Positions 1 through 50,121 of a stretch of 50,121 nucleotides of DNA are shown in pieces. The position numbers and the translations under genes were made by a program. The stretch spans positions 1-50,121 of the forward strand of contig DASWJH010000015.1 in the NCBI GenBank assembly GCA_036397255.1, in the 5' to 3' direction. Numbering within the stretch: position 1 is the first letter of the stretch; every line of letters begins with the position of its first letter. Below the pieces are notes generated by a model, which was not told the DNA's origin, made no database searches, and worked only from the letters and a program-made list of their open reading frames with translations. The DNA comes from Nitrospiria bacterium (GTDB taxonomy: Bacteria; Nitrospirota; Nitrospiria; DASWJH01).

Positions 1-212
1 AATGACGAACTGGATTTTGCAGGAACCTCTAATACTTCAAAGGCTTCAACCACAGAATGACTTTGACTTGACCCTTGCCCTGTATGGACCTTAAACACTT
101 TTTAACAATTTTTACCCACTCGATTACACGAAGACCCAAAAATAAATATACTTTAATAAGAAGCAGGTCTTTAAATTGGGAAGCTTAAAAAAGGTTTAAA
201 GGTTTCTATCTT

Positions 213-860
213 TTACCCAGGGGTTTCACTTTTTTTGAGTAGTTGGATAATCTCTTTAAAATCTTTCTCCTTTGCAACATCCAAAGGAGTTTTTCCCTTA
301 TCATTTTTTAGGCCTGTTTCGGCGCCATTTTTAAGAAGCAGTTCTACAATTTCTTTCCTGTTATTTTGGGAGGCCACATGAAGGGCCGTATCCCCTTCCA
401 CTCCTTTAGCGTTAACATCTGCCCCGTTATCCAGTAATGTTTTAACGATATGTGTATACCCTCGAAGAGAGGCCAGATGCAGGGCTCTTGCGCCGGAAAG
501 ATATTGAGCGTTTACATCGGCTCCCTTATCGATTAGAGCCTCTAAAATTCCCATATGGCCAAGTTGGGCGGCCATGAGCAAGGCAGTGGAACCATCCGGG
601 TGGCTCATGTTGACATCCACGCCATTGGCAAGAAGCATCTTTACCGCTTTCACCTGACCATTGGTAGATGCTGCAATTAAGGCTGTTGTCCCGTCCTCAA
701 GCTTACTATTTACATCGACTCCTTTATCCAGTAAGGACTGCATTTCCTGGACTTCTCCTTTTCTGGCGGCATTAATGAGTAAAATTCCATCTGCCGCAAA
801 AGAGGGTAACGGAACAAAAAGCAGACCCAACAAAACACAAACCCATATTCTTAAATTCAT
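213..860 (-). CDS. secreted ankyrin-repeat protein
   Basis: Predicted periplasmic protein of 215 residues built almost entirely of ankyrin repeats. A typical signal peptide occupies about residues 1-22, ending near SFAADG. About five repeats follow with the usual signatures (GTTALIAAS, GSTALLMAAQLGH, ALHLASLRGY, DTALHVASQNN, GKTPLDVAKEKD) and GADVNA-type turns. Ankyrin repeats bind proteins, so a scaffolding or inhibitor role is possible, but no partner can be named. The ATG is preceded by GAGGGA. It stands alone, transcribed away from its neighbour, and ends in the lysine-rich tail KKSETPG. The family is confident; the function is unknown. Confidence 0.85.
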   Translation of the reverse strand: MNLRIWVCVLLGLLFVPLPSFAADGILLINAARKGEVQEMQSLLDKGVDVNSKLEDGTTALIAASTNGQVKAVKMLLANGVDVNMSHPDGSTALLMAAQLGHMGILEALIDKGADVNAQYLSGARALHLASLRGYTHIVKTLLDNGADVNAKGVEGDTALHVASQNNRKEIVELLLKNGAETGLKNDKGKTPLDVAKEKDFKEIIQLLKKSETPG

Positions 861-1111
861 TTTCCCTCACTGTTTAGGTACAGCTATTGGTTGAAACGTT
901 TTCCCTCTTTGCTCGGGGAATCGTATGGGTCAAACATTTCTCTAAAAACAGATCTAGAATAGCCATAAAATATTTCCCTGTCAATTTAAAGATAGCACCC
1001 TCTTGTTATAAAAGATTTATAAAAAGAATAAATTTTTTTCTAAATAGGGGGGGTCAGGAAAAATTGAAATCAGATTAATGAAGAAATGGCTTTTTCAATC
1101 GGGGACAAAAT

Positions 1112-1612
1112 TTAAACCGAAAACTGAGGCAAAGGGGGAGAGATGGGAATTAGAGACCCTTCAAGGGTGGACTTTGGAGGTCCTTTCCACCTGACCGTAA
1201 GCACCGGACAGGAAGCCTTTTGGACCACACGTTCAGCGACGCTTCCCATTAAGGTGTGGGCGAGGCCGGTCCGCCCGTGAGTTCCCATGACGATGAGATC
1301 GGCCGGGATTTGATCGGCGGCTTTGAGAATTTCCATTGGCGGGGAGCCCTCCCTGCACAACAGGTAAACATTTTGACATTGGTGGCGAATCTGTTCTTTT
1401 AGACCGTTTAATTTATCCGTTTCTTCCTTTTGAATTTCCTTGATCGGGTTGAAAAGTTTTGGGTTGATGCCATGGGCCGGAAAATGGATTACATGGAGCA
1501 AATGGACCTCTGCCCGAAAGGTTTTTGCAATAAAAACCGCATAGTCTAATGCTTCATGGGAGCATTCCGAAAAATCGGTGGGCATGAGAATGCACCTTAT
1601 TTTATCGGGCAA
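1112..1612 (-). CDS. universal stress protein, UspA family
   Basis: Single-domain UspA protein of 166 residues, expected to be cytoplasmic and to bind ATP. The N-terminal strand IRCILMPTDFS is the usual first strand of the fold. The ATP-binding motif G-x2-G-x9-G-S is visible as GTHGRTG...MGS near residue 110, and the family C-terminus SVAERVVQKASCPVLTV follows. A tail of about 20 proline-rich residues extends past the usual end. The start is a TTG with GGAGA about six bases upstream; the next ATG would delete half of the first strand. It appears monocistronic. Usp proteins help cells survive stress, but the signal here is unknown. Confidence 0.9.
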   Translation of the reverse strand: MPDKIRCILMPTDFSECSHEALDYAVFIAKTFRAEVHLLHVIHFPAHGINPKLFNPIKEIQKEETDKLNGLKEQIRHQCQNVYLLCREGSPPMEILKAADQIPADLIVMGTHGRTGLAHTLMGSVAERVVQKASCPVLTVRWKGPPKSTLEGSLIPISPPLPQFSV

Positions 1613-1859
1613 CTTTTTTCTCCAATTCCCTGATTTTCCATATTAACTTTCATTCCAACGAAAGTGCTCCTAAATCATATTTCCTTTGAACCCCAAATTT
1701 CAAGTAAAAGGGTTCAACACACTTTTTTTGCTCTTCCAATTATTTTCTTATTATAGGTATAATTTCGATTATTGGAAATCTTGGGAAGCATTTTAGAGAG
1801 AAACTTTTTTTTTGCTTGTCCAATTCCTGGGTTATTCAATTTAAATCCCGGAGGTAAAA

Positions 1860-3155
1860 ATGAATAATGACAAAATTACCATTACGGATCACGCAAGAGG
1901 GAAAAAAATTGACCTTCCGGTTATTCGGGGGACCCATGGGCCTCCAGCCGTGGAAATCAAATCGTTATTTCGAGAACTGGATTATTTCACCTACGATCCG
2001 GGCTTTGTGGCCACGGCTAGCTGTCGAAGTGCCATCACCTTTATTGATGGGGAAAAAGGGATTCTGCTTTACCGTGGCTATCCCATTGAACAGCTTGCAG
2101 AGAAGAGCAGATTTCTTGAAGTTGCCTTTCTCCTGTTAAACGGTGAGTTGCCCACCCACGCCCAGCTGGAACAATTTGAGCATAGTATTCTTCATCACAC
2201 CATGATCCATGAAGGGCTGAAATCTTTTTTCCAAGGTTTTAATCATGATGCACATCCGATGGCCATCATGGTCGGTGTGGTGGGTTCGCTATCTGCCTTC
2301 TACCACGACTCCACCGATATTACCAACCCTAGACACAGGGAGATTGCAGCGCATCGTTTGATTGCAAAGATGTCCACCATTGCCGCGGCAAGCTACAAAC
2401 ATTCTATTGGTGAGCCCCTTGTTTATCCAAAAAACAACCTTAGCTATACTGGGAATCTCCTGCATATGCTGTTTTCAGTTCCCTGTGAAGATTATGCCGT
2501 TAACCCCATAGCAGAGAAGGCCATAGACCTGGTCTTTTTGCTTCACGCGGATCATGAACAAAATGCGAGCACCTCGACGGTACGCCTTGCGGGCAGTTCA
2601 GGGGCGAATCCTTTTGCTTGTATTGCTTCTGGGATCGCAGCTCTGTGGGGGCCGGCTCACGGGGGGGCTAGCGAAGCGGTCCTAAGGATGCTCATAGAGA
2701 TCGGTGAGAATAAAAATATTTCTAAGTTTATTTCAAAAGCAAAGGATAAGCATGATCCTTTCCGTTTGATGGGGTTTGGTCATCGTGTTTACAAGGCATA
2801 TGATCCGCGGGCCCGAATTATCCGTAAAATGTGCCATCAAGTGTTGGAAAATTTAGGCGGAAACGATCCTCTATTCGATCTTGCTCTCAACCTTGAAGAG
2901 ATTGCTTTGAAGGATGACTACTTTATTGATAGGAAGCTTTACCCCAATGTGGATTTCTATTCAGGGATCATTTATAAGGCGCTCGGAATTCCAATTCCTA
3001 TGTTTACGGTGATGTTTGCAATTGCTCGAACAGCGGGCTGGGTTGCCCAGTGGATGGAGATGATCGCAGAACCTGAGCACCGTATCGGAAGACCACGGCA
3101 AGTGTATGATGGGGCCCCAAAACGATCCTACCTCACGATGGAGGAGAGAACATGA
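1860..3155 (+). CDS. gltA: citrate synthase (type II)
   Basis: Condenses acetyl-CoA and oxaloacetate to citrate, the entry step of the TCA cycle. The 431-residue length matches hexameric Gram-negative type enzymes. The catalytic triad is visible: His in GPAHGGA, His in GFGHRVY and Asp in YPNVDFYSG. The substrate-binding segment [11 protein letters not shown] is also present. An N-terminal strand-rich region (residues 1-60) resembles the extension of type II enzymes, and the start ATG follows CCGGAGG. It stands as a single gene with about 250 bases upstream and 500 downstream. A 26-codon ATG frame overlaps its stop as ATGA, but I do not consider it a gene. Confidence 0.96.
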
Positions 3156-3657
3156 AGGATTCCTTGAAAAGGGGATTCATGAGATATTTTCAAGAAACCC
3201 TTCAAATAAAAAGCAGAGTTAAGGGGATATAAGAATATTCAATATAAAGGCAAAAGGAACCCCACTGAGGCAATTTGCTACTGAGGAAACCCCTCCCCTG
3301 TGGCGGATTGTCGAGGTTTGGCTGGGTTGAATTTTCAACACTGTTTCTCATTTAATCAAGAAAAAAGAAGGTTAAATCGAATTTACGTTCTTAAAACAGC
3401 GGTGTTTTTTCATTCCCATTGTTTTTAAAGATAATTTTTTATTTCAGAACCCCCCCCTGGCTCTCAACCCAGGTTCTACCTGCAACCATACTCATTTCTT
3501 CCCTTCCGCAAGTCTTTCTTCTTGATGAATTTACCTAAAGGTTAATGGCATTTTTCTTGCATTTTTTTAGGGGTAAGAGGTTGTGGTTTTTTGAAGGAAA
3601 CCTATTAACCCTCTCAGAAAGAGGGGAAGGGGAGGCAAGTAAAAAAGGAGGTGCGCC
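3156..3657. other. intergenic region upstream of the CBS gene
   Basis: About 500 bases with no convincing gene. Near the 3' end, at 3609-3625, lies a short perfect hairpin (CCCTCT, five-base loop, AGAGGG), just ahead of the GGAGG ribosome site of the CBS-domain gene. It could influence that gene's leader. I see no strong promoter consensus or terminator in the rest. Confidence 0.4.
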
Positions 3658-4095
3658 ATGGCACTGTCAGATTTTTGCAAGGGACCTGTAATTACTGCAT
3701 CTCCGGAAGAGAGTGTGTTGCATGCTTCAATCTTGATGCGGGATAATAAAATTGGATCTGTGGTGATCACCAAAGATGAAAGGCCCATTGGTATTTTGAC
3801 AGACCGGGATATCGTGATGCGGTTAATGACGGATAGCAAAGAAGGATTCAACACAAAAATCCAGGAGGTGATGACCAAAAATCCTTATGTGGTTCCGGAA
3901 GGGATTGGCATTTGGGACCTGATTAAGAGGATGAAGAAATATGCTGTGCGGCGCTTTCCGGTTGTTTCCGGTGAAGGTAAAATTGTTGGGATGATTACAA
4001 TGGATGACCTCATTGAGTTAATGGGCGAGGAGTTGTCCGGCCTGGGTCATACCATTTCTCAAGAAGTGGGCCACGGTGAAATGAAAGCCGCCTAA
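3658..4095 (+). CDS. paired CBS-domain protein
   Basis: Small cytosolic protein of 145 residues that is essentially one CBS pair (Bateman module). The first CBS motif spans about residues 8-62 (IGSVVITKDERPIGILTDRD) and the second about 72-130 (RRFPVVSGEGKIVGMITMDD). Such modules bind adenine nucleotides and regulate partner enzymes or channels. No effector domain is attached, so the partner must be encoded elsewhere. AAGGAGG lies just upstream of the ATG. A strong terminator directly follows, so it is transcriptionally separate from the cytochrome block downstream. The ligand is not predictable. Confidence 0.88.
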   Translation: MALSDFCKGPVITASPEESVLHASILMRDNKIGSVVITKDERPIGILTDRDIVMRLMTDSKEGFNTKIQEVMTKNPYVVPEGIGIWDLIKRMKKYAVRRFPVVSGEGKIVGMITMDDLIELMGEELSGLGHTISQEVGHGEMKAA

Positions 4096-4110
4096 GGATT
4101 AATGGTCTTT

Positions 4111-4146
4111 GGAGGAAAAGAGGAGTTTTTTTCCTCCATTTTTTTT
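4111..4146 (+). terminator. rho-independent terminator after the CBS gene
   Basis: The inverted repeat GGAGGAAAA (4111-4119) and TTTTCCTCC (4129-4137) encloses a nine-base loop and is followed by A and eight Ts. It lies 15 bases after the CBS stop codon and insulates the cytochrome operon that starts at 4257. Confidence 0.8.
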
Positions 4147-4256
4147 GAAAAGCGAGGAGAGAGAAAAGGAGAGTGATTTTGACTCAAACCAATTTTTTTA
4201 GCCAAGCAAAGACCCAAAAAACGATTTTTCCTGATAAAAATAAGATAGGTGGGATC

Positions 4257-6494
4257 ATGTGGAGAAGTTTTATTTTTCTTTTTTTTGCAGCCAATTTTTT
4301 AGTGGTTGGTGGATGCGGGGAAGATGAAACCATCATTGTGGAGGTTGATAAACCCTTTAATGAAAATAAACTCAACGTGAAAATTACAAGGGTCGTGATA
4401 CCCAGCAGCGATCGGAAACCGGTGGTGTCCTTTGAGCTAACGGATGAAGCAGGAAATGCCCTGGATCGTGATGGGATTTCTACATCAGGGGCTGTGCGAA
4501 CCCGTTTTCTCATTGCACGAATCGAAGACGGGGAACGGCAATATACCAGCTATATCACACGCAATTCAACAAGCTCTATCACGGGGAATTCTGCTCTTCA
4601 AGCCAACTCTGAATCCAATGAGGGAACCTACACTGCACTGGGAAACGGTATTTATACTTATACCTTTGATATTGCTCTTCCTTTGACCTTTAACCCCGAT
4701 ATTACCCATACCGTGGGAATTTATGCGGATCGGCCTTTTCAAGGGAAAACATACATCTCCAATACTACCTTTGATTTCATCCCATCGGGAGGCGATGTCC
4801 GAATTGTTCGGGATATCGTCCGGTCAGAGGCTTGTAACAATTGCCATAATCCCTTGGGAGCCCATGGGGATTTCAGAAGGGATGTTAAGGTTTGTATCCT
4901 TTGTCATACGCCTCAGACCAGCGATCCGGATACCGGTCAAACCATGGATTTCAATGTGATGATTCACAAGATACATAGGGGGGCGGAGCTTCCCAGTGTT
5001 CAGGGGGGAACCCCCTACCAGATTATCGGATTTGGTTCCACTGTATTTGATTTTTCAACGGTGGAGTTTCCGCAGGATATTAGAAATTGTACCCAGTGCC
5101 ATACCGGAGGGACACAAAGTGACCATTATAAGAATAAGCCTTCCAGGGCATCCTGCGGTTCTTGCCATGATGACGTGAATTTCTTAAGTGGGGCCAACCA
5201 TGGGGGAGGCATTCAGTTGGATGATAATAACTGTTCTGCCTGCCACCTTTCTTCCACCGGTAAGGAATTTGATCTGTCGGTGGTTGGTTCCCATACGATT
5301 CCAGTCAAGTCCATCCAGGTTCCGGGATTGATTTTCAATATTGTCGGCGTAGAAAGCGCAGAGACCGGATTGAGCACGGTGGCCCCGGGAGAGCATCCGA
5401 AAGTCACGTTTAACATTAAAACCGGGACAGGAGGCTCCGTCCTCCCTTCTGAAATGAGGGTTCTCAGGTTAACTTTGGCCGGTCCCACGACAGACTATAC
5501 AATCCAGGACTATAATAACGACGCATCCAAAACTCCCCCTGAGGAAGATTATAAACAGGAGGATCCCCGATCTTCTGCAATTGCAGATGGCTTGGGGAAT
5601 TTCACCTATACGTTTGTGGGTCAAATTCCAACGGATGGCTCCGGTAGCTATGCCATCGGCGTGGAAGGATATCGGTGTGTGACGGTCCAGGGAATCAATT
5701 CAAGGAAAGGGGGGTTGAATTGTTCAGGAACCAGGGACCCCAATGGCAATGGCACAGAAGATCCCGGAGAGGTTTTTAATGAAGTCCGGGATGCCGGGGA
5801 AAATGTAGTCACTTATTTTCCAGTAACGGATTCAGTGGCAGTGCCGCGCCGGAAGGTTGTGGATACCTCCACCAAATGTGTCTCCTGCCATGGTATTTTC
5901 TCAAAGGATTTTTCCGTTCATGGCGGAACCCGAAATACCACGGAGTATTGTGCGCTCTGTCATAACGTCTCCCACGATACATTGGGGAGGCAGCCTTCTA
6001 CGGAGGGTGTGGCGACGGTCACCAAATCCGTTGATTTCAGAGTGATGATCCATAAGATTCACCAAGGGGAAAATCTCACAAATTCCTATGTTCTCTACAG
6101 TTTTTCCTCCCAGCCCATCGATTTCAGCGAGGTCCTCTTTCCGGGAAATACACGGGATTGTGAATCCTGCCATTTAAGCGGAACCTATTCCCTAAAGTCC
6201 GGGGAAGGAATTTTGGGGACGGGGGTTTTGTCGACCCTCACACGAGAATTCATCCGGACGGGAACCACAAAAAATATCACCAATACATTTACAAGCCCCC
6301 CTGTGGTGACGGTCTGCACCGCCTGCCATGATCATGTGGACCCCGAAGTGGGGACCAATCACTTGGCGGGGGCCCAGCCTGAAAGTGATTGTGTCATTTG
6401 TCACGGAGAAGGAAAAGCCTTGGGGGCGGAGAATCCATCTGTTCATTTTCCTCCCCTTCCGCCGGAAAGGCGTATGGAACGTCCACAGGGATAA
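4257..6494 (+). CDS. OmcA/MtrC-family decahaem c-type cytochrome lipoprotein
   Basis: Predicted outer-surface terminal cytochrome that passes electrons to or from extracellular acceptors or donors. Ten CxxCH sites are seen, in two clusters of five: Cys at about residues 193, 213, 278, 300, 326 and 541, 565, 635, 687, 712. Each pentahaem cluster follows a beta-rich domain, the I-II-III-IV layout of MtrC/OmcA. MIHKIH segments supply likely distal His ligands in both clusters. A CX14C pair at residues 474-489 in the second beta domain recalls the disulfide of this family. The start chosen is ATG 4257, because it gives a lipoprotein signal with lipobox VVGGC (Cys20). An in-frame GTG at 4173 would add 28 residues ahead of the signal. 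It is the first gene of the conduit operon. Confidence 0.92.
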   Translation: MWRSFIFLFFAANFLVVGGCGEDETIIVEVDKPFNENKLNVKITRVVIPSSDRKPVVSFELTDEAGNALDRDGISTSGAVRTRFLIARIEDGERQYTSYITRNSTSSITGNSALQANSESNEGTYTALGNGIYTYTFDIALPLTFNPDITHTVGIYADRPFQGKTYISNTTFDFIPSGGDVRIVRDIVRSEACNNCHNPLGAHGDFRRDVKVCILCHTPQTSDPDTGQTMDFNVMIHKIHRGAELPSVQGGTPYQIIGFGSTVFDFSTVEFPQDIRNCTQCHTGGTQSDHYKNKPSRASCGSCHDDVNFLSGANHGGGIQLDDNNCSACHLSSTGKEFDLSVVGSHTIPVKSIQVPGLIFNIVGVESAETGLSTVAPGEHPKVTFNIKTGTGGSVLPSEMRVLRLTLAGPTTDYTIQDYNNDASKTPPEEDYKQEDPRSSAIADGLGNFTYTFVGQIPTDGSGSYAIGVEGYRCVTVQGINSRKGGLNCSGTRDPNGNGTEDPGEVFNEVRDAGENVVTYFPVTDSVAVPRRKVVDTSTKCVSCHGIFSKDFSVHGGTRNTTEYCALCHNVSHDTLGRQPSTEGVATVTKSVDFRVMIHKIHQGENLTNSYVLYSFSSQPIDFSEVLFPGNTRDCESCHLSGTYSLKSGEGILGTGVLSTLTREFIRTGTTKNITNTFTSPPVVTVCTACHDHVDPEVGTNHLAGAQPESDCVICHGEGKALGAENPSVHFPPLPPERRMERPQG

Positions 6495-6498
6495 GAGA

Positions 6499-6810
6499 AT
6501 GGGAAAATTTTCTTTTCTGGTTCCTCTGCTCCTCCTGTTCTTGTTGAGCTGCGCAGAATCGGGGGATGATGAGGGGCAGAACTTAGGGAATCTTTTTGAA
6601 GGTCCCGGTGGTATTATTGTGACACAGGCGGAACACCCTGAGGGTTGGGGACGTTCGGACTGTTTGATTTGTCATCCGGCAGAAGAAATCCATCGTGTTA
6701 ATCGAACAGGTGAAGGAACACTTCCCCTTGAGGATATCAGGGAACTTGCCCTGAGGGCAGGCGTAGGGGGGTGCTCGGTATGCCATGGGGACAACGGGGT
6801 TACCGAATAA
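6499..6810 (+). CDS. small dihaem c-type cytochrome lipoprotein
   Basis: Predicted 103-residue lipoprotein with two haem-binding sites, CLICH (Cys55) and CSVCH (Cys92). The signal peptide has lipobox LLSC (Cys18), followed by an acidic linker ESGDDEG. It starts four bases after the decahaem stop and its stop touches the TTG of the porin-like gene, so the three are almost certainly co-translated. The small size suggests a relay subunit next to the decahaem protein or at the mouth of the barrel. I do not recognise a named family. Membrane leaflet (inner face of the outer membrane or surface) cannot be told from sequence. Confidence 0.82.
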   Translation: MGKFSFLVPLLLLFLLSCAESGDDEGQNLGNLFEGPGGIIVTQAEHPEGWGRSDCLICHPAEEIHRVNRTGEGTLPLEDIRELALRAGVGGCSVCHGDNGVTE

Positions 6811-8106
6811 TTGGGAAAAAGATTTTTAAAAATCGGTTTGATTGCCTTTATCTTACTCTTTTCCAAAACGGGGGAAGCCAACGGCGAAGAAGAGATGCTA
6901 ATGCCTCAGGGTCCTTCCGTCGTTGGAAACTTCACTCTTGCCTTCCAGGCCAATAGCCCTCTCATCCGTTCCAATGGAAACCGGGAAAAGGTCCATCCCT
7001 TTTACCAATACCTGGAGCTCAATGCGGTTAGTCCGAAAGAGGGTCTTTCCTTTAACAGTTATTCAAGAGGAAGGCAGGTTTTTAGCGGAGAAGAACGCTC
7101 CTTTGATGCGTATTACGCTTTCCTGGAATATAGAAATGGTGGGGGAACAGTCGATGTCCGGTTAGGCAGGCAGATTCTAACAGAGGGGACCAATTATTAC
7201 CTGGTGGATGGAGGTTTGGTTAAATTTCGCCCCACGCAAGACATAGAAATCTTGGCTTATGCAGGGTACCAGGATCGAGATACCCACCCAGACCCTGAAG
7301 CTCCCTTAATCAGCTCATCCATATATGGGGTCAAATTAAAATCCAGTGAATTTCTCGATTCGATTATTTCGTTGGGATATGAAAGGATCAATCCCCAGGA
7401 TTTTGGCTCAAGGGATTTTCTTCATTTATCATTGAACAGACTGGTTCCGTTTACCGAGTCTGCGGACTTTTATACACGGGGGGAAATCGATGTAGGGGAG
7501 GGAGATCTTGCACTTTTGACCACGGGGGTGGGAATGACTCCCTACAAATCCCTTCACCTCAATGTGGAATATGATGTTTCCCGGCCTGACGGAGATCGGG
7601 GAGATTATTTGCAGGACCGCATTTTTGATCTTTTTTCAGTCAGCCGTCTTCACCAGGCGAAGACCGGTGTGACCTACATCCCGGCGAAATTTCTAAAAAC
7701 CTCTGCCAGCTATGCATTTTCCAGATATGAGGTATCCAACGGGGTGAGGGCCTACGGCCATCTGACCAGATTGGGTTTTTCCTGGGATTTTTGGCGTCGG
7801 GTCGGCCTCAAAGCCTTTCAAGGGCTTTATTATTTAAAAGGCCGTGGAAAGGACGAGGCGGTGGGGGTGAATTTCAGCGTTTCTGAGGAAATACTCAGAG
7901 GACTCAATTTACATTACTCGTTTGCATTTGTTCATGTGGAGACGTTGACCAACAAGATAGGGGATGCTTTCAGCCATGCGTTTGGACTTCAATATTTATT
8001 GATCCGAAATCTTTTATTGAAAGCCGAGGTTGAATTGAATGATAATCCTGATTTTCAAACCGATACCCGTGTCAATCTGGTAGCCAGCTATGATTTTTAC
8101 TTCTGA
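6811..8106 (+). CDS. porin-like outer-membrane beta-barrel of the electron conduit
   Basis: Predicted outer-membrane barrel of 431 residues without cysteine haem motifs. After a signal peptide (about residues 1-24, ending TGEANG) the sequence is a run of alternating amphipathic strands with aromatic ends (NSYSRGRQVF, YYAFLEYRNGGGTVDVRLGRQIL, LRGLNLHYSFAFVHVE) and the terminal aromatic residue typical of barrels (YDFYF). By position it would be the sheath through which cytochromes cross the outer membrane, as MtrB or OmbB do. Sequence similarity to those is not obvious to me, and it is shorter than MtrB. The start is TTG, directly abutting the upstream stop (TAATTG); later ATGs would remove the signal peptide. 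Confidence 0.8.
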   Translation: MGKRFLKIGLIAFILLFSKTGEANGEEEMLMPQGPSVVGNFTLAFQANSPLIRSNGNREKVHPFYQYLELNAVSPKEGLSFNSYSRGRQVFSGEERSFDAYYAFLEYRNGGGTVDVRLGRQILTEGTNYYLVDGGLVKFRPTQDIEILAYAGYQDRDTHPDPEAPLISSSIYGVKLKSSEFLDSIISLGYERINPQDFGSRDFLHLSLNRLVPFTESADFYTRGEIDVGEGDLALLTTGVGMTPYKSLHLNVEYDVSRPDGDRGDYLQDRIFDLFSVSRLHQAKTGVTYIPAKFLKTSASYAFSRYEVSNGVRAYGHLTRLGFSWDFWRRVGLKAFQGLYYLKGRGKDEAVGVNFSVSEEILRGLNLHYSFAFVHVETLTNKIGDAFSHAFGLQYLLIRNLLLKAEVELNDNPDFQTDTRVNLVASYDFYF

Positions 8107-8728
8107 AATCAAAAATGAGATCTTTCTTGGGGTTATCCTGGTTGGTATTTTTCTACTTCAGGGATGCCGTATGTCAGAAGTGGAGTGGGGATGGAAGGCC
8201 CAGAGGCCGGCGAGCATCCAGGAAGTTTTCTCCCATGAGGTACATGAAACCGTGTTGGAAAAAGAAGGGTTTGCCTGCTCGGTGTGCCATCCCATGGGGG
8301 CATTGATTGAGGAGGAAAAAGAAGAAGAAAAAATGTATGATTTTTCCAAAGAGGTTTTCTTTCCCGGAAAAGAGACCTGCCATTTTTGCCATTTTAACCC
8401 CAAGGGAATCAACGTGGCGCCGGGCAGGTGCGGCCTCTGTCATTTCGATCTTCTGGAGGTTCAGCCTGCCAATCATCAATTCGACTGGGGTTCCAAGCAT
8501 GGGGTCTACGCCAAAGCAGATGGGGGAGATTGTGGAAGCTGCCATCTTCCCAAGTTTTGTGAGGATTGCCATCAGCGAAGAGATCTTCCGACGCAAAGGG
8601 TTCATGACCGGAATTTCAGGTTTGTTCACGGAATGGAGGCTCGGGTCAATCCAAAATCTTGTGGTAACTGCCACGAGCTGATTGGGTTTTGCGCGAGCTG
8701 CCATATCGAGGGGGGATATGAAAGGTAA
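8090..8728 (+). CDS. heptahaem c-type cytochrome lipoprotein
   Basis: Predicted lipoprotein of 212 residues with seven CxxCH sites at about Cys63, 97, 114, 148, 157, 191 and 201. The N-terminal membrane segment ends in lipobox LLQGC (Cys26). The haems are packed closely in the last 150 residues, as in wire-like periplasmic cytochromes. The ATG overlaps the end of the porin-like gene by 17 bases, so the two are translationally linked. No strong ribosome site is seen. The likely role is the periplasmic or barrel-inserted partner, an MtrA analogue, though it has seven rather than ten haems. The gene end overlaps the next cytochrome by 11 bases. Confidence 0.85.
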   Translation: MIFTSEIKNEIFLGVILVGIFLLQGCRMSEVEWGWKAQRPASIQEVFSHEVHETVLEKEGFACSVCHPMGALIEEEKEEEKMYDFSKEVFFPGKETCHFCHFNPKGINVAPGRCGLCHFDLLEVQPANHQFDWGSKHGVYAKADGGDCGSCHLPKFCEDCHQRRDLPTQRVHDRNFRFVHGMEARVNPKSCGNCHELIGFCASCHIEGGYER

Positions 8729-9311
8729 TTGGTGGCTAATGGTCATTCTTTTTTTGATCCTATCTCCCGGAGTCATAAGTGCCCAGGAGGGGGATGAGGA
8801 AAATCCCCATGTGGAGATGCTTGACGATCAGTTTGTTTGCCTGGATTGCCACACCCGGCTTCCGAAGGAAGGGGAAACCAGTCCAGATTATTTTCTGGTT
8901 GATCTTCCCTCAGAGAATTGTCTAGGCTGTCATTCGGAAGTGGAACATTCTGGGGTGAAGGAACATGAGAAGAAAGATTCGGGTCCGCTTCCAGGGGATG
9001 AAAACAGAAAAATGACCTGCTTTACCTGCCATGATCCCCACCCCCAAGGTTCCATTCATGGAAGGATTGTTTATGATTCGGAGGTGAACCCAAGGAGCAG
9101 GGATTTTACAAGAATCATTCATTTTCCGGATGTTGAAAAAAGGGCCAAAAAAGAAGTGGCCCCGGGTAAAAAAAAGGAAGTTTATCTTAGGTTTCCCATG
9201 GGTCAGGACCAACTTTGCCGGGAGTGCCATGACCCTTTGAAGGAAGCCCAATGGAGAGAGGGGATTTTATGGAACAAGTTTTTAAGGTTTTTTTCCTATT
9301 CATTGCCCTAG
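8718..9311 (+). CDS. tetrahaem periplasmic c-type cytochrome
   Basis: Predicted exported protein of 197 residues with four CxxCH sites at about Cys41, 68, 101 and 167. A signal peptide covers residues 1-22 (ending VISAQEG) and no lipobox is present. Extra histidines (HDPHPQGSIHG, IIHF) could serve as distal ligands. The start is ATG 8718, preceded by GAGGGGGG; a longer in-frame start at 8682 lacks a ribosome site and would bury the signal. The gene overlaps both neighbours, upstream by 11 bases and downstream by 43. It probably shuttles or relays electrons between the inner-membrane NapC-like protein and the outer-membrane complex. The family is not recognised beyond multihaem cytochrome c. 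Confidence 0.83.
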   Translation: MKGNWWLMVILFLILSPGVISAQEGDEENPHVEMLDDQFVCLDCHTRLPKEGETSPDYFLVDLPSENCLGCHSEVEHSGVKEHEKKDSGPLPGDENRKMTCFTCHDPHPQGSIHGRIVYDSEVNPRSRDFTRIIHFPDVEKRAKKEVAPGKKKEVYLRFPMGQDQLCRECHDPLKEAQWREGILWNKFLRFFSYSLP

Positions 9312-9769
9312 TTTTTGTAGGAAGTATGGCCTTGGCCCAAGAGAAAAAAAGTGCCGAGGAGGGGCGTAAAATTTTTGTGGAGAAAAGATGTTATACCTGT
9401 CATACGGTCAAAGCGGAAGGCGAATTAATCGAAAAGGAAAAAGAGGCATTCGCCAAATCCAAGGGGGTTGAGCTAAAAGGCGAAGATGAGGATGACGGCG
9501 ACGGGGAAGATGAAGATAAAAAAGATTCAAAGATAGGTGGGGATCTTTCCCATGTGGGAAAGGAGAGAGAAGGAAAGTGGATCCGAGACTTTATTCAAAA
9601 ACCCAAGGACCAATTTAAGGATTCTTCCGATTGCAAGAGAAAAGCTAAGAAAAAAGATCGAAAGCGTTTTAAAGGAACGGAAAAGGAACTGGAGGTTTTG
9701 GTAGGATACATTTCCGGTTTGAAATATCCGCAACAAGAGAAAAAACCCGAAACCTGTTTGAAAGAGTAG
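9269..9769 (+). CDS. monohaem cytochrome c with acidic insert
   Basis: Exported 166-residue protein with a signal peptide (residues 1-23, ending SMALAQE) and one haem site, CYTCH at Cys41. The surrounding EEGRKIFVEKRC and later GGDLSHVGKEREGKWIRDFI resemble class I cytochrome c. Residues about 70-92 form an Asp/Glu-rich stretch (GEDEDDGDGEDEDKKD). The last third is lysine-rich with two further cysteines (SSDCKRK, PETCLKE). I see no clear axial methionine near the C-terminus, so the sixth ligand is uncertain. The start is ATG 9269 with AGAGGGG upstream. The protein could be the soluble carrier feeding the conduit. Confidence 0.83.
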   Translation: MEQVFKVFFLFIALVFVGSMALAQEKKSAEEGRKIFVEKRCYTCHTVKAEGELIEKEKEAFAKSKGVELKGEDEDDGDGEDEDKKDSKIGGDLSHVGKEREGKWIRDFIQKPKDQFKDSSDCKRKAKKKDRKRFKGTEKELEVLVGYISGLKYPQQEKKPETCLKE

Positions 9770-9799
9770 ATTCTAAAGAAAGATTGAGAGGGAAAACGT

Positions 9800-10411
9800 A
9801 TGCTTGAGGAAAATTTGGTCAAAGCTATTGGTATTGGCTTGTGTGTGTTCACCATTCTTCTTGTGGTTTATACGATTTTCTTCAGACCGAAGTCCTTTCT
9901 GGAAGATATCACCGCCCGTTGGCTTTTATTGTTTGGATTTGTCATTTTATCCCCTCTGGCCTATCTGTTGAGCTTTGCCATGGTGTTCGAAGATTCTAAA
10001 ACGGTTTCGTTCTGTAATTCCTGCCATGTGATGGAAAGCCGTGTTGAGAATCTCAAAAACCCTGATAGTGAATATTTGGCCGCCCAGCATTATCAATTCC
10101 GGTGGATTGCAAATAATCAGTGCTATCACTGTCATACGGATTATAATCTTTTCGGAGGGTTCAGAGGAAAAATTGCCGGGTTTAGGCATGTTTGGGCCTA
10201 TTATGTGGTGGGTTATGAGTTGCCCCTAAAAATTTATGGGACTTACGATAACCAGATCTGTCTTTATTGCCACGGGCCGGTACGTAATTATCAAGAACTG
10301 GAAGAGCATCAGGATTACCTAAAGGATCTTGATCTCAGCAAGAAGTCCTGTTTAGGATCAGATTGTCATATCGCAACACATCCCAAAGAGAGGAAGAAAA
10401 GTGGCCTCTGA
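9800..10411 (+). CDS. NapC/NirT-like membrane tetrahaem cytochrome
   Basis: Probable inner-membrane quinol dehydrogenase subunit of 203 residues. Two hydrophobic segments lie at about residues 8-28 and 41-62. Haem sites follow: CNSCHVM (Cys72, with Met78 placed like the Met ligand of NrfH haem 1), CYHCH (Cys108), CLYCH (Cys154) and a non-standard CX4CH, CLGSDCH (Cys184). NapC/NrfH proteins usually have one transmembrane anchor, so the extra N-terminal helix is unusual. It lies at the end of the multihaem operon, where it would connect the quinone pool to the periplasmic cytochromes. GAGAGGG precedes the ATG, and the gene overlaps the next by 11 bases. Confidence 0.85.
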   Translation: MLEENLVKAIGIGLCVFTILLVVYTIFFRPKSFLEDITARWLLLFGFVILSPLAYLLSFAMVFEDSKTVSFCNSCHVMESRVENLKNPDSEYLAAQHYQFRWIANNQCYHCHTDYNLFGGFRGKIAGFRHVWAYYVVGYELPLKIYGTYDNQICLYCHGPVRNYQELEEHQDYLKDLDLSKKSCLGSDCHIATHPKERKKSGL

Positions 10412-10616
10412 AAACGTAAAAAAATTCAATAAGGCATTGATGTTTGCGGGAATCTTTAATATCATCGGTCTGTTATTGGTTTCATTCTCACTCTTTAAGG
10501 TGACTCCCATTACCATCATTCTTTCAACGGGTGTGGGAGGTCTCCTCATTGGCATGGCGGTTCTTTTATATCTTAAGGTGGTTATTCAAGATCTTCGGAA
10601 ACAGAAAATTCTATGA
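10401..10616 (+). CDS. small two-helix membrane protein of the cytochrome operon
   Basis: Hypothetical protein of 71 residues with two predicted transmembrane helices (about 13-32 and 36-58), a basic N-terminus and a basic C-terminus (DLRKQKIL). It starts at a GTG within the end of the NapC-like gene, preceded by GAGAGGAAG. The overlap suggests it is a small subunit or assembly partner of that membrane cytochrome. No cysteine, histidine or haem motif is present. I do not recognise the family. It closes the plus-strand block; a convergent gene begins 17 bases later. Confidence 0.65.
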   Translation: MASENVKKFNKALMFAGIFNIIGLLLVSFSLFKVTPITIILSTGVGGLLIGMAVLLYLKVVIQDLRKQKIL

Positions 10617-10633
10617 TGAAAGACCCATAGGCC

Positions 10634-11476
10634 TTATACGGAATTAAACCCTTCTTGACTAACCAGAACCCGTTTGTCTCCCAAAACGGTTTGAAAAATA
10701 TTTCGGACCTCCCATAATTTTTCTAGCTTGGCCCATTCCGAATATCCCCCGGTATTGAGTCTTTTCACAAAATCCGTCCTCAGGGTTCTTTTTCCGTTTG
10801 AACCATCGCCGATGAGAAAATGGTCTAAGATCACCCTGTGGGATGCCTCGCCAATCCCTTGTGCAAAACCGATGGGATTTTTTAGTGGCAGTAGGGGACT
10901 GACAGTCGTTTGGGTCTGTATTCCTTTATCCTTGAACGCTTTTAGAGTTCCCAAACGCTGAAGGGGAGGAAAAGTATGGGGAGGAAACCCCGGAACGGGG
11001 TCCAGATCAGTTTCGACGGTCATGGAAACCCAGACCTGACATAGCCCTGATAATTTTTTTATGAGATGTAAATCCCGGCCGATTAAAGTGGAATGGGTTT
11101 GAATGACCAGAACATCGGGTGGTCGTGAAATCATTTTTTCCAATAATTCAGCCGTTAGCCCGAGGGATTTTTCCTGGGGGACATAGGGATCGGTGATACT
11201 GCTCATGTAAATTCTTAAAGGTTTTGCCTTTCCTCGTAAGGGGTGTTTGATTCGATCATAATCTTTTATATAGGTTTCTTTAATATTTTCTTTTGCTCCA
11301 TAAAGCCCCCACGGTCTGCCCTTAGTGTTCCATGTGATGTGCTGGGCATAACAAAACGTACCGCAAAGTGCATTTGCAAAGGAACACCCACTGTAAATAT
11401 TAACCGTGTGGGTAAATCCATTTTTCAGAAAGCCACCCGTGGGCGTCAGAAGGGTTTTATTGTCGATCCAGTCCAT
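10634..11476 (-). CDS. SPL-family radical SAM protein
   Basis: Protein of 280 residues resembling spore-photoproduct-lyase-like (SPL/Rv2578c type) radical SAM enzymes. The N-terminal segment has SGCSFANALCGTFCYAQ, giving cysteine spacing CX6CX3C rather than the canonical CX3CX2C. Downstream motifs fit the fold: RIYMSSITDPYVPQE, VLVIQTHST and VWVSMTVETD. These families often include enzymes of unknown substrate, some linked to DNA photolesion repair. It is transcribed convergently with the cytochrome operon and has no operon partner. The iron-sulfur ligation is inferred from the cysteine cluster. The actual reaction is unknown. Confidence 0.78.
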   Translation of the reverse strand: MDWIDNKTLLTPTGGFLKNGFTHTVNIYSGCSFANALCGTFCYAQHITWNTKGRPWGLYGAKENIKETYIKDYDRIKHPLRGKAKPLRIYMSSITDPYVPQEKSLGLTAELLEKMISRPPDVLVIQTHSTLIGRDLHLIKKLSGLCQVWVSMTVETDLDPVPGFPPHTFPPLQRLGTLKAFKDKGIQTQTTVSPLLPLKNPIGFAQGIGEASHRVILDHFLIGDGSNGKRTLRTDFVKRLNTGGYSEWAKLEKLWEVRNIFQTVLGDKRVLVSQEGFNSV

Positions 11477-11642
11477 TTTTTCGCATTTGATGATTTAATT
11501 AAAATTCTTTATAATTATAGTGGAGCGTATTTAATAATAGAATTATTAAAAATGTATTCCTGCTTTTTTTATAAGGTAATATGTCTTCCAACTGATGATT
11601 AACCTATTTTTAAATTTGTTGATAAAACAATCAAGGGAAATG

Positions 11643-12572
11643 ATGGCACATTCTGGTAAGGTTTTTATAGGATGTCTGGTAGCTGTTATCTTTGGTATTT
11701 CGGATAGTTATGGCTACACAGGAACGAAAGTTGGTAACGGGGGAAAAATCCATGGGAGGGTGATATTAAAAGGTCCCGTACCGGAACACCGGGCCTTTCC
11801 GATAGTTCTTTATCCGTTTGGGTCTTATTGCAAGAAAATATCCAATGGAGAAGGGTTGATTCTGCTCAAAGAGTTCAATGTCGATCTTGATGGAGGTTTG
11901 CAGGATGCCGTGGTGGCGGTTCAGGGTGTGACAAAAGGAAAGCGATTTCGGTCTAAAAAAAATCAATTTGTAGCCATTAACTGCATGTTTCATCCTGCCG
12001 ATGTTCCCGAAGACAAGCAATTTGAATTGCATGCCGGAAGATTGACCCACGTTCATCCGCTGGTCAGCATCATGAGGAACCACCGGCGCGTGTCTGTCGT
12101 GAACAAAGACCCTGTTCTACATGGAGGTCAGATTTATCAGCCGGAAACCGGTCACCGGGTGTTGAGTTTCCCTGTTCCGGTTTCTGGGGGAAAATTCGGG
12201 GGAACCATCCATTTGGGAAAGGGTAAAAAAATTGTCCAGATGATCTGTCCAATGCATGAATTTATGCAAAGCTGGGGATGGATCGTGGATAATCCCTATT
12301 TTGCCAAAACCCAAAAAGGAGGAGGGTATTTGATTGATGACTTATTGCCAGGGAAATACAAAGTCACCGCTTGGCATCCCCATCTCAAGCCCATAGAAAA
12401 AGAGTTTACCATCCTTGAAGGGAGAACCGTTTCGATCGATTTTGAGTTTGATCCCACTCAAGTGGTCCGTCCATTATACGAAACACAGGAGCATTTCCGG
12501 ATTCCACCTGAGTCCGATCCCTTTCAGGACCTGGAGGGTTGTGAAGACCCTTTTTGTGTGAAAAGAGATTGA
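11643..12572 (+). CDS. secreted cupredoxin-like protein
   Basis: Predicted periplasmic protein of about 309 residues with signal peptide residues 1-24 (ending DSYGYTG). The middle part contains DPVLHGGQIY and, about 55 residues later, ICPMHEFMQSW, a His...Cys-x2-His-x2-Met pattern reminiscent of blue-copper ligands. A carboxypeptidase-regulatory-like beta domain follows (GGYLIDDLLPGKYKVTAWHPH). The C-terminus has two further cysteines (EGCEDPFCVKR). The start is chosen at ATG 11643, five bases after AGGG; an ATG at 11640 sits too close and 11595 is too far upstream. It may be an electron-transfer or copper protein accompanying the nearby cytochromes, but that link is only positional. Confidence 0.7.
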   Translation: MAHSGKVFIGCLVAVIFGISDSYGYTGTKVGNGGKIHGRVILKGPVPEHRAFPIVLYPFGSYCKKISNGEGLILLKEFNVDLDGGLQDAVVAVQGVTKGKRFRSKKNQFVAINCMFHPADVPEDKQFELHAGRLTHVHPLVSIMRNHRRVSVVNKDPVLHGGQIYQPETGHRVLSFPVPVSGGKFGGTIHLGKGKKIVQMICPMHEFMQSWGWIVDNPYFAKTQKGGGYLIDDLLPGKYKVTAWHPHLKPIEKEFTILEGRTVSIDFEFDPTQVVRPLYETQEHFRIPPESDPFQDLEGCEDPFCVKRD

Positions 12573-12608
12573 AGTTTTTTTTTCAGGATTTAACACGGCA
12601 GGAAAAAA

Positions 12609-13385
12609 CTATTGATACACCTGAAGGGAGGAAATTTCGTCAAACCCCATTTCAAATTCCAGGCTGCCCTGGTCTGAAGCTTTTTTAAAAACCAGGATTC
12701 TTTTTTTAATTTGTGTTAACTGTCCATCCATAATGAGACCGTCTTTTCCTTTTACCCGGAATGTCTCTCCGATCTTTTTGTAAGCTTTGGTTAAGGGAAC
12801 CTCCTCAAGGGTTGCATATTCCTCCGAAAAAAAAGTTTTAATTTGGGCCAAGGGTTGGTTCTTATTTTTGTTTTCCTGCTTGGGTTGACCGGGTGGGATT
12901 TCCACAATTTCAGTGGGCGTTTTTCTCAGTTTCTTTTCCTTTGTCTTCGTTAGACTCTTTATTATTTCTTCCAATGTTTGCCTGATCTTTAAGAATTTTT
13001 CTTTTTCTTCAGGGTTGAGAGACCGCGTGTTCTGGATCTGATCCAATAATTGATCAATTTTTTTTCCCTTTTCTTCTTGGGATATCCCTTTTCTGGTTAC
13101 CTCATAGATCCCTTCAAGCATTTGAAGTCCCCCTAAACCGATCAGTAAATAAAAAAGCAGGGAGACAAATCCGGAAATTGAAATGATATGGATCAAAAAA
13201 GGCTTTTTGGCTTCAGACCAGTTTTTTATTGCGAAAATAACGGTGGTAAAGGGGGAGAGGAATAAAACCAAAAAACCCCATAGAACGCTTTCCCGGAAGG
13301 CCACGATGACTAACCAAATGAAAGAGGTAAAAATGGCTGTTCCGAAGAGGATCCAAAAAATAAACGCGAGAAGCGTTACCGTCAT
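12609..13385 (-). CDS. hypothetical membrane protein with coiled-coil region
   Basis: Protein of 258 residues, family not recognised. The N-terminal third holds about three hydrophobic helices (residues 4-28, 35-52 and 62-90). A Lys/Glu-rich helical stretch (about 95-170) then looks coiled-coil, and a beta-rich C-terminal domain (about 190-258) has the pattern GETFRVKGKDGLIMDGQLTQIKKRILVFKK cut into strands. GGAGGT lies six bases before the ATG. It faces the FHA/protease pair, transcribed in the same direction, 158 bases downstream of them, so a shared role is possible but unproven. The gene is convergent with the cupredoxin gene. Confidence 0.6.
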   Translation of the reverse strand: MTVTLLAFIFWILFGTAIFTSFIWLVIVAFRESVLWGFLVLFLSPFTTVIFAIKNWSEAKKPFLIHIISISGFVSLLFYLLIGLGGLQMLEGIYEVTRKGISQEEKGKKIDQLLDQIQNTRSLNPEEKEKFLKIRQTLEEIIKSLTKTKEKKLRKTPTEIVEIPPGQPKQENKNKNQPLAQIKTFFSEEYATLEEVPLTKAYKKIGETFRVKGKDGLIMDGQLTQIKKRILVFKKASDQGSLEFEMGFDEISSLQVYQ

Positions 13386-13543
13386 TTAAGACCTCCAGAC
13401 CTGTGTTCTTTATGTGTTTAATTCTATCCCATTCTAATTTTCAGTCAATTGAGCAAAGGTTATATTTCTTATGGAGAATTTAAGGGGGAAAAGATATGGG
13501 GATTAAATAGGCGTTTTTGGGCGAGGATTGAATAAAAAAATTG

Positions 13544-14530
13544 TTAAGGAACTTGGTCCCATCCTTTTTTAATCGGTTGATCCACCCTAGTCTTCATGGT
13601 TTGGACCTCTTGAAAGAATTGATCCAGGTTAGCGCTTTTCACCAGTTGAAAAGGAGGGGGTTTTAATTCGCCGTGGAAATTTAAAGATCCTATTAATTGG
13701 TTGCTAACAATATTCCAGGAAAAACCGAAGAGGCCGACCATGGTAAAGACCACCATTCCGGTCCCCAAAGCGATTTTCTTAGATGATTTATGGGTGCAGA
13801 GGCGCAGATGTCCCCACAGGATAAACCCTAAAACAAGACTAACCCCAATCCAAAACAGAATATCAGTGGAGAAGCCTGCCGAAAAACCAAAGGAATAATA
13901 TTCGTGGGCGGTATCAAATACGGAGAAAGCCAACAGACCCACACAGACAATAAACACATGGGCTTTGAAATAGTGATGGTGCATAAAAATTTTACTCAAT
14001 AAGGCCCAAATTCCTGCCCAAATACTAATTCCGGCAATAAACCACAGAGGTAAAAGAACCAAATCTCCAAGCTGGGGTTTGGAAAAAGAGTTCCAGAATG
14101 TTTCAACCATAATCCATAAACCGGTTAATATCAATATGCCAAAAAATGTAGATGAGCGGTTAAACGATTGGGTTAAAGCCGCGAATCCATATTCAAGTTC
14201 TTTAGCGGATGGAACATCAAAAGCAGGTGTCCGGATTCGCAGAAGGGTATGACCGACCCGAATGATGATTTCATCTCCGATGACCTTTCGCATAATGGGT
14301 TTAGAGGCAGGCATCTGGTAGACTCCGTTGGTGCTATTTAGATCCGCTATATAAAGCTGCCCGCTTTCACTTAATTCAATGGAGAGATGGGTGGGGGAGA
14401 CGTACTCGTCATCCAGTATAATTTCATTTTGATAACTGCGGCCGATATGAATGGGGAAACGGTCCCGTCGAAAACGTTCGCGAACTTTTCCCGATTTTTC
14501 GAGAATCTCAACGACGATTACCGGTTCCAC
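13544..14530 (-). CDS. FHA-domain polytopic membrane protein
   Basis: Protein of 328 residues with an N-terminal FHA domain and a membrane-embedded C-terminal half. FHA signatures are all visible: HIGRSYQNEI, DDEYVSPTHLSIEL and LNSTNGVY (residues about 28-82), so phosphothreonine binding is likely. About five transmembrane helices follow between residues 125 and 290, then a soluble tail. The GTG start overlaps the end of the protease gene by 13 bases, implying translational coupling. The pairing with an exported protease suggests a phospho-signal at the membrane controlling or reporting on proteolysis. That is inference. Confidence 0.8.
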   Translation of the reverse strand: MEPVIVVEILEKSGKVRERFRRDRFPIHIGRSYQNEIILDDEYVSPTHLSIELSESGQLYIADLNSTNGVYQMPASKPIMRKVIGDEIIIRVGHTLLRIRTPAFDVPSAKELEYGFAALTQSFNRSSTFFGILILTGLWIMVETFWNSFSKPQLGDLVLLPLWFIAGISIWAGIWALLSKIFMHHHYFKAHVFIVCVGLLAFSVFDTAHEYYSFGFSAGFSTDILFWIGVSLVLGFILWGHLRLCTHKSSKKIALGTGMVVFTMVGLFGFSWNIVSNQLIGSLNFHGELKPPPFQLVKSANLDQFFQEVQTMKTRVDQPIKKGWDQVP

Positions 14531-15840
14531 GTTATGTTCTCCAAAAATTTACTTGCAAACCTTTTGGCATTTTCAAAACTGACCCCTGTTAATGAGACCG
14601 AAGTCTGCAGTCCCTTGTTGTTCCCATCCAAGGTGGCAGCCATGATAAAAGAATCATACAGGTTTGGCAGTTTCTTATATCCCCTGGCACAGAATACCAC
14701 CTTTAAATTCGGTCCCTTCTGTGCGACAAAATTGGAATGGCACCGGAAAGGGCCGACTTCCTCTTCATTGGTTGAGATTTGATTCTTTTCCACCTGGAAA
14801 AATTCTTGATATAATCCGTAGAAACGAAAACGGTTTAAATGCTCCGTTGAAATAAAGGTATTGGTAAAAATCATTGTCCCGGAAAACTGGGACCCCGAAA
14901 GGTATATTCCATCTTCAAAAGAGCACCGTTGGGTGACTGTTTCATATAGTTGATTGTCCCTTCGGAAAGAATCTCCCCAACATTTGATAAAAGGAGCGAT
15001 TTTCCCGGGAACCTGGTAGGGCCCCAGGGTGACGGTTTCCCAGCCGTGAGATAAAACCTCCACCAAGTACAAATCTTGATGACTCAAGAGCTGATCGCGC
15101 AATTTCAGGATCAAAGTTTCTGGTCCCGCTGGTTTCCTTGAAGCCGTTTCTTTTAAAAGAGTTTGAGCGTATTTAACGGGAACAAGGAAACTTAACTGGT
15201 TTCCCGCGGTGGCCACATTGATTCCCACCACTTTTCCATTGGAAAGAATAGACGGGCCTCCGCTCATTCCGGAATTAATCGAACCGGTAAAATGGATCTT
15301 TTCATAAAGGGTGTGTTCCAGAAGACCGCTATGAGTTCCTTCAATAATGGTTTGTCCCAGGTCCCAGGGATTTCCCAGGGAATACATCCGGGTCCCTTTC
15401 CTTACCGGTTGGGTATGAAATTGAAAATGAGGGAGGTGGGTTCGTTTGGTTTTAACAACGGCTAAATCATGAATGGCATCAAAATTAAGAACCGTTAAGG
15501 GGCTGGACTCATTATTATAATGGATAATTTCTCCTCGAAATTGTTCCGGCCGATGAATCAATTGGGAGATCACATGGTAATTGGTGAGAATATGTCCCTC
15601 TGGGCTGACCACAAAACCGGAACCCACGGTGGATTTTGCTCCGGAAGAAGCCTCCAGGATACGAATTTGAACCACCCGGTCTCTGTATTTCTCAAATATA
15701 TGTTCAGCTCCTTCCTCCACCCCAAATGCATAGGGCAACCCTAGAATCCCTTGAAGGATAAAAATAAGAGACCCAAAAAGCAAAACCTCCTTACACTTCC
15801 TTTTTTTTTCCAAAAACATCCCCAAAATCAATGGTTTCAT
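14518..15840 (-). CDS. trypsin-like serine protease (S1C/HtrA-like) without recognised PDZ
   Basis: Exported or membrane-anchored protease of about 440 residues. A basic start followed by a hydrophobic helix (EVLLFGSLIFILQGILGL) gives a signal anchor. The catalytic triad is visible: His in TNYHV, Asp in HDLAVVK and Ser in NSGMSGGPS. The oxyanion-loop glycines and VGINVA follow as in DegP/HtrA. The second half (about residues 250-440) is a beta-rich region of unknown type, with no PDZ sequence that I recognise. The start is placed at ATG 15840 with AAAGGA close upstream; a TTG five codons earlier is possible. It forms an overlapping pair with the FHA gene. Confidence 0.85.
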   Translation of the reverse strand: MKPLILGMFLEKKRKCKEVLLFGSLIFILQGILGLPYAFGVEEGAEHIFEKYRDRVVQIRILEASSGAKSTVGSGFVVSPEGHILTNYHVISQLIHRPEQFRGEIIHYNNESSPLTVLNFDAIHDLAVVKTKRTHLPHFQFHTQPVRKGTRMYSLGNPWDLGQTIIEGTHSGLLEHTLYEKIHFTGSINSGMSGGPSILSNGKVVGINVATAGNQLSFLVPVKYAQTLLKETASRKPAGPETLILKLRDQLLSHQDLYLVEVLSHGWETVTLGPYQVPGKIAPFIKCWGDSFRRDNQLYETVTQRCSFEDGIYLSGSQFSGTMIFTNTFISTEHLNRFRFYGLYQEFFQVEKNQISTNEEEVGPFRCHSNFVAQKGPNLKVVFCARGYKKLPNLYDSFIMAATLDGNNKGLQTSVSLTGVSFENAKRFASKFLENITWNR

Positions 15841-15855
15841 AAGTCCTTTACTCAA

Positions 15856-16284
15856 GGGTAGCTTTCAGGGTACCCCATGTCAAGGTTTTGGACTGATAAA
15901 CGATGCTGGCATAGGAGAACATTTGTTTTCCGTATGCATTTCGTTTTTAAAATCAAGACAAACGGTGAATTTAAAAAATAAAAGTGGTTTCTTATTTCCT
16001 TATTAAAAAAATTGTTAGGAAAGGGCTTTTGTTCTCATTTTTTTCTAACTTTTATTGTTCAGTTTTAGGGGTTTTTAAAATTTTATAAATTAAATCAATA
16101 AGATGCATTTCAAATGGTTTAGGGCTGTGATAAGGGGGAGCCAGTATTCTTTGAGCGGTTTCCGGTTAAGAGGGGGTCCCAATTCCAGGGGGGCCAAAGG
16201 AAACCCTAACCACGGTCCCAAGTGGTGGAATTATTGGTTTCTGTTATACTTTTTCAAGATGTTTTATACCAATGGAGGGGAAAC
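15856..16284. other. AT-rich intergenic region between divergent genes
   Basis: About 430 bases separating the minus-strand protease from the plus-strand thiolase. It is AT-rich with several A and T runs, and should hold promoters for both directions. I could not settle on a specific -35/-10 pair. No RNA gene or credible small gene is seen. Confidence 0.35.
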
Positions 16285-17460
16285 ATGCAGGAAACGCTAA
16301 TCGTCAGTGCAGTCCGGACCCCTATCGGTAGTTTTAACGGGGTCCTAAGTTCGGTTTCTGCAACGGTCCTTGGAAGCAAGGTGATAGCGGAGGCACTTCA
16401 ACGGGCTCACGTTCGGGCGGAAGAAGTGGACGAAGTGATTATGGGAAACGTCCTTTCTGCCGGCCTTGGCCAAGCCCCCGCCCGCCAGGCGGCCATTGGG
16501 GCGGGGCTCCCTCATTCAGTGGGTGCCGTTACCATAAACAAGGTCTGCGGTTCAGGGTTGAAAGCGGTAATAATGGCTTCCCAGGCGATCCGGGCGGGAG
16601 ATGCAGATATCATTGTGGCGGGGGGAATGGAAAGTATGAATAACGCCCCTTATTTATTAGAAAAGGCCCGGTGGGGTTTTCGAATGGGAGATGGTCAGAT
16701 TGTAGACAGTATGATTCGGGATGGCCTGTGGGATGTCTACCATAATTTTCATATGGGGTCCGCAGCGGAGCTTTGTGCCCGTCAATATAAAATATCCAGG
16801 GAAGAAGCGGATCAGTATGCCATTTCCAGTTTTAAAAAGGCCTTGGAGGCTCAGGGGACGGGGGCCTTTAAAGAGGAATTGGTTCCGGTTTGGGTTGAAC
16901 GTAGAAAACTTTCCTCTGATGTCATCGAAGATGAAGGCCCCTCGAAGTTTAATTCCAGTAAAATGGTTAACCTTAAACCCATTTTTAAAAAAAATGGAAT
17001 CATTACCGCGGCCAACGCTTCACCCATCAGTGACGGGGCTTCGGCTCTAACGATCATGTCAGAACAGAAAGCGAAAGAGATAAATGTCTCCCCCTTGGCA
17101 CGGATTGTGGGGTATGCCTCTCATGCCCATGAGCCCAAGTGGTTTACCACAGCCCCTGTCATGGCCATTCGTAAACTCTTGCAAAAAACAAAACACACCA
17201 TATCGGATGTAGATCTTTTTGAAATTAACGAGGCCTTTTCGGTTGTCTCATTGGTCGCCAATCGGGAATTAAATTTGCCCCCTGAAAAAGTAAATGTCCG
17301 AGGGGGAGCCATCGCATTGGGGCATCCCATCGGGGCAAGCGGGGCAAGAATTCTTACCACATTGGTTCATTCGCTTGTTTCCCTAAACCAAAAAAGAGGA
17401 GTGGCTTGCCTTTGTATCGGAGGTGGAGAAGCCATTGCCATAATGCTTGAGCGGGAATAG
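16285..17460 (+). CDS. acetyl-CoA acetyltransferase (thiolase)
   Basis: Thiolase of 391 residues, the standard length. It catalyses acetoacetyl-CoA formation or cleavage, or acts in beta-oxidation. The nucleophilic Cys88 sits in NKVCGSGLKAV. The catalytic His347 is in ALGHPIGASGAR and the second Cys377 is in CLCIGGGEA. Substrate-binding motifs GGMESM and NEAFSV are present. The usual CIGGGQG has Glu in place of Gln, a mild change. ATG 16285 follows GGAGGGG; the longer frame starting at 16222 adds residues not found in the family. The gene has no obvious operon partner, so biosynthetic and degradative roles cannot be separated. Confidence 0.93.
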   Translation: MQETLIVSAVRTPIGSFNGVLSSVSATVLGSKVIAEALQRAHVRAEEVDEVIMGNVLSAGLGQAPARQAAIGAGLPHSVGAVTINKVCGSGLKAVIMASQAIRAGDADIIVAGGMESMNNAPYLLEKARWGFRMGDGQIVDSMIRDGLWDVYHNFHMGSAAELCARQYKISREEADQYAISSFKKALEAQGTGAFKEELVPVWVERRKLSSDVIEDEGPSKFNSSKMVNLKPIFKKNGIITAANASPISDGASALTIMSEQKAKEINVSPLARIVGYASHAHEPKWFTTAPVMAIRKLLQKTKHTISDVDLFEINEAFSVVSLVANRELNLPPEKVNVRGGAIALGHPIGASGARILTTLVHSLVSLNQKRGVACLCIGGGEAIAIMLERE

Positions 17461-17665
17461 GTAGAACCCCTTTCCTTATCCTCCTAAATTAAATTTTTTA
17501 TTTCAGTTTTATTTCTTCTCCCATAGCGACTTAGCTTTTTATGACTCATGCTTTTCCTAAAGCTTTCACATTTTATGGCCGACAAAGATTTATATAACTA
17601 TTTGAAAAACCATATAAAAATTTTGCTTTCAGAGGAGCTAAATAGGCTTTGGATTAATTCTTACA

Positions 17666-20515
17666 ATGAAAATAGCGAAAAAATTTCTGGTTCTTGAATT
17701 GGGAATATTTTTGGTGGGCCTCCTTGCCGTGGGTATGGTTTTCTTTTCCCTTTCTTCCCAAAAAAATGGAAAAACATGTTCCCATGGTGGAATTATCCCA
17801 CAATTTAATGCGAAAGGTGGATGTGTGGCATTTATGGCTGGAAGAGGTATTACGGGGAAATGCTTCTGTTAATTTTCAGGCTGATGTTCTCGACAACCTT
17901 AAACAGGGACTTGCCCTAACCCATGCGGTTCTTTTCCAAGATCATCAAAAGATGGGGGGGATTGAGGTGATTGGTCAGGATCACAAAGGGAATGCCCTTC
18001 TGACAAACCTTTATTACCAAATGAGGCTTTTTCAAGAGTTGGCTACGGCTCGTTGGAAACAGGCAGGGCAATCTATGGAAAGCACAGAGGTCTCTAAAGC
18101 TTACAGCGGGGTTTATTCCGAAATCAGGAAAAAAGGTGTGGAAATTCAGGAAGTGGTAGATTTGCTCATATTGGGCGAGCACAAAAGAATTCATCAAGTT
18201 AATAGGTGGATTGCAGGGCTTTTCATAACTCTTTTGATTGGCATCAGTCTTGTGGTCAGACGCGACCGAGGGTTCATGAGGGAGAAAAACAGTGAATTGG
18301 AAAAAAGAGCCGGTGAACTCAGTGAAAAAACAGATGAACTTAAAATGAAAACCCTAGAGGTCACAAAGGAGAATAGGGAGCGGAAAAAAGCGGAGCGGGA
18401 AATAAAGAAATTTAATGATTTATTGGTTGCCATCAGTCAGGCACAATCCGAATTTATTTCTGAACGGGACACCCATGATCTTTTTGATGCCATGTTAAAT
18501 AGAGTGTTGGCCCTGACCCAGAGTGAATACGGGTTTATAGGAGAGGTTCTTTTTAAATCCGATGGCAGGCCCTATTTAAAAACACGCGCTTTAACCAATA
18601 TTTCATGGAATGATGAGACCCGGAAATTTTACGATCAAAATATTCCGGAAGGATTAGAATTTCACAATCTCAAAACATTGTTTGGCGTGGTGCTAAGCAG
18701 CGGGGAGCCGGTCATTTCCAATTCTCCGGAAACGGATTCCCGGCGGGGCGGGCTTCCGGAAGGGCATCCCCCATTGAATGCATTTTTAGGGATCCCGCTT
18801 TTTTTAGGATCGAAAATGGTTGGGATGATGGGAATTGCCAATCGTCGGGGAAGCTACGATGAGGGTCTGGTGGAATTTTTAAGGCCCTTGTTGAATACCT
18901 GTGCCAATATCATTGAAGCCAATCGAAATGCCTTAAAGCGCAAAGAGGCAGAAAAAGCCCTTCAAACCAGTGAAACCCGGTTCTCGGGAATTTTAGATAT
19001 TGCCAATGAAGGAATCATTTCCATCGATGAAAACCAAAACATCATCATTTTTAATAAGGGGGCGGAAGGTATTTTTGGATATTCCGAGGAGGAAATTCTT
19101 GGACGGTCTTTAGATGTTCTCATTCCGGAAAAATTTCGTTCCCACCACGGGGGTCACCTCTCAAAATTTTCTGAAACTGAAGGAAGGTCCCGTTTGATGG
19201 GGGAAAGGCGCGAAATTTTTGGTTTACGTAAAAATGGGGAGGAGTTTCCAGCAGAGGCGTCGATTTCCAAATTAAATACAGGAAAAGAAAGAATCTTTAC
19301 CGTGGTTTTAAGGGATATCTCGGAACGCAAAAAAGCGGAAATGGCCTTGTCGGAACAGGTGATCCGGGATAGTCTCACCAATCTTTACAACCGACGTTAT
19401 TTTAATCACTGCCTCGAAAAGGAAATGATCCAAACTGTTCAAAAAAACCAATCTTTTTCTGTCCTGATGTGTGACCTGGATGGTTTTAAAAAGATCAATG
19501 ACTCCAAGGGCCATCAAGCGGGGGATGAAATTATCAAAAAGGTCTCCCTCAGCATTAAAAATTCCGTCAGGGGAATTGATCATGTGTTTAGGTGGGGAGG
19601 AGATGAATTTGTGGTGCTTCTTTCAGGAACAGATAGAAAGGGGGTTTTATTGACCTCGGAGAGGATCAGAAAAGGGATCCAAGATTTAAGTGGCGGATTG
19701 GCCAAGAAATGGAAATGAGTATTGGTGTGGCCCTTTTTCCTGACCATGGGGAAACCGTTGATGAATTGATTCAAGTTGCGGATCGGGCCATGTATATCGC
19801 AAAAAAGGGGGGGGACAAGGTCCATATTGGGGAAGAAGAATACCTGCTTAACGAGAATTCCATAAAAGTGGTATTTCAACCGGTAGTGGATGTCCGGATG
19901 GACCGGATCATCGGATATGAAGCGTTGAGCCGGGGTGCCCAGGGGAAGTTGAACATTCTCGACATGTTTAAGAAATATCATGCCGTGGGACAGTTGAGCG
20001 AGTTAAAGCAGTTGTGTTTTTATTCCCAGATAGAGGCCGCTCAGGAGATTGGTTTGGAAACGGTTTTTATCAACGTGGACTTTAATCTCTTAAAACAGAT
20101 TGAGTCTGTTCAAAAACCGAAAGGAATAGACGTTGTATTAGAGATTTCCGAGGGAGAGGCCCTTCATGATGTAGCCAACCATTTGGAAACTGCGAAATAT
20201 TGGAGAGAAAAAGGGTTTAAATTCGCTATAGACGATTTCGGAGCTGGGTTTATTTCCCTACCTTTTATTGTTCAGCTCATTCCTGAATATATCAAATTGG
20301 ATCGGTCCACCGTTATTCAGACGGTAACCTCCATTAAATTTCGACGAATCATGCGGGATCTATTGTTGGGGTTACGAAACTGTTCTACGGATGGCATTAT
20401 TGCGGAAGGGATTGAAACGGTCAAAGAGCTTCAGGTAATGAAGGATTTAGGCATTTATTTAGCCCAGGGATATTTGCTTGGAAAGCCCGAGGAGTTGAAG
20501 AAGCCGAAGAAATAA
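17666..20515 (+). pseudogene. GAF-PAS-GGDEF-EAL c-di-GMP sensor protein with two frame disruptions
   Basis: One membrane sensor gene split into three frames. The N-terminal helix starts at ATG 17666 and the frame changes at a run of seven As (17760-17766). The long middle part then carries a periplasmic helical region, a second membrane helix, a coiled coil, GAF, PAS (NEGIISIDENQNIIIFNKGAEG) and most of GGDEF, ending at 19718. The last part (from about 19706) completes GGDEF (SIGVALFPDHGE) and adds EAL. GGDEF is intact as WGGDEF, with an RxxD inhibitory site five residues before. EAL signatures YEALSR, DDFGAG, IKLDRS and AEGIET are present. Removing one A and adding one base near 19700 restores one frame of about 950 codons. 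It may be a sequencing artefact of a working gene. Confidence 0.8.
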
Positions 20516-20690
20516 ATTGTTTTATTGAAGGAATATCTTCTTTTTTGTTTTCCTGCCTAAAGGTTAAACCGTTCACCTAATCTCATGGGATACCATTAAA
20601 ACACTCCCAGGGTCCAAAATCTCTTCCTCTATATGGAGGGTTTGGAAAAAGCCCGTGGTTTAAGAAAATAAAATTAAAAGGGTACTGTTT

Positions 20691-21095
20691 TTATGCACAA
20701 CTTATGAAGAAAGGGCTTAGATGGGAGGGGTCTGGGTCCCCCGTGTTGAGTTTAAGGAGGTAATGGATGACCTCATGCCGCCAGATATAGTGGCTTCCGA
20801 CCTTAATATGGTTAGGTTCTAAATACTCCCCGCTGCATCCGCTTTCATAAAACTTACATGGAAAATTGGGAGGCATTAAGGTAATGGACAGTTCATCAAA
20901 GTTTCCTTCCGAAAATTGTGTGCACTTTTTGGTTTCATCAAACGTGGTTTTCAAAAAATTCTCTGTAGATGAGTCCACAAAAACCCCTGCCGTGCCTGCG
21001 GAGTGGCTTTCCCCACCACACCCGGTTAGGGATAGAATATTAAAAAGACCCATTGCAGAAAAAAGTAAAAACTGAATTGGTTTTTTAAATAACAT
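20691..21095 (-). CDS. lipoprotein with HExxH metallopeptidase-like motif
   Basis: Predicted lipoprotein of 134 residues. The signal peptide ends in lipobox SLTGC (Cys26). Near the C-terminus is WRHEVIHYLL (His107, Glu108, His111), followed 14 residues later by DPSHLS (His125). This HExxH...H layout is that of zinc metallopeptidases, and the preceding hydrophobic strand fits. Four further cysteines (60, 80, 87, 133) may form disulfides. The start is ATG 21095 with CAGG just upstream; a longer frame would put 18 residues before the signal. I do not recognise a named family. Very small size suggests a minimal peptidase or an inactive relative. Confidence 0.65.
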   Translation of the reverse strand: MLFKKPIQFLLFSAMGLFNILSLTGCGGESHSAGTAGVFVDSSTENFLKTTFDETKKCTQFSEGNFDELSITLMPPNFPCKFYESGCSGEYLEPNHIKVGSHYIWRHEVIHYLLKLNTGDPDPSHLSPFFISCA

Positions 21096-21444
21096 TACCT
21101 GACCGCACCCGTAATAAACAAATTTTTTCTGGAATTCAAACCGAAGCAATTATAAATGCAATATATGTGCAAAAAAGCTGATTAATTTTTATTAGCAAAT
21201 AAAACAATGGGTTATGAGTTAGATAAGGGGATAATTTACTCTAGGTTCCGATGACACTGGCGGTCATTATTGGACAACCTATGAAATCGGTTACACAACA
21301 ATTTTTTTTATATTTGGATCAAGGGTTGGATTTTTTAATCCTACTCTTTTATCTTTCCTTTACTTTTTATCCTTCCCTTCAAAAAATCTCTTAGCCCCCG
21401 TAATTGGAAAATGATATCCTTTTAAGGAAAATTGGAGTTTTTCT
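21096..21444. other. intergenic region between divergent genes
   Basis: About 350 bases between the minus-strand lipoprotein and plus-strand DNA polymerase IV gene. I looked for a LexA-type operator near the polymerase start and did not find an E. coli- or Bacillus-like box. No RNA gene is apparent. Confidence 0.35.
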
Positions 21445-22527
21445 ATGCCTACCCGAATCATCGGTCATCTGGATATGGATGCTTTTTTTGCAGCCATTGA
21501 GGAGTTGAATAACCCTCGATTAAAAGGCTTACCTATGGTGGTCGGGGCTGACCCTCAGGATGGGAAAGGACGAGGGGTAGTTTCCACATCCAATTATCCA
21601 GCTAGGGTATATGGCATCTATTCCGCAATGCCCATCACGCAAGCCTGGGGCCGGTCAGAGGCGGCCAAGCGTCGCGGGGATCCACCGGTGGTTTTTGTCC
21701 GGCCCCATTTCACCCGTTATACCGAAGTTTCGGGAAAAATTTCATTAATCGTTAGGAAGCACGTGCCCTTGGTTGAAGAAGCCAGTATTGACGAGATGTA
21801 TTTGGACTTAAGTTTTGCCGGGTCCTTTGAAAAAGCCCAAAAAATATGCCAAGAAATAAAAAAAGAAATTCACTCCAAAGAGAACCTAACCGCTTCCATT
21901 GGGATTGGCCCTAATAAATTAATTGCCAAGATCGCATCGGATTTTAAAAAACCCGATGGGTTAACCCTGGTAAAGGAGTCGGATGCTGAAACGTTTGTAG
22001 CGCCAATGTCGGTTCGGAGGATTCCTGGGATCGGACCCAAAACGGAGGCCCGGTTGGTTGAGCAGGGGATTCGGGTGGTGAAAGATTTAAAACGGTTTAC
22101 GAAGGAGGAAATGAAAGAGATGTTTGGGAAATGGGGCTTGGATCTATACGAAAAGGTCAGGGGGAGAGACGATTCCCCCGTTTTGGAGGATTATGAAGTT
22201 AAATCCGTTGGGGAACAGGAGACTTTTCCTGAGGATACACGGAATTCAGATTTTATTTTGAAATGCCTGATGGCCATGGCTAAAAATGTGATGGCCCGAT
22301 TTTTCCAATTAGGATTTAAAACATTCAGAACGGTTGTGGTCATTGTCCGTTTTTCAGATTTTGAAACCAAAACGCGCTCCCGCACTATATCCGAACCCAG
22401 CGGGTCACAAAAAAAACTCGAAACGGAAGCAATTAAATTGCTTTTGCCTTTTTTGGACCGGCGGGAGAATCCTAAAAAAAAGATGTTCCGCTTGATTGGG
22501 ATTCGGATCGAAAAGCTTGAAAAATAA
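21445..22527 (+). CDS. dinB: DNA polymerase IV (Y-family translesion polymerase)
   Basis: Error-prone Y-family polymerase of 360 residues that bypasses lesions such as N2-guanine adducts. Metal-binding motifs are visible: HLDMDAFFAAIE at the N-terminus and EEASIDEMYLDL near residue 110. Helix-hairpin-helix segments IGPNKLIAKIASDF and VRRIPGIGPKTEARL follow, then a little-finger domain. The length equals that of the usual family. A weak GGAG lies about ten bases ahead of the ATG. It stands alone. A C-terminal beta-clamp-binding peptide is not obvious. Confidence 0.95.
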   Translation: MPTRIIGHLDMDAFFAAIEELNNPRLKGLPMVVGADPQDGKGRGVVSTSNYPARVYGIYSAMPITQAWGRSEAAKRRGDPPVVFVRPHFTRYTEVSGKISLIVRKHVPLVEEASIDEMYLDLSFAGSFEKAQKICQEIKKEIHSKENLTASIGIGPNKLIAKIASDFKKPDGLTLVKESDAETFVAPMSVRRIPGIGPKTEARLVEQGIRVVKDLKRFTKEEMKEMFGKWGLDLYEKVRGRDDSPVLEDYEVKSVGEQETFPEDTRNSDFILKCLMAMAKNVMARFFQLGFKTFRTVVVIVRFSDFETKTRSRTISEPSGSQKKLETEAIKLLLPFLDRRENPKKKMFRLIGIRIEKLEK

Positions 22528-22773
22528 TCTGCATTAAAACTCTGTTACCTTCCTTTTTTCCTTTTCAACCTCAAATAAAAAAAACGATTCTAAACCCATG
22601 ATAGAAATGAATAATGGGTTTTTAATGTAGCTTTAATTGATTTTTAATGTTGTAAATTTAAAATTTTAATTAATCTAGAATGAAATTGTAATCTACAAGG
22701 GTCATCAATTGGGGTATTTTTGACAAGTATAAAAAGGTTTGAAAACACCTTTTCAATGAAGGAGCTTTCAAAA

Positions 22774-23632
22774 ATGGATAAAAAACTAGGGAGGTTTGAA
22801 ACCTATTTGGGTTGGTCCGTTTTAATGGTGTTTTTATTGGTTTTACCCGGAATTGCCTTATCAAAAAGCATTTCAAATGGACAAGAATATGTCTTTAAAG
22901 CAGTTGATTACGGTTTTGAAGGGCCTGATATGATTCCTTCCGGCTGGACCCGGATCAAAATCCTTAACGAGGGTAAAGATCTGCACCATGTACAGATCAT
23001 TAGATTGGAAGATGGAAAAGCCCGGAAGATTTTATTGAGGCCATTGGGAAAAATCCGGCGATTTTTCCTTCTTGGGCACAATTTGCAGGGGAGCCAAACG
23101 GTTTTATTCCAGGGGAAGGGGGGGCTCTGCCACTGTTTATTTAAAACCTGGCCGTTTTATGGTGACCTGTTTGATTCCAACCGCAAACGGTGTCCTCCAG
23201 GCGGTTTTAGGAATGGTAAAACCCTTTGTCGTTACCAAAAGCCCCCTCCAAGTGAAATTTCAAAAGAAAAAAGGGGAATTAGAAATTCAAACCGTGGACT
23301 TTCAGTTTAAGCTTTCAAACGGGGTTTCAAAAGGTCCACAAACCATTCGGGTTCACAATCGGGGAAAACAGGCACATGAAGTGGTTCTCTTCCAGTTGGC
23401 CCCTGAAAAAACGGTGAGTGACCTTCTTCGCGAATTTGAAAAACCCGGCGAGGAAATGACTACAGGGAAACCGTTGGGGGGAATGACTGGGCTGGGGAAA
23501 GGTGATAGCGGTTTTTTCGAAACAGAATTTAGCCCGGGAAATTATGCTCTGGTCTGTTTTTTCCTAGATCCTAAAAAGGGCGCCCCCCATTTCTCTTTGG
23601 GGATGGTCAGCCAATTTACCGTTCATGAATAA
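22774..23632 (+). pseudogene. double cupredoxin-like secreted protein with two frame disruptions
   Basis: The reading frame changes twice in one gene. The first part has a signal peptide (MVFLLVLPGIALSKS) and GWTRIKILNEGKDLHHVQIIRL. The second part reads NPAIFPSWAQFAGEPNGFIPGEG in another frame. The third has ATVYLKPGRFMVTCLIPTANGV through a second similar module ending in SQFTVHE. Adding one A to the five-A run at 23049-23053 and one G to the seven-G run at 23118-23124 makes one frame of about 286 codons. Both halves resemble copper-fold domains (HH...C pattern, PG-Y/F-x-L/V-x-C-x-x). The start is ATG 22774, nine bases after AAGGAG. It may well be intact in the living cell. Confidence 0.72.
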
Positions 23633-23679
23633 AGGTGATTAGAATGTGTTTGTGCATTCAAATGAATGACACCTTTATT
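23628..23679 (+). terminator. stem-loop at the end of the double cupredoxin gene
   Basis: A perfect ten-base inverted repeat, AATAAAGGTG (23628-23637) and CACCTTTATT (23670-23679), begins over the stop codon. An inner AATG/CATT pairing could extend the structure. It lacks a long T tract, so it may stabilise the 3' end rather than terminate. Confidence 0.45.
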
Positions 23680-24095
23680 AGACCCTAGGGAAAATCAAAA
23701 AAAACCTCATACGCTTTCGAGTTGTAAAATTGGGAATTTAGGCTTATACTTGCCCTCAATTCCCAATAAAAGTAAAAATTTATGTTTTCCTGGGTTGGCC
23801 CTGGCAACCGGGCAGTCCTTATTGCGCTTTTTTGAAACCTGAAGGAAAACCTTGTAAAGAAGTACAAGGTCATTTAATTAGTAATTTTTAATTTTTTTTT
23901 AAATCTTTTTAATGGTTTGGATTTATCTTTTTCATCAACGAATTCCCAAAAATGGGATAGGGTTCCTCCAAAATTTGGGGAACTCAGGTGTCCATGAGAA
24001 TCACGTAATCTATCATTAACAAGGTTTTGTATTTTTAATTTGAAATCTTCTCTAAATTGACGGGAGTTTCATTTTAAAAAAGGAGGGAATTACAG
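23633..24095. other. AT-rich intergenic region ahead of the Pal gene
   Basis: About 460 AT-rich bases. It contains the stem-loop just after the upstream gene and a 22-base palindrome at 23849-23870, both annotated separately. No gene or RNA is recognised. The Pal ribosome site AAGGAGGG is at its end. Confidence 0.4.
23849..23870. promoter_or_regulatory. perfect palindrome ACCTTGTA-N6-TACAAGGT
   Basis: Two exact eight-base arms are separated by six bases, about 225 bases ahead of the Pal gene. The ACCTT...AAGGT outer bases resemble operators of copper-type MerR regulators, and AT-rich -10-like sequence follows directly (TTTAATTA). It could equally be a small hairpin. No regulator is known. 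Confidence 0.4.
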
Positions 24096-24662
24096 ATGAG
24101 GCGAAGTTTAGTAAATGAAGTTTTGGCTCTGGCCTTAACGGGGGTGTTTTTGATCGTGGGGGCGGGATGTGCCAAACGGGTTGGGACCGCGGAGCAAAGT
24201 GTGGGTGTTTTTCCGAATGAGTCAGCCACCCCTACAGAAGAGGTTTTTGACGAAAGGTTTATGGTTCAAGAAGAAGACCTGCAGGATACGGAGGTTCGGA
24301 AGAATGATATGATGAACCAGGGTATTTCCGCGGGACTGGGGGACGTTTATTTTGAATTTGATCAAAGCCTTTTACGGCCAAAGGATCTAAAGGTGTTGGA
24401 TGAAAACGTCAGGTGGTTAAAGGCCAATTCTGCAAGGAAAGTAACAATACAAGGTCATGCGGATGAGCGGGGCACCAACGAATATAATCTAACCTTGGGA
24501 GAACGCCGGGCCCAGGCAGCAAAACGGTATTTGCTCAGTCAAGGAATTGAGCCTCATCGGATCAGAACCATTAGTTATGGTGAGGAAAATCCGTTTTGTA
24601 AGGATCGTAATGAGGGGTGCTTTCAGCAAAACCGTCGGGGCCGTTTTGTTAAATTGAATTAA
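24096..24662 (+). CDS. pal: peptidoglycan-associated lipoprotein (OmpA-like)
   Basis: Outer-membrane lipoprotein of 188 residues that tethers the outer membrane to peptidoglycan, normally as part of Tol-Pal. The signal peptide ends in lipobox VGAGC (Cys25). An acidic linker leads to an OmpA domain (about residues 85-188) with VYFEFDQSLLRP, QGHADERGTNEYNLTLGERRA and RRGRFVKLN. The Asp and Arg that bind diaminopimelate (HADERG...LGERRA) are present. No tolB or tolA is adjacent, so it may be a stand-alone Pal-like protein. A strong AAGGAGGG precedes the ATG. Confidence 0.9.
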   Translation: MRRSLVNEVLALALTGVFLIVGAGCAKRVGTAEQSVGVFPNESATPTEEVFDERFMVQEEDLQDTEVRKNDMMNQGISAGLGDVYFEFDQSLLRPKDLKVLDENVRWLKANSARKVTIQGHADERGTNEYNLTLGERRAQAAKRYLLSQGIEPHRIRTISYGEENPFCKDRNEGCFQQNRRGRFVKLN

Positions 24663-24681
24663 GAGTGATCCTTGTCAAACT

Positions 24682-25266
24682 ATGAAGAAAAACGGAGGAA
24701 AAGCTCGGCTATATGTCTGGGGGGCAATTGGATTTTTCGTGTTTTTCTTTGCCCTTCAGGATATTGGTTCTTTGGTTCCTAAGGAATATCAATTTGAGGC
24801 GGAGATAGAGGTTCCAAAAACGCCAGAACAGGTTTGGAACAAACTAGTTCAAACGGATCGTTGGAAAGAATGGGTCCCTCAAATTCAATCCGTTGAAAAG
24901 GTGTCCCAAAATTACCCCGAAATAGGAAGCCACCTTCAAGTGGCCAGTTTTGTGTCCGATGGAAAAAAAATGGTTGATCAACTTGAGGTCACTGAGAGGA
25001 TTGATCAAAAAGTATTTGCGGTCCGGCATACCAAAGTATGGATTGATGGAAAGGCTGCTCCCATCATCAATGGGATGTCCAGATTGGAGTTGGGCTCTGA
25101 TCAGCCTGGATGGACGAAAATAACGGTTACGGGGTCCTTTCAAGTCAAGGGCCCCGTAAATCGGTTCCTTGCCCGTTATATGATGAAGCCTGTGGTGGAT
25201 GAAACCGTTTCCCGCACGGTAGCAAAAATTCAAAGCCACCTTCAAAAAACGGAACGAAAAACCTAA
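24682..25266 (+). CDS. SRPBCC-fold protein with N-terminal membrane helix
   Basis: Protein of 194 residues. An N-terminal hydrophobic helix (residues 10-24, WGAIGFFVFFFALQ) is followed by a polyketide-cyclase/START-like fold: FEAEIEVPKTPEQVWNKLVQTDRWKEWVPQI is the opening strand-helix-helix signature. The C-terminal helix VDETVSRTVAKIQSHL closes the cavity. Such proteins bind hydrophobic ligands. It is 19 bases downstream of pal and probably co-transcribed, though its ribosome site is weak. The ligand and location (anchored in the inner membrane, facing either side) are unknown. Confidence 0.75.
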   Translation: MKKNGGKARLYVWGAIGFFVFFFALQDIGSLVPKEYQFEAEIEVPKTPEQVWNKLVQTDRWKEWVPQIQSVEKVSQNYPEIGSHLQVASFVSDGKKMVDQLEVTERIDQKVFAVRHTKVWIDGKAAPIINGMSRLELGSDQPGWTKITVTGSFQVKGPVNRFLARYMMKPVVDETVSRTVAKIQSHLQKTERKT

Positions 25267-25319
25267 CCCCCATTAGCATTCTTTTTTTTTATAACCGGCC
25301 TGTTTTTCCGCCAAACCAA

Positions 25320-25493
25320 TTATTTTCGGTAAATGTTTAGCCCGATCTTTTCATCTCTTCCGGGAATGGAAATATTCCCTTCAGTTGAAGAGATAATGGT
25401 GGTTTTGCCTGATGAGGATGGCCCGAATTCTTTTGACAGGTCCACTTTAATGGTGAGTATATTTCCTTCGACATTCATTTCCACATTTTTCAC
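25320..25493 (-). CDS. small conserved-looking 57-residue protein
   Basis: Short gene. The start GTG is preceded by AAGGAGA with a seven-base gap, and the frame of 57 codons ends in TAA. The sequence is rich in beta-like strands: NILTIKVDLSKEFG, PSSSGKTTIISSTEG, NISIPGRDEKIGLNIYRK. From memory, similar small proteins (LTI-VDLSKE-GPSSSGKT...GLNVYRK) are widespread among bacteria, with no known function. No transmembrane segment or cysteine is present. It is convergent with the SRPBCC gene and divergent from the four-haem cytochrome. Confidence 0.72.
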   Translation of the reverse strand: MKNVEMNVEGNILTIKVDLSKEFGPSSSGKTTIISSTEGNISIPGRDEKIGLNIYRK

Positions 25494-25806
25494 GAATGTT
25501 TCTCCTTAATCCTTGTAAAGTGTTATATGATCATTTGTCATTTTGAAAATAATCCAATGAGTATTGCAATTTACTCAAGTTAGACATCGGTTGGTAAGCA
25601 TAATCTCCTAATCCTGCCAGGTCAATCATTAATAAATTTTAGAAGTGATTATTTTTAAAAATTTCCCCCTCCGCTTTAGCGCATCACCTCTAATATTTTT
25701 CAAAACCATTGACCCCCCCCCTTAGAACCCGCTACAATTTCCAAAGAAATAATGGTCTGCCTGGAAATCATTTTAAATCGGGAAAGCATACCAAAGGGGG
25801 CTTACC
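25494..25806. other. intergenic region between divergent genes
   Basis: About 313 bases between the small minus-strand gene and the four-haem cytochrome. It is AT-rich with a run of C's near 25713. It should carry divergent promoters but I cannot point to one. The cytochrome ribosome site GGGGG is at its end. Confidence 0.35.
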
Positions 25807-27849
25807 ATGGAAAAGGGTAGGAGTTGGCTGTTGGGTTCCCGTAGCCGGGTATTTTTTACGGTTTTATTTGTTCTTCTGCTTCTTGATCTTGGGCGCTCCA
25901 TTTATGCCAGGATAGGATTCTCCCAACCTGCTGAGGTTTGGCAACCGGATTCCAAAATCTATTCAGATTTAAAATGGCCCCCGGGCAATTACCTTTCCCC
26001 GGACCTGCCATTGGGTGAGGGCATTTATTTTCAAAAGTGCGCGGTGTGTCATGGTCCGGATGGAAGGGGAAACGGACCCGCGGCACCCTCCATGATTCCT
26101 CGGCCACGGGATTTCACAAAAGGACAATTTAAATACAAATCCACACCACCCGGCCAACCGCCAAGCCATGAGGATTTGGTTTCCACGGTTTCCAATGGAC
26201 TTCGTGGAAGCGCAATGCCTTACTGGCATGACCTTTTATCCGAAAATGAAATTAATGAGGTCGTCAGCTTTATCAAAGGATTTTCCAGTGTTTTCCAGGA
26301 TTCTATTCCGGAATCTATTGAGATTCCACCTAGGGTAGAACCCAATGAAGAAAGCCTAAAGCGGGGTCAAATTCTTTATGGACAACAGGGATGCCTTGGC
26401 TGTCACGGCCTAGATGGACGAGCCACCCCAAGGCTTAAAGATTCAAAAGGTTATCCTGTTTTTTCCAGAGATCTGTCAGCCCCATGGACCTTTCGAGGGG
26501 GAAGTTCTCCGGAACAAATTTGGTTGAGAATAACTACCGGTTTGGCCCCCAGTCCAATGCCATCTTATGCGGAAGTGATTCCCCCCGATGAGCGTTGGGA
26601 CCTGGTGAATTACGTTTTATCGCTTGCCCGTGTTCCCCCATGGGAAGCAGGAGGCAAATTAGAAGGGCCGGGTCAGCATCGTGATTTGATCCGGCGGGGT
26701 GAATATCTGGTTCATGCACAAATGTGTGGTCTTTGTCATACCCAGATCAACCGGACAGGAATCTACCGGGGGGATGATTTTTATCTTGCGGGTGGAATGC
26801 GCGTGGATGCCTATCCCCATGGTTTCTACATCTCCAGAAATCTTACCTCTGATCCCGAAACGGGTTTAGGTCGGTGGGCAAAAGAAGAAATTGCCAATGC
26901 TATCCGAAACGGAAGGTCGCGGGACAGGGTCCTTAATCCCGTCGATATGCCCTGGCATTATCTGCACGCTTTGGAAGAAGAGGATGCAATGGCCATTGCC
27001 AGTTACTTGAAAACCCTAAAACCTGTTTATAATAAAATATCCCACGCTTTGCATTATGGGGTTGTGGAAACAATTGTCATGAAACTGCTGGAGCCTACCA
27101 AAGTCCTTCGTTTCATCGATGGGAATTTTGGTCAAAGGCCTCAGGGGCCTTTACTTGGACTTCCCCAGGAAATCCTTGTGGGTGCACAATTGTTGGTATT
27201 TATTCTTGGAATTTTTGCTTTCCTTTTTGCCGGGCCGCCAAATCGCCGCTACCCTCAGACCATCAGCGGTTGGATATTTTTATTTTTTATGGTTATTGGA
27301 ATATTTTTATTATGCATGGTGGGCTTAGCCGTTTTCCGATTTCCTGGCTTTATACTGATTCCCCCTGATCGGGTGGCCAATACGGTTCTTACCAAAATTC
27401 CCACGCCTAATGAAACCCATTTAAAAAGTCCGGAGCAGGCCGCTTTGGTGAAACGGGGCCGGTATCTATATACCGTTGCTTCCTGTGCCCTGTGTCATGG
27501 ACCGGAGGGGGGTGGAGGCCTAAAAATTAGCTGGCAAGCGTTCGGTACATTGTGGACTCGGAATATCACACCCCATCCCGAGAATGGGATAGGGGCCTGG
27601 AACGAGTTGGAGATTGCCAGGGCAATTCGAAGTGGTGTCACACCGGATGGGCGAATGCTTCACTGGCAGGGGATGATCTGGGATCACGCATCAAACTGGG
27701 ATGAAGAGGATATCCGGGCATTGGGGGCATATCTTCGAACCCTTCCTCCCGTTGACAATGAAGTCCCTCCGGCTCGGCCACCCGCCCCCGATGATTGTAA
27801 AAAATATACCTTTTGGATTACCCCAAGTGATTTGTACGGTTGTCAATAA
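25807..27849 (+). CDS. membrane protein with four class I cytochrome c domains
   Basis: Protein of 680 residues with four single-haem domains on one chain: CAVCH (Cys78), CLGCH (Cys196), CGLCH (Cys307) and CALCH (Cys560). Domains 1 and 2 carry likely axial methionines (GSAMPYW, PSPMPSY). Domains 3 and 4 resemble each other (NLTSDPETGLGRWAKEEIANAIRNG; NITPHPENGIGAWNELEIARAIRSG), as in alcohol-dehydrogenase-type cytochrome subunits, and look like a duplication. A membrane anchor lies at about 15-29 and a pair of helices at about 458-512 between domains 3 and 4. No oxidase or dehydrogenase partner is adjacent. It is probably an inner-membrane electron carrier to the periplasm. The partner is unknown. 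Confidence 0.88.
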   Translation: MEKGRSWLLGSRSRVFFTVLFVLLLLDLGRSIYARIGFSQPAEVWQPDSKIYSDLKWPPGNYLSPDLPLGEGIYFQKCAVCHGPDGRGNGPAAPSMIPRPRDFTKGQFKYKSTPPGQPPSHEDLVSTVSNGLRGSAMPYWHDLLSENEINEVVSFIKGFSSVFQDSIPESIEIPPRVEPNEESLKRGQILYGQQGCLGCHGLDGRATPRLKDSKGYPVFSRDLSAPWTFRGGSSPEQIWLRITTGLAPSPMPSYAEVIPPDERWDLVNYVLSLARVPPWEAGGKLEGPGQHRDLIRRGEYLVHAQMCGLCHTQINRTGIYRGDDFYLAGGMRVDAYPHGFYISRNLTSDPETGLGRWAKEEIANAIRNGRSRDRVLNPVDMPWHYLHALEEEDAMAIASYLKTLKPVYNKISHALHYGVVETIVMKLLEPTKVLRFIDGNFGQRPQGPLLGLPQEILVGAQLLVFILGIFAFLFAGPPNRRYPQTISGWIFLFFMVIGIFLLCMVGLAVFRFPGFILIPPDRVANTVLTKIPTPNETHLKSPEQAALVKRGRYLYTVASCALCHGPEGGGGLKISWQAFGTLWTRNITPHPENGIGAWNELEIARAIRSGVTPDGRMLHWQGMIWDHASNWDEEDIRALGAYLRTLPPVDNEVPPARPPAPDDCKKYTFWITPSDLYGCQ

Positions 27850-27928
27850 TTTGGAAAATGTTAAATATGATTTTATTTGGCTAATTTCACAGAAAGAATT
27901 TTTAATTGTAAGATTCCTAAAATCCGTT

Positions 27929-27956
27929 CGTCATTCCCGCAAAAGCGTGAATCCAG
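27929..27956. repeat. dispersed palindromic repeat copy A
   Basis: Copy of a repeat sharing GTCATTCCCGC...GAATCCAG with copies at 30443, 30671 and 40934. It is partly degenerate (AAAAGCGTGAATCCAG) and lies between the four-haem cytochrome and the MFS gene, whose start must therefore be downstream at 28012. Confidence 0.65.
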
Positions 27957-28011
27957 ATTAATTGGTTTATCTCATATTGACCTGGAATTTCCCATCGGAA
28001 AATTTTCTCTA

Positions 28012-29334
28012 ATGTTTATGTTCCTAAAACGTTTCATCAATGTAAAAGATCAAGAAGTACCAGCGGTTCTGTGGTCTTTCGCCTATTTCTTCTGCCTGCT
28101 TTGTGGCTATTACATCCTTCGGCCTGTACGGGATGAGATGGGGATTATGGGGGGAGTGGAGAATCTTCAATGGGTTTTTACCGGAACCTTTGTGGCCATG
28201 CTGGGTGCAACCCCTATTTTCGGAGCAGCGGTGAAGCGATTTCATCGGCATGTGCTTCTCCCGGTGGTTTACATTTTTTTTATTGCCAACCTCCTTATCT
28301 TTTATGGGTTCTTTCAATATGAAATCGCAGCGGTCTCCGCAGCAAGAGCATTTTTCATATGGGTGAGTGTTTTTAATCTTTTTGTGGTCTCCGTTTTCTG
28401 GAGCTTTATGGTGGATTTGTTCAGCAACGCACAAGCACGGCGCCTGTTTGGCTTTATCGCTGCCGGTGGAAGTGTGGGGGCAATTTTAGGACCTTTCCTG
28501 ACAGCAACATTAGCCCCTCGCATTGGTCCGATTCATTTGCTTCTGATTTCTGCCTTATTTTTGGCAATGGCTGTTTTGTGCATTAAAAACCTGATTAAGT
28601 GGGCTGATAAAGGTGTGAACGAATCTGGTCCATTGGAGAAACCGTCCCTGCAGGCCACAACTTCAAACCCCCATAAAAAAAACGATGAAGCCATTGGGGG
28701 AGGGTTATTGGCGGGTATTTCATTATTATTTCGTTCCCCTTATTTAATGGGCATTGGGTTTTATATTCTTCTTTACACAAGCATTTCTACCTTTCTTTAC
28801 TTTGAACAGGCCCAAATCATCCGTGATGCTTTTGATGATTCGAGCCAACGGACCTCAGTATTTGCCATCATTGACCTGTCCGTGAATTTTCTAACTGTGA
28901 TTACACAGGTCTTCCTGACCCACCGCTTTGTGGCCAGGTTCGGTTTATCCGCGACACTTGCTCTGATCCCTGGGGCTATGCTGATTGGTTTTACCTTTTT
29001 GGGAATGGCCCCGGTATTGGGTGTATTACTCGTTTTCCAGGTTATTCGGCGAGCGGGTAATTATGCTTTTGCCAAACCAGCACGTGAAATGCTATTTACG
29101 GTGGTCAGGCGGGAGGAGAAGTATAAAGCTAAAAATTTTATTGATACGGTGGTGTACCGTGGGGGAGATGCGGTCAGCGGATGGGTTTTTGCGGGGTTAA
29201 CCAGTGTCGGATTGGGATTATCTAGTATTGCCTTCATCGCCATGCCCATTGCATTTGTTTGGTTATTGACCGGCGTGTGGTTGGGGGGCCGCCAGGAAAA
29301 GCTTCGAATGAATTTATTGACCCAAACAAAATGA
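28012..29334 (+). CDS. ATP/ADP-antiporter-like MFS transporter
   Basis: Polytopic membrane protein of about 440 residues with roughly 12 hydrophobic helices. The N-terminal region with CLLCGYYILRPVRDEMGI is characteristic of an MFS branch related to nucleotide (ATP:ADP) transporters, but here the substrate is not known. A loop after helix 6 (SGPLEKPSLQATTSNPHKKND) separates two six-helix halves. The start ATG 28012 (MFMFLKRFINVKDQE) avoids the upstream palindromic repeat that a longer frame would include. No nucleotide parasite lifestyle is implied, since related genes exist in free-living bacteria. No operon partner. Confidence 0.75.
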   Translation: MFMFLKRFINVKDQEVPAVLWSFAYFFCLLCGYYILRPVRDEMGIMGGVENLQWVFTGTFVAMLGATPIFGAAVKRFHRHVLLPVVYIFFIANLLIFYGFFQYEIAAVSAARAFFIWVSVFNLFVVSVFWSFMVDLFSNAQARRLFGFIAAGGSVGAILGPFLTATLAPRIGPIHLLLISALFLAMAVLCIKNLIKWADKGVNESGPLEKPSLQATTSNPHKKNDEAIGGGLLAGISLLFRSPYLMGIGFYILLYTSISTFLYFEQAQIIRDAFDDSSQRTSVFAIIDLSVNFLTVITQVFLTHRFVARFGLSATLALIPGAMLIGFTFLGMAPVLGVLLVFQVIRRAGNYAFAKPAREMLFTVVRREEKYKAKNFIDTVVYRGGDAVSGWVFAGLTSVGLGLSSIAFIAMPIAFVWLLTGVWLGGRQEKLRMNLLTQTK

Positions 29335-29400
29335 AACAATAACCTTTCCTCATTCCCCTACCTTCCCCTCTATCCAGGGGGAGGAATTAACCTCAATCTT

Positions 29401-29423
29401 CCTCCCCCATTTTTGGGGGGGAG
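29401..29423. repeat. G/C-rich hairpin repeat
   Basis: CCTCCCCC followed by ATTTTT and a run of Gs with AGG forms a strong hairpin between two genes. It lies in a wider purine-pyrimidine strip (29350-29442, with GGGATTAAGGGAGGGG). Related strips occur at 30945-30990 and 42683-42760. It may act as a bidirectional terminator for the MFS gene. Confidence 0.5.
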
Positions 29424-29465
29424 GGATTAAGGGAGGGGGGCTTTATTGTTTTATGGGAGGAAACA

Positions 29466-30422
29466 ATGGAATTTAAAAAAGGCCCAGGGGATAGATCAAG
29501 AATTTTTAAAATGTCACGTCGAGAAGCCCTCCTATTAATGGCGGGTATGGGGGGGGTATTTGCCCTTCCTAAAATCGGGCTTTCACAGACCCAAACCCAG
29601 CTAAAAAGGGCAATACCGAAGGGTGGGGAACTGATCCCCGCTATGGGAATGGGGACCTCCCGTACTTTTGAGGTTGGAACCGATCCTAGAGTCCGTAAAA
29701 ATGTCAAAGAAGTTTTAAAGCATTTTGTTGGGATGGGAGGAACACTTGTTGATTCCTCGCCCATGTATGGAACCGCCGAAACAGTAGTGGGTGATCTGGC
29801 CGCAGAACTGGGTATTCAAAGTAAACTATTTCTTGCCACGAAGGTGTGGACACGGGGGAGAAAAGAAGGCATTCGGCAAATGGAAGAGTCCATGGAACGG
29901 ATGCGGGTGAAGCGTATTGACCTGATACAGGTCCATAACCTGGTGGATTGGAAAACCCAGCTTGAGACTTTGCATGAATGGAAGGAAACCGGCCGAATTC
30001 GGTACGTTGGAATTACCCATTATGTTCCCAGGGCTTTTGATGATCTGGAGCATATCATGGAGAAAGAGGATTTGGATTTTGTTCAACTTCCTTATTCTAT
30101 TTCCACAAGGGGGGCTGAAAAGCGTCTGTTACCCCTTGCAAGGGAAAAGAAAATTGCCGTTTTGGTGAACCGGCCTTTTGAAAAAGGTGACATGTTTAAA
30201 AAAGTACGGGGAAAAGCTCTACCCCAATGGGTTTCAGAGTTTGATTGTCAGAGTTGGGGTCAGTTTTTCCTGAAATTTATTCTCTCCCATCCGGATGTCA
30301 CCTGCGCGATTCCTGCGACCAGTAAACCCAAACATCTAAAAGACAATATGCAGGCGGGGTATGGGAGACTCCCTGATCCGACAATGCGGAGGAAGATGAT
30401 GGAATATTTGAAAAGCATCTGA
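29466..30422 (+). CDS. Tat-exported aldo/keto reductase
   Basis: NADPH-dependent aldo/keto reductase of 318 residues. The N-terminus has a twin-arginine signal (MSRREALLLMAGMGGVFAL), so it is probably exported folded to the periplasm. The catalytic tetrad is visible: Asp and Tyr in DSSPMYGTAE, Lys in LATKVW and His in IQVHNLVDW. The C-terminus has AIPATSKPKHLKDN, part of the cofactor pocket. GGGAGG precedes the ATG. The substrate is not known. Export by Tat is inferred from the signal; the typical cytosolic cofactor NADPH would then have to be loaded before transport. Confidence 0.85.
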   Translation: MEFKKGPGDRSRIFKMSRREALLLMAGMGGVFALPKIGLSQTQTQLKRAIPKGGELIPAMGMGTSRTFEVGTDPRVRKNVKEVLKHFVGMGGTLVDSSPMYGTAETVVGDLAAELGIQSKLFLATKVWTRGRKEGIRQMEESMERMRVKRIDLIQVHNLVDWKTQLETLHEWKETGRIRYVGITHYVPRAFDDLEHIMEKEDLDFVQLPYSISTRGAEKRLLPLAREKKIAVLVNRPFEKGDMFKKVRGKALPQWVSEFDCQSWGQFFLKFILSHPDVTCAIPATSKPKHLKDNMQAGYGRLPDPTMRRKMMEYLKSI

Positions 30423-30442
30423 AATTCTTATTGATCCATTGT

Positions 30443-30521
30443 GTCATTCCCGCGCAAGCGGGAATTTAGGATCTATTGAATATAAAACCCCTGGATTCCC
30501 GATGAAACATTCGGGAATGAC
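30443..30521. repeat. dispersed palindromic repeat copy B
   Basis: A long inverted repeat: GTCATTCCCGCGCAAGCGGGAAT at its left and CTGGATTCCCG...CGGGAATGAC at its right, with a short spacer. It lies just after the aldo/keto reductase stop and matches copies A, C and D. It is likely non-coding and mobile-like. Confidence 0.75.
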
Positions 30522-30579
30522 AGGAAGGGAGTTTTGTAACCCTTTTTAGTAAAAAAAATGTTCCTCATGAGGTTGTGTA

Positions 30580-30616
30580 GGTAGAAATACCCTCTCCCTT
30601 GATGGGAGAGGGTGAG
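30580..30616. repeat. hairpin CCCTCTCCC-TTGAT-GGGAGAGGG
   Basis: An exact nine-base inverted repeat with a five-base loop at about 30590-30612, in a strip also rich in GGTGAGGGTGAAC. It is one of several G/C-rich hairpins in this repeat-laden interval and could terminate transcription in either direction. Confidence 0.5.
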
Positions 30617-30670
30617 GGTGAACTATACATGTGAAATCACCCTTTATTTCATTGAAGAGAAGACTCTTTC

Positions 30671-30697
30671 GTCATTCCCGCGTAAGCGGGAATCCAG
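30671..30697. repeat. dispersed palindromic repeat copy C
   Basis: GTCATTCCCGCGTAAGCGGGAATCCAG, shared with the other copies. Its right end lies three bases before the truncated DUF559 frame, which suggests that the repeat replaced the 5' part of that gene. Confidence 0.75.
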
Positions 30698-30700
30698 TGA

Positions 30701-30949
30701 TTGGACGGCCTCAAATTCAGACGCCAACAGCCCATAGGTCATTTCATTTTGGATTTTGTGTGTTTTGAGAAAAAGATCATCATTGAGTTGGATGGGGGAC
30801 AACATGCAAAGTCGGAAGTAGGCGAGAAAGATAAACTAAGGGATAAATGGTTTGAAGGACAGGGTTATAAGGTGTTGAGGTTTTGGGACCATGAAGTCCT
30901 AACTAATATAGAGGGGGTGTTAGAAGTGGTCAGAGGAAATGGTTCATAA
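30701..30949 (+). pseudogene. 5'-truncated DUF559 endonuclease-like gene
   Basis: Frame of 82 residues matching the C-terminal two thirds of DUF559 proteins, a very-short-patch-repair/PD-(D/E)xK-like group. It has KFRRQQPIGHFILDFVCFEKK, IIIELDGGQH and VLRFWDHEVL in order. The usual N-terminal helices are missing: a TGA stands immediately before the first codon, which is TTG, and the palindromic repeat copy C ends three bases upstream. The fragment has no ribosome site. It is most likely a remnant whose 5' end was lost in a repeat-associated rearrangement. Confidence 0.75.
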
Positions 30950-31104
30950 CACCCTCCCCTTAATCCCCTCCCATCCATGGAGGGGAGATAAAAAAAGATC
31001 CACACAATGACTGGGAGAGTTATTAATTTTTTAAATTGTTAGGAAAAAATTGCAATTTATTTTTAACTTTCCCTGGACTTGTTTTTCCCCATTGATTGAA
31101 TGAT

Positions 31105-31524
31105 CTATTTTTTTCGTCCCTCATCTACTCCATAATAATCAAAAAGGGTTTGAATATCTTTTCGATCCGATAAACCGCTTGCGGTTTTGTATTTTTCAAG
31201 TTCCGGGGTGGCTTCATCGTTCCAGGCTCTTTTGACCATAAAGCTGTTCCAGATTAAAATTTCTTCTTCGTTGGGCTTTCGTCCTTTCTCAAAACACCAT
31301 TGAAGAATTTCCTCATCGGTTCCACCTTGAAGGACACGGGCCCGCAACTCGTTGTAATCCACGTGGAGAAAACGGGTACATCGTCCGTCAAAACCTTTTC
31401 CAAGATTTTGATGGTAGTCCAGAGGTAATTTTCCTTCTCCCATTAAGCGGATTTTATCCAGCATTCGGGCGAAATAGACGAGCTCGCCAACTTTATCGTA
31501 TGCGCTTCGTGGAAAATGTTTCAT
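31105..31524 (-). CDS. DUF5069-like protein
   Basis: Cytosolic protein of 139 residues, family recognised as DUF5069-like from SAYDKVGELVYFARMLDKIRL near its start. No enzymatic motif is evident; an EEEILIWNSFMVKRAWND segment and a DIQTLFDYYGVDEGRKK end follow. The start is ATG 31524, which has GAGGT six bases upstream. An alternative ATG at 31536 overlaps the methyltransferase stop as ATGA. Either way it is coupled to the upstream methyltransferase. The function is unknown. Confidence 0.72.
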   Translation of the reverse strand: MKHFPRSAYDKVGELVYFARMLDKIRLMGEGKLPLDYHQNLGKGFDGRCTRFLHVDYNELRARVLQGGTDEEILQWCFEKGRKPNEEEILIWNSFMVKRAWNDEATPELEKYKTASGLSDRKDIQTLFDYYGVDEGRKK

Positions 31525-31532
31525 TGAATACC

Positions 31533-32393
31533 TCATCCAAGGGGTTTTCTGGCCGTGACCAGCCGGATGGCCATGGGGAGGAAAATCTGGTCCTCCCTTT
31601 GAAATTGTTTGATTTCCCCTTTAACCTCCGTTTCAACCTGCTTTTTTTGATCAGGCGTGAGCTTTTCAAAAAATGGCTTGAGGGGTGCCGCCAGATCTAG
31701 AAGGTTTTCATAATATTCATCGGGGGAGTCAAAGGGAGATTCAGCTTCAACCTCCTCATCTCTGATTCCATGGAGTCCTGCCTGTTTTGCCATGTCCATC
31801 AATTCGCCGGGAGGGGCCAAACGAAATATTCCGGGTTGGTTGGGATCGGGCTTGGGAAACTCGATGATTTTTGAAAGGGCCTGCACCGGTATTTGAACAA
31901 ATTGGTTTTTTTTGGGTTCAGACCAGACCGCTGCGGCAAGATATCCACCGGGTTTTAAAACCCTGGCGATTTCTACGATGGCTTTCGGGATTTCCGGAAG
32001 GAACATAAGGCAAAAACGGCTAGTCACAGCATCGAATTGATTGGATTCAAACGGAAGGGCTGTAATATCTCCCTGTTGAAATTGAATATTGGTTACCCCG
32101 AGTCGTTGAGCCTTTTCCCGTGCAACGGTTAGCATGCTCTCAGCTAAATCAAGGCCTGTGACGCTTCCTTTTTCCCCAACGGTCTGGGCGATCAGAACGG
32201 CAGGGAAACCGGTTCCGCTTCCAAGATCCAGGACGGTTTGTCCGAAACGTAATTGGGCATCCCCGATCAGTCGATGATTCAGAAAAGAGAGGTTTTGATC
32301 CAATTTCTGATCCCACTTTTCCCAGGAGGGAGCAACCCCATTCCATTGCTGTTTTTGGTTTTCAATAATCTCTTGTGGTGTCATTTCCTTCAT
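31533..32393 (-). CDS. class I SAM-dependent methyltransferase
   Basis: Soluble methyltransferase of 286 residues. The SAM-binding glycine loop VLDLGSGTGFPAVLIAQ is clear near residue 53, followed by the acidic residue at VTGLDLAESM and the motif ITALPFESNQFDAVTSRFCLMFLPE. The C-terminal region with the EVEAESPFDSPDEYYENL segment is of the UbiE/Methyltransf_11 type. The substrate is unknown. It sits upstream of the DUF5069-like gene with a touching junction, and follows an FMN-reductase gene with 27 bases between, so the three may form an operon. Confidence 0.85.
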   Translation of the reverse strand: MKEMTPQEIIENQKQQWNGVAPSWEKWDQKLDQNLSFLNHRLIGDAQLRFGQTVLDLGSGTGFPAVLIAQTVGEKGSVTGLDLAESMLTVAREKAQRLGVTNIQFQQGDITALPFESNQFDAVTSRFCLMFLPEIPKAIVEIARVLKPGGYLAAAVWSEPKKNQFVQIPVQALSKIIEFPKPDPNQPGIFRLAPPGELMDMAKQAGLHGIRDEEVEAESPFDSPDEYYENLLDLAAPLKPFFEKLTPDQKKQVETEVKGEIKQFQREDQIFLPMAIRLVTARKPLG

Positions 32394-32420
32394 TGCCGTT
32401 TCTTTCCTCTCCTTTTTTGA

Positions 32421-33014
32421 TTATATTTTAGCCGACCAAGGCTGTGCCTCTCCGCGGACCATCTCTTCTAAAGCGTATTTGGGACAGACATAATCCTTGA
32501 TAAAATCAAGTAAAGATTGGGCTACCCCCCTTAAAGCTTTTTCAGATCCCGGATCGGTGCAATGGCCATTATCCTCAAAGATACTTTGTACACCGGCAAT
32601 GGAAACCGACCCTGGAACCACGATGGCCCCAATGTGGGAGCAGACGCCTTTTAATTGCTCAAGAGACTTGATGGCTCCGATTCTTCCTGCTGCCACACCG
32701 ATAAGAGCAACCGGTTTCCCTGCTAGGACCGATGGAAACCCAAGGTTTTCGATGATGAGCTTTGTCATGGCCGAAAAACTTCCGTGATATTCGGGAGTGG
32801 CAAGAACAACCCCTGTTGCTTTTTCAATGCCTGCCCGCAGCTTTTCGGTTGCATCTGATGGGGGATGTCCTGGAAAGGACAATGAGAGTTCACGTGCATC
32901 GAAGACCATCGGGTTTAACCCTTTTTTAGACAATTCATCATTGACGATATTGAGGGCACGTGAGGTGTAATTATTGGGACGGTTTGTTCCCGAAATACTG
33001 ACAATGTTTTTCAT
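32421..33014 (-). CDS. NAD(P)H-dependent FMN reductase
   Basis: Flavodoxin-fold reductase of 197 residues. The phosphate-binding opening is SISGTNRPNNYTSRAL, followed by ATPEYHGSFSAMTKLIIENLG, which is the flavin/NADPH segment of this family. It transfers electrons from NAD(P)H to free FMN or a quinone-like acceptor. A later VALIGVAAGRIGAIKSLEQL strand is standard. The terminal residues are CPKYALEEMVRGEAQ. It heads a minus-strand group with the methyltransferase. No monooxygenase partner is near. Confidence 0.87.
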   Translation of the reverse strand: MKNIVSISGTNRPNNYTSRALNIVNDELSKKGLNPMVFDARELSLSFPGHPPSDATEKLRAGIEKATGVVLATPEYHGSFSAMTKLIIENLGFPSVLAGKPVALIGVAAGRIGAIKSLEQLKGVCSHIGAIVVPGSVSIAGVQSIFEDNGHCTDPGSEKALRGVAQSLLDFIKDYVCPKYALEEMVRGEAQPWSAKI

Positions 33015-33163
33015 GGTTTAACCCTTTCTCCCTAAAAAAATAGTAAGATAACAGAACAAAATCATGTAAGCAAGAGAGGGAATTTATTTTGATGTCCTGT
33101 TTAAAAACTTCTGAGTGGGAGCTATGAGGTTGCGGGGGGGTGTACAATGCTAAAATCACTTTT

Positions 33164-34648
33164 TCAGAAAGAAAAGATATGGGATTGATACCTCTCCAGC
33201 TCAATGAAAAGTCCGTTTTTTTGGAGGTCGTCCGCCTTGCGTGTGTAGGTCTGATGGTTTAACAGGTCCGAAAAGGTCAAATCCCCGTGGTTTTCTTTAA
33301 AGTTTAAGAATACCCTGCACCTGCAAACATGGTTTGAAAAGTTAACGGTGACCAGGCGTTTTTCTTGTTGATAACCCCAAATCCAAATGAGGATATTTTG
33401 ATGGGATCCATCTCCTTCACCCGCAGAAAGAGATTCCAAAAGGGTCCATTCCCCCGATGTAAAAACGGGGTTTTTCGTAATCGATAAAAGCCGGTGATAA
33501 AATGACTGAATATCCTCCTGCACGGTTTCTTTAGGTTCTCTTCCTAATTGTACTGGAAGTTTGATCATTTTCCCTTCAAATTGCCCGTCATGGAAAAAAC
33601 GAAGGCCTGGAAGAGTGCTGATGGTGACTGCACCAACCAAAGATTTTTCTTTCCCAAATTTTCTGACCGCCCGCTCTTCATCATGATTTTCAATAAAATG
33701 AACCGAGCGCGGCTGAACCGGTTTGGTGGTTTCCAAATGCTTTCGAATCTGGTTTGCATTCCCATTTTCCATAAAATCCGTTAAGGATTTGTCATAGGTA
33801 AAGTCAAATCCCATTTCCTGCAATGTTCCTTCTTTCCCCCAGTAAACTTCTCCCATAAAAATAAAACCGGGAAATTTGGATTTCACCGCTTTAATGGCTT
33901 GATCCCAAAATTCCTCCTGGGGGTCCTTGTACCCCATTTCATCCAAAACATGGTTCCAGGTTTCCTTGAAGATTGAATTTAACACCAGCATGGCCATATC
34001 GCACCGGACCCCATCACTGATTTCCGCCAGTTCCACCAGCTTTTGAATCATGAAACGCCTGGTGTCCGGGTGAAAGTAATTCACCTGGACGGTATCGATC
34101 CACGGGGGAAAGTAGGGGTCCCGCCCATGGGCGAAAAATGAATTGGTGCCCTTATGTTTGAAAAAGGTCAAGGCAGATTTTTGATACAAACTTTTGTTTC
34201 CTTGAATAAAAAATTCAGGATGTTCCTGTATCAAATGGGAGTCTGCGTTAAAATGGTTGGGAATAAAATCAAGGAACAGAAGCATCCCTTTTTGATTGAG
34301 GTCTTCTCTGATTTTTTTAAGGCCATCCAGGTTGCCCAATGCAGGATTAAGGCGGTAATCATCAATGGCATAGGGAGACCCAATGACGTCGGCTTTTTTG
34401 AAATCCGGCAAAGCCTTTCTGTAACCCTCAATGACACTGGGGTGGGACCCATATTTTTCAATACTGCTCTGGTTGGTTTCCCATACTCCCATGAGCCAAA
34501 TAATATGAATTCCCATGTGGGATAATCGGTCCCAATATTCTGAAGGAACCTTTTCAAGGGTTGCCCTTTGACCGGGGGAATCAAATTGCCGCAGCCATAC
34601 CCGGGTGTTGATTTCGTAAAGAGCCGGGAAAGTCGGAAGTTCTTTCAT
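33164..34648 (-). CDS. GH13 alpha-amylase-family glycoside hydrolase
   Basis: Cytosolic protein of 494 residues with a (beta/alpha)8 glucosidase barrel. Active-site elements are visible: the nucleophile Asp in DGVRCDMAML, the acid Glu in FMGEVYWG and the third Asp in FIENHDEERA. An opening YEINTRVWL strand and LLFLDFIPNH agree with GH13. There is no signal peptide, so an intracellular glucan, trehalose or maltodextrin substrate is likely, and a C-terminal beta domain (about 410-494) is present. It is transcribed toward the FMN reductase with 149 bases between. Confidence 0.9.
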   Translation of the reverse strand: MKELPTFPALYEINTRVWLRQFDSPGQRATLEKVPSEYWDRLSHMGIHIIWLMGVWETNQSSIEKYGSHPSVIEGYRKALPDFKKADVIGSPYAIDDYRLNPALGNLDGLKKIREDLNQKGMLLFLDFIPNHFNADSHLIQEHPEFFIQGNKSLYQKSALTFFKHKGTNSFFAHGRDPYFPPWIDTVQVNYFHPDTRRFMIQKLVELAEISDGVRCDMAMLVLNSIFKETWNHVLDEMGYKDPQEEFWDQAIKAVKSKFPGFIFMGEVYWGKEGTLQEMGFDFTYDKSLTDFMENGNANQIRKHLETTKPVQPRSVHFIENHDEERAVRKFGKEKSLVGAVTISTLPGLRFFHDGQFEGKMIKLPVQLGREPKETVQEDIQSFYHRLLSITKNPVFTSGEWTLLESLSAGEGDGSHQNILIWIWGYQQEKRLVTVNFSNHVCRCRVFLNFKENHGDLTFSDLLNHQTYTRKADDLQKNGLFIELERYQSHIFSF

Positions 34649-34876
34649 GACGAAACCGTGGTCAGTTTTTTGTAACCTCGGAAGGACCTCATCGACCGGG
34701 ATGAGGTTTAGGTAATGGTTATGATTTCTCTTTTAAACCTTCTGTGTTTCAACTATAATTTATCTGGTTTTTGAATTTTGTAAAGTCTATGGGAAAAAAC
34801 ATTGGTATAGAACCAAAAGTTACCTTATTGACGGTTAATATGGTGATTACATTCCGTTCTTTTTGGAATTACATTT

Positions 34877-34891
34877 CACGTAAGTTACGTG
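34877..34891. promoter_or_regulatory. palindrome CACGTAA-G-TTACGTG
   Basis: Perfect seven-base arms around one central base, in the divergent region between the GH13 and corA genes. It is shaped like an operator half-site pair for a dimeric regulator, but no regulator gene is adjacent. Confidence 0.35.
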
Positions 34892-34940
34892 GAGGAAAAA
34901 ACGGAAGAAAACTTCAAACAGAATTATTCTAACATTTTAA

Positions 34941-34980
34941 GGCCGATTGGCTCCAGTAATCTATATCCGATAAATCGGCC
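34941..34980. other. inverted repeat GGCCGATT...AATCGGCC
   Basis: Exact eight-base arms 24 bases apart, in the 5' region of corA. It could be a leader hairpin or an operator; no T tract follows. Confidence 0.35.
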
Positions 34981-35231
34981 CTTCATTATATCCAGCACTT
35001 TCTTTCATACGAGGGAACCGCCCTTTCATTCCGTATGACATGTGTCTACAATCAAGAAAAATTTTTCCACCCCGTTTGGGAATTCAAATATTAGGTCTTA
35101 CAGGAGGATTCGTTTTTACCTTCCTTACTTCAGAATATCTCTACAATTATTTTTGGATGGAATGAAAAGAGCGAGTGAGAAATTATTCCTACCATTGATC
35201 ATAATTTCCTAACTTTTTAATGGGGGTTAAA

Positions 35232-36299
35232 ATGGCAAAGCGGTTGAAAAAAAGATCCAAAAGGGAAGGGCTTCCTCCCGGTACATTGATTCATGTTGGT
35301 GAGAAGAGAACAGAAAGGGTGCGGATACGTGCTTTGTTTTATGACGGCCTTCAAATAGAGGAGAGGGAGGTTCAAAACGTTCGGGAGATTCACGCCTATC
35401 AACGTCAGGAACGTGTGATGTGGATTCAGGTGATCGGAATTCATGACTCCGCTACGATTGAGGAGTTGGGAAACGCCTTTGGATTACATCCGTTGGTCAT
35501 GGAAGATATTCTTCATACGGGCCAACGCCCGAAGATGGAGGATTATGGGAATTATATTTTTATTGTTTTGAAAATGTTTGCCTTCCATTCCGGTCTTCAT
35601 GAGCTTGAGGAAGAGCAAATCAGTGTGGTTCTTGGCTCAAATTTTGTGATCTCTTTCCAAGAACGGGAAGAGGATTGTTTCAACCCAGTCCGGGAGCGGA
35701 TTCAAATTGGTAAGGGGAAAATTCGAAAGATGGGAGCCGATTACCTCGCCTATTGTCTCATTGATGCCGTTGTCGACCGATATTTTACTGTTTTGGATAG
35801 CCTTGGGGAAATGATTGAAACGGTTGAGGGCGAGTTAATCGAGGATCCCACCACAAAGACGATTTATGAGATTCATAAACTAAAGAGGGAAATGATATTT
35901 TTGCGAAAATCCATTTGGCCCTTGAGAGAGGTCTTAGGTGCATTGGAAAGGGGTGATTCTTCTCTTTTTATGGAAACGACAGGCCCTTACCTGAGGGATG
36001 TTTATGATCACACAATCCGTGTGATTGATATGATTGAAACATTTCGAGATATGCTTTCTGGCATGTTGGATATTTACCTTTCCAGTGTCAGTAATCGGAT
36101 GAATGCAATCATGAAAGTGTTAACCCTGATCGCGACGGTGTTTATGCCCCTTACTTTTATTGCGGGAATTTACGGGATGAATTTTAAATCTATGCCTGAG
36201 TTGGAATGGAAGTTCGGATACCCCTTGAGTCTCATTGTGATGGCCATTGTCGGGGTTTCGATGGTGGTATTTTTCAAAAGGAAGAAGTGGTTGTCATGA
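35232..36299 (+). CDS. corA: CorA-type magnesium/cobalt channel
   Basis: Inner-membrane divalent cation channel of 355 residues. A large cytosolic N-terminal domain is followed by two C-terminal helices. The signature YGMN after helix 1 (FIAGIYGMNF) is present, as is the conserved LTLIATVFMPLT stretch. The end KRKKWLS is basic, as usual. The start is ATG 35232, six bases after GGGGG; an ATG four codons earlier is also in frame. A TrkH gene follows after 71 bases, giving a cation-transport pair. Confidence 0.94.
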   Translation: MAKRLKKRSKREGLPPGTLIHVGEKRTERVRIRALFYDGLQIEEREVQNVREIHAYQRQERVMWIQVIGIHDSATIEELGNAFGLHPLVMEDILHTGQRPKMEDYGNYIFIVLKMFAFHSGLHELEEEQISVVLGSNFVISFQEREEDCFNPVRERIQIGKGKIRKMGADYLAYCLIDAVVDRYFTVLDSLGEMIETVEGELIEDPTTKTIYEIHKLKREMIFLRKSIWPLREVLGALERGDSSLFMETTGPYLRDVYDHTIRVIDMIETFRDMLSGMLDIYLSSVSNRMNAIMKVLTLIATVFMPLTFIAGIYGMNFKSMPELEWKFGYPLSLIVMAIVGVSMVVFFKRKKWLS

Positions 36300-36370
36300 G
36301 GAAATAAAGGTTCCAAATTCATATTGGTGTGAACTTTATGTTACCGGGCGTGAGTCGAAGGAAATGAAAT

Positions 36371-37777
36371 ATGAAAAAAGTTAAATCGAATCGAACTAAG
36401 TTTTTCTCAAAATCATCTCTTTTGAAACGGCTCCTCGGGATACGTTTACTTCCGGGCCAAATCGTGCCTCTGGCGGGACTGGTCGTCATCCTTTTGGGGA
36501 CGGTTTTATTATTGCTGCCATGGGCCACCCCGCCTGAAGTCCATTTGAGTTTTGTGGATGCATTGTTCACATCGACCTCGGCGGTTTGCGTCACAGGCCT
36601 CATCGTTTTGGACACGCCTCAGGATTTCACGTTATTTGGGCAAACCGTGATTCTATTGCTGATTCAAATCGGGGGCTTGGGATACGCCACCATCGCGACG
36701 TTGCTTTTGTTGGCCCTGGGGCGCCGCCTGGGAATGAGGGACCGGATGATGATCGCGGAGGTGATGAATACGCTGGATATGGCCGGACTGATCCGGTTCG
36801 TAAAGACCATCATCTATATGGTGATTTTACTTGAAGGAGCGGGGGCCTTTTTCCTGACTCTCCGTTTTATGAACCATATGGAACTCTCCACAGCCATCTA
36901 TTTCGGTATTTTTCATTCCGTTTCGGCGTTCAACAATGCCGGTTTTTCGTTATTCTCCAACAGCCTGATCGATTACCGGGGGGATTGGCTGGTCATCGGG
37001 GTTGTTTCCTTATTGATCGTTATCGGGGGAATCGGTTTTATCGTCTTCCAGGACCTGCTCGATAATGTCCAGGGAAGGCGGTTTAGGTTAAGGACCCATA
37101 CAAAGTTTGTGGTGATCGTTACCTTCATTTTACTGATCGGAGGAACAGCAGGGCTTTGGATTCTCGAATGGCATGATCCAAATTCAACAATTCCTATTTC
37201 TGAACATGAACAGTTTTTGACTTCCTTTTTCTTCTCGGTATCGGCCCGTACCGCCGGTTTTAACACCTTCGACGTATCCCTGATGCGGGATGCTTCAACC
37301 TATTTTCTGATCCTGTTGATGATTATTGGAGGATCTCCCGGTAGCGCGGCGGGGGGTATTAAAACAACAACGTTCGGAATCCTCTGCCTCTTCGCTTGGG
37401 GAATTCTTCGCAACCGGGGAGAGGTAGAAGTGTTTCGAAGAAGGATTCCCTATGACTTGGTGATTCGCTCTGCTGTCATTTTTTTCCTCGGATTGGGAAT
37501 CATTATTTTTTTCACTTTGGTTTCCACCTTTATCGAGGGTCGACCCTTTTTAACCCTTTTGTTTGAGGTCACGTCGGCATTTGGAACGGTGGGCCTCTCG
37601 GTGGGGGATGGGGGGGTCAGAAGCCTTTCAGCCCTTTTTTCAGATGCCGGGAAAGTGATTATAATATTGGACATGTTGATCGGCCGATTCGGTCCTTTGA
37701 TGATAGGACTTTTTGCCATCAAAACTCGAGCCCAAATAAGGTATCGCTATCCAAAAACTCGGGTGGTGATTGGATGA
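36371..37777 (+). CDS. TrkH/KtrB-family potassium uptake protein
   Basis: Polytopic membrane protein of 468 residues, the channel-like subunit of a Trk or Ktr potassium system. Four selectivity-filter-like repeats are visible: SAVCVTGLIVLD, SAFNNAGFSLFS, SARTAGFNTFDV and SAFGTVGLSVGD. The basic N-terminus is cytosolic. The regulatory nucleotide-binding partner (TrkA/KtrA) is not in the window, so it must be elsewhere or the protein works alone. It is 71 bases after corA and may be read from the same transcript. Confidence 0.92.
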   Translation: MKKVKSNRTKFFSKSSLLKRLLGIRLLPGQIVPLAGLVVILLGTVLLLLPWATPPEVHLSFVDALFTSTSAVCVTGLIVLDTPQDFTLFGQTVILLLIQIGGLGYATIATLLLLALGRRLGMRDRMMIAEVMNTLDMAGLIRFVKTIIYMVILLEGAGAFFLTLRFMNHMELSTAIYFGIFHSVSAFNNAGFSLFSNSLIDYRGDWLVIGVVSLLIVIGGIGFIVFQDLLDNVQGRRFRLRTHTKFVVIVTFILLIGGTAGLWILEWHDPNSTIPISEHEQFLTSFFFSVSARTAGFNTFDVSLMRDASTYFLILLMIIGGSPGSAAGGIKTTTFGILCLFAWGILRNRGEVEVFRRRIPYDLVIRSAVIFFLGLGIIIFFTLVSTFIEGRPFLTLLFEVTSAFGTVGLSVGDGGVRSLSALFSDAGKVIIILDMLIGRFGPLMIGLFAIKTRAQIRYRYPKTRVVIG

Positions 37778-37863
37778 TGGAAGGATTATCCTTAGATAAT
37801 TTATTCGGCTTTTTTCTAATGTTTTAACGTTTTTCATTCCTTAGGAAGCATTTTAGGAGGTTA

Positions 37864-38463
37864 ATGGAAATCCTCATCCAATGGGTTACCGAGTATGGAT
37901 ATTTGGCTATTTTTATTCTTCTGGTGCTTGGTCTTTTTGGCCTTCCCGTCCCGGATGAAGTTCTGCTGACCTTTTCTGGTTTTCTGGTTTTTCAAGGAGT
38001 TTTACAACCCTTTCCCGCTTATTCGGTTGCCTTTGTGGGAAGTGTTTGCGGTATTTCGATCAGCTACAGTCTGGGGCGTTTTGTGGGGACTCCTGTCCTC
38101 CAAAGGTATGGGCGGTGTGTGCGCCTCTCACCGGAAAAAATGAACCGGGTCCATTTTTGGTTTGAAACTTATGGGAAGTGGACCATTTTTTTCGGATATT
38201 TTATTCCGGGGGTTAGACATGCGACGGCTATTGTGGCGGGAGCCTCCAAGCTTGAATATCATGTTTTTGCGTTGTTCGCTTTTTCAGGTGGGCTTATTTG
38301 GTCTAGTCTTTATGTTTCCCTGGGTTACTTTTTGGGAAATGAATGGGAGAAAGTGTCCCGATGGTTTCCCCATCGAATTTGGGGTATCTCTCTTACCTTT
38401 GCCGCAGTTCTTGTCTTTTATTTATTGTTAAGGAAAATGAATTCAAAGCCGAAAGAATATTAA
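37864..38463 (+). CDS. DedA-family membrane protein
   Basis: Membrane protein of 199 residues with the DedA (SNARE-associated) fold. The conserved segment PGVRHATAIVAGASKLEYHVF, with the arginine and glycines of the family, sits near residues 118-138. The re-entrant PDEVLLTFSGFL part is near the N-terminus. DedA proteins support membrane homeostasis and some act as lipid flippases. AGGAGG lies three bases before the ATG. No operon partner is certain; it precedes the metal island by about 90 bases. Confidence 0.9.
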   Translation: MEILIQWVTEYGYLAIFILLVLGLFGLPVPDEVLLTFSGFLVFQGVLQPFPAYSVAFVGSVCGISISYSLGRFVGTPVLQRYGRCVRLSPEKMNRVHFWFETYGKWTIFFGYFIPGVRHATAIVAGASKLEYHVFALFAFSGGLIWSSLYVSLGYFLGNEWEKVSRWFPHRIWGISLTFAAVLVFYLLLRKMNSKPKEY

Positions 38464-38553
38464 AATTTAAATCTTGCCCATTAGATTTCTTTCCGACTGG
38501 ATTTCCTGGAAGTCCATATAAAATAAAGGTTTTTTAAAAGCCGGATTTTTCAC

Positions 38554-38585
38554 TTGACCCTGTACCTAAGTACAGGGATTATGAT
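38554..38585 (+). promoter_or_regulatory. MerR-type promoter/operator of the metal island
   Basis: A -35 element TTGACC (38554-38559) and -10 element TATGAT (38580-38585) are separated by 20 bases, longer than the usual 17, as in MerR-family promoters that need regulator-induced DNA untwisting. The spacer holds the perfect palindrome CCCTGTACCTAAGTACAGGG (38558-38577), with GTAC cores like those of mercury operators. It lies 19 bases upstream of the MerR ATG. Confidence 0.85.
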
Positions 38586-38604
38586 GATTTTGGAGGATTT
38601 CAAA

Positions 38605-39021
38605 ATGAAGACTTTTTCTTCGGGCCAATTGGCCAAAAAAGCCGGTGTCCATATTGAAACCATCCGGTTTTATGAACGGCGCGGACTTATTCCTAAAATG
38701 CCCCGGACCGGTTCGGGGTATCGAACATTTTCGGATGAGAGTGTGACCCGGATTCAATTTATTAAAGGGGCACAAATGGTGGGTTTTACTCTCAAGGAGA
38801 TTCAGGATCTGTTTTCCCTACGGGTTGATCCAAAGACCTCTTGCGGGAATATTAAAAAAAGAGCCGAGATCAAAATTTCAGAGATTGATTCAAAAATCTT
38901 GGCCCTGAAAAAAATGAGAAAAGCACTGTTTCGTTTAAAACATTCTTGCAGAGGGCGCGGTCCCACCAGTGAATGTCCGATTTTGGAAGCTCTGGATCGT
39001 CGAGGAGGAAAAATCCTTTGA
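38605..39021 (+). CDS. merR: MerR-family mercury-type transcriptional regulator
   Basis: Regulator of 138 residues. The N-terminal winged helix has SSGQLAKKAGVHIETIRFYERRGLI, followed by the dimerisation helix. Three cysteines are at 80, 115 and 124 (KTSCGN, KHSCRGRGP, SECPIL); their spacing of 35 and 9 equals that of Tn501 MerR Cys82/117/126, which bind Hg(II). ATG 38605 follows GGAGG; a longer frame starting inside the operator is rejected. It is the first gene of the operon it probably controls, so autoregulation is likely. Response to mercury is inferred from these cysteines. Confidence 0.88.
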   Translation: MKTFSSGQLAKKAGVHIETIRFYERRGLIPKMPRTGSGYRTFSDESVTRIQFIKGAQMVGFTLKEIQDLFSLRVDPKTSCGNIKKRAEIKISEIDSKILALKKMRKALFRLKHSCRGRGPTSECPILEALDRRGGKIL

Positions 39022-39035
39022 AGGATAGGAAAGAG

Positions 39036-39230
39036 ATGGAAATAAATGCCCGAATCACATGTCCCTTTTGCCGTTTTGAGAAAGAGGAGACCATGCCGAG
39101 GGATTTTTGTCAAATCAATTACATCTGTGGACGTTGCAAGAGGATGATGAAACCTAAACCTGGGACCTGTTGTATCTTTTGTTCCTACAGCGATACCGTT
39201 TGTCCACCGAAACAAATGAATAACTTTTAA
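39036..39230 (+). CDS. GDCCVxC-domain-like small cysteine-rich protein
   Basis: Cytosolic protein of 64 residues with nine cysteines. A CPFC pair near the N-terminus and CGRC in the middle precede KPGTCCIFCSYSDTVCPP, which is the GDCCVxC-domain signature seen in proteins near mer and other heavy-metal genes. It probably binds metal through these cysteine clusters. The start ATG 39036 has AGGAAAG upstream and lies 14 bases after the merR stop; an out-of-frame longer version overlaps merR and is unlikely. It is in the MerR operon. The biochemical role is unknown. Confidence 0.8.
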   Translation: MEINARITCPFCRFEKEETMPRDFCQINYICGRCKRMMKPKPGTCCIFCSYSDTVCPPKQMNNF

Positions 39231-39252
39231 GGAATTTAACGGGAGGTTTGAA

Positions 39253-39783
39253 ATGAATAAAGCATTTTGGGTTTTCCTTACGTTCCTTTTCTTTCTTGGA
39301 ATATCTACCCATGTGGGCCTTACATTTGCTGAATCAAAAAAAACAATTTTATTTCATTTGAAAACCAGTCTCAAGCATGATGACGCACAAATCTGCGTGG
39401 CTTACAATCAAATTTGGGCCGCTCTGGAGGAAGGGCTCAACGTCAATGTTCTCATTGATGCGGACGCCGTAAATACCTATAAAGTGGGATGGTTTGGGAA
39501 GGACGGAATTGAAAAGTTTAAACTGCCAGAAAACTTAAAATCATCGCTCTCTCAACAGTTTGGATTGAAAATGGAGGACATCCCTGCAACCTATGGGGAT
39601 TACCTCCACATGCTAAGGCAAAAAGGCGCCCAATTCTATATCAATAGTTCCATGTTGGTCGTTGCCGGAATTGAAGAAGATTTGGGTGCGGTTGATCATC
39701 TATCGGCCCCATTTTTTAAACCCCTCGGCCTCCGGGAAATGATCCGTTTGCGAAAGGAAGCGAATCTTTATATGGCTTATTGA
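39253..39783 (+). CDS. exported DsrE/DsrF-like protein
   Basis: Protein of 176 residues with a signal peptide (residues 1-24, ending GLTFAES). The mature part KKTILFHLKTSLKHDDAQ...NVNVLIDADAV and GAQFYINSSMLVVAGI fits the DsrE/DsrF-like alpha/beta fold, usually linked to sulfur-transfer or redox roles. A mature cysteine, QICVAYN near residue 50, could be reactive, but the family's Cys positions vary. GGGAGG precedes ATG. It is in the MerR operon; export to the periplasm is unusual for this family and may mean metal/thiol chemistry outside the cytosol. Confidence 0.78.
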   Translation: MNKAFWVFLTFLFFLGISTHVGLTFAESKKTILFHLKTSLKHDDAQICVAYNQIWAALEEGLNVNVLIDADAVNTYKVGWFGKDGIEKFKLPENLKSSLSQQFGLKMEDIPATYGDYLHMLRQKGAQFYINSSMLVVAGIEEDLGAVDHLSAPFFKPLGLREMIRLRKEANLYMAY

Positions 39784-39796
39784 GAGAAAACAAGAC

Positions 39797-40054
39797 ATGG
39801 TTTTGAATGTCAAAGAATCTGGCCTCATCGGAGGTCTCTTTGCACTCCCTTGGTGCTGTATCTCACCAGGAATTTTTTCTGTTATCGGATTGGCTGGCAT
39901 GGATCTGTCCCGACAAGTCACCGGGAACCTTTCACCTATTCTACTTGTTATGTCCTTGTTTTTTCTGGGAAGAGTCCATTTTTTATTGTACGTCAAGGCT
40001 CAAGGAAGCCGAACCAGCGCTGTCGTGACTTGGGTTTCAACCCTGTTGGGATGA
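39797..40054 (+). CDS. MerT-like small membrane protein
   Basis: Membrane protein of 85 residues with about two to three hydrophobic segments. The first carries GLIGGLFALPWCCISPGIF, a vicinal Cys pair placed as in MerT/MerC mercury transporters, where the CC hands Hg(II) through the membrane. The second and third segments are at about residues 46-64 and 70-84. No further Cys pair is seen, unlike MerT, which has a second in a loop. Association with the MerR operon supports a mercury or metal importer. Position, not full homology, carries the assignment. Confidence 0.65.
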   Translation: MVLNVKESGLIGGLFALPWCCISPGIFSVIGLAGMDLSRQVTGNLSPILLVMSLFFLGRVHFLLYVKAQGSRTSAVVTWVSTLLG

Positions 40055-40071
40055 GCTCTTTGGAGGTTGAG

Positions 40072-40908
40072 ATGGTTTGGATCAATTCAATGAAGGGATT
40101 CGTTGGAGGAATGGCCTTTTGGTTCCTATTGATAGGAACCTCCTATGCCCATGAACCCATATTTATGATCAGCCATGAGGCACCCGGTAAAGGAGCTTTT
40201 GACCTTCATACCGAAATGACCCATGAGCGCCAGGGAGATGAGCGGGAGTTTGAGATAGAGCAAGAATTCACCTACGGTCTGACGCGGGACTTGGCCGTAG
40301 GCCTTTCCATGCCCTTTGTCCGTGAGGAAGAAATGACCTCAACGGGTCAAGACGTAGAAAACGGCCTGGGTGATCCGACTGTGCGCCTCAAATGGCGTTT
40401 TTGGGATAAAGATCTTCCCGGCGTGAAGTATGCCATTGCCACTGTGATTCAGTCCACTCTTCCAGTCGGTGAAGGGGATGGAAGGCTTGGCCGTGATCAA
40501 CCGAGCATTCTCGGGGGCCTGGCCCATGGGCGTGAGGGGCTGCACTGGTACTATTTTGTGGACGCTCGATACCTTTATCATGTTGAAGATCATCAGAGCA
40601 TGCCGGGGAACCGGATCTATTTCGATGTGGCGTATGGGCTGCGCCCGGAACTTCGGGGGTTGGAAGAAACAGACATTGTTTATTTCTTCGAATTAAATTA
40701 TCTCCATGAGCGACAGGCCGAGGTCAGTGGAATTCCAAATCCCGACACCGGCGGGGATTTTCTCTTTTTCTCCCCCGAAATTTTAATTTCACCAACGAAT
40801 CGAGTCATGTTGCGGGGTGGGGTACAGATTCCGGTTCTGCAATCGTTAAACGGACAACAAGAGCCGAAGGATTTTAATTTTAAGGCACTTGCGGAGTTTA
40901 GATTTTAG
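40072..40908 (+). CDS. outer-membrane beta-barrel (Phenol_MetA_deg-like)
   Basis: Exported protein of 278 residues. A signal peptide (about residues 1-26, ending SYAHEP) is followed by alternating beta strands: EFEIEQEFTYGLTRDLAVGLSMPF, GLGDPTVRLKWRFW and YAIATVIQSTLPVGEGDG match outer-membrane barrels of the Phenol_MetA_deg group. It ends in LAEFRF with a terminal aromatic residue. The start is ATG 40072, five bases after GGAGG; an ATG 21 bases upstream has none. It follows the MerT-like gene by 17 bases, so it appears co-transcribed. It could be an outer-membrane channel for the island's substrate. Confidence 0.75.
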   Translation: MVWINSMKGFVGGMAFWFLLIGTSYAHEPIFMISHEAPGKGAFDLHTEMTHERQGDEREFEIEQEFTYGLTRDLAVGLSMPFVREEEMTSTGQDVENGLGDPTVRLKWRFWDKDLPGVKYAIATVIQSTLPVGEGDGRLGRDQPSILGGLAHGREGLHWYYFVDARYLYHVEDHQSMPGNRIYFDVAYGLRPELRGLEETDIVYFFELNYLHERQAEVSGIPNPDTGGDFLFFSPEILISPTNRVMLRGGVQIPVLQSLNGQQEPKDFNFKALAEFRF

Positions 40909-41101
40909 CAGGATGTTGAAAAACTTCGAATCCGTCATTCCCGAATGGTTTTATCGGGCCCGCCTGCCGGCAGGCAGGAATCCAGGATTTTTAAAATCAA
41001 CAACTTCTGGATTCCCGCTCCCCGATAGAGGCATTCGAGGACAGGTTTCGCGGGAATGACGACCTAACGCACAAATACATCCTTTTTCAACACCCTGTTA
41101 G
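40906..41101. mobile_element. MITE-like palindromic element with terminal inverted repeats
   Basis: About 196 bases bounded by imperfect inverted repeats, TAGCAGGATGTTGAAAAA (40906-40923) and the complement of CTAACAGGGTGTTGAAAAA (41083-41101). Inside are nested palindromes, including copy D of the dispersed repeat (from 40934, GTCATTCCCG) and its complement ending at 41060. No transposase or coding frame is present. It begins over the outer-membrane protein's stop codon and separates it from the HMA-like gene. Target duplications were not clear. Confidence 0.6.
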
Positions 41102-41120
41102 TAAAGGAGGGGGGATTAAC

Positions 41121-41657
41121 ATGAAATACAAAGTTTTTTTGTTTTCGATGCTTTCAACCATCTTTTTTTCCCCATCACCGCCTGAAGCAAAGGTGATTGC
41201 CCCTTCTGCCGAGAAGGGTGAGAATAAGATTTTTATTCGTGCGGATGGACTGGCCTGTTACTTCTGCGCCTACGGTATGGAGCGCTTTTTTAAACAATCT
41301 GGCCGGATTGCCTGGTATGACATGAAGATGACAGAAGGAATTGTGGAGATTGGGTTTATCAGGGGCAAACCGATTCTGGATATTCAAACATTAAGAAAAT
41401 ATGTATACGATGCTGGATTTTCCCCCCGTGAGATCAAGGCTGAATTCGTGGGAAGGTTCAACCAGTTAAATGAAGGTTACACCTTTCAAATCACAGAAAC
41501 AGAGCAAATTTTCCCAGTGGAGGAGAATGCCATCATCCAACAAGCCATCGACATGATTGACCGTGAGGTCGTTTTGAAAGCGGGTACAAAGGATGCCCGA
41601 GATGCACCCTTTAAACTTGTGCCTGAATCCATAGACCCAAAAGGGTTTTCACCGTGA
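41121..41657 (+). CDS. exported HMA-like CxxC metal-binding protein
   Basis: Protein of 178 residues with a signal peptide (about residues 1-24). The segment FIRADGLACYFCAYGMERFFKQSGRI resembles the heavy-metal-associated domain, with CxxC (Cys46, Cys49) in place of the usual GMTCxxC. The domain ends by residue 110; a second half of unknown fold follows. AAGGAGGGGGG lies just upstream. Exported HMA-like proteins scavenge copper, silver or mercury in the periplasm. It overlaps the NHL gene by four bases. It is the first gene after the MITE-like element, so its promoter may be distinct from that of the MerR operon. Confidence 0.75.
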   Translation: MKYKVFLFSMLSTIFFSPSPPEAKVIAPSAEKGENKIFIRADGLACYFCAYGMERFFKQSGRIAWYDMKMTEGIVEIGFIRGKPILDIQTLRKYVYDAGFSPREIKAEFVGRFNQLNEGYTFQITETEQIFPVEENAIIQQAIDMIDREVVLKAGTKDARDAPFKLVPESIDPKGFSP

Positions 41658-42640
41658 AAAGACCAAATTCCTTCATACCCGGGCCATTTATTATTTCCTA
41701 TTATATAGGGTTTATTTTACTTTTTTTGTGGGGTATTTCGGAATCATCCGCTGAAGACGGTTTTAAACTCCTTTCGACATGGGGAAAAACCGGGGAGGCC
41801 CCAGGACAATTTCGGGAGCCTATGGGCCTTGCGTTTGATCCCGAAGGAAACCTGTATGTTGCGGATACCCGTAATGCTCGGATTCAAAAATTCACAGAAA
41901 AAGGAGAATTTCTTCTCCAATTTGGAGAACCCGGTAAGGGCCCGGGGGAATTTTCAAAACCGGTGGATGTTGTCGTAGACCAGACGGGTCAGGTTTATGT
42001 CAGTGACTACGATCTCGATCGGATACAGATCTTTTCTCCTGAAGGCAAATTTTTGAGGCAGTGGGGAAAAAGTGGAAAGGATCGTGGTCATTTTACGGTT
42101 GCCGCTGGGTTGGGAATGGATCGTGAACGGAGGCGGATCTATCTTGCTGAGTTTTATAACAAGCGGGTGGAGGTCTATGACCTGGATGGAGAACTTCAGT
42201 TCCAGGTCGGAGAACCTGGGAGAGTCTGGGGTGGAGCTATGAACTATCCAACCGATGTGGCCGTGGATCGGGATGGGAATATATACGTGGCGGATGCCTA
42301 TAATCACCGGATCCAGAAGTTCACCCCCAAAGGCAAGGTCCTAGCTAAATGGGGTGGTTTCTTCGGCTGGGGGATCCCAGCTTCCTGGAAAGGCTGGTTT
42401 CGGGTGCCTTCCGGTATCGGGGTGGATTCAGAAGGGCGGATCTTTGTGGCCGACAGTGCCAACCACCGGATGGTTGCACTCTCGGGGAACGGCCGTGTTT
42501 TGGATCAGTGGGACCTGGATCTTCCTACCGAATTATTATCACCCAACCGTGTGGCTGTGGGCCTGGATAGCCGGATCTTTGCCACCGATACGGCCCATGA
42601 CAGGTTATTGGTGTTTGAATTTCTATCTAATGGGGATTAA
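41654..42640 (+). CDS. exported NHL-repeat beta-propeller protein
   Basis: Protein of 328 residues with a hydrophobic N-terminal signal (about residues 10-32), then about six NHL repeats forming a beta-propeller. Repeat signatures include LYVADTRNARIQKF, VYVSDYDLDRIQIF and IYVADAYNHRIQKF. The GTG start overlaps the HMA-like gene's stop by four bases, so the two are co-translated. Propellers of this kind are often binding platforms; a partner may be the adjacent HMA-like protein. The ligand is unknown. Confidence in the fold is high. Confidence 0.87.
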   Translation: MKRPNSFIPGPFIISYYIGFILLFLWGISESSAEDGFKLLSTWGKTGEAPGQFREPMGLAFDPEGNLYVADTRNARIQKFTEKGEFLLQFGEPGKGPGEFSKPVDVVVDQTGQVYVSDYDLDRIQIFSPEGKFLRQWGKSGKDRGHFTVAAGLGMDRERRRIYLAEFYNKRVEVYDLDGELQFQVGEPGRVWGGAMNYPTDVAVDRDGNIYVADAYNHRIQKFTPKGKVLAKWGGFFGWGIPASWKGWFRVPSGIGVDSEGRIFVADSANHRMVALSGNGRVLDQWDLDLPTELLSPNRVAVGLDSRIFATDTAHDRLLVFEFLSNGD

Positions 42641-42650
42641 ACCTGATATT

Positions 42651-42759
42651 CCCCGTAGCATGCTACGGGGTAGCTATTTAGTTCCCCCTTTGGAAAAGGG
42701 GGATTCAGGGGGATTAAATTTTGTAAAATCTCCCCTTGCCCCTCTTTTCCAAAGAGGGG
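42651..42759. repeat. cluster of three palindromes
   Basis: After the NHL gene come a perfect 20-base palindrome (42651-42670, arms CCCCGTAGCA and TGCTACGGGG), a hairpin CCCCCTTTGGAAAAGGGGG (42684-42702) and a hairpin CCCCTCTTTTCCAAAGAGGGG (42739-42759). They resemble the G/C-rich hairpin strips at 29401 and 30964. They may terminate the HMA/NHL transcript. Confidence 0.6.
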
Positions 42760-42889
42760 AATCTTAATATGGGGATTTGAGGATTCAGTTTAGACTTTTG
42801 CGGGGTAATATGTGCAAAATGAATGATTCGGACGCTTGCTTTCCTTTAAGTCGTGTGATATTCTTTTTAAAACTGTAAGGAGAAAGTTC

Positions 42890-43306
42890 TTGAAAAAGAT
42901 TCCTCCAACGGTAAGAGTAGTTGCTTTCCTGGCTTTCATTACATTCGTTTTTTTATCGAGTCAGCCAACCCTTGCCTGTCTTCTTCCCTCCCACTCAAAA
43001 ATGAGCGAAGGTAAATCCATGGCCTGTTGTGAAGAGCACTGCCGGATGGATACCACCCCTCAAGTCGCAAAGCAGAACTGCAACCAAAGCCTGATTGCCT
43101 TCTCAACGCATCCGGTGTTAACCGGCTCCATTTCTTATGGCATTAACTATTATGTAGACGACCCATCCGATTTAGGTCATATCTTAAAAAATGAACCTTT
43201 CCCAGAGGAGAACCCTCTCCGAGTCTTTTCTTCAAGAGAAATTGATTCTCCTAAATACAACCGACCTGTTAAGCTTTATATCGTCACCCGCTCCCTTCTT
43301 ATTTAA
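42890..43306 (+). CDS. exported Cys/His/Met-containing protein upstream of the Cus-like operon
   Basis: Protein of 138 residues with a signal peptide (residues 1-28, ending QPTLACLL). A short mature segment SKMSEGKSMACCEEHCRMD carries three cysteines, a histidine and several methionines and may bind soft metals. The rest is unrecognised. The start is TTG 42890, preceded by AAGGAGAA; no in-frame ATG fits. It lies about 125 bases upstream of the TolC-like gene and in the same direction, so it may be a periplasmic metal-binding companion of the efflux system. That role is inferred. Confidence 0.62.
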   Translation: MKKIPPTVRVVAFLAFITFVFLSSQPTLACLLPSHSKMSEGKSMACCEEHCRMDTTPQVAKQNCNQSLIAFSTHPVLTGSISYGINYYVDDPSDLGHILKNEPFPEENPLRVFSSREIDSPKYNRPVKLYIVTRSLLI

Positions 43307-43431
43307 ACCGTCCTATCCCTTAAAAAACCGTTTCCGAAGAGCTTTGGGATAAATAACGCCCAAAAGCTAATTCTTTGTTCCGTGTACTCCATCATTCCTG
43401 AAATCCATTCGAGGTGAAGGGAGGCCTTTTT

Positions 43432-44712
43432 ATGTTAAGACCAAAAGTACTATTCATTCTCATTGGGTTCGCGTTGGAGGTTCTGATCAGCACGGTGAAT
43501 CCTCATGCCCATTCCGCAGAACCAGAAAAAGAAAATCCCCCGATTGTGTCTTTATCAAACTTAATCGAGAAAGCTTTAGAGAGCAATCCGGAAATTATGG
43601 CCATGAAACAGGGTTTTGAGGCAACTAGATCGCAGATTGATCAAGACAGGTCTTTAGACGATCCCCAATTGACCATCACCCAGTGGGCTATCCCATCGGA
43701 TTTCAATGTCGGTGATGCCGATGAGACCTGGTATGGCATCGGCCAGAGCTTTCCTTTCCCGGGTAAGTTATCTCTGAAGGGAAAGATTGCCGCCAAATTG
43801 GCAGATGCTGCGGAACAGAACTACATGGCAAAAGTCCTGGAGGTGACGGCCCGTATAAAATTATCCTACTATCATCTTTTTCTGATTCAAAAGAGCATTG
43901 ACTTGCATTTGGAACATCAGAGTCTTTTGGAGGAATTTATTCAGATTGCGGATCAAAAATATTCAGTGGGTCAGGCATCACAACAAGATCTCCTCAAGGC
44001 CCAGGTGGAGCTATCCAAACTTCACAACAGCCTGTTGGTCCTAAAGCAGGAGGAAGTATCCGCCAAGGCTGAACTCAATGCCATGTTGAATCAACCCCCT
44101 GAAACGATGCTGGGACGTGTTGAAGATGTGGAATATCGCTCTTTTTCTCTGACCACTGAGGAGTTAACCCGGCAGGCGCTCGAATTGCGGCCGGAACTAA
44201 AAGCGGTCCAGTTTCTGATTGAGAAAAGTGAGCAGGCCCGATCACTGGCAAAAAAGAATTACTTTCCGGATTTTATGGTTGAGGTGATGTACTGGGACGT
44301 TCATACGGGACCTGACAAGTGGATGGCAGTGGGCAAGGTCAATCTCCCCTGGATTTTTAAAGGCAAATACGATGCCCGTGTCAGCCAAGCTGTGGCCGAA
44401 GAGGCTCAAGCCCGGGCGGACCAGACGGCCCTTCGCAACCAAACGTTGTTTGAGCTTCGGGATCTATTTACGAAGATCAAGACGGCAGAGCAGCTTATTG
44501 AGGTATACCAAAAAGGGGTGTTGCCTCAGGCCGAGCAGTCCCTGAAGGCAGCACGGATCGGCTACCAGGCGGGGAAGGTTGGGTTTCTTGATCTGATCGA
44601 CAGCGAACGCACGCTGTTGGATTTTCAACTGGAATATTTTGAGGCACTGGTCCGGTTCTGGCAGTCGGTTGCCAAACTGGAGCGGACTGTAGGGAATGAA
44701 TTGAACATTTAA
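43432..44712 (+). CDS. TolC-family outer-membrane efflux protein (CusC-like)
   Basis: Outer-membrane channel of 426 residues for a tripartite efflux pump. The N-terminal signal (about residues 1-28, ending NPHAHSAEP) is followed by long coiled-coil helices (VSLSNLIEKALESNPEIMAMKQGF, RPELKAVQFLIEKSEQARSLA) in the usual TolC duplication. GKVGFLDLIDSERTLLDFQLEYF is the typical closing segment. No lipobox is present. The start is ATG 43432 with AGGGAGG; a GTG six codons earlier is less likely. It is followed by the adaptor after 25 bases. Confidence 0.9.
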   Translation: MLRPKVLFILIGFALEVLISTVNPHAHSAEPEKENPPIVSLSNLIEKALESNPEIMAMKQGFEATRSQIDQDRSLDDPQLTITQWAIPSDFNVGDADETWYGIGQSFPFPGKLSLKGKIAAKLADAAEQNYMAKVLEVTARIKLSYYHLFLIQKSIDLHLEHQSLLEEFIQIADQKYSVGQASQQDLLKAQVELSKLHNSLLVLKQEEVSAKAELNAMLNQPPETMLGRVEDVEYRSFSLTTEELTRQALELRPELKAVQFLIEKSEQARSLAKKNYFPDFMVEVMYWDVHTGPDKWMAVGKVNLPWIFKGKYDARVSQAVAEEAQARADQTALRNQTLFELRDLFTKIKTAEQLIEVYQKGVLPQAEQSLKAARIGYQAGKVGFLDLIDSERTLLDFQLEYFEALVRFWQSVAKLERTVGNELNI

Positions 44713-44737
44713 GGTTTTAAAAAAAGGAGCGGAAAAA

Positions 44738-46378
44738 ATGAAAGCCAAAAACATTTTAATATTCTTGAGCGGTGTTCTAGCGACACTGGTTTTTATAGGG
44801 ATGACCTGGTATTCGGGGTTATTCATGGGATTTATGACATCTCCGGAAGTCCCAAAGATGGAGGATATGGCGGGGATGGATATGGGGGGAATGGAGATGG
44901 AAGGGATGAAAAATCAATCAGGAATGGCACAGGCGGCCGTCATGGTTGCCCCATCCCGCAAGCAGTTGATCGGGGTGAAGACCAAAAAGGTGAAGGAGCA
45001 AACCCTTGAGACGGTGATCCGCACGGTGGGAAGCGTCGACTATGATGAGCGTCGTGTTCGTCAGGTCAATCTCCGGATTTCGGGCTGGATTACCGACCTT
45101 TTTGTGGACTATACCGGAAAATTCGTAAAAAAAGGAGATCCGCTTTTTACCCTCTATAGTCCGGATTTGGTCTCGACTCAGGAAGAATATCTTCTCGCCC
45201 TTAAAACCCTTGAACGGGTTCAAGCCAGTCCTGTTGCCCATATCCGCAGCGGGGCCCGGTCCCAAGTGGAATCGGCGCGGAAGCGGCTTCTGTTATGGAA
45301 TCTTACCGACGCGCAGCTCGAAGGCTTGAAAGAGGGACAGCATCCGGAAGTGGAGACCAAGATCTATTCCCCCATTAACGGGGTGGTGACCAAAAAGATG
45401 GCCGTCCAAGGAATGTATGCCACCCCGGAAACGAACCTCTATGAGATTGCCGATCTCTCGGTGGTGTGGGTCTTTGCGGATATTTATGAATATGAACTGT
45501 CGGCGGTGAAGGTCGGACAGTCTGCAACGGCAACTCTTACCTCCTATCCGGGTGAAAACTTCAACGGGAAGGTAATCTACATCTACCCCTATCTGAATAA
45601 AGAAACCCGGACGGTAAAGGTCCGTTTGGAGTTTCCAAATCCGCAGGGGAAATTCAAGCCGGGGATGTACGGAAATGTTGAGATTCGAGTAACACCCGGA
45701 AAACATATCGCGGTTCCTCAAAATGCGTTGCTGGATTCCGGGACGAGAAAGCTTGTGTTCGTGGATCAGGGGGATGGCATGTATGAGCCGAGAGAGGTGA
45801 CGGTGGGTCATAAGACCGGGCAGTACTATCCCGTCCTTGCCGGTTTAGAAGCAGGAGAATCGGTTGTGACTTCGGGAACCTTCTTGATCGATTCCGAAAG
45901 CAAACTCATGGCCGCCGCCAATATGATGGGGATGCTGGGCATGGGGGGCATCAAAATGGAACAGGCCCAGATGGGCGAGATGGAGATGGGGGGTATGGAA
46001 GGGATGCAGGGCATGGAGGGAATGAAGGGGAAGGAAGGGATGAAGATGAATCAGCCTTCTTCTCCACGGGAACAGACCGTAGAGGGTCTGACCCTGACAC
46101 TGGCGACCGAGCCTGAGCCGCCAAAGAAAGGTGAAAACCGAGTCCGTCTGACCGTTCAGGCCCAGGGATCTCCGGTGACCGATGCCGCTGTGACACTGGC
46201 CTACACCATGGCCATGCCCGGTATGGAAATTGAAACCGTGGAGGTGAAGCACACCAAGGACGGAATCTATGAGGCCGAGGTGGATTTCGGGATGAAGGGC
46301 GCTTGGGAGATTGAAGCCAGCATCGTTCGTGGTTCGGGAAAACCGGTGAAGGCGAAGTTCACCCTCAAGGTGAAATAG
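44738..46378 (+). CDS. CusB-type periplasmic adaptor with Met-rich arms and YtkA-like tail
   Basis: Membrane-fusion protein of 546 residues joining the RND pump to the outer-membrane channel. The N-terminus has a membrane anchor then a Met-rich arm (MEDMAGMDMGGMEMEG). The adaptor core follows (VGSVDYDERRVRQVNLRISGWI, VFADIYEYELSAVKVGQSA). Beyond it is a second Met/Gly-rich segment (about residues 395-440), then a FixH/YtkA-like beta domain (GLTLTLATEPEPPKKGENRVRL) at the end. Such arms bind Cu(I) or Ag(I). Typical CusB is near 400 residues, so the tail adds about 100. It is separated from the pump by 114 bases. Confidence 0.9.
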   Translation: MKAKNILIFLSGVLATLVFIGMTWYSGLFMGFMTSPEVPKMEDMAGMDMGGMEMEGMKNQSGMAQAAVMVAPSRKQLIGVKTKKVKEQTLETVIRTVGSVDYDERRVRQVNLRISGWITDLFVDYTGKFVKKGDPLFTLYSPDLVSTQEEYLLALKTLERVQASPVAHIRSGARSQVESARKRLLLWNLTDAQLEGLKEGQHPEVETKIYSPINGVVTKKMAVQGMYATPETNLYEIADLSVVWVFADIYEYELSAVKVGQSATATLTSYPGENFNGKVIYIYPYLNKETRTVKVRLEFPNPQGKFKPGMYGNVEIRVTPGKHIAVPQNALLDSGTRKLVFVDQGDGMYEPREVTVGHKTGQYYPVLAGLEAGESVVTSGTFLIDSESKLMAAANMMGMLGMGGIKMEQAQMGEMEMGGMEGMQGMEGMKGKEGMKMNQPSSPREQTVEGLTLTLATEPEPPKKGENRVRLTVQAQGSPVTDAAVTLAYTMAMPGMEIETVEVKHTKDGIYEAEVDFGMKGAWEIEASIVRGSGKPVKAKFTLKVK

Positions 46379-46380
46379 TC

Positions 46381-46491
46381 GTGAATGTTAACCAACAGCG
46401 AGCGAATGCGAGCGTGGGGAAGAGGGAGGCTCCATCCGGCTCTGCCGGTGGAGGGGGGATGGTCGCTCCCCCTATGAAAGCAGGCAAGTAA
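46381..46491 (+). CDS. possible 36-residue peptide between adaptor and pump genes
   Basis: An uninterrupted frame from GTG 46381 to TAA 46491 exactly fills the gap between the adaptor and the RND gene, whose ATG is one base after the stop. The peptide is Gly/Ala/Pro-rich (APSGSAGGGGMVAPPMKAGK). No ribosome site of note precedes it. A hairpin (46430-46453, CTCCATCCGGC / GCCGGTGGAG with one bulged T) lies within. It may simply be a spacer; translation coupling is a possibility. Confidence 0.25.
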   Translation: MNVNQQRANASVGKREAPSGSAGGGGMVAPPMKAGK

Positions 46492-46492
46492 G

Positions 46493-49400
46493 ATGATCGA
46501 ACGAATCATTGAGTACAGCGCGAAAAATCCTTTTATTATTTTCCTGGGGGTGTTCCTTCTATCGGCTTGGGGCTATTGGGCTGTTACACAAACGCCGCTG
46601 GATGCCATTCCGGATCTTTCCGATGTCCAGGTCATCATCTATACGGAATGGCCGGGACGCAGCCCCAACCTGGTGGAGGATCAAATTACCTATCCCATTG
46701 TGACCTCCATGCTGGGCGCACCGAAGGTGAAATATGTCCGTGGCGCTTCAGACTTCGGTTTTTCCTATGTTTATGTGATTTTCCAGGACGGGACGGATAT
46801 TTATTGGGCCCGAAGCCGGGTATTAGAATATATGAGCAAGATTGCAGGTAAGCTCCCGGAAGAGGTCAATCCCATTTTGGGACCGGATGCCACTGGGGTC
46901 GGGTGGGTCTATCAGTATGCTCTGCTGGATGAATCCGGGCAGCACGACCTGGCCGAGCTTCGAACATATCAGGACTGGTATTTGCGGTATCAGCTCCAAG
47001 CGGTTCCTGGGGTGGCGGAGGTGGCCTCCATCGGGGGGTTTGTCAAACAGTATCAGGTGAACGTAGACCCCAATAAGCTGTTGGCATACGGTATTCCTTT
47101 CACCCGGTTGACCCAAGCCATCCGGATGAGCAACAACGATGTGGGCGGGCGGACGATCGAGATGAGCGAGCGGGAATATATGGTTCGAGGCCGGGGGTAT
47201 ATCCGATCCCTGGAAGATCTGGAGGTGATTCCTGTAGGCTTGGGCCAGAACGGCGTGCCCGTATTGCTTCGAGAGGTATCCAACATCGCACTGGGTCCTG
47301 AAATGCGACGGGGGGTGGCAGAGCTGGATGGAAAAGGGGAAGTGGTGGGCGGTATCGTGATCATGCGCTATGGGGAAAATGCCCTCAAAGTGATCGACCG
47401 GGTCAAAACCAGATTGAAGGAGATCGAACCGTCCCTTCCGGAAGGTATGCAAATCGTGACCACCTACGACCGGTCTGATTTGATTCTGCGCGCCATTGCG
47501 ACCCTTAAGGAGAAGCTCATCGAGGTGACCATCGTGGTGAGCCTGGTGAGTCTTATTTTTCTTTTCCATTTCCGCTCCGCCCTGGTGGCGATCTTGAGCC
47601 TTCCCCTGGCCATCCTCCTTTCGTTTATCGCGATGAACTATCTGGGTCTGACCTCCAATGTGATGTCCCTGGGAGGAATCGCCATCGCCATCGGGGCGAT
47701 GGTGGACGCCGCTATCGTGATGATCGAGAATGCCCACCGGAGGCTGGAACAAATGGGGCCGGGGCAGGATCGGACACAGGTGATTATCGATGCTGCAAAG
47801 GAATTGGGAAAACCTCTCTTTTTTTCACTCCTGATCATCACCGTCTCTTTCATGCCGGTCTTTACCCTCGAAGCGCAGGAAGGCAGGTTATTCAAACCCC
47901 TGGCCTTTACCAAAACCTTTGCCATGCTGTTCGCATCGTTCCTTTCGATTACATTGGTGCCCCTGCTGATGGTCTATCTTATCCGGGGGCGGATTACCCC
48001 GACACATAAAAATCCCATCAACCGTTTTCTTGTTGCCATGTATGAGCCGATTGCGCGGCTTTTTTTGAGATTTCGTGTGCTGGTGATCATTGGCGCCGTT
48101 GTTCTTTTCGGTGCCACGATACCCGTTTTTTTCAAATTGGGCTCGGAATTTATGCCGCCTCTCAATGAAGGCTCGATTCTGTATATGCCGACGGCTCTTC
48201 CCGGCATCTCGATGACGAAGGCCACTCAAGTCCTTCAGCAACAGGATGCACTGCTCATGCAATTTCCAGAGGTGGAGCGGGTGTTTGGAAAAATCGGAAG
48301 GGCGGAGACCTCCACGGATCCTGCCCCCCTTTCCATGGCGGAGACCACCATTACACTGAAACCGGAGGATCAATGGCGACCGGGAATGACATGGGATAAA
48401 CTGATTGCCGAAATGGACAAGGCCGTCCGTTTTCCCGGAATGCCGAATATTTGGTGGATGCCGATTCAAACCCGTACCGAGATGCTGGCCACCGGTGTGA
48501 GGAGCGCCGTGGGAATTAAGATTTACGGACAGGATCTACAAGAAATTGACCATATCGGAAAAAAGATCGAGGGATTGCTGTCTGGAATTCCCGGAACCCG
48601 GAGCGCTTTTTCAGAGCGGGTCACCGGAGGATATTATCTGGATTTCATTGTGAAACGCCACGAGGCCGCCCGTTACGGGTTGACGGTCCAGGAGGTGGAG
48701 GAGATCGTCGAGGCCGCGATCGGAGGAGCGAATGTGACCATGACGGTGGAAGGGCGGGAGCGCTATCCTGTGAATGTCCGCTATGCACGGGAGCTGCGGG
48801 ATGATCCGGAACGATTAAAACGAGTACTGGTTCAGACGTCTACCGGGGCACAGGTTCCATTGGAGCAGCTAGCCGAAATACGGATCGCTACCGGCCCCCC
48901 CATGATTAAAGATGAAAACGGGTCGCTGGCGGGAATCGTCTACGTGGATGTCTCGGGCCGGGACTTGGGCAGTTATGTGGAAGAGGCCAAACGGGCGGTG
49001 AATGAAAAGGTGTCACTCCCTTCGGGATACTCCCTGGGCTGGGCCGGGTCCTATCAATATATGCTCCGTGCCAAGGAAAAGCTGAAGGTGGTGGTCCCGC
49101 TCACAATCTTAATCATTTTTGTCCTGCTCTATCTGAACTTTCGCTCGGTAGGTCGTTCGCTCTTGGTGTTGCTCACGGTTCCGTTTTCGCTGGTGGGGGG
49201 AATTTTTCTTCTGGCCCTACTAGACTATAATCTGAGCGTGGCGGTCTGGGTGGGGTTGATTGCTTTGGCGGGTGTGGCTACGGAAATCGGAATCGTGATG
49301 GTGGTTTATCTTGATCAAGCCTTCAGGAAGTGCCAAAAAGAGGGACGGCTCAACACAAAAGCAGATCTGATCGAGGCTGCCGTGGAAGGAGCAGTCAAAA

Positions 49401-49630
49401 GGGTACGGCCTATTATTATGACTGCGCTGGCCATCATCGTAGGTCTTTTGCCGATCATGTGGAGCCATGGGGCCGGTGCCGATGTGATGAAACGAATTGC
49501 CGCGCCCATGATCGGCGGCATGGTGACCACCACGCTGCTGACGTTGTTTGTCATTCCAGCTATTTATGTGATATGGCAGGGAAGCGGAAATGCTTTCAGA
49601 AAGATGAAGAACGAGCGAAGAGGATTTTGA
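46493..49630 (+). CDS. CusA/CzcA-type heavy-metal RND efflux pump
   Basis: Inner-membrane pump of 1045 residues, the usual size of the family, exporting Cu(I)/Ag(I) or related ions. Signatures of the heavy-metal RND branch are clear: QTPLDAIPDLSDVQVIIYTEWPGRSP near the start and IAIGAMVDAAIVMIENAHRR with its proton-relay Asp and Glu in TM4. Methionines of LYMPTALPG, PLSMAETT and RTEMLATG lie where I recall the CusA metal triad. The start ATG 46493 has only a weak ribosome site (AGGCAAGTAAG). With the adaptor and TolC-like gene it makes a full tripartite pump. Cu/Ag specificity is inferred. Confidence 0.94.
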   Translation: MIERIIEYSAKNPFIIFLGVFLLSAWGYWAVTQTPLDAIPDLSDVQVIIYTEWPGRSPNLVEDQITYPIVTSMLGAPKVKYVRGASDFGFSYVYVIFQDGTDIYWARSRVLEYMSKIAGKLPEEVNPILGPDATGVGWVYQYALLDESGQHDLAELRTYQDWYLRYQLQAVPGVAEVASIGGFVKQYQVNVDPNKLLAYGIPFTRLTQAIRMSNNDVGGRTIEMSEREYMVRGRGYIRSLEDLEVIPVGLGQNGVPVLLREVSNIALGPEMRRGVAELDGKGEVVGGIVIMRYGENALKVIDRVKTRLKEIEPSLPEGMQIVTTYDRSDLILRAIATLKEKLIEVTIVVSLVSLIFLFHFRSALVAILSLPLAILLSFIAMNYLGLTSNVMSLGGIAIAIGAMVDAAIVMIENAHRRLEQMGPGQDRTQVIIDAAKELGKPLFFSLLIITVSFMPVFTLEAQEGRLFKPLAFTKTFAMLFASFLSITLVPLLMVYLIRGRITPTHKNPINRFLVAMYEPIARLFLRFRVLVIIGAVVLFGATIPVFFKLGSEFMPPLNEGSILYMPTALPGISMTKATQVLQQQDALLMQFPEVERVFGKIGRAETSTDPAPLSMAETTITLKPEDQWRPGMTWDKLIAEMDKAVRFPGMPNIWWMPIQTRTEMLATGVRSAVGIKIYGQDLQEIDHIGKKIEGLLSGIPGTRSAFSERVTGGYYLDFIVKRHEAARYGLTVQEVEEIVEAAIGGANVTMTVEGRERYPVNVRYARELRDDPERLKRVLVQTSTGAQVPLEQLAEIRIATGPPMIKDENGSLAGIVYVDVSGRDLGSYVEEAKRAVNEKVSLPSGYSLGWAGSYQYMLRAKEKLKVVVPLTILIIFVLLYLNFRSVGRSLLVLLTVPFSLVGGIFLLALLDYNLSVAVWVGLIALAGVATEIGIVMVVYLDQAFRKCQKEGRLNTKADLIEAAVEGAVKRVRPIIMTALAIIVGLLPIMWSHGAGADVMKRIAAPMIGGMVTTTLLTLFVIPAIYVIWQGSGNAFRKMKNERRGF

Positions 49631-49658
49631 AGAAGACATTCGAGCTAAGCAATAAGCA

Positions 49659-49997
49659 TTAGAGTTGCCTCCTCCACTGATCAAGCCCGGCTAGGACGGC
49701 ATCATTAAGCCATTCTTGGAAGCGCTGCGAGACAACCTGCTTGTCTTCATTATAAGAAAACTGGAAAACATCCTCACAAAGGAGGTAGGGTCCCTCCAGG
49801 GTGGGTTCTTGGTCATCTTCTTTATCCCGATACTCCCGGTATTCCATAAAAGCGGAAGCGGCCATAAGACCCAAGAACTCCACACCTAACGTGTGAAAAG
49901 CAAATATAATTTCTGTCTGGCGATCCTCTCTAATTTTTAATCGGACCCAGCCACGATAAGTCCGTGTATCAGCATAGTAGTCTAGTACGTTGACACA
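49659..49997 (-). pseudogene. gene with no visible start, next to an IS end
   Basis: Frame of 112 codons open to a stop at 49998-50000. It reads VLDYYADTRTYRGWVRLKIREDR, then IIFAFHTLGVEFLGLMAASAFMEY, EGPYLLCEDVFQFSY and ends LDQWRRQL. No ATG, GTG or TTG precedes the conserved-looking start; a GTG only appears at 49883, within the fold. The 5' end lies where the strong promoter and transposase begin, so the IS probably cut the gene's start. The family is not recognised. A short functional form from GTG 49883 (74 residues) is also conceivable. Confidence 0.5.
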
Positions 49998-50018
49998 TTA
50001 ATATAGAAACATTATAAT
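49990..50018 (+). promoter_or_regulatory. perfect consensus sigma-70 promoter at IS end
   Basis: TTGACA (49990-49995) and TATAAT (50013-50018) are both perfect and exactly 17 bases apart. Transcription would start near 50025, just upstream of the transposase ATG at 50051. It probably belongs to the mobile element. Confidence 0.85.
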
Positions 50019-50046
50019 GACGCATTATCCTACAAGGAGATGCGTC
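50019..50046 (+). promoter_or_regulatory. hairpin around the transposase ribosome site
   Basis: GACGCAT (50019-50025) can pair with ATGCGTC (50040-50046). The ribosome site AAGGAG (50034-50039) is in the loop and the start codon is four bases beyond. The left arm precedes the expected transcript start (about 50025), so only transcripts from outside would form the full hairpin. Confidence 0.55.
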
Positions 50047-50050
50047 AACC

Positions 50051-50121
50051 ATGCGCCAAACCAAATTGAAGTTGAGCCAGAGAGACCGCCAGATACTGAA
50101 AGAGTTTTGCTCGAAAGGGAA
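50051..50121 (+). CDS. IS630-like transposase, 5' end only
   Basis: The first 23 codons of a gene cut by the window edge. The peptide begins MRQTKLKLSQRDRQILKEF, which resembles the helix-turn-helix opening of IS630-type or related transposases (LS-x2-ER-x3-L pattern). It is preceded by AAGGAG with an eleven-base gap. The assignment rests on this short piece and on the strong promoter/hairpin arrangement. The rest, including any DDE residues and the right end, lies outside. Confidence 0.5.
   Translation, partial: MRQTKLKLSQRDRQILKEFCSKG

Follow-up and report, generated by a model that had tools for sequence, protein, structure and literature searches.

Electron conduits across the outer membrane have been described in several layouts. 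In the Ext clusters of Geobacter, the gene for a barrel (ExtB, ExtE) precedes that for an outer-membrane lipoprotein with five haems (ExtC, ExtF), some relatives carry a decahaem lipoprotein upstream of extE, and clusters of this layout are required for the reduction of Fe(III), Mn(IV) or electrodes (PMC6148476). The locus described here lies in a 50,121-nucleotide stretch of a Nitrospiria genome (assembly GCA_036397255.1, contig DASWJH010000015.1), hereafter the window, and is best read as a hybrid in which the cap is of MtrC type, the barrel and plug of Ext type and the entry of Nap type. Like Shewanella MtrCAB with CymA, it includes a protein of the OmcA/MtrC family and a NapC-type protein that would serve the conduit as quinol dehydrogenase. 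Compared by description, it also resembles Geobacter OmbB-OmaB-OmcB in pairing a barrel and a medium-sized cytochrome (eight haems in OmaB) with a large surface cytochrome, whereas OmcB is a dodecahaem protein according to the accessible part of its description (PMC4245776) and the large cytochrome here belongs to the OmcA/MtrC family. The porin-cytochrome clusters of Ca. Manganitrophus, a plausibly related lineage, likewise combine an outer-membrane barrel with a multihaem cytochrome; the accessible part of their description terms them porin-dodecahaem and mentions neither an MtrC-type cap nor a seven-haem protein (PMC9040806).

The locus consists of eight intact open reading frames on the + strand (positions 4257-10616 of the window), here named A to H (Table 1), which overlap or nearly touch, with successive spacings of 4, 0, -17, -11, -43, 30 and -11 bases. 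The sequence-only reading had described eight adjacent genes with 28 haem sites, and the recount agrees: genes A to H contain 10, 2, 0, 7, 4, 1, 3 and 0 CXXCH motifs, 27 in all, and a CX4CH motif in G brings the haem sites to 28 (10+2+0+7+4+1+4+0). A reversed control pattern returned 73 matches on both strands of the whole 3.35 Mb genome, or about 0.07 per 6.4 kb per strand, which excludes a chance origin of the 27 CXXCH motifs. In A, B and D, the signal sequence ends in a lipobox-like cysteine (VGGC, LLSC and LQGC, respectively), those of B and D being read by eye and accepted as lipoboxes only by relaxed rules. Searches for viral contigs and plasmids returned no matches. A terminator-like hairpin is located between a CBS-domain gene (3658-4095) and gene A.

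Table 1. Features of the eight-gene cluster and its upstream region, in window coordinates.
Feature	Coordinates	Strand	Length	Evidence or remark
Terminator-like hairpin	4110..4138	+		13 pairs then T8; consensus match only; upstream of cluster
Gene A, OmcA/MtrC-family decahaem lipoprotein, probable surface cap	4257..6494	+	745 aa	TIGR03507, PF22113, PDB, 10 CXXCH, lipobox
Gene B, small dihaem lipoprotein-like protein	6499..6810	+	103 aa	2 CXXCH; HPxGW motif
Gene C, predicted outer-membrane barrel, probable conduit sleeve	6811..8106	+	431 aa	Leave-one-out family profile
Gene D, heptahaem lipoprotein, probable plug in or under barrel	8090..8728	+	212 aa	Leave-one-out profile, alignment
Gene E, exported tetrahaem cytochrome, probable periplasmic relay	8718..9311	+	197 aa from ATG	4 CXXCH, PF14522
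Gene F, exported class I monohaem cytochrome c	9269..9769	+	166 aa	PF00034
Gene G, NapC/NirT-type tetrahaem membrane protein, probable quinol dehydrogenase	9800..10411	+	203 aa	PF03264
Gene H, small membrane protein with two hydrophobic helices, putative partner of G	10401..10616	+	71 aa	GTG start; homologue in locus L043

The product of gene A matched TIGR03507 with 436 bits (cut-off 209.3, E 2.5e-130) over residues 52-723 of 745, and also PF22113 and the PDB structures of OmcA, MtrF, UndA and MtrC. Its ten CXXCH motifs fall into two pentahaem groups (positions 193-326 and 541-712), and its lipobox occupies residues 17-20. Judged by its sequence, A genuinely belongs to the OmcA/MtrC family of decahaem proteins, and its nearest relative found sits in an MtrAB-type cluster. 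Unlike MtrCAB, the cluster has no second decahaem (MtrA-type) gene, and C shows no detectable similarity to MtrB-type barrels: it does not match TIGR03509, and a profile comparison against two MtrB-like proteins gave a probability of 0.2%, so that an assignment of C as MtrB was rejected. A genome-wide search with TIGR03509 returned no match, with the control likewise silent.

The order of genes C and D matches that of Geobacter ExtBC and ExtEF, a barrel followed by a short multihaem lipoprotein, and in layout the barrel-cytochrome pair resembles ExtBC/ExtEF rather than MtrAB. With respect to ExtABCD and ExtEFG, the locus differs in the seven haems of D, in the absence of a dodecahaem ExtA/ExtD/ExtG and in the addition of a NapC module. 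Against a barrel-family profile built without it, C scored 93.6 bits (E 5e-28, residues 53-429) with a maximum of 22% identity to family members, and profile comparison thus identifies it as a highly divergent member of a barrel family that has no curated model. Pfam and NCBIfam searches with this family gave stray weak matches only; PDB profile searches with it matched no solved structure, and those with the short cytochrome returned nothing useful. The sequence of C contains no cysteine, ends in YDFYF and shows a strand-like alternation (z 2.3), and a single-sequence AlphaFold2 model, with a pLDDT of 31, was discarded. Nothing in these data points to a non-porin, and C is taken as a putative closed barrel. 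A count of amphipathic strands gave 33 candidates in C and is too unspecific for use.

Protein D scored 55.2 bits (E 3e-16, residues 113-205) against a profile of a five-haem core built without it. The best of 500 shuffles of D with fixed cysteines and histidines reached 46.3 bits, indicating that part of this similarity reflects haem spacing. The alignment resolves D into the five-haem core and two N-terminal haems (2+5), an architecture absent from the other barrel loci read.

The barrel family was detected in 51 of 396 genomes of the same phylum (Nitrospirota), and in 52 of 55 loci the next gene encodes a D-homologous cytochrome with 5, 8, 9 or 19 haems. The pair is hence a conserved unit, and relatives of C and of D lie together rather than scattered. 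The same survey tempers the sequence-only reading's claim that the set is unfamiliar, which overstated its novelty: a barrel of about 430 residues paired with a short multihaem lipoprotein is spread widely across the phylum and follows the published Ext layout (PMC6148476). An MtrC-family protein occurs within 6 kb of the barrel in eight of the 55 loci read, and the best match in architecture (L018) encodes an MtrC-family protein of 859 residues, a barrel, a 5-haem lipoprotein and an HPxGW lipoprotein.

The regular coupling of barrel to cytochrome also bears on a different reading, in which C would be a channel that admits a small soluble substrate, such as an oxyanion, and the cytochromes would reduce this substrate within the outer membrane or at it. 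C would make a small barrel, and in Geobacter the loss of ExtI impairs selenite and tellurite reduction, with a channel role not ruled out there (PMC5877670). Set against the coupling, and given that an MtrC-type surface protein would be useless for a substrate entering the periplasm, we regard such a channel as very improbable.

The third gene at related loci usually encodes a large multihaem protein, and in the window only the small dihaem B is present. No family match was obtained for B in Pfam and NCBIfam profile searches. Its HPxGW motif also occurs in large lipoproteins of related clusters, but homology to these was discarded, as the motif alone is shared and the profile similarity (E 0.006) is not significant. 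Neither B nor E has specific relatives in related loci. E, with a signal peptide read by eye, matches PF14522 (30 bits) and F matches PF00034 (32 bits), both above cut-off. An alternative upstream start is possible for gene E (TTG at 8682). Monohaem cytochromes recur elsewhere adjoining or fused to this barrel type; F belongs to the same protein class as those encoded upstream of other barrels, but orthology was rejected, as no specific homology was found.

Protein G matches PF03264 with 45.2 bits (cut-off 24.1), contains two N-terminal hydrophobic helices, compared with one in CymA, and shares 33-42% identity with its relatives. It presents three CXXCH motifs and the sequence CLGSDCH as fourth haem site. 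In an alignment of seven family proteins, the other six have CXXCH at this position, so CLGSDCH is a genuine haem site carrying two inserted residues. Relatives of the G-H module in the same class are mostly found beside NapA-like reductases, and at one such locus (L043) a homologue of H (E 4e-7) directly follows a homologue of G beside a NapA-like protein. Taken together, G and H probably form a quinol-dehydrogenase module, with quinol oxidation as its putative activity.

G and H occur elsewhere without a conduit, and at none of the other barrel loci read does a NapC-like gene lie within 9 kb. The cluster might thus comprise two systems, genes A-D for the outer-membrane conduit and, next to them, genes E-H for a periplasmic module of NapC type unrelated to it. 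Yet genes D-E, E-F and G-H are joined by overlaps of 11-43 bases, and cymA is clustered with mtrAB in several bacteria (PMC6295460). Furthermore, the only two PF00384 matches in the genome lie inside complex I clusters, which leaves G without a Nap-type partner; the possibility that G works with a Nap reductase encoded here was rejected on the same ground. We therefore consider two separate systems improbable.

We favour with some confidence a reading of the operon as one electron line that would span the whole envelope between the quinone pool and the cell surface. Localisation, complex formation and electron path, as we infer them, would be as follows. At the inner membrane, G together with H would exchange electrons with the quinone pool, which E and F would relay through the periplasm, the five-haem core of D, inside or under barrel C, would carry them across the outer membrane, and the surface lipoprotein A, perhaps together with B, would pass them to an extracellular partner, for instance a metal oxide, a shuttle or another cell. 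The conduit with its own quinol dehydrogenase proposed by the sequence-only reading thus stands as the best reading.

Outward flow is slightly favoured over inward. The same conduit might instead run inward, a reading of lesser but substantial probability in which A would accept electrons outside the cell, from Fe(II), Mn(II) or a mineral, for delivery through D/C and E/F to cytochrome bd-like oxidases, and G would reduce quinone for reverse electron transport. In the genome, bd-like oxidase genes adjoin c-type cytochromes, COX1 was not found, and complex I is encoded in two clusters, of which one seems to include an additional NuoM; such features are described in the Mn(II)-oxidising Ca. Manganitrophaceae (PMC9040806). 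F is of a soluble monohaem carrier type, and CymA has been proposed as a quinone reductase in Sideroxydans (PMC6295460). Conversely, the NapA-like reductases adjoining the relatives of G indicate the quinol-oxidising direction, and RuBisCO was not found in the genome.

Each module of the proposed electron line is known or widespread, but their combination was found in no other genome searched here. More speculatively, the line could be a self-contained one, with a seven-haem plug in a small barrel, a laterally acquired MtrC-type cap and a captured Nap-type dehydrogenase, in a lineage that a single genome represents here, possibly for Fe(II)/Mn(II) oxidation. The presence on an Ext-type barrel of an MtrC-type cap whose nearest relative found belongs to an MtrAB-type cluster suggests that extracellular electron transfer is built from interchangeable units, namely surface cap, membrane wire and quinone module. 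Being compact, with eight genes and a quinone entry of its own, the set also offers a practical target for reconstitution, and the uncurated barrel with its 5-, 8- or 9-haem partner, given its spread in the phylum, is a candidate for a major conduit type.

The eight genes of the cluster, here A to H, lie on the forward strand at window positions 4257-10616 and encode, in this order, a decahaem (A) and a dihaem (B) cytochrome, a putative barrel (C), heptahaem (D), tetrahaem (E) and monohaem (F) cytochromes, a NapC-like protein (G) and a small membrane protein (H). Gaps between the genes do not exceed 30 bases, with overlaps at four junctions, and the haem sites number ten in A, two in B, none in C, seven in D, four in E, one in F, three CXXCH and one CX4CH in G, and none in H. 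Both the spacing, within about 30 bases, and the sum of 28 haems (10+2+7+4+1+4, one of them CX4CH) that the sequence-only reading had claimed are thus reproduced. Genome-wide, 339 CXXCH-coding matches were counted, versus 73 for a reversed control pattern, so that 27 CXXCH in 6.4 kb are far above chance; the CX4CH column of G aligns with CXXCH in six of six relatives. The window is one whole contig (C15) of an assembly of 3.35 Mb in 122 contigs (97% complete), and the order of this probable member of the Nitrospirota (class Nitrospiria) is represented in the genome set searched by this genome alone.

Features around the cluster, elsewhere in the genome and in related loci (L, fetched locus; C with number, contig of the source genome)
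Feature	Location	Strand	Remarks
Terminator-like hairpin	window 4110-4138		13 pairs then T8; between upstream CBS-domain gene and cluster
Gene downstream of cluster	window 10634-11476	opposite to A-H	
Exported 325-aa protein	window 11595-12572	+	weak CarboxypepD_reg match; cupredoxin-like CPMHEFM stretch (by eye); outside the operon, though close
680-aa protein	window 25807-27849	+	multiple class I cytochrome c domains, plus hydrophobic stretches
MerR-like regulator, then CusCBA-like heavy-metal efflux set	window 38554-49630	+	from sequences only; outer-membrane factor, membrane fusion protein, 1045-aa RND pump
1012-aa protein	C19:1573-4611 (L071)		fibronectin III, MopE-type Cu-binding motif, BNR repeats; one of a series of large exported proteins, of which several have single CXXCH motifs
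Cytochrome bd-like oxidase proteins, several	C14 (L068) and C6 (L070)		c-type cytochromes and a cytochrome b adjoining
Complex I cluster	C59:5000-18000 (L134)		apparently carries the extra NuoM, as in Nitrospira 2M complex I
Complex I cluster	C80:1-12000 (L135)		
Extended barrel-cytochrome pair	L131:8016 onwards	-	19-haem, 500-aa D-family protein right behind the barrel gene
Tandem duplication of barrel-cytochrome unit	L145:7498-14500 and L015:1263-10100		
Multihaem clusters, same class	L064:4643-11576 and L065:6579-12439		24-haem protein alongside one with 28 or 14 haems; YfiO/TPR repeats in a barrel-like protein; small Rieske-like protein; ~298-aa protein without Pfam match

C matched no curated family. 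It carries an export signal, lacks cysteine and ends in the aromatic stretch YDFYF; no hydrophobic helix was scored in it, and strand-like alternation is in excess (z 2.3, with 2.5 and 4.4 for two MtrB-like controls and values below zero for four soluble proteins). Judged from these sequence features, C is likely an outer-membrane barrel.

A single-sequence search with C in 396 genomes of the phylum returned weak homologues in eight other genomes, each with a multihaem cytochrome gene directly downstream. A profile built from nine barrels detected the family in 51 of the 396 genomes and in 6 of 270 of the class, with one copy in the source genome. Clustering of the homologues had been set beforehand as a test of the proposed conduit, and a cytochrome of the D family directly follows 52 of the 55 barrels located in fetched stretches, a count based on mechanical ORF calls that leaves out several further D-like proteins whose adjoining barrel ORF was not selected; the barrel profile contains no haem information, and some of the 55 loci also gave rows to both profiles. 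These 52 cytochromes carry five (24 loci), eight (5), nine (22) or 19 (1) haems. A barrel profile made without C recovered it over nearly its full length (E 5e-28), and a cytochrome profile made without D recovered residues 113-205 of D (E 3e-16, 55.2 bits). Shuffling D with all Cys and His fixed (n=500) gave a maximum of 46.3 bits (mean 17.6); haem spacing therefore accounts for much of the D score, not all. In the alignment, D comprises a five-haem core and two N-terminal haems, and the aligned eight- and nine-haem relatives are extended at the C-terminus instead. C sits on a very long branch.

Neighbours of the barrels were counted with small, home-made MtrC, NapC and cytochrome profiles. 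An MtrC-family protein is encoded within 6 kb of 8 of the 55 barrel genes, so the window is not alone in pairing this barrel type with an MtrC-type cap. TIGR03507 backs the calls in L018 and L015, both scoring below the family cut-off and the latter a fragment. In four loci (L148, L150, L152, L155) a class I monohaem cytochrome gene lies 31-77 bp upstream of the barrel, and in L019 (3908-5497, reverse strand) such a cytochrome is fused to the N-terminus of a family barrel, a Cyc2-like layout. Monohaem class I cytochromes beside or fused to related barrels support F as a functional part of the putative conduit.

A belongs to the OmcA/MtrC decahaem family (TIGR03507, 436 bits versus a cut-off of 209), presents a lipobox, matches the structures of OmcA, MtrF, UndA and MtrC, and is the only strong member of this family in its genome. 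The MtrC-family proteins of the barrel loci do not group with A in the tree, which suggests that they and A were recruited separately; two of these proteins sit on very long branches. The closest relative found for A (38%; grouping support 94/87) is encoded in L048, from the Acidobacteriota, where two genes adjoin it, one for a 620-aa protein and one for a decahaem protein that scores above the DmsE/MtrA family cut-off. This MtrCAB layout is a feature of A's relative and not of the window cluster; the 620-aa protein matched no NCBIfam model and is therefore MtrB-like by position and size only. The sample from outside the phylum comprises seven loci from one scan, and the full gene set may therefore occur elsewhere.

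G falls in the NapC/NirT family (PF03264, 45 bits) and has relatives in twelve other genomes of the class. Most full-length relatives with readable context adjoin a ~750-aa TAT-signal protein, and the two such proteins tested were both NapA-like; an H homologue follows the G homologue in L043. No NapC-like gene was detected within 9 kb of the barrel at the 55 other barrels. A Nap-type module hence seems to have been joined to the conduit here. In the source genome PF00384 was found in two proteins only, both inside complex I clusters. For Nitrospirae, no CymA homologue appears in a survey from 2018, which did list several cymA genes within mtrAB clusters elsewhere (PMC6295460).

Electrons would pass between the quinone pool and G/H, then E (and F), then D inside C, and finally A (and B) and the exterior. 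Flow may be outward, from the quinone pool to the surface, in line with the reductases adjoining relatives of G. It may also be inward: bd-like oxidase genes adjoin c-type cytochromes in a genome without COX1, complex I is encoded in two clusters, of which one seems to carry an additional NuoM, and these features recall the Mn(II)-oxidising Ca. Manganitrophaceae (PMC9040806), although RuBisCO is absent from the genome.

The cluster fails membership of the MtrCAB type, having no MtrA-type partner and a C without MtrB similarity. The order of C and D matches Geobacter ExtBC and ExtEF, in which a barrel precedes a pentahaem lipoprotein, a likeness of layout. In some relatives a decahaem lipoprotein is encoded upstream of extE, and the surface lipoprotein is said to be replaced frequently (PMC6148476). 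The view that the gene set is not a recognised one is hence narrowed, the barrel and lipoprotein arrangement being that of ExtBC and ExtEF. The cluster would operate as a porin-cytochrome conduit does, and it is not categorically new; what is new in it is the heptahaem D, and the presence of cap, wire and quinone module within one operon.

Follow-up and report, generated by a model that had tools for sequence, protein, structure and literature searches.

The Nitrospiria genome described here carries an operon of the mer family that is controlled by a mercury-type MerR and lacks merA and that, judged from its sequence, on balance probably deals with Hg(II) or a different soft metal by capturing it on thiols and transporting it. 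The stretch of DNA analysed, hereafter the window, comprises 50,121 bases and is the complete contig C15 of a draft genome (3.35 Mb, 122 contigs, 97.5% complete). The operon and the adjacent pump genes lie on its + strand. The original prediction placed the operon at positions 38554-41101. The operon itself is confirmed; position 38554, however, is the beginning of a -35 hexamer, the likely start codon of the first gene is the ATG at 38605, and the gene run extends beyond the predicted end to an NHL gene that finishes at 42640. This run is split by a MITE-like dispersed repeat of 198 bases (40905-41102), which has 44 matches in the same genome, lies outside the function of the operon and separates the barrel gene from the HMA gene; the HMA and NHL genes beyond it are putatively co-transcribed with the others. 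A second dispersed repeat family, with 77 matches in the genome, is found at 42640-42790, 3' of the NHL gene. The reading frames of all operon genes are intact. Elsewhere in the window, at 4173-10411, a series of ORFs on the + strand that are rich in CxxCH motifs, together with a porin-like ORF, resembles multiheme cytochrome systems.

Regulator, promoter and encoded proteins

The first gene, merR (38605-39021), encodes a regulator in which the mercury-binding cysteine triad C80/C115/C124 has spacings of 35 and 9 residues, the same as in the MerR of Tn501. The exact cysteine spacing noticed originally is thus present, and the mercury MerR model TIGR02051 is the best NCBIfam model (E 4.8e-36), though its score of 123.7 bits is below the cut-off of 150.9. 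Among the 65 MerR ORFs of the locus set, which counts the window, 39 fit this cysteine pattern, and the closest relative of the regulator, in locus L078, is 57% identical. Upstream lies a mer-type promoter/operator (38554-38585) with -35 TTGACC (38554-38559) and -10 TATGAT (38580-38585) separated by a spacer of 19-20 bp. The palindrome that had been reported in this promoter is real: CCCTGTAC CTAA GTACAGGG occupies 38558-38577, inside the spacer, and has the classic mer operator form GTAC-N4-GTAC. The extended pattern TTGAC-N3-GTAC-N4-GTAC occurs once in the 50 kb when up to one mismatch is allowed and in 0 of 100 shuffles, and similar operators, CTTGACnCnGTACnnnnGTAC, adjoin the merR genes of related loci.

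Three of the encoded proteins are related to known mer or thiol-rich families. The GDCCVxC-family protein (39036-39230) carries the motif GTCCIFC and 9 cysteines in 64 residues, and its predicted family membership holds at the NCBIfam cut-off (NF041374, E 2.4e-23, 82.1 versus 40 bits). The CC-containing membrane protein that had been predicted is a short MerT-like protein with a PWCC motif (39797-40054); its top NCBIfam model is MerT RC607 (E 5e-6, below cut-off), and profile-profile comparison with MerT gives E 6.5e-10. No MerP had been recognized in the window, yet an exported relative with an HMA-type domain, a CYFC (CxxC) motif and a C-terminal extension is encoded at 41121-41657, just beyond the predicted end of the operon. 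Its family matches the MerP set in profile-profile comparison (98.4%, E 5.7e-15), and Pfam HMA is matched by 11 of the 14 family members, the window protein itself being unmatched. MerT- and MerP-type transport proteins are therefore present as distant relatives, neither of which exceeds its curated single-sequence cut-off. Export of the operon proteins was judged throughout from hydrophobic N-termini.

The gene at 39253-39783 encodes the predicted exported DsrE-like protein, with a hydrophobic N-terminus that points to export and a fold supported by structure modelling and Foldseek. The AlphaFold model has a pLDDT of 80.7, and at E<=1e-3 its Foldseek matches are DsrE-family structures only. 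Pfam gave no DsrE match for the window protein itself, while PF02635 was matched by 5 of 16 relatives at E<=0.1; when the DsrE profile was run against the sequences of solved structures, no DsrE protein was matched and the one match obtained was at chance level. The single conserved cysteine, C48, is present in 15 of the 16 sequences aligned and sits where the domain's first helix begins. A scan of genome contigs yielded 70 DsrE loci, many in mer-type clusters, which span Nitrospirota, Nitrospinota, deltaproteobacteria, Gammaproteobacteria, Omnitrophica, Aminicenantes, Verrucomicrobia and Mariprofundaceae. In some of them ars or arsenosugar-type genes stand beside DsrE (L088 at 3855-8845, L076 at 4186-7380, L070 at 4994-9857, and also L039), so the partner metal of DsrE may vary.

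The remaining genes encode an outer-membrane barrel, an NHL propeller and, further downstream, an efflux pump. The outer-membrane barrel (40072-40908), as predicted, matches PF13557 at 26.4 bits against a cut-off of 22 and is Phenol_MetA_deg-like. It is separated by the HMA gene from the gene for an exported NHL-repeat propeller (41654-42640; PF01436, E 2.8e-41). Beyond the NHL gene are a TolC/CusC-type outer-membrane efflux protein (43432-44712; PF02321), a CusB/CzcB-type adaptor (44738-46378; RND_mfp over cut-off) and a CusA/CzcA heavy-metal RND pump (46493-49630; TIGR00914, 1221.8 bits versus a cut-off of 701.5), all three of uncertain membership in the same regulon. Of the 59 loci with enough flank, 13 have a TolC gene no more than 3.5 kb downstream of the DsrE gene. 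A small cysteine-containing, probably exported ORF precedes TolC at 42836-43306, and a similar-looking ORF is seen in the Nitrospira loci L043 and L049.

In a search of plasmid records, no homologues of the window DsrE or MerT-like proteins were found, and the barrel had two weak Legionella matches only. The GDCCVxC family is present in 343 plasmid records; MerT-family genes adjoin it in all three plasmid contexts examined, and merA is annotated in none.

Mercuric reductase in the genome and in relatives

The prediction that the window holds no mercuric reductase stands, and the search for merA elsewhere in this 97.5% complete genome returned nothing over the cut-off of the MerA model. Full-length candidates from the whole-genome search are only 28-36% identical to the MerA of a relative. 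Four full-length MerA-related flavoproteins are encoded, on contigs C57, C11, C80 and C87, and each was rejected as MerA: that on C57 sits in a lipoyl/acyltransferase dehydrogenase cluster, that on C11 resembles soluble transhydrogenase, and those on C80 and C87, the two best model candidates, are without the C-terminal cysteine pair. We give very little credence to the idea that Hg(II) is nevertheless reduced by one of the latter two (G000:C80 or C87). The C80 protein does score 429.7 bits with the MerA model, just below the cut-off of 454.45, but it fits dihydrolipoyl dehydrogenase nearly as well (405.6 versus a cut-off of 408.8), is 36% identical to the relative's MerA, lacks the C-terminal CC and lies in a 4.3-kb locus without mer genes; proteins scoring about 430 bits with the MerA model are found in other genomes too. 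Since no merA was found, the operon is not classed as a complete mer resistance operon. The gene could still reside on a missing or unbinned element, the genome being a draft of 122 contigs. A search for MerB gave no match, and its controls likewise gave none, so that absence of MerB does not follow.

In relatives, merA does accompany these genes. The same-class genome G119 (locus L040) has the order MerR-MerA-barrel-HMA-NHL-DsrE, with identities to the window of 77% for the barrel, 63% for HMA, 69% for NHL and 62% for DsrE; in L072 the order is MerA-HMA-barrel-NHL-DsrE, and in L039, L041 and L043 MerA immediately precedes DsrE. The original prediction had named a merA near the operon in relatives as what would refute it, by making this a reduced ordinary mer operon. 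In L040 and L072 a true MerA does lie beside these genes, and the operon accordingly belongs to the mer kind and is no separate system. Among 76 distinct DsrE rows, MerA with a C-terminal CC lies within 5 kb in 23, 29 are without MerA although each flank exceeds 2.5 kb, and 24 have short flanks. DsrE was found in 41 of 395 Nitrospirota genomes and is associated with MerA, which exceeds the cut-off in 10 of these 41 and in 26 of the other 354 (odds ratio 4.1, p 0.0017, with genomes treated as independent although they are related).

The set also recurs without merA, and it does so in several phyla. MerA over cut-off is absent from 31 of the 41 DsrE-positive Nitrospirota genomes, among them the single-contig genomes G248, G250 and G318, and from all eight further genomes with merA-less clusters. 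In L088 the window order DsrE-barrel-HMA-NHL is found without merA, and the deltaproteobacterial locus L086 has nearly the same merA-less set as adjacent MerR-CopZ-GDCC-MerF-DsrE and MerR-HMA-barrel-NHL units, each MerR unit with its own mer operator. Of the 395 genomes, 10 encode the HMA protein, and 8 of these 10 are also positive for DsrE (p 2.7e-7, again with genomes treated as independent).

These relatives bear on a reading that we regard as unlikely, namely that the operon is an ordinary mer operon reduced by loss of merA, what is left being a remnant in decay or harmful under some conditions, as with Tn5563a. This reading is favoured by relatives that combine these genes with merA, by the dispersed repeat that splits the gene run, by the precedent of that merA-less transposon (PMC4447125) and by the DsrE tree, where the window nests among merA-linked rows (14 of the 23 rows in its supported set). 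Against a remnant, the frames are all intact and the substitution pattern is coding-like; the place of merA in L040 is taken in the window by the GDCCVxC, DsrE and MerT-like genes; and other merA-less clusters exist, single-contig genomes included. The tree position fits either merA loss or mixing of modules. Differences between the genes shared by the window and L040 concentrate at third codon positions, a pattern as expected under selection, which does not date that selection after any loss of merA. The arrangement may go back to ancestors that had merA and lost it, or it may have been merA-less when the accessory genes joined it.

It is distinctly improbable that the operon has co-opted a mer-type MerR to handle a different soft metal or a metalloid, be it Cu/Ag by way of the CusCBA-like pump or As/Sb. 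Such a role would account for the CusA/CzcA pump downstream, for locus L088, in which the window order DsrE-barrel-HMA-NHL stands without merA beside an ars operon, and for the plasmid GDCCVxC-MerT pair that adjoins ars genes; the operator and the cysteine triad, however, are of the mercury MerR type, and relatives carry MerA.

A possible route of metal handling

The prediction of a route other than Hg(II) reduction survives as a fair reading, given the mer-type regulation, the failure to find merA and the recurrence of merA-less clusters in several phyla. With the reductase missing, mercury or a metal like it is probably held or moved by the cell and not released as vapour. In the favoured reading, Hg(II) or a similar soft metal would bind MerR and switch the operon on. 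The exported HMA/MerP-like and DsrE-fold proteins would then bind the metal in the periplasm, while the barrel and the NHL protein may work at the outer envelope. The MerT-like protein would carry the metal over the inner membrane to the cysteine-rich GDCCVxC protein, whose thiols may act as the sink; export by the adjacent CusCBA-type pump may follow. Such a relay of capture, passage and export would amount to detoxification by capture and transport rather than by volatilisation. A point against this reading is that MerTP without MerA can make cells mercury-sensitive, as with Tn5563a (PMC4447125), so that import of the metal would do harm unless the operon also provided a sink. A more specific proposal, which we put forward tentatively and hold to be possible rather than probable, is a recurrent soft-metal defence that is under mer control but independent of merA: the exported DsrE-fold protein and the HMA-barrel-NHL envelope cassette would trap or export Hg(II) unreduced.

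Significance and relation to known systems

The gene merA is the usual marker of bacterial mercury resistance. If merA-less, mer-controlled operons are protective, a survey that relies on merA overlooks a class of mercury handling in which the metal is retained without volatilisation; as Nitrospirota include nitrite oxidisers, models of soil and groundwater mercury could, if this is true, be affected. A combination of MerT and GDCCVxC without merA already exists on plasmids, and what seems new is thus that the DsrE gene and the HMA-barrel-NHL cassette recur as mer partners. No description of either as a mer part was found in the titles and abstract openings of papers retrieved with 'mer operon' and 'DsrE', and among the papers searched none joined 'mer operon' with 'NHL repeat' and none mentioned GDCCVxC. 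The merA-less clusters raise a question related to that of how genomes with MerB but without MerA cope with Hg(II), posed in a study which discusses other Hg(II) handling without MerA, some of it sulfur-based, and whose text does not contain DsrE (PMC8261052).

The window DsrE protein shares its fold with the DsrE/DsrF/TusD family (3mc3, 3pnx, 2hy5), from which it differs in being exported and in having a single cysteine, placed at the beginning of the domain's first helix. The adjacent pump scores over the family cut-off for CusCBA/CzcCBA heavy-metal RND pumps, and its shared regulation with the operon is putative. The mer operons with merA compared here, which we take to be of the Tn501/Tn21 type, include L040, L072 and Nitrospira moscoviensis L105. 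The window has in common with them a mercury-type MerR, a GTAC-N4-GTAC operator and MerT- and MerP-like proteins, and with L040 and L072 the DsrE, barrel, HMA and NHL genes as well; unlike them it is without merA, and none was found elsewhere in its genome. The plasmid pairs of NZ_CP055154, NZ_CP107560 and NZ_CP146233 resemble the window in that a MerT-family gene lies next to GDCCVxC with no merA annotated nearby; in contrast to the window, two of the three have ArsR-type regulators nearby, and no DsrE or barrel-HMA-NHL gene is annotated in the stretch. Tn5563a likewise carries mer transport genes without merA; among the strains tested, six became less tolerant with its merTP and two more tolerant (PMC4447125). 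That transposon, however, is a deletion derivative of Tn5044 (PMC4447125), whereas extra envelope genes of the window type recur without merA in several phyla.
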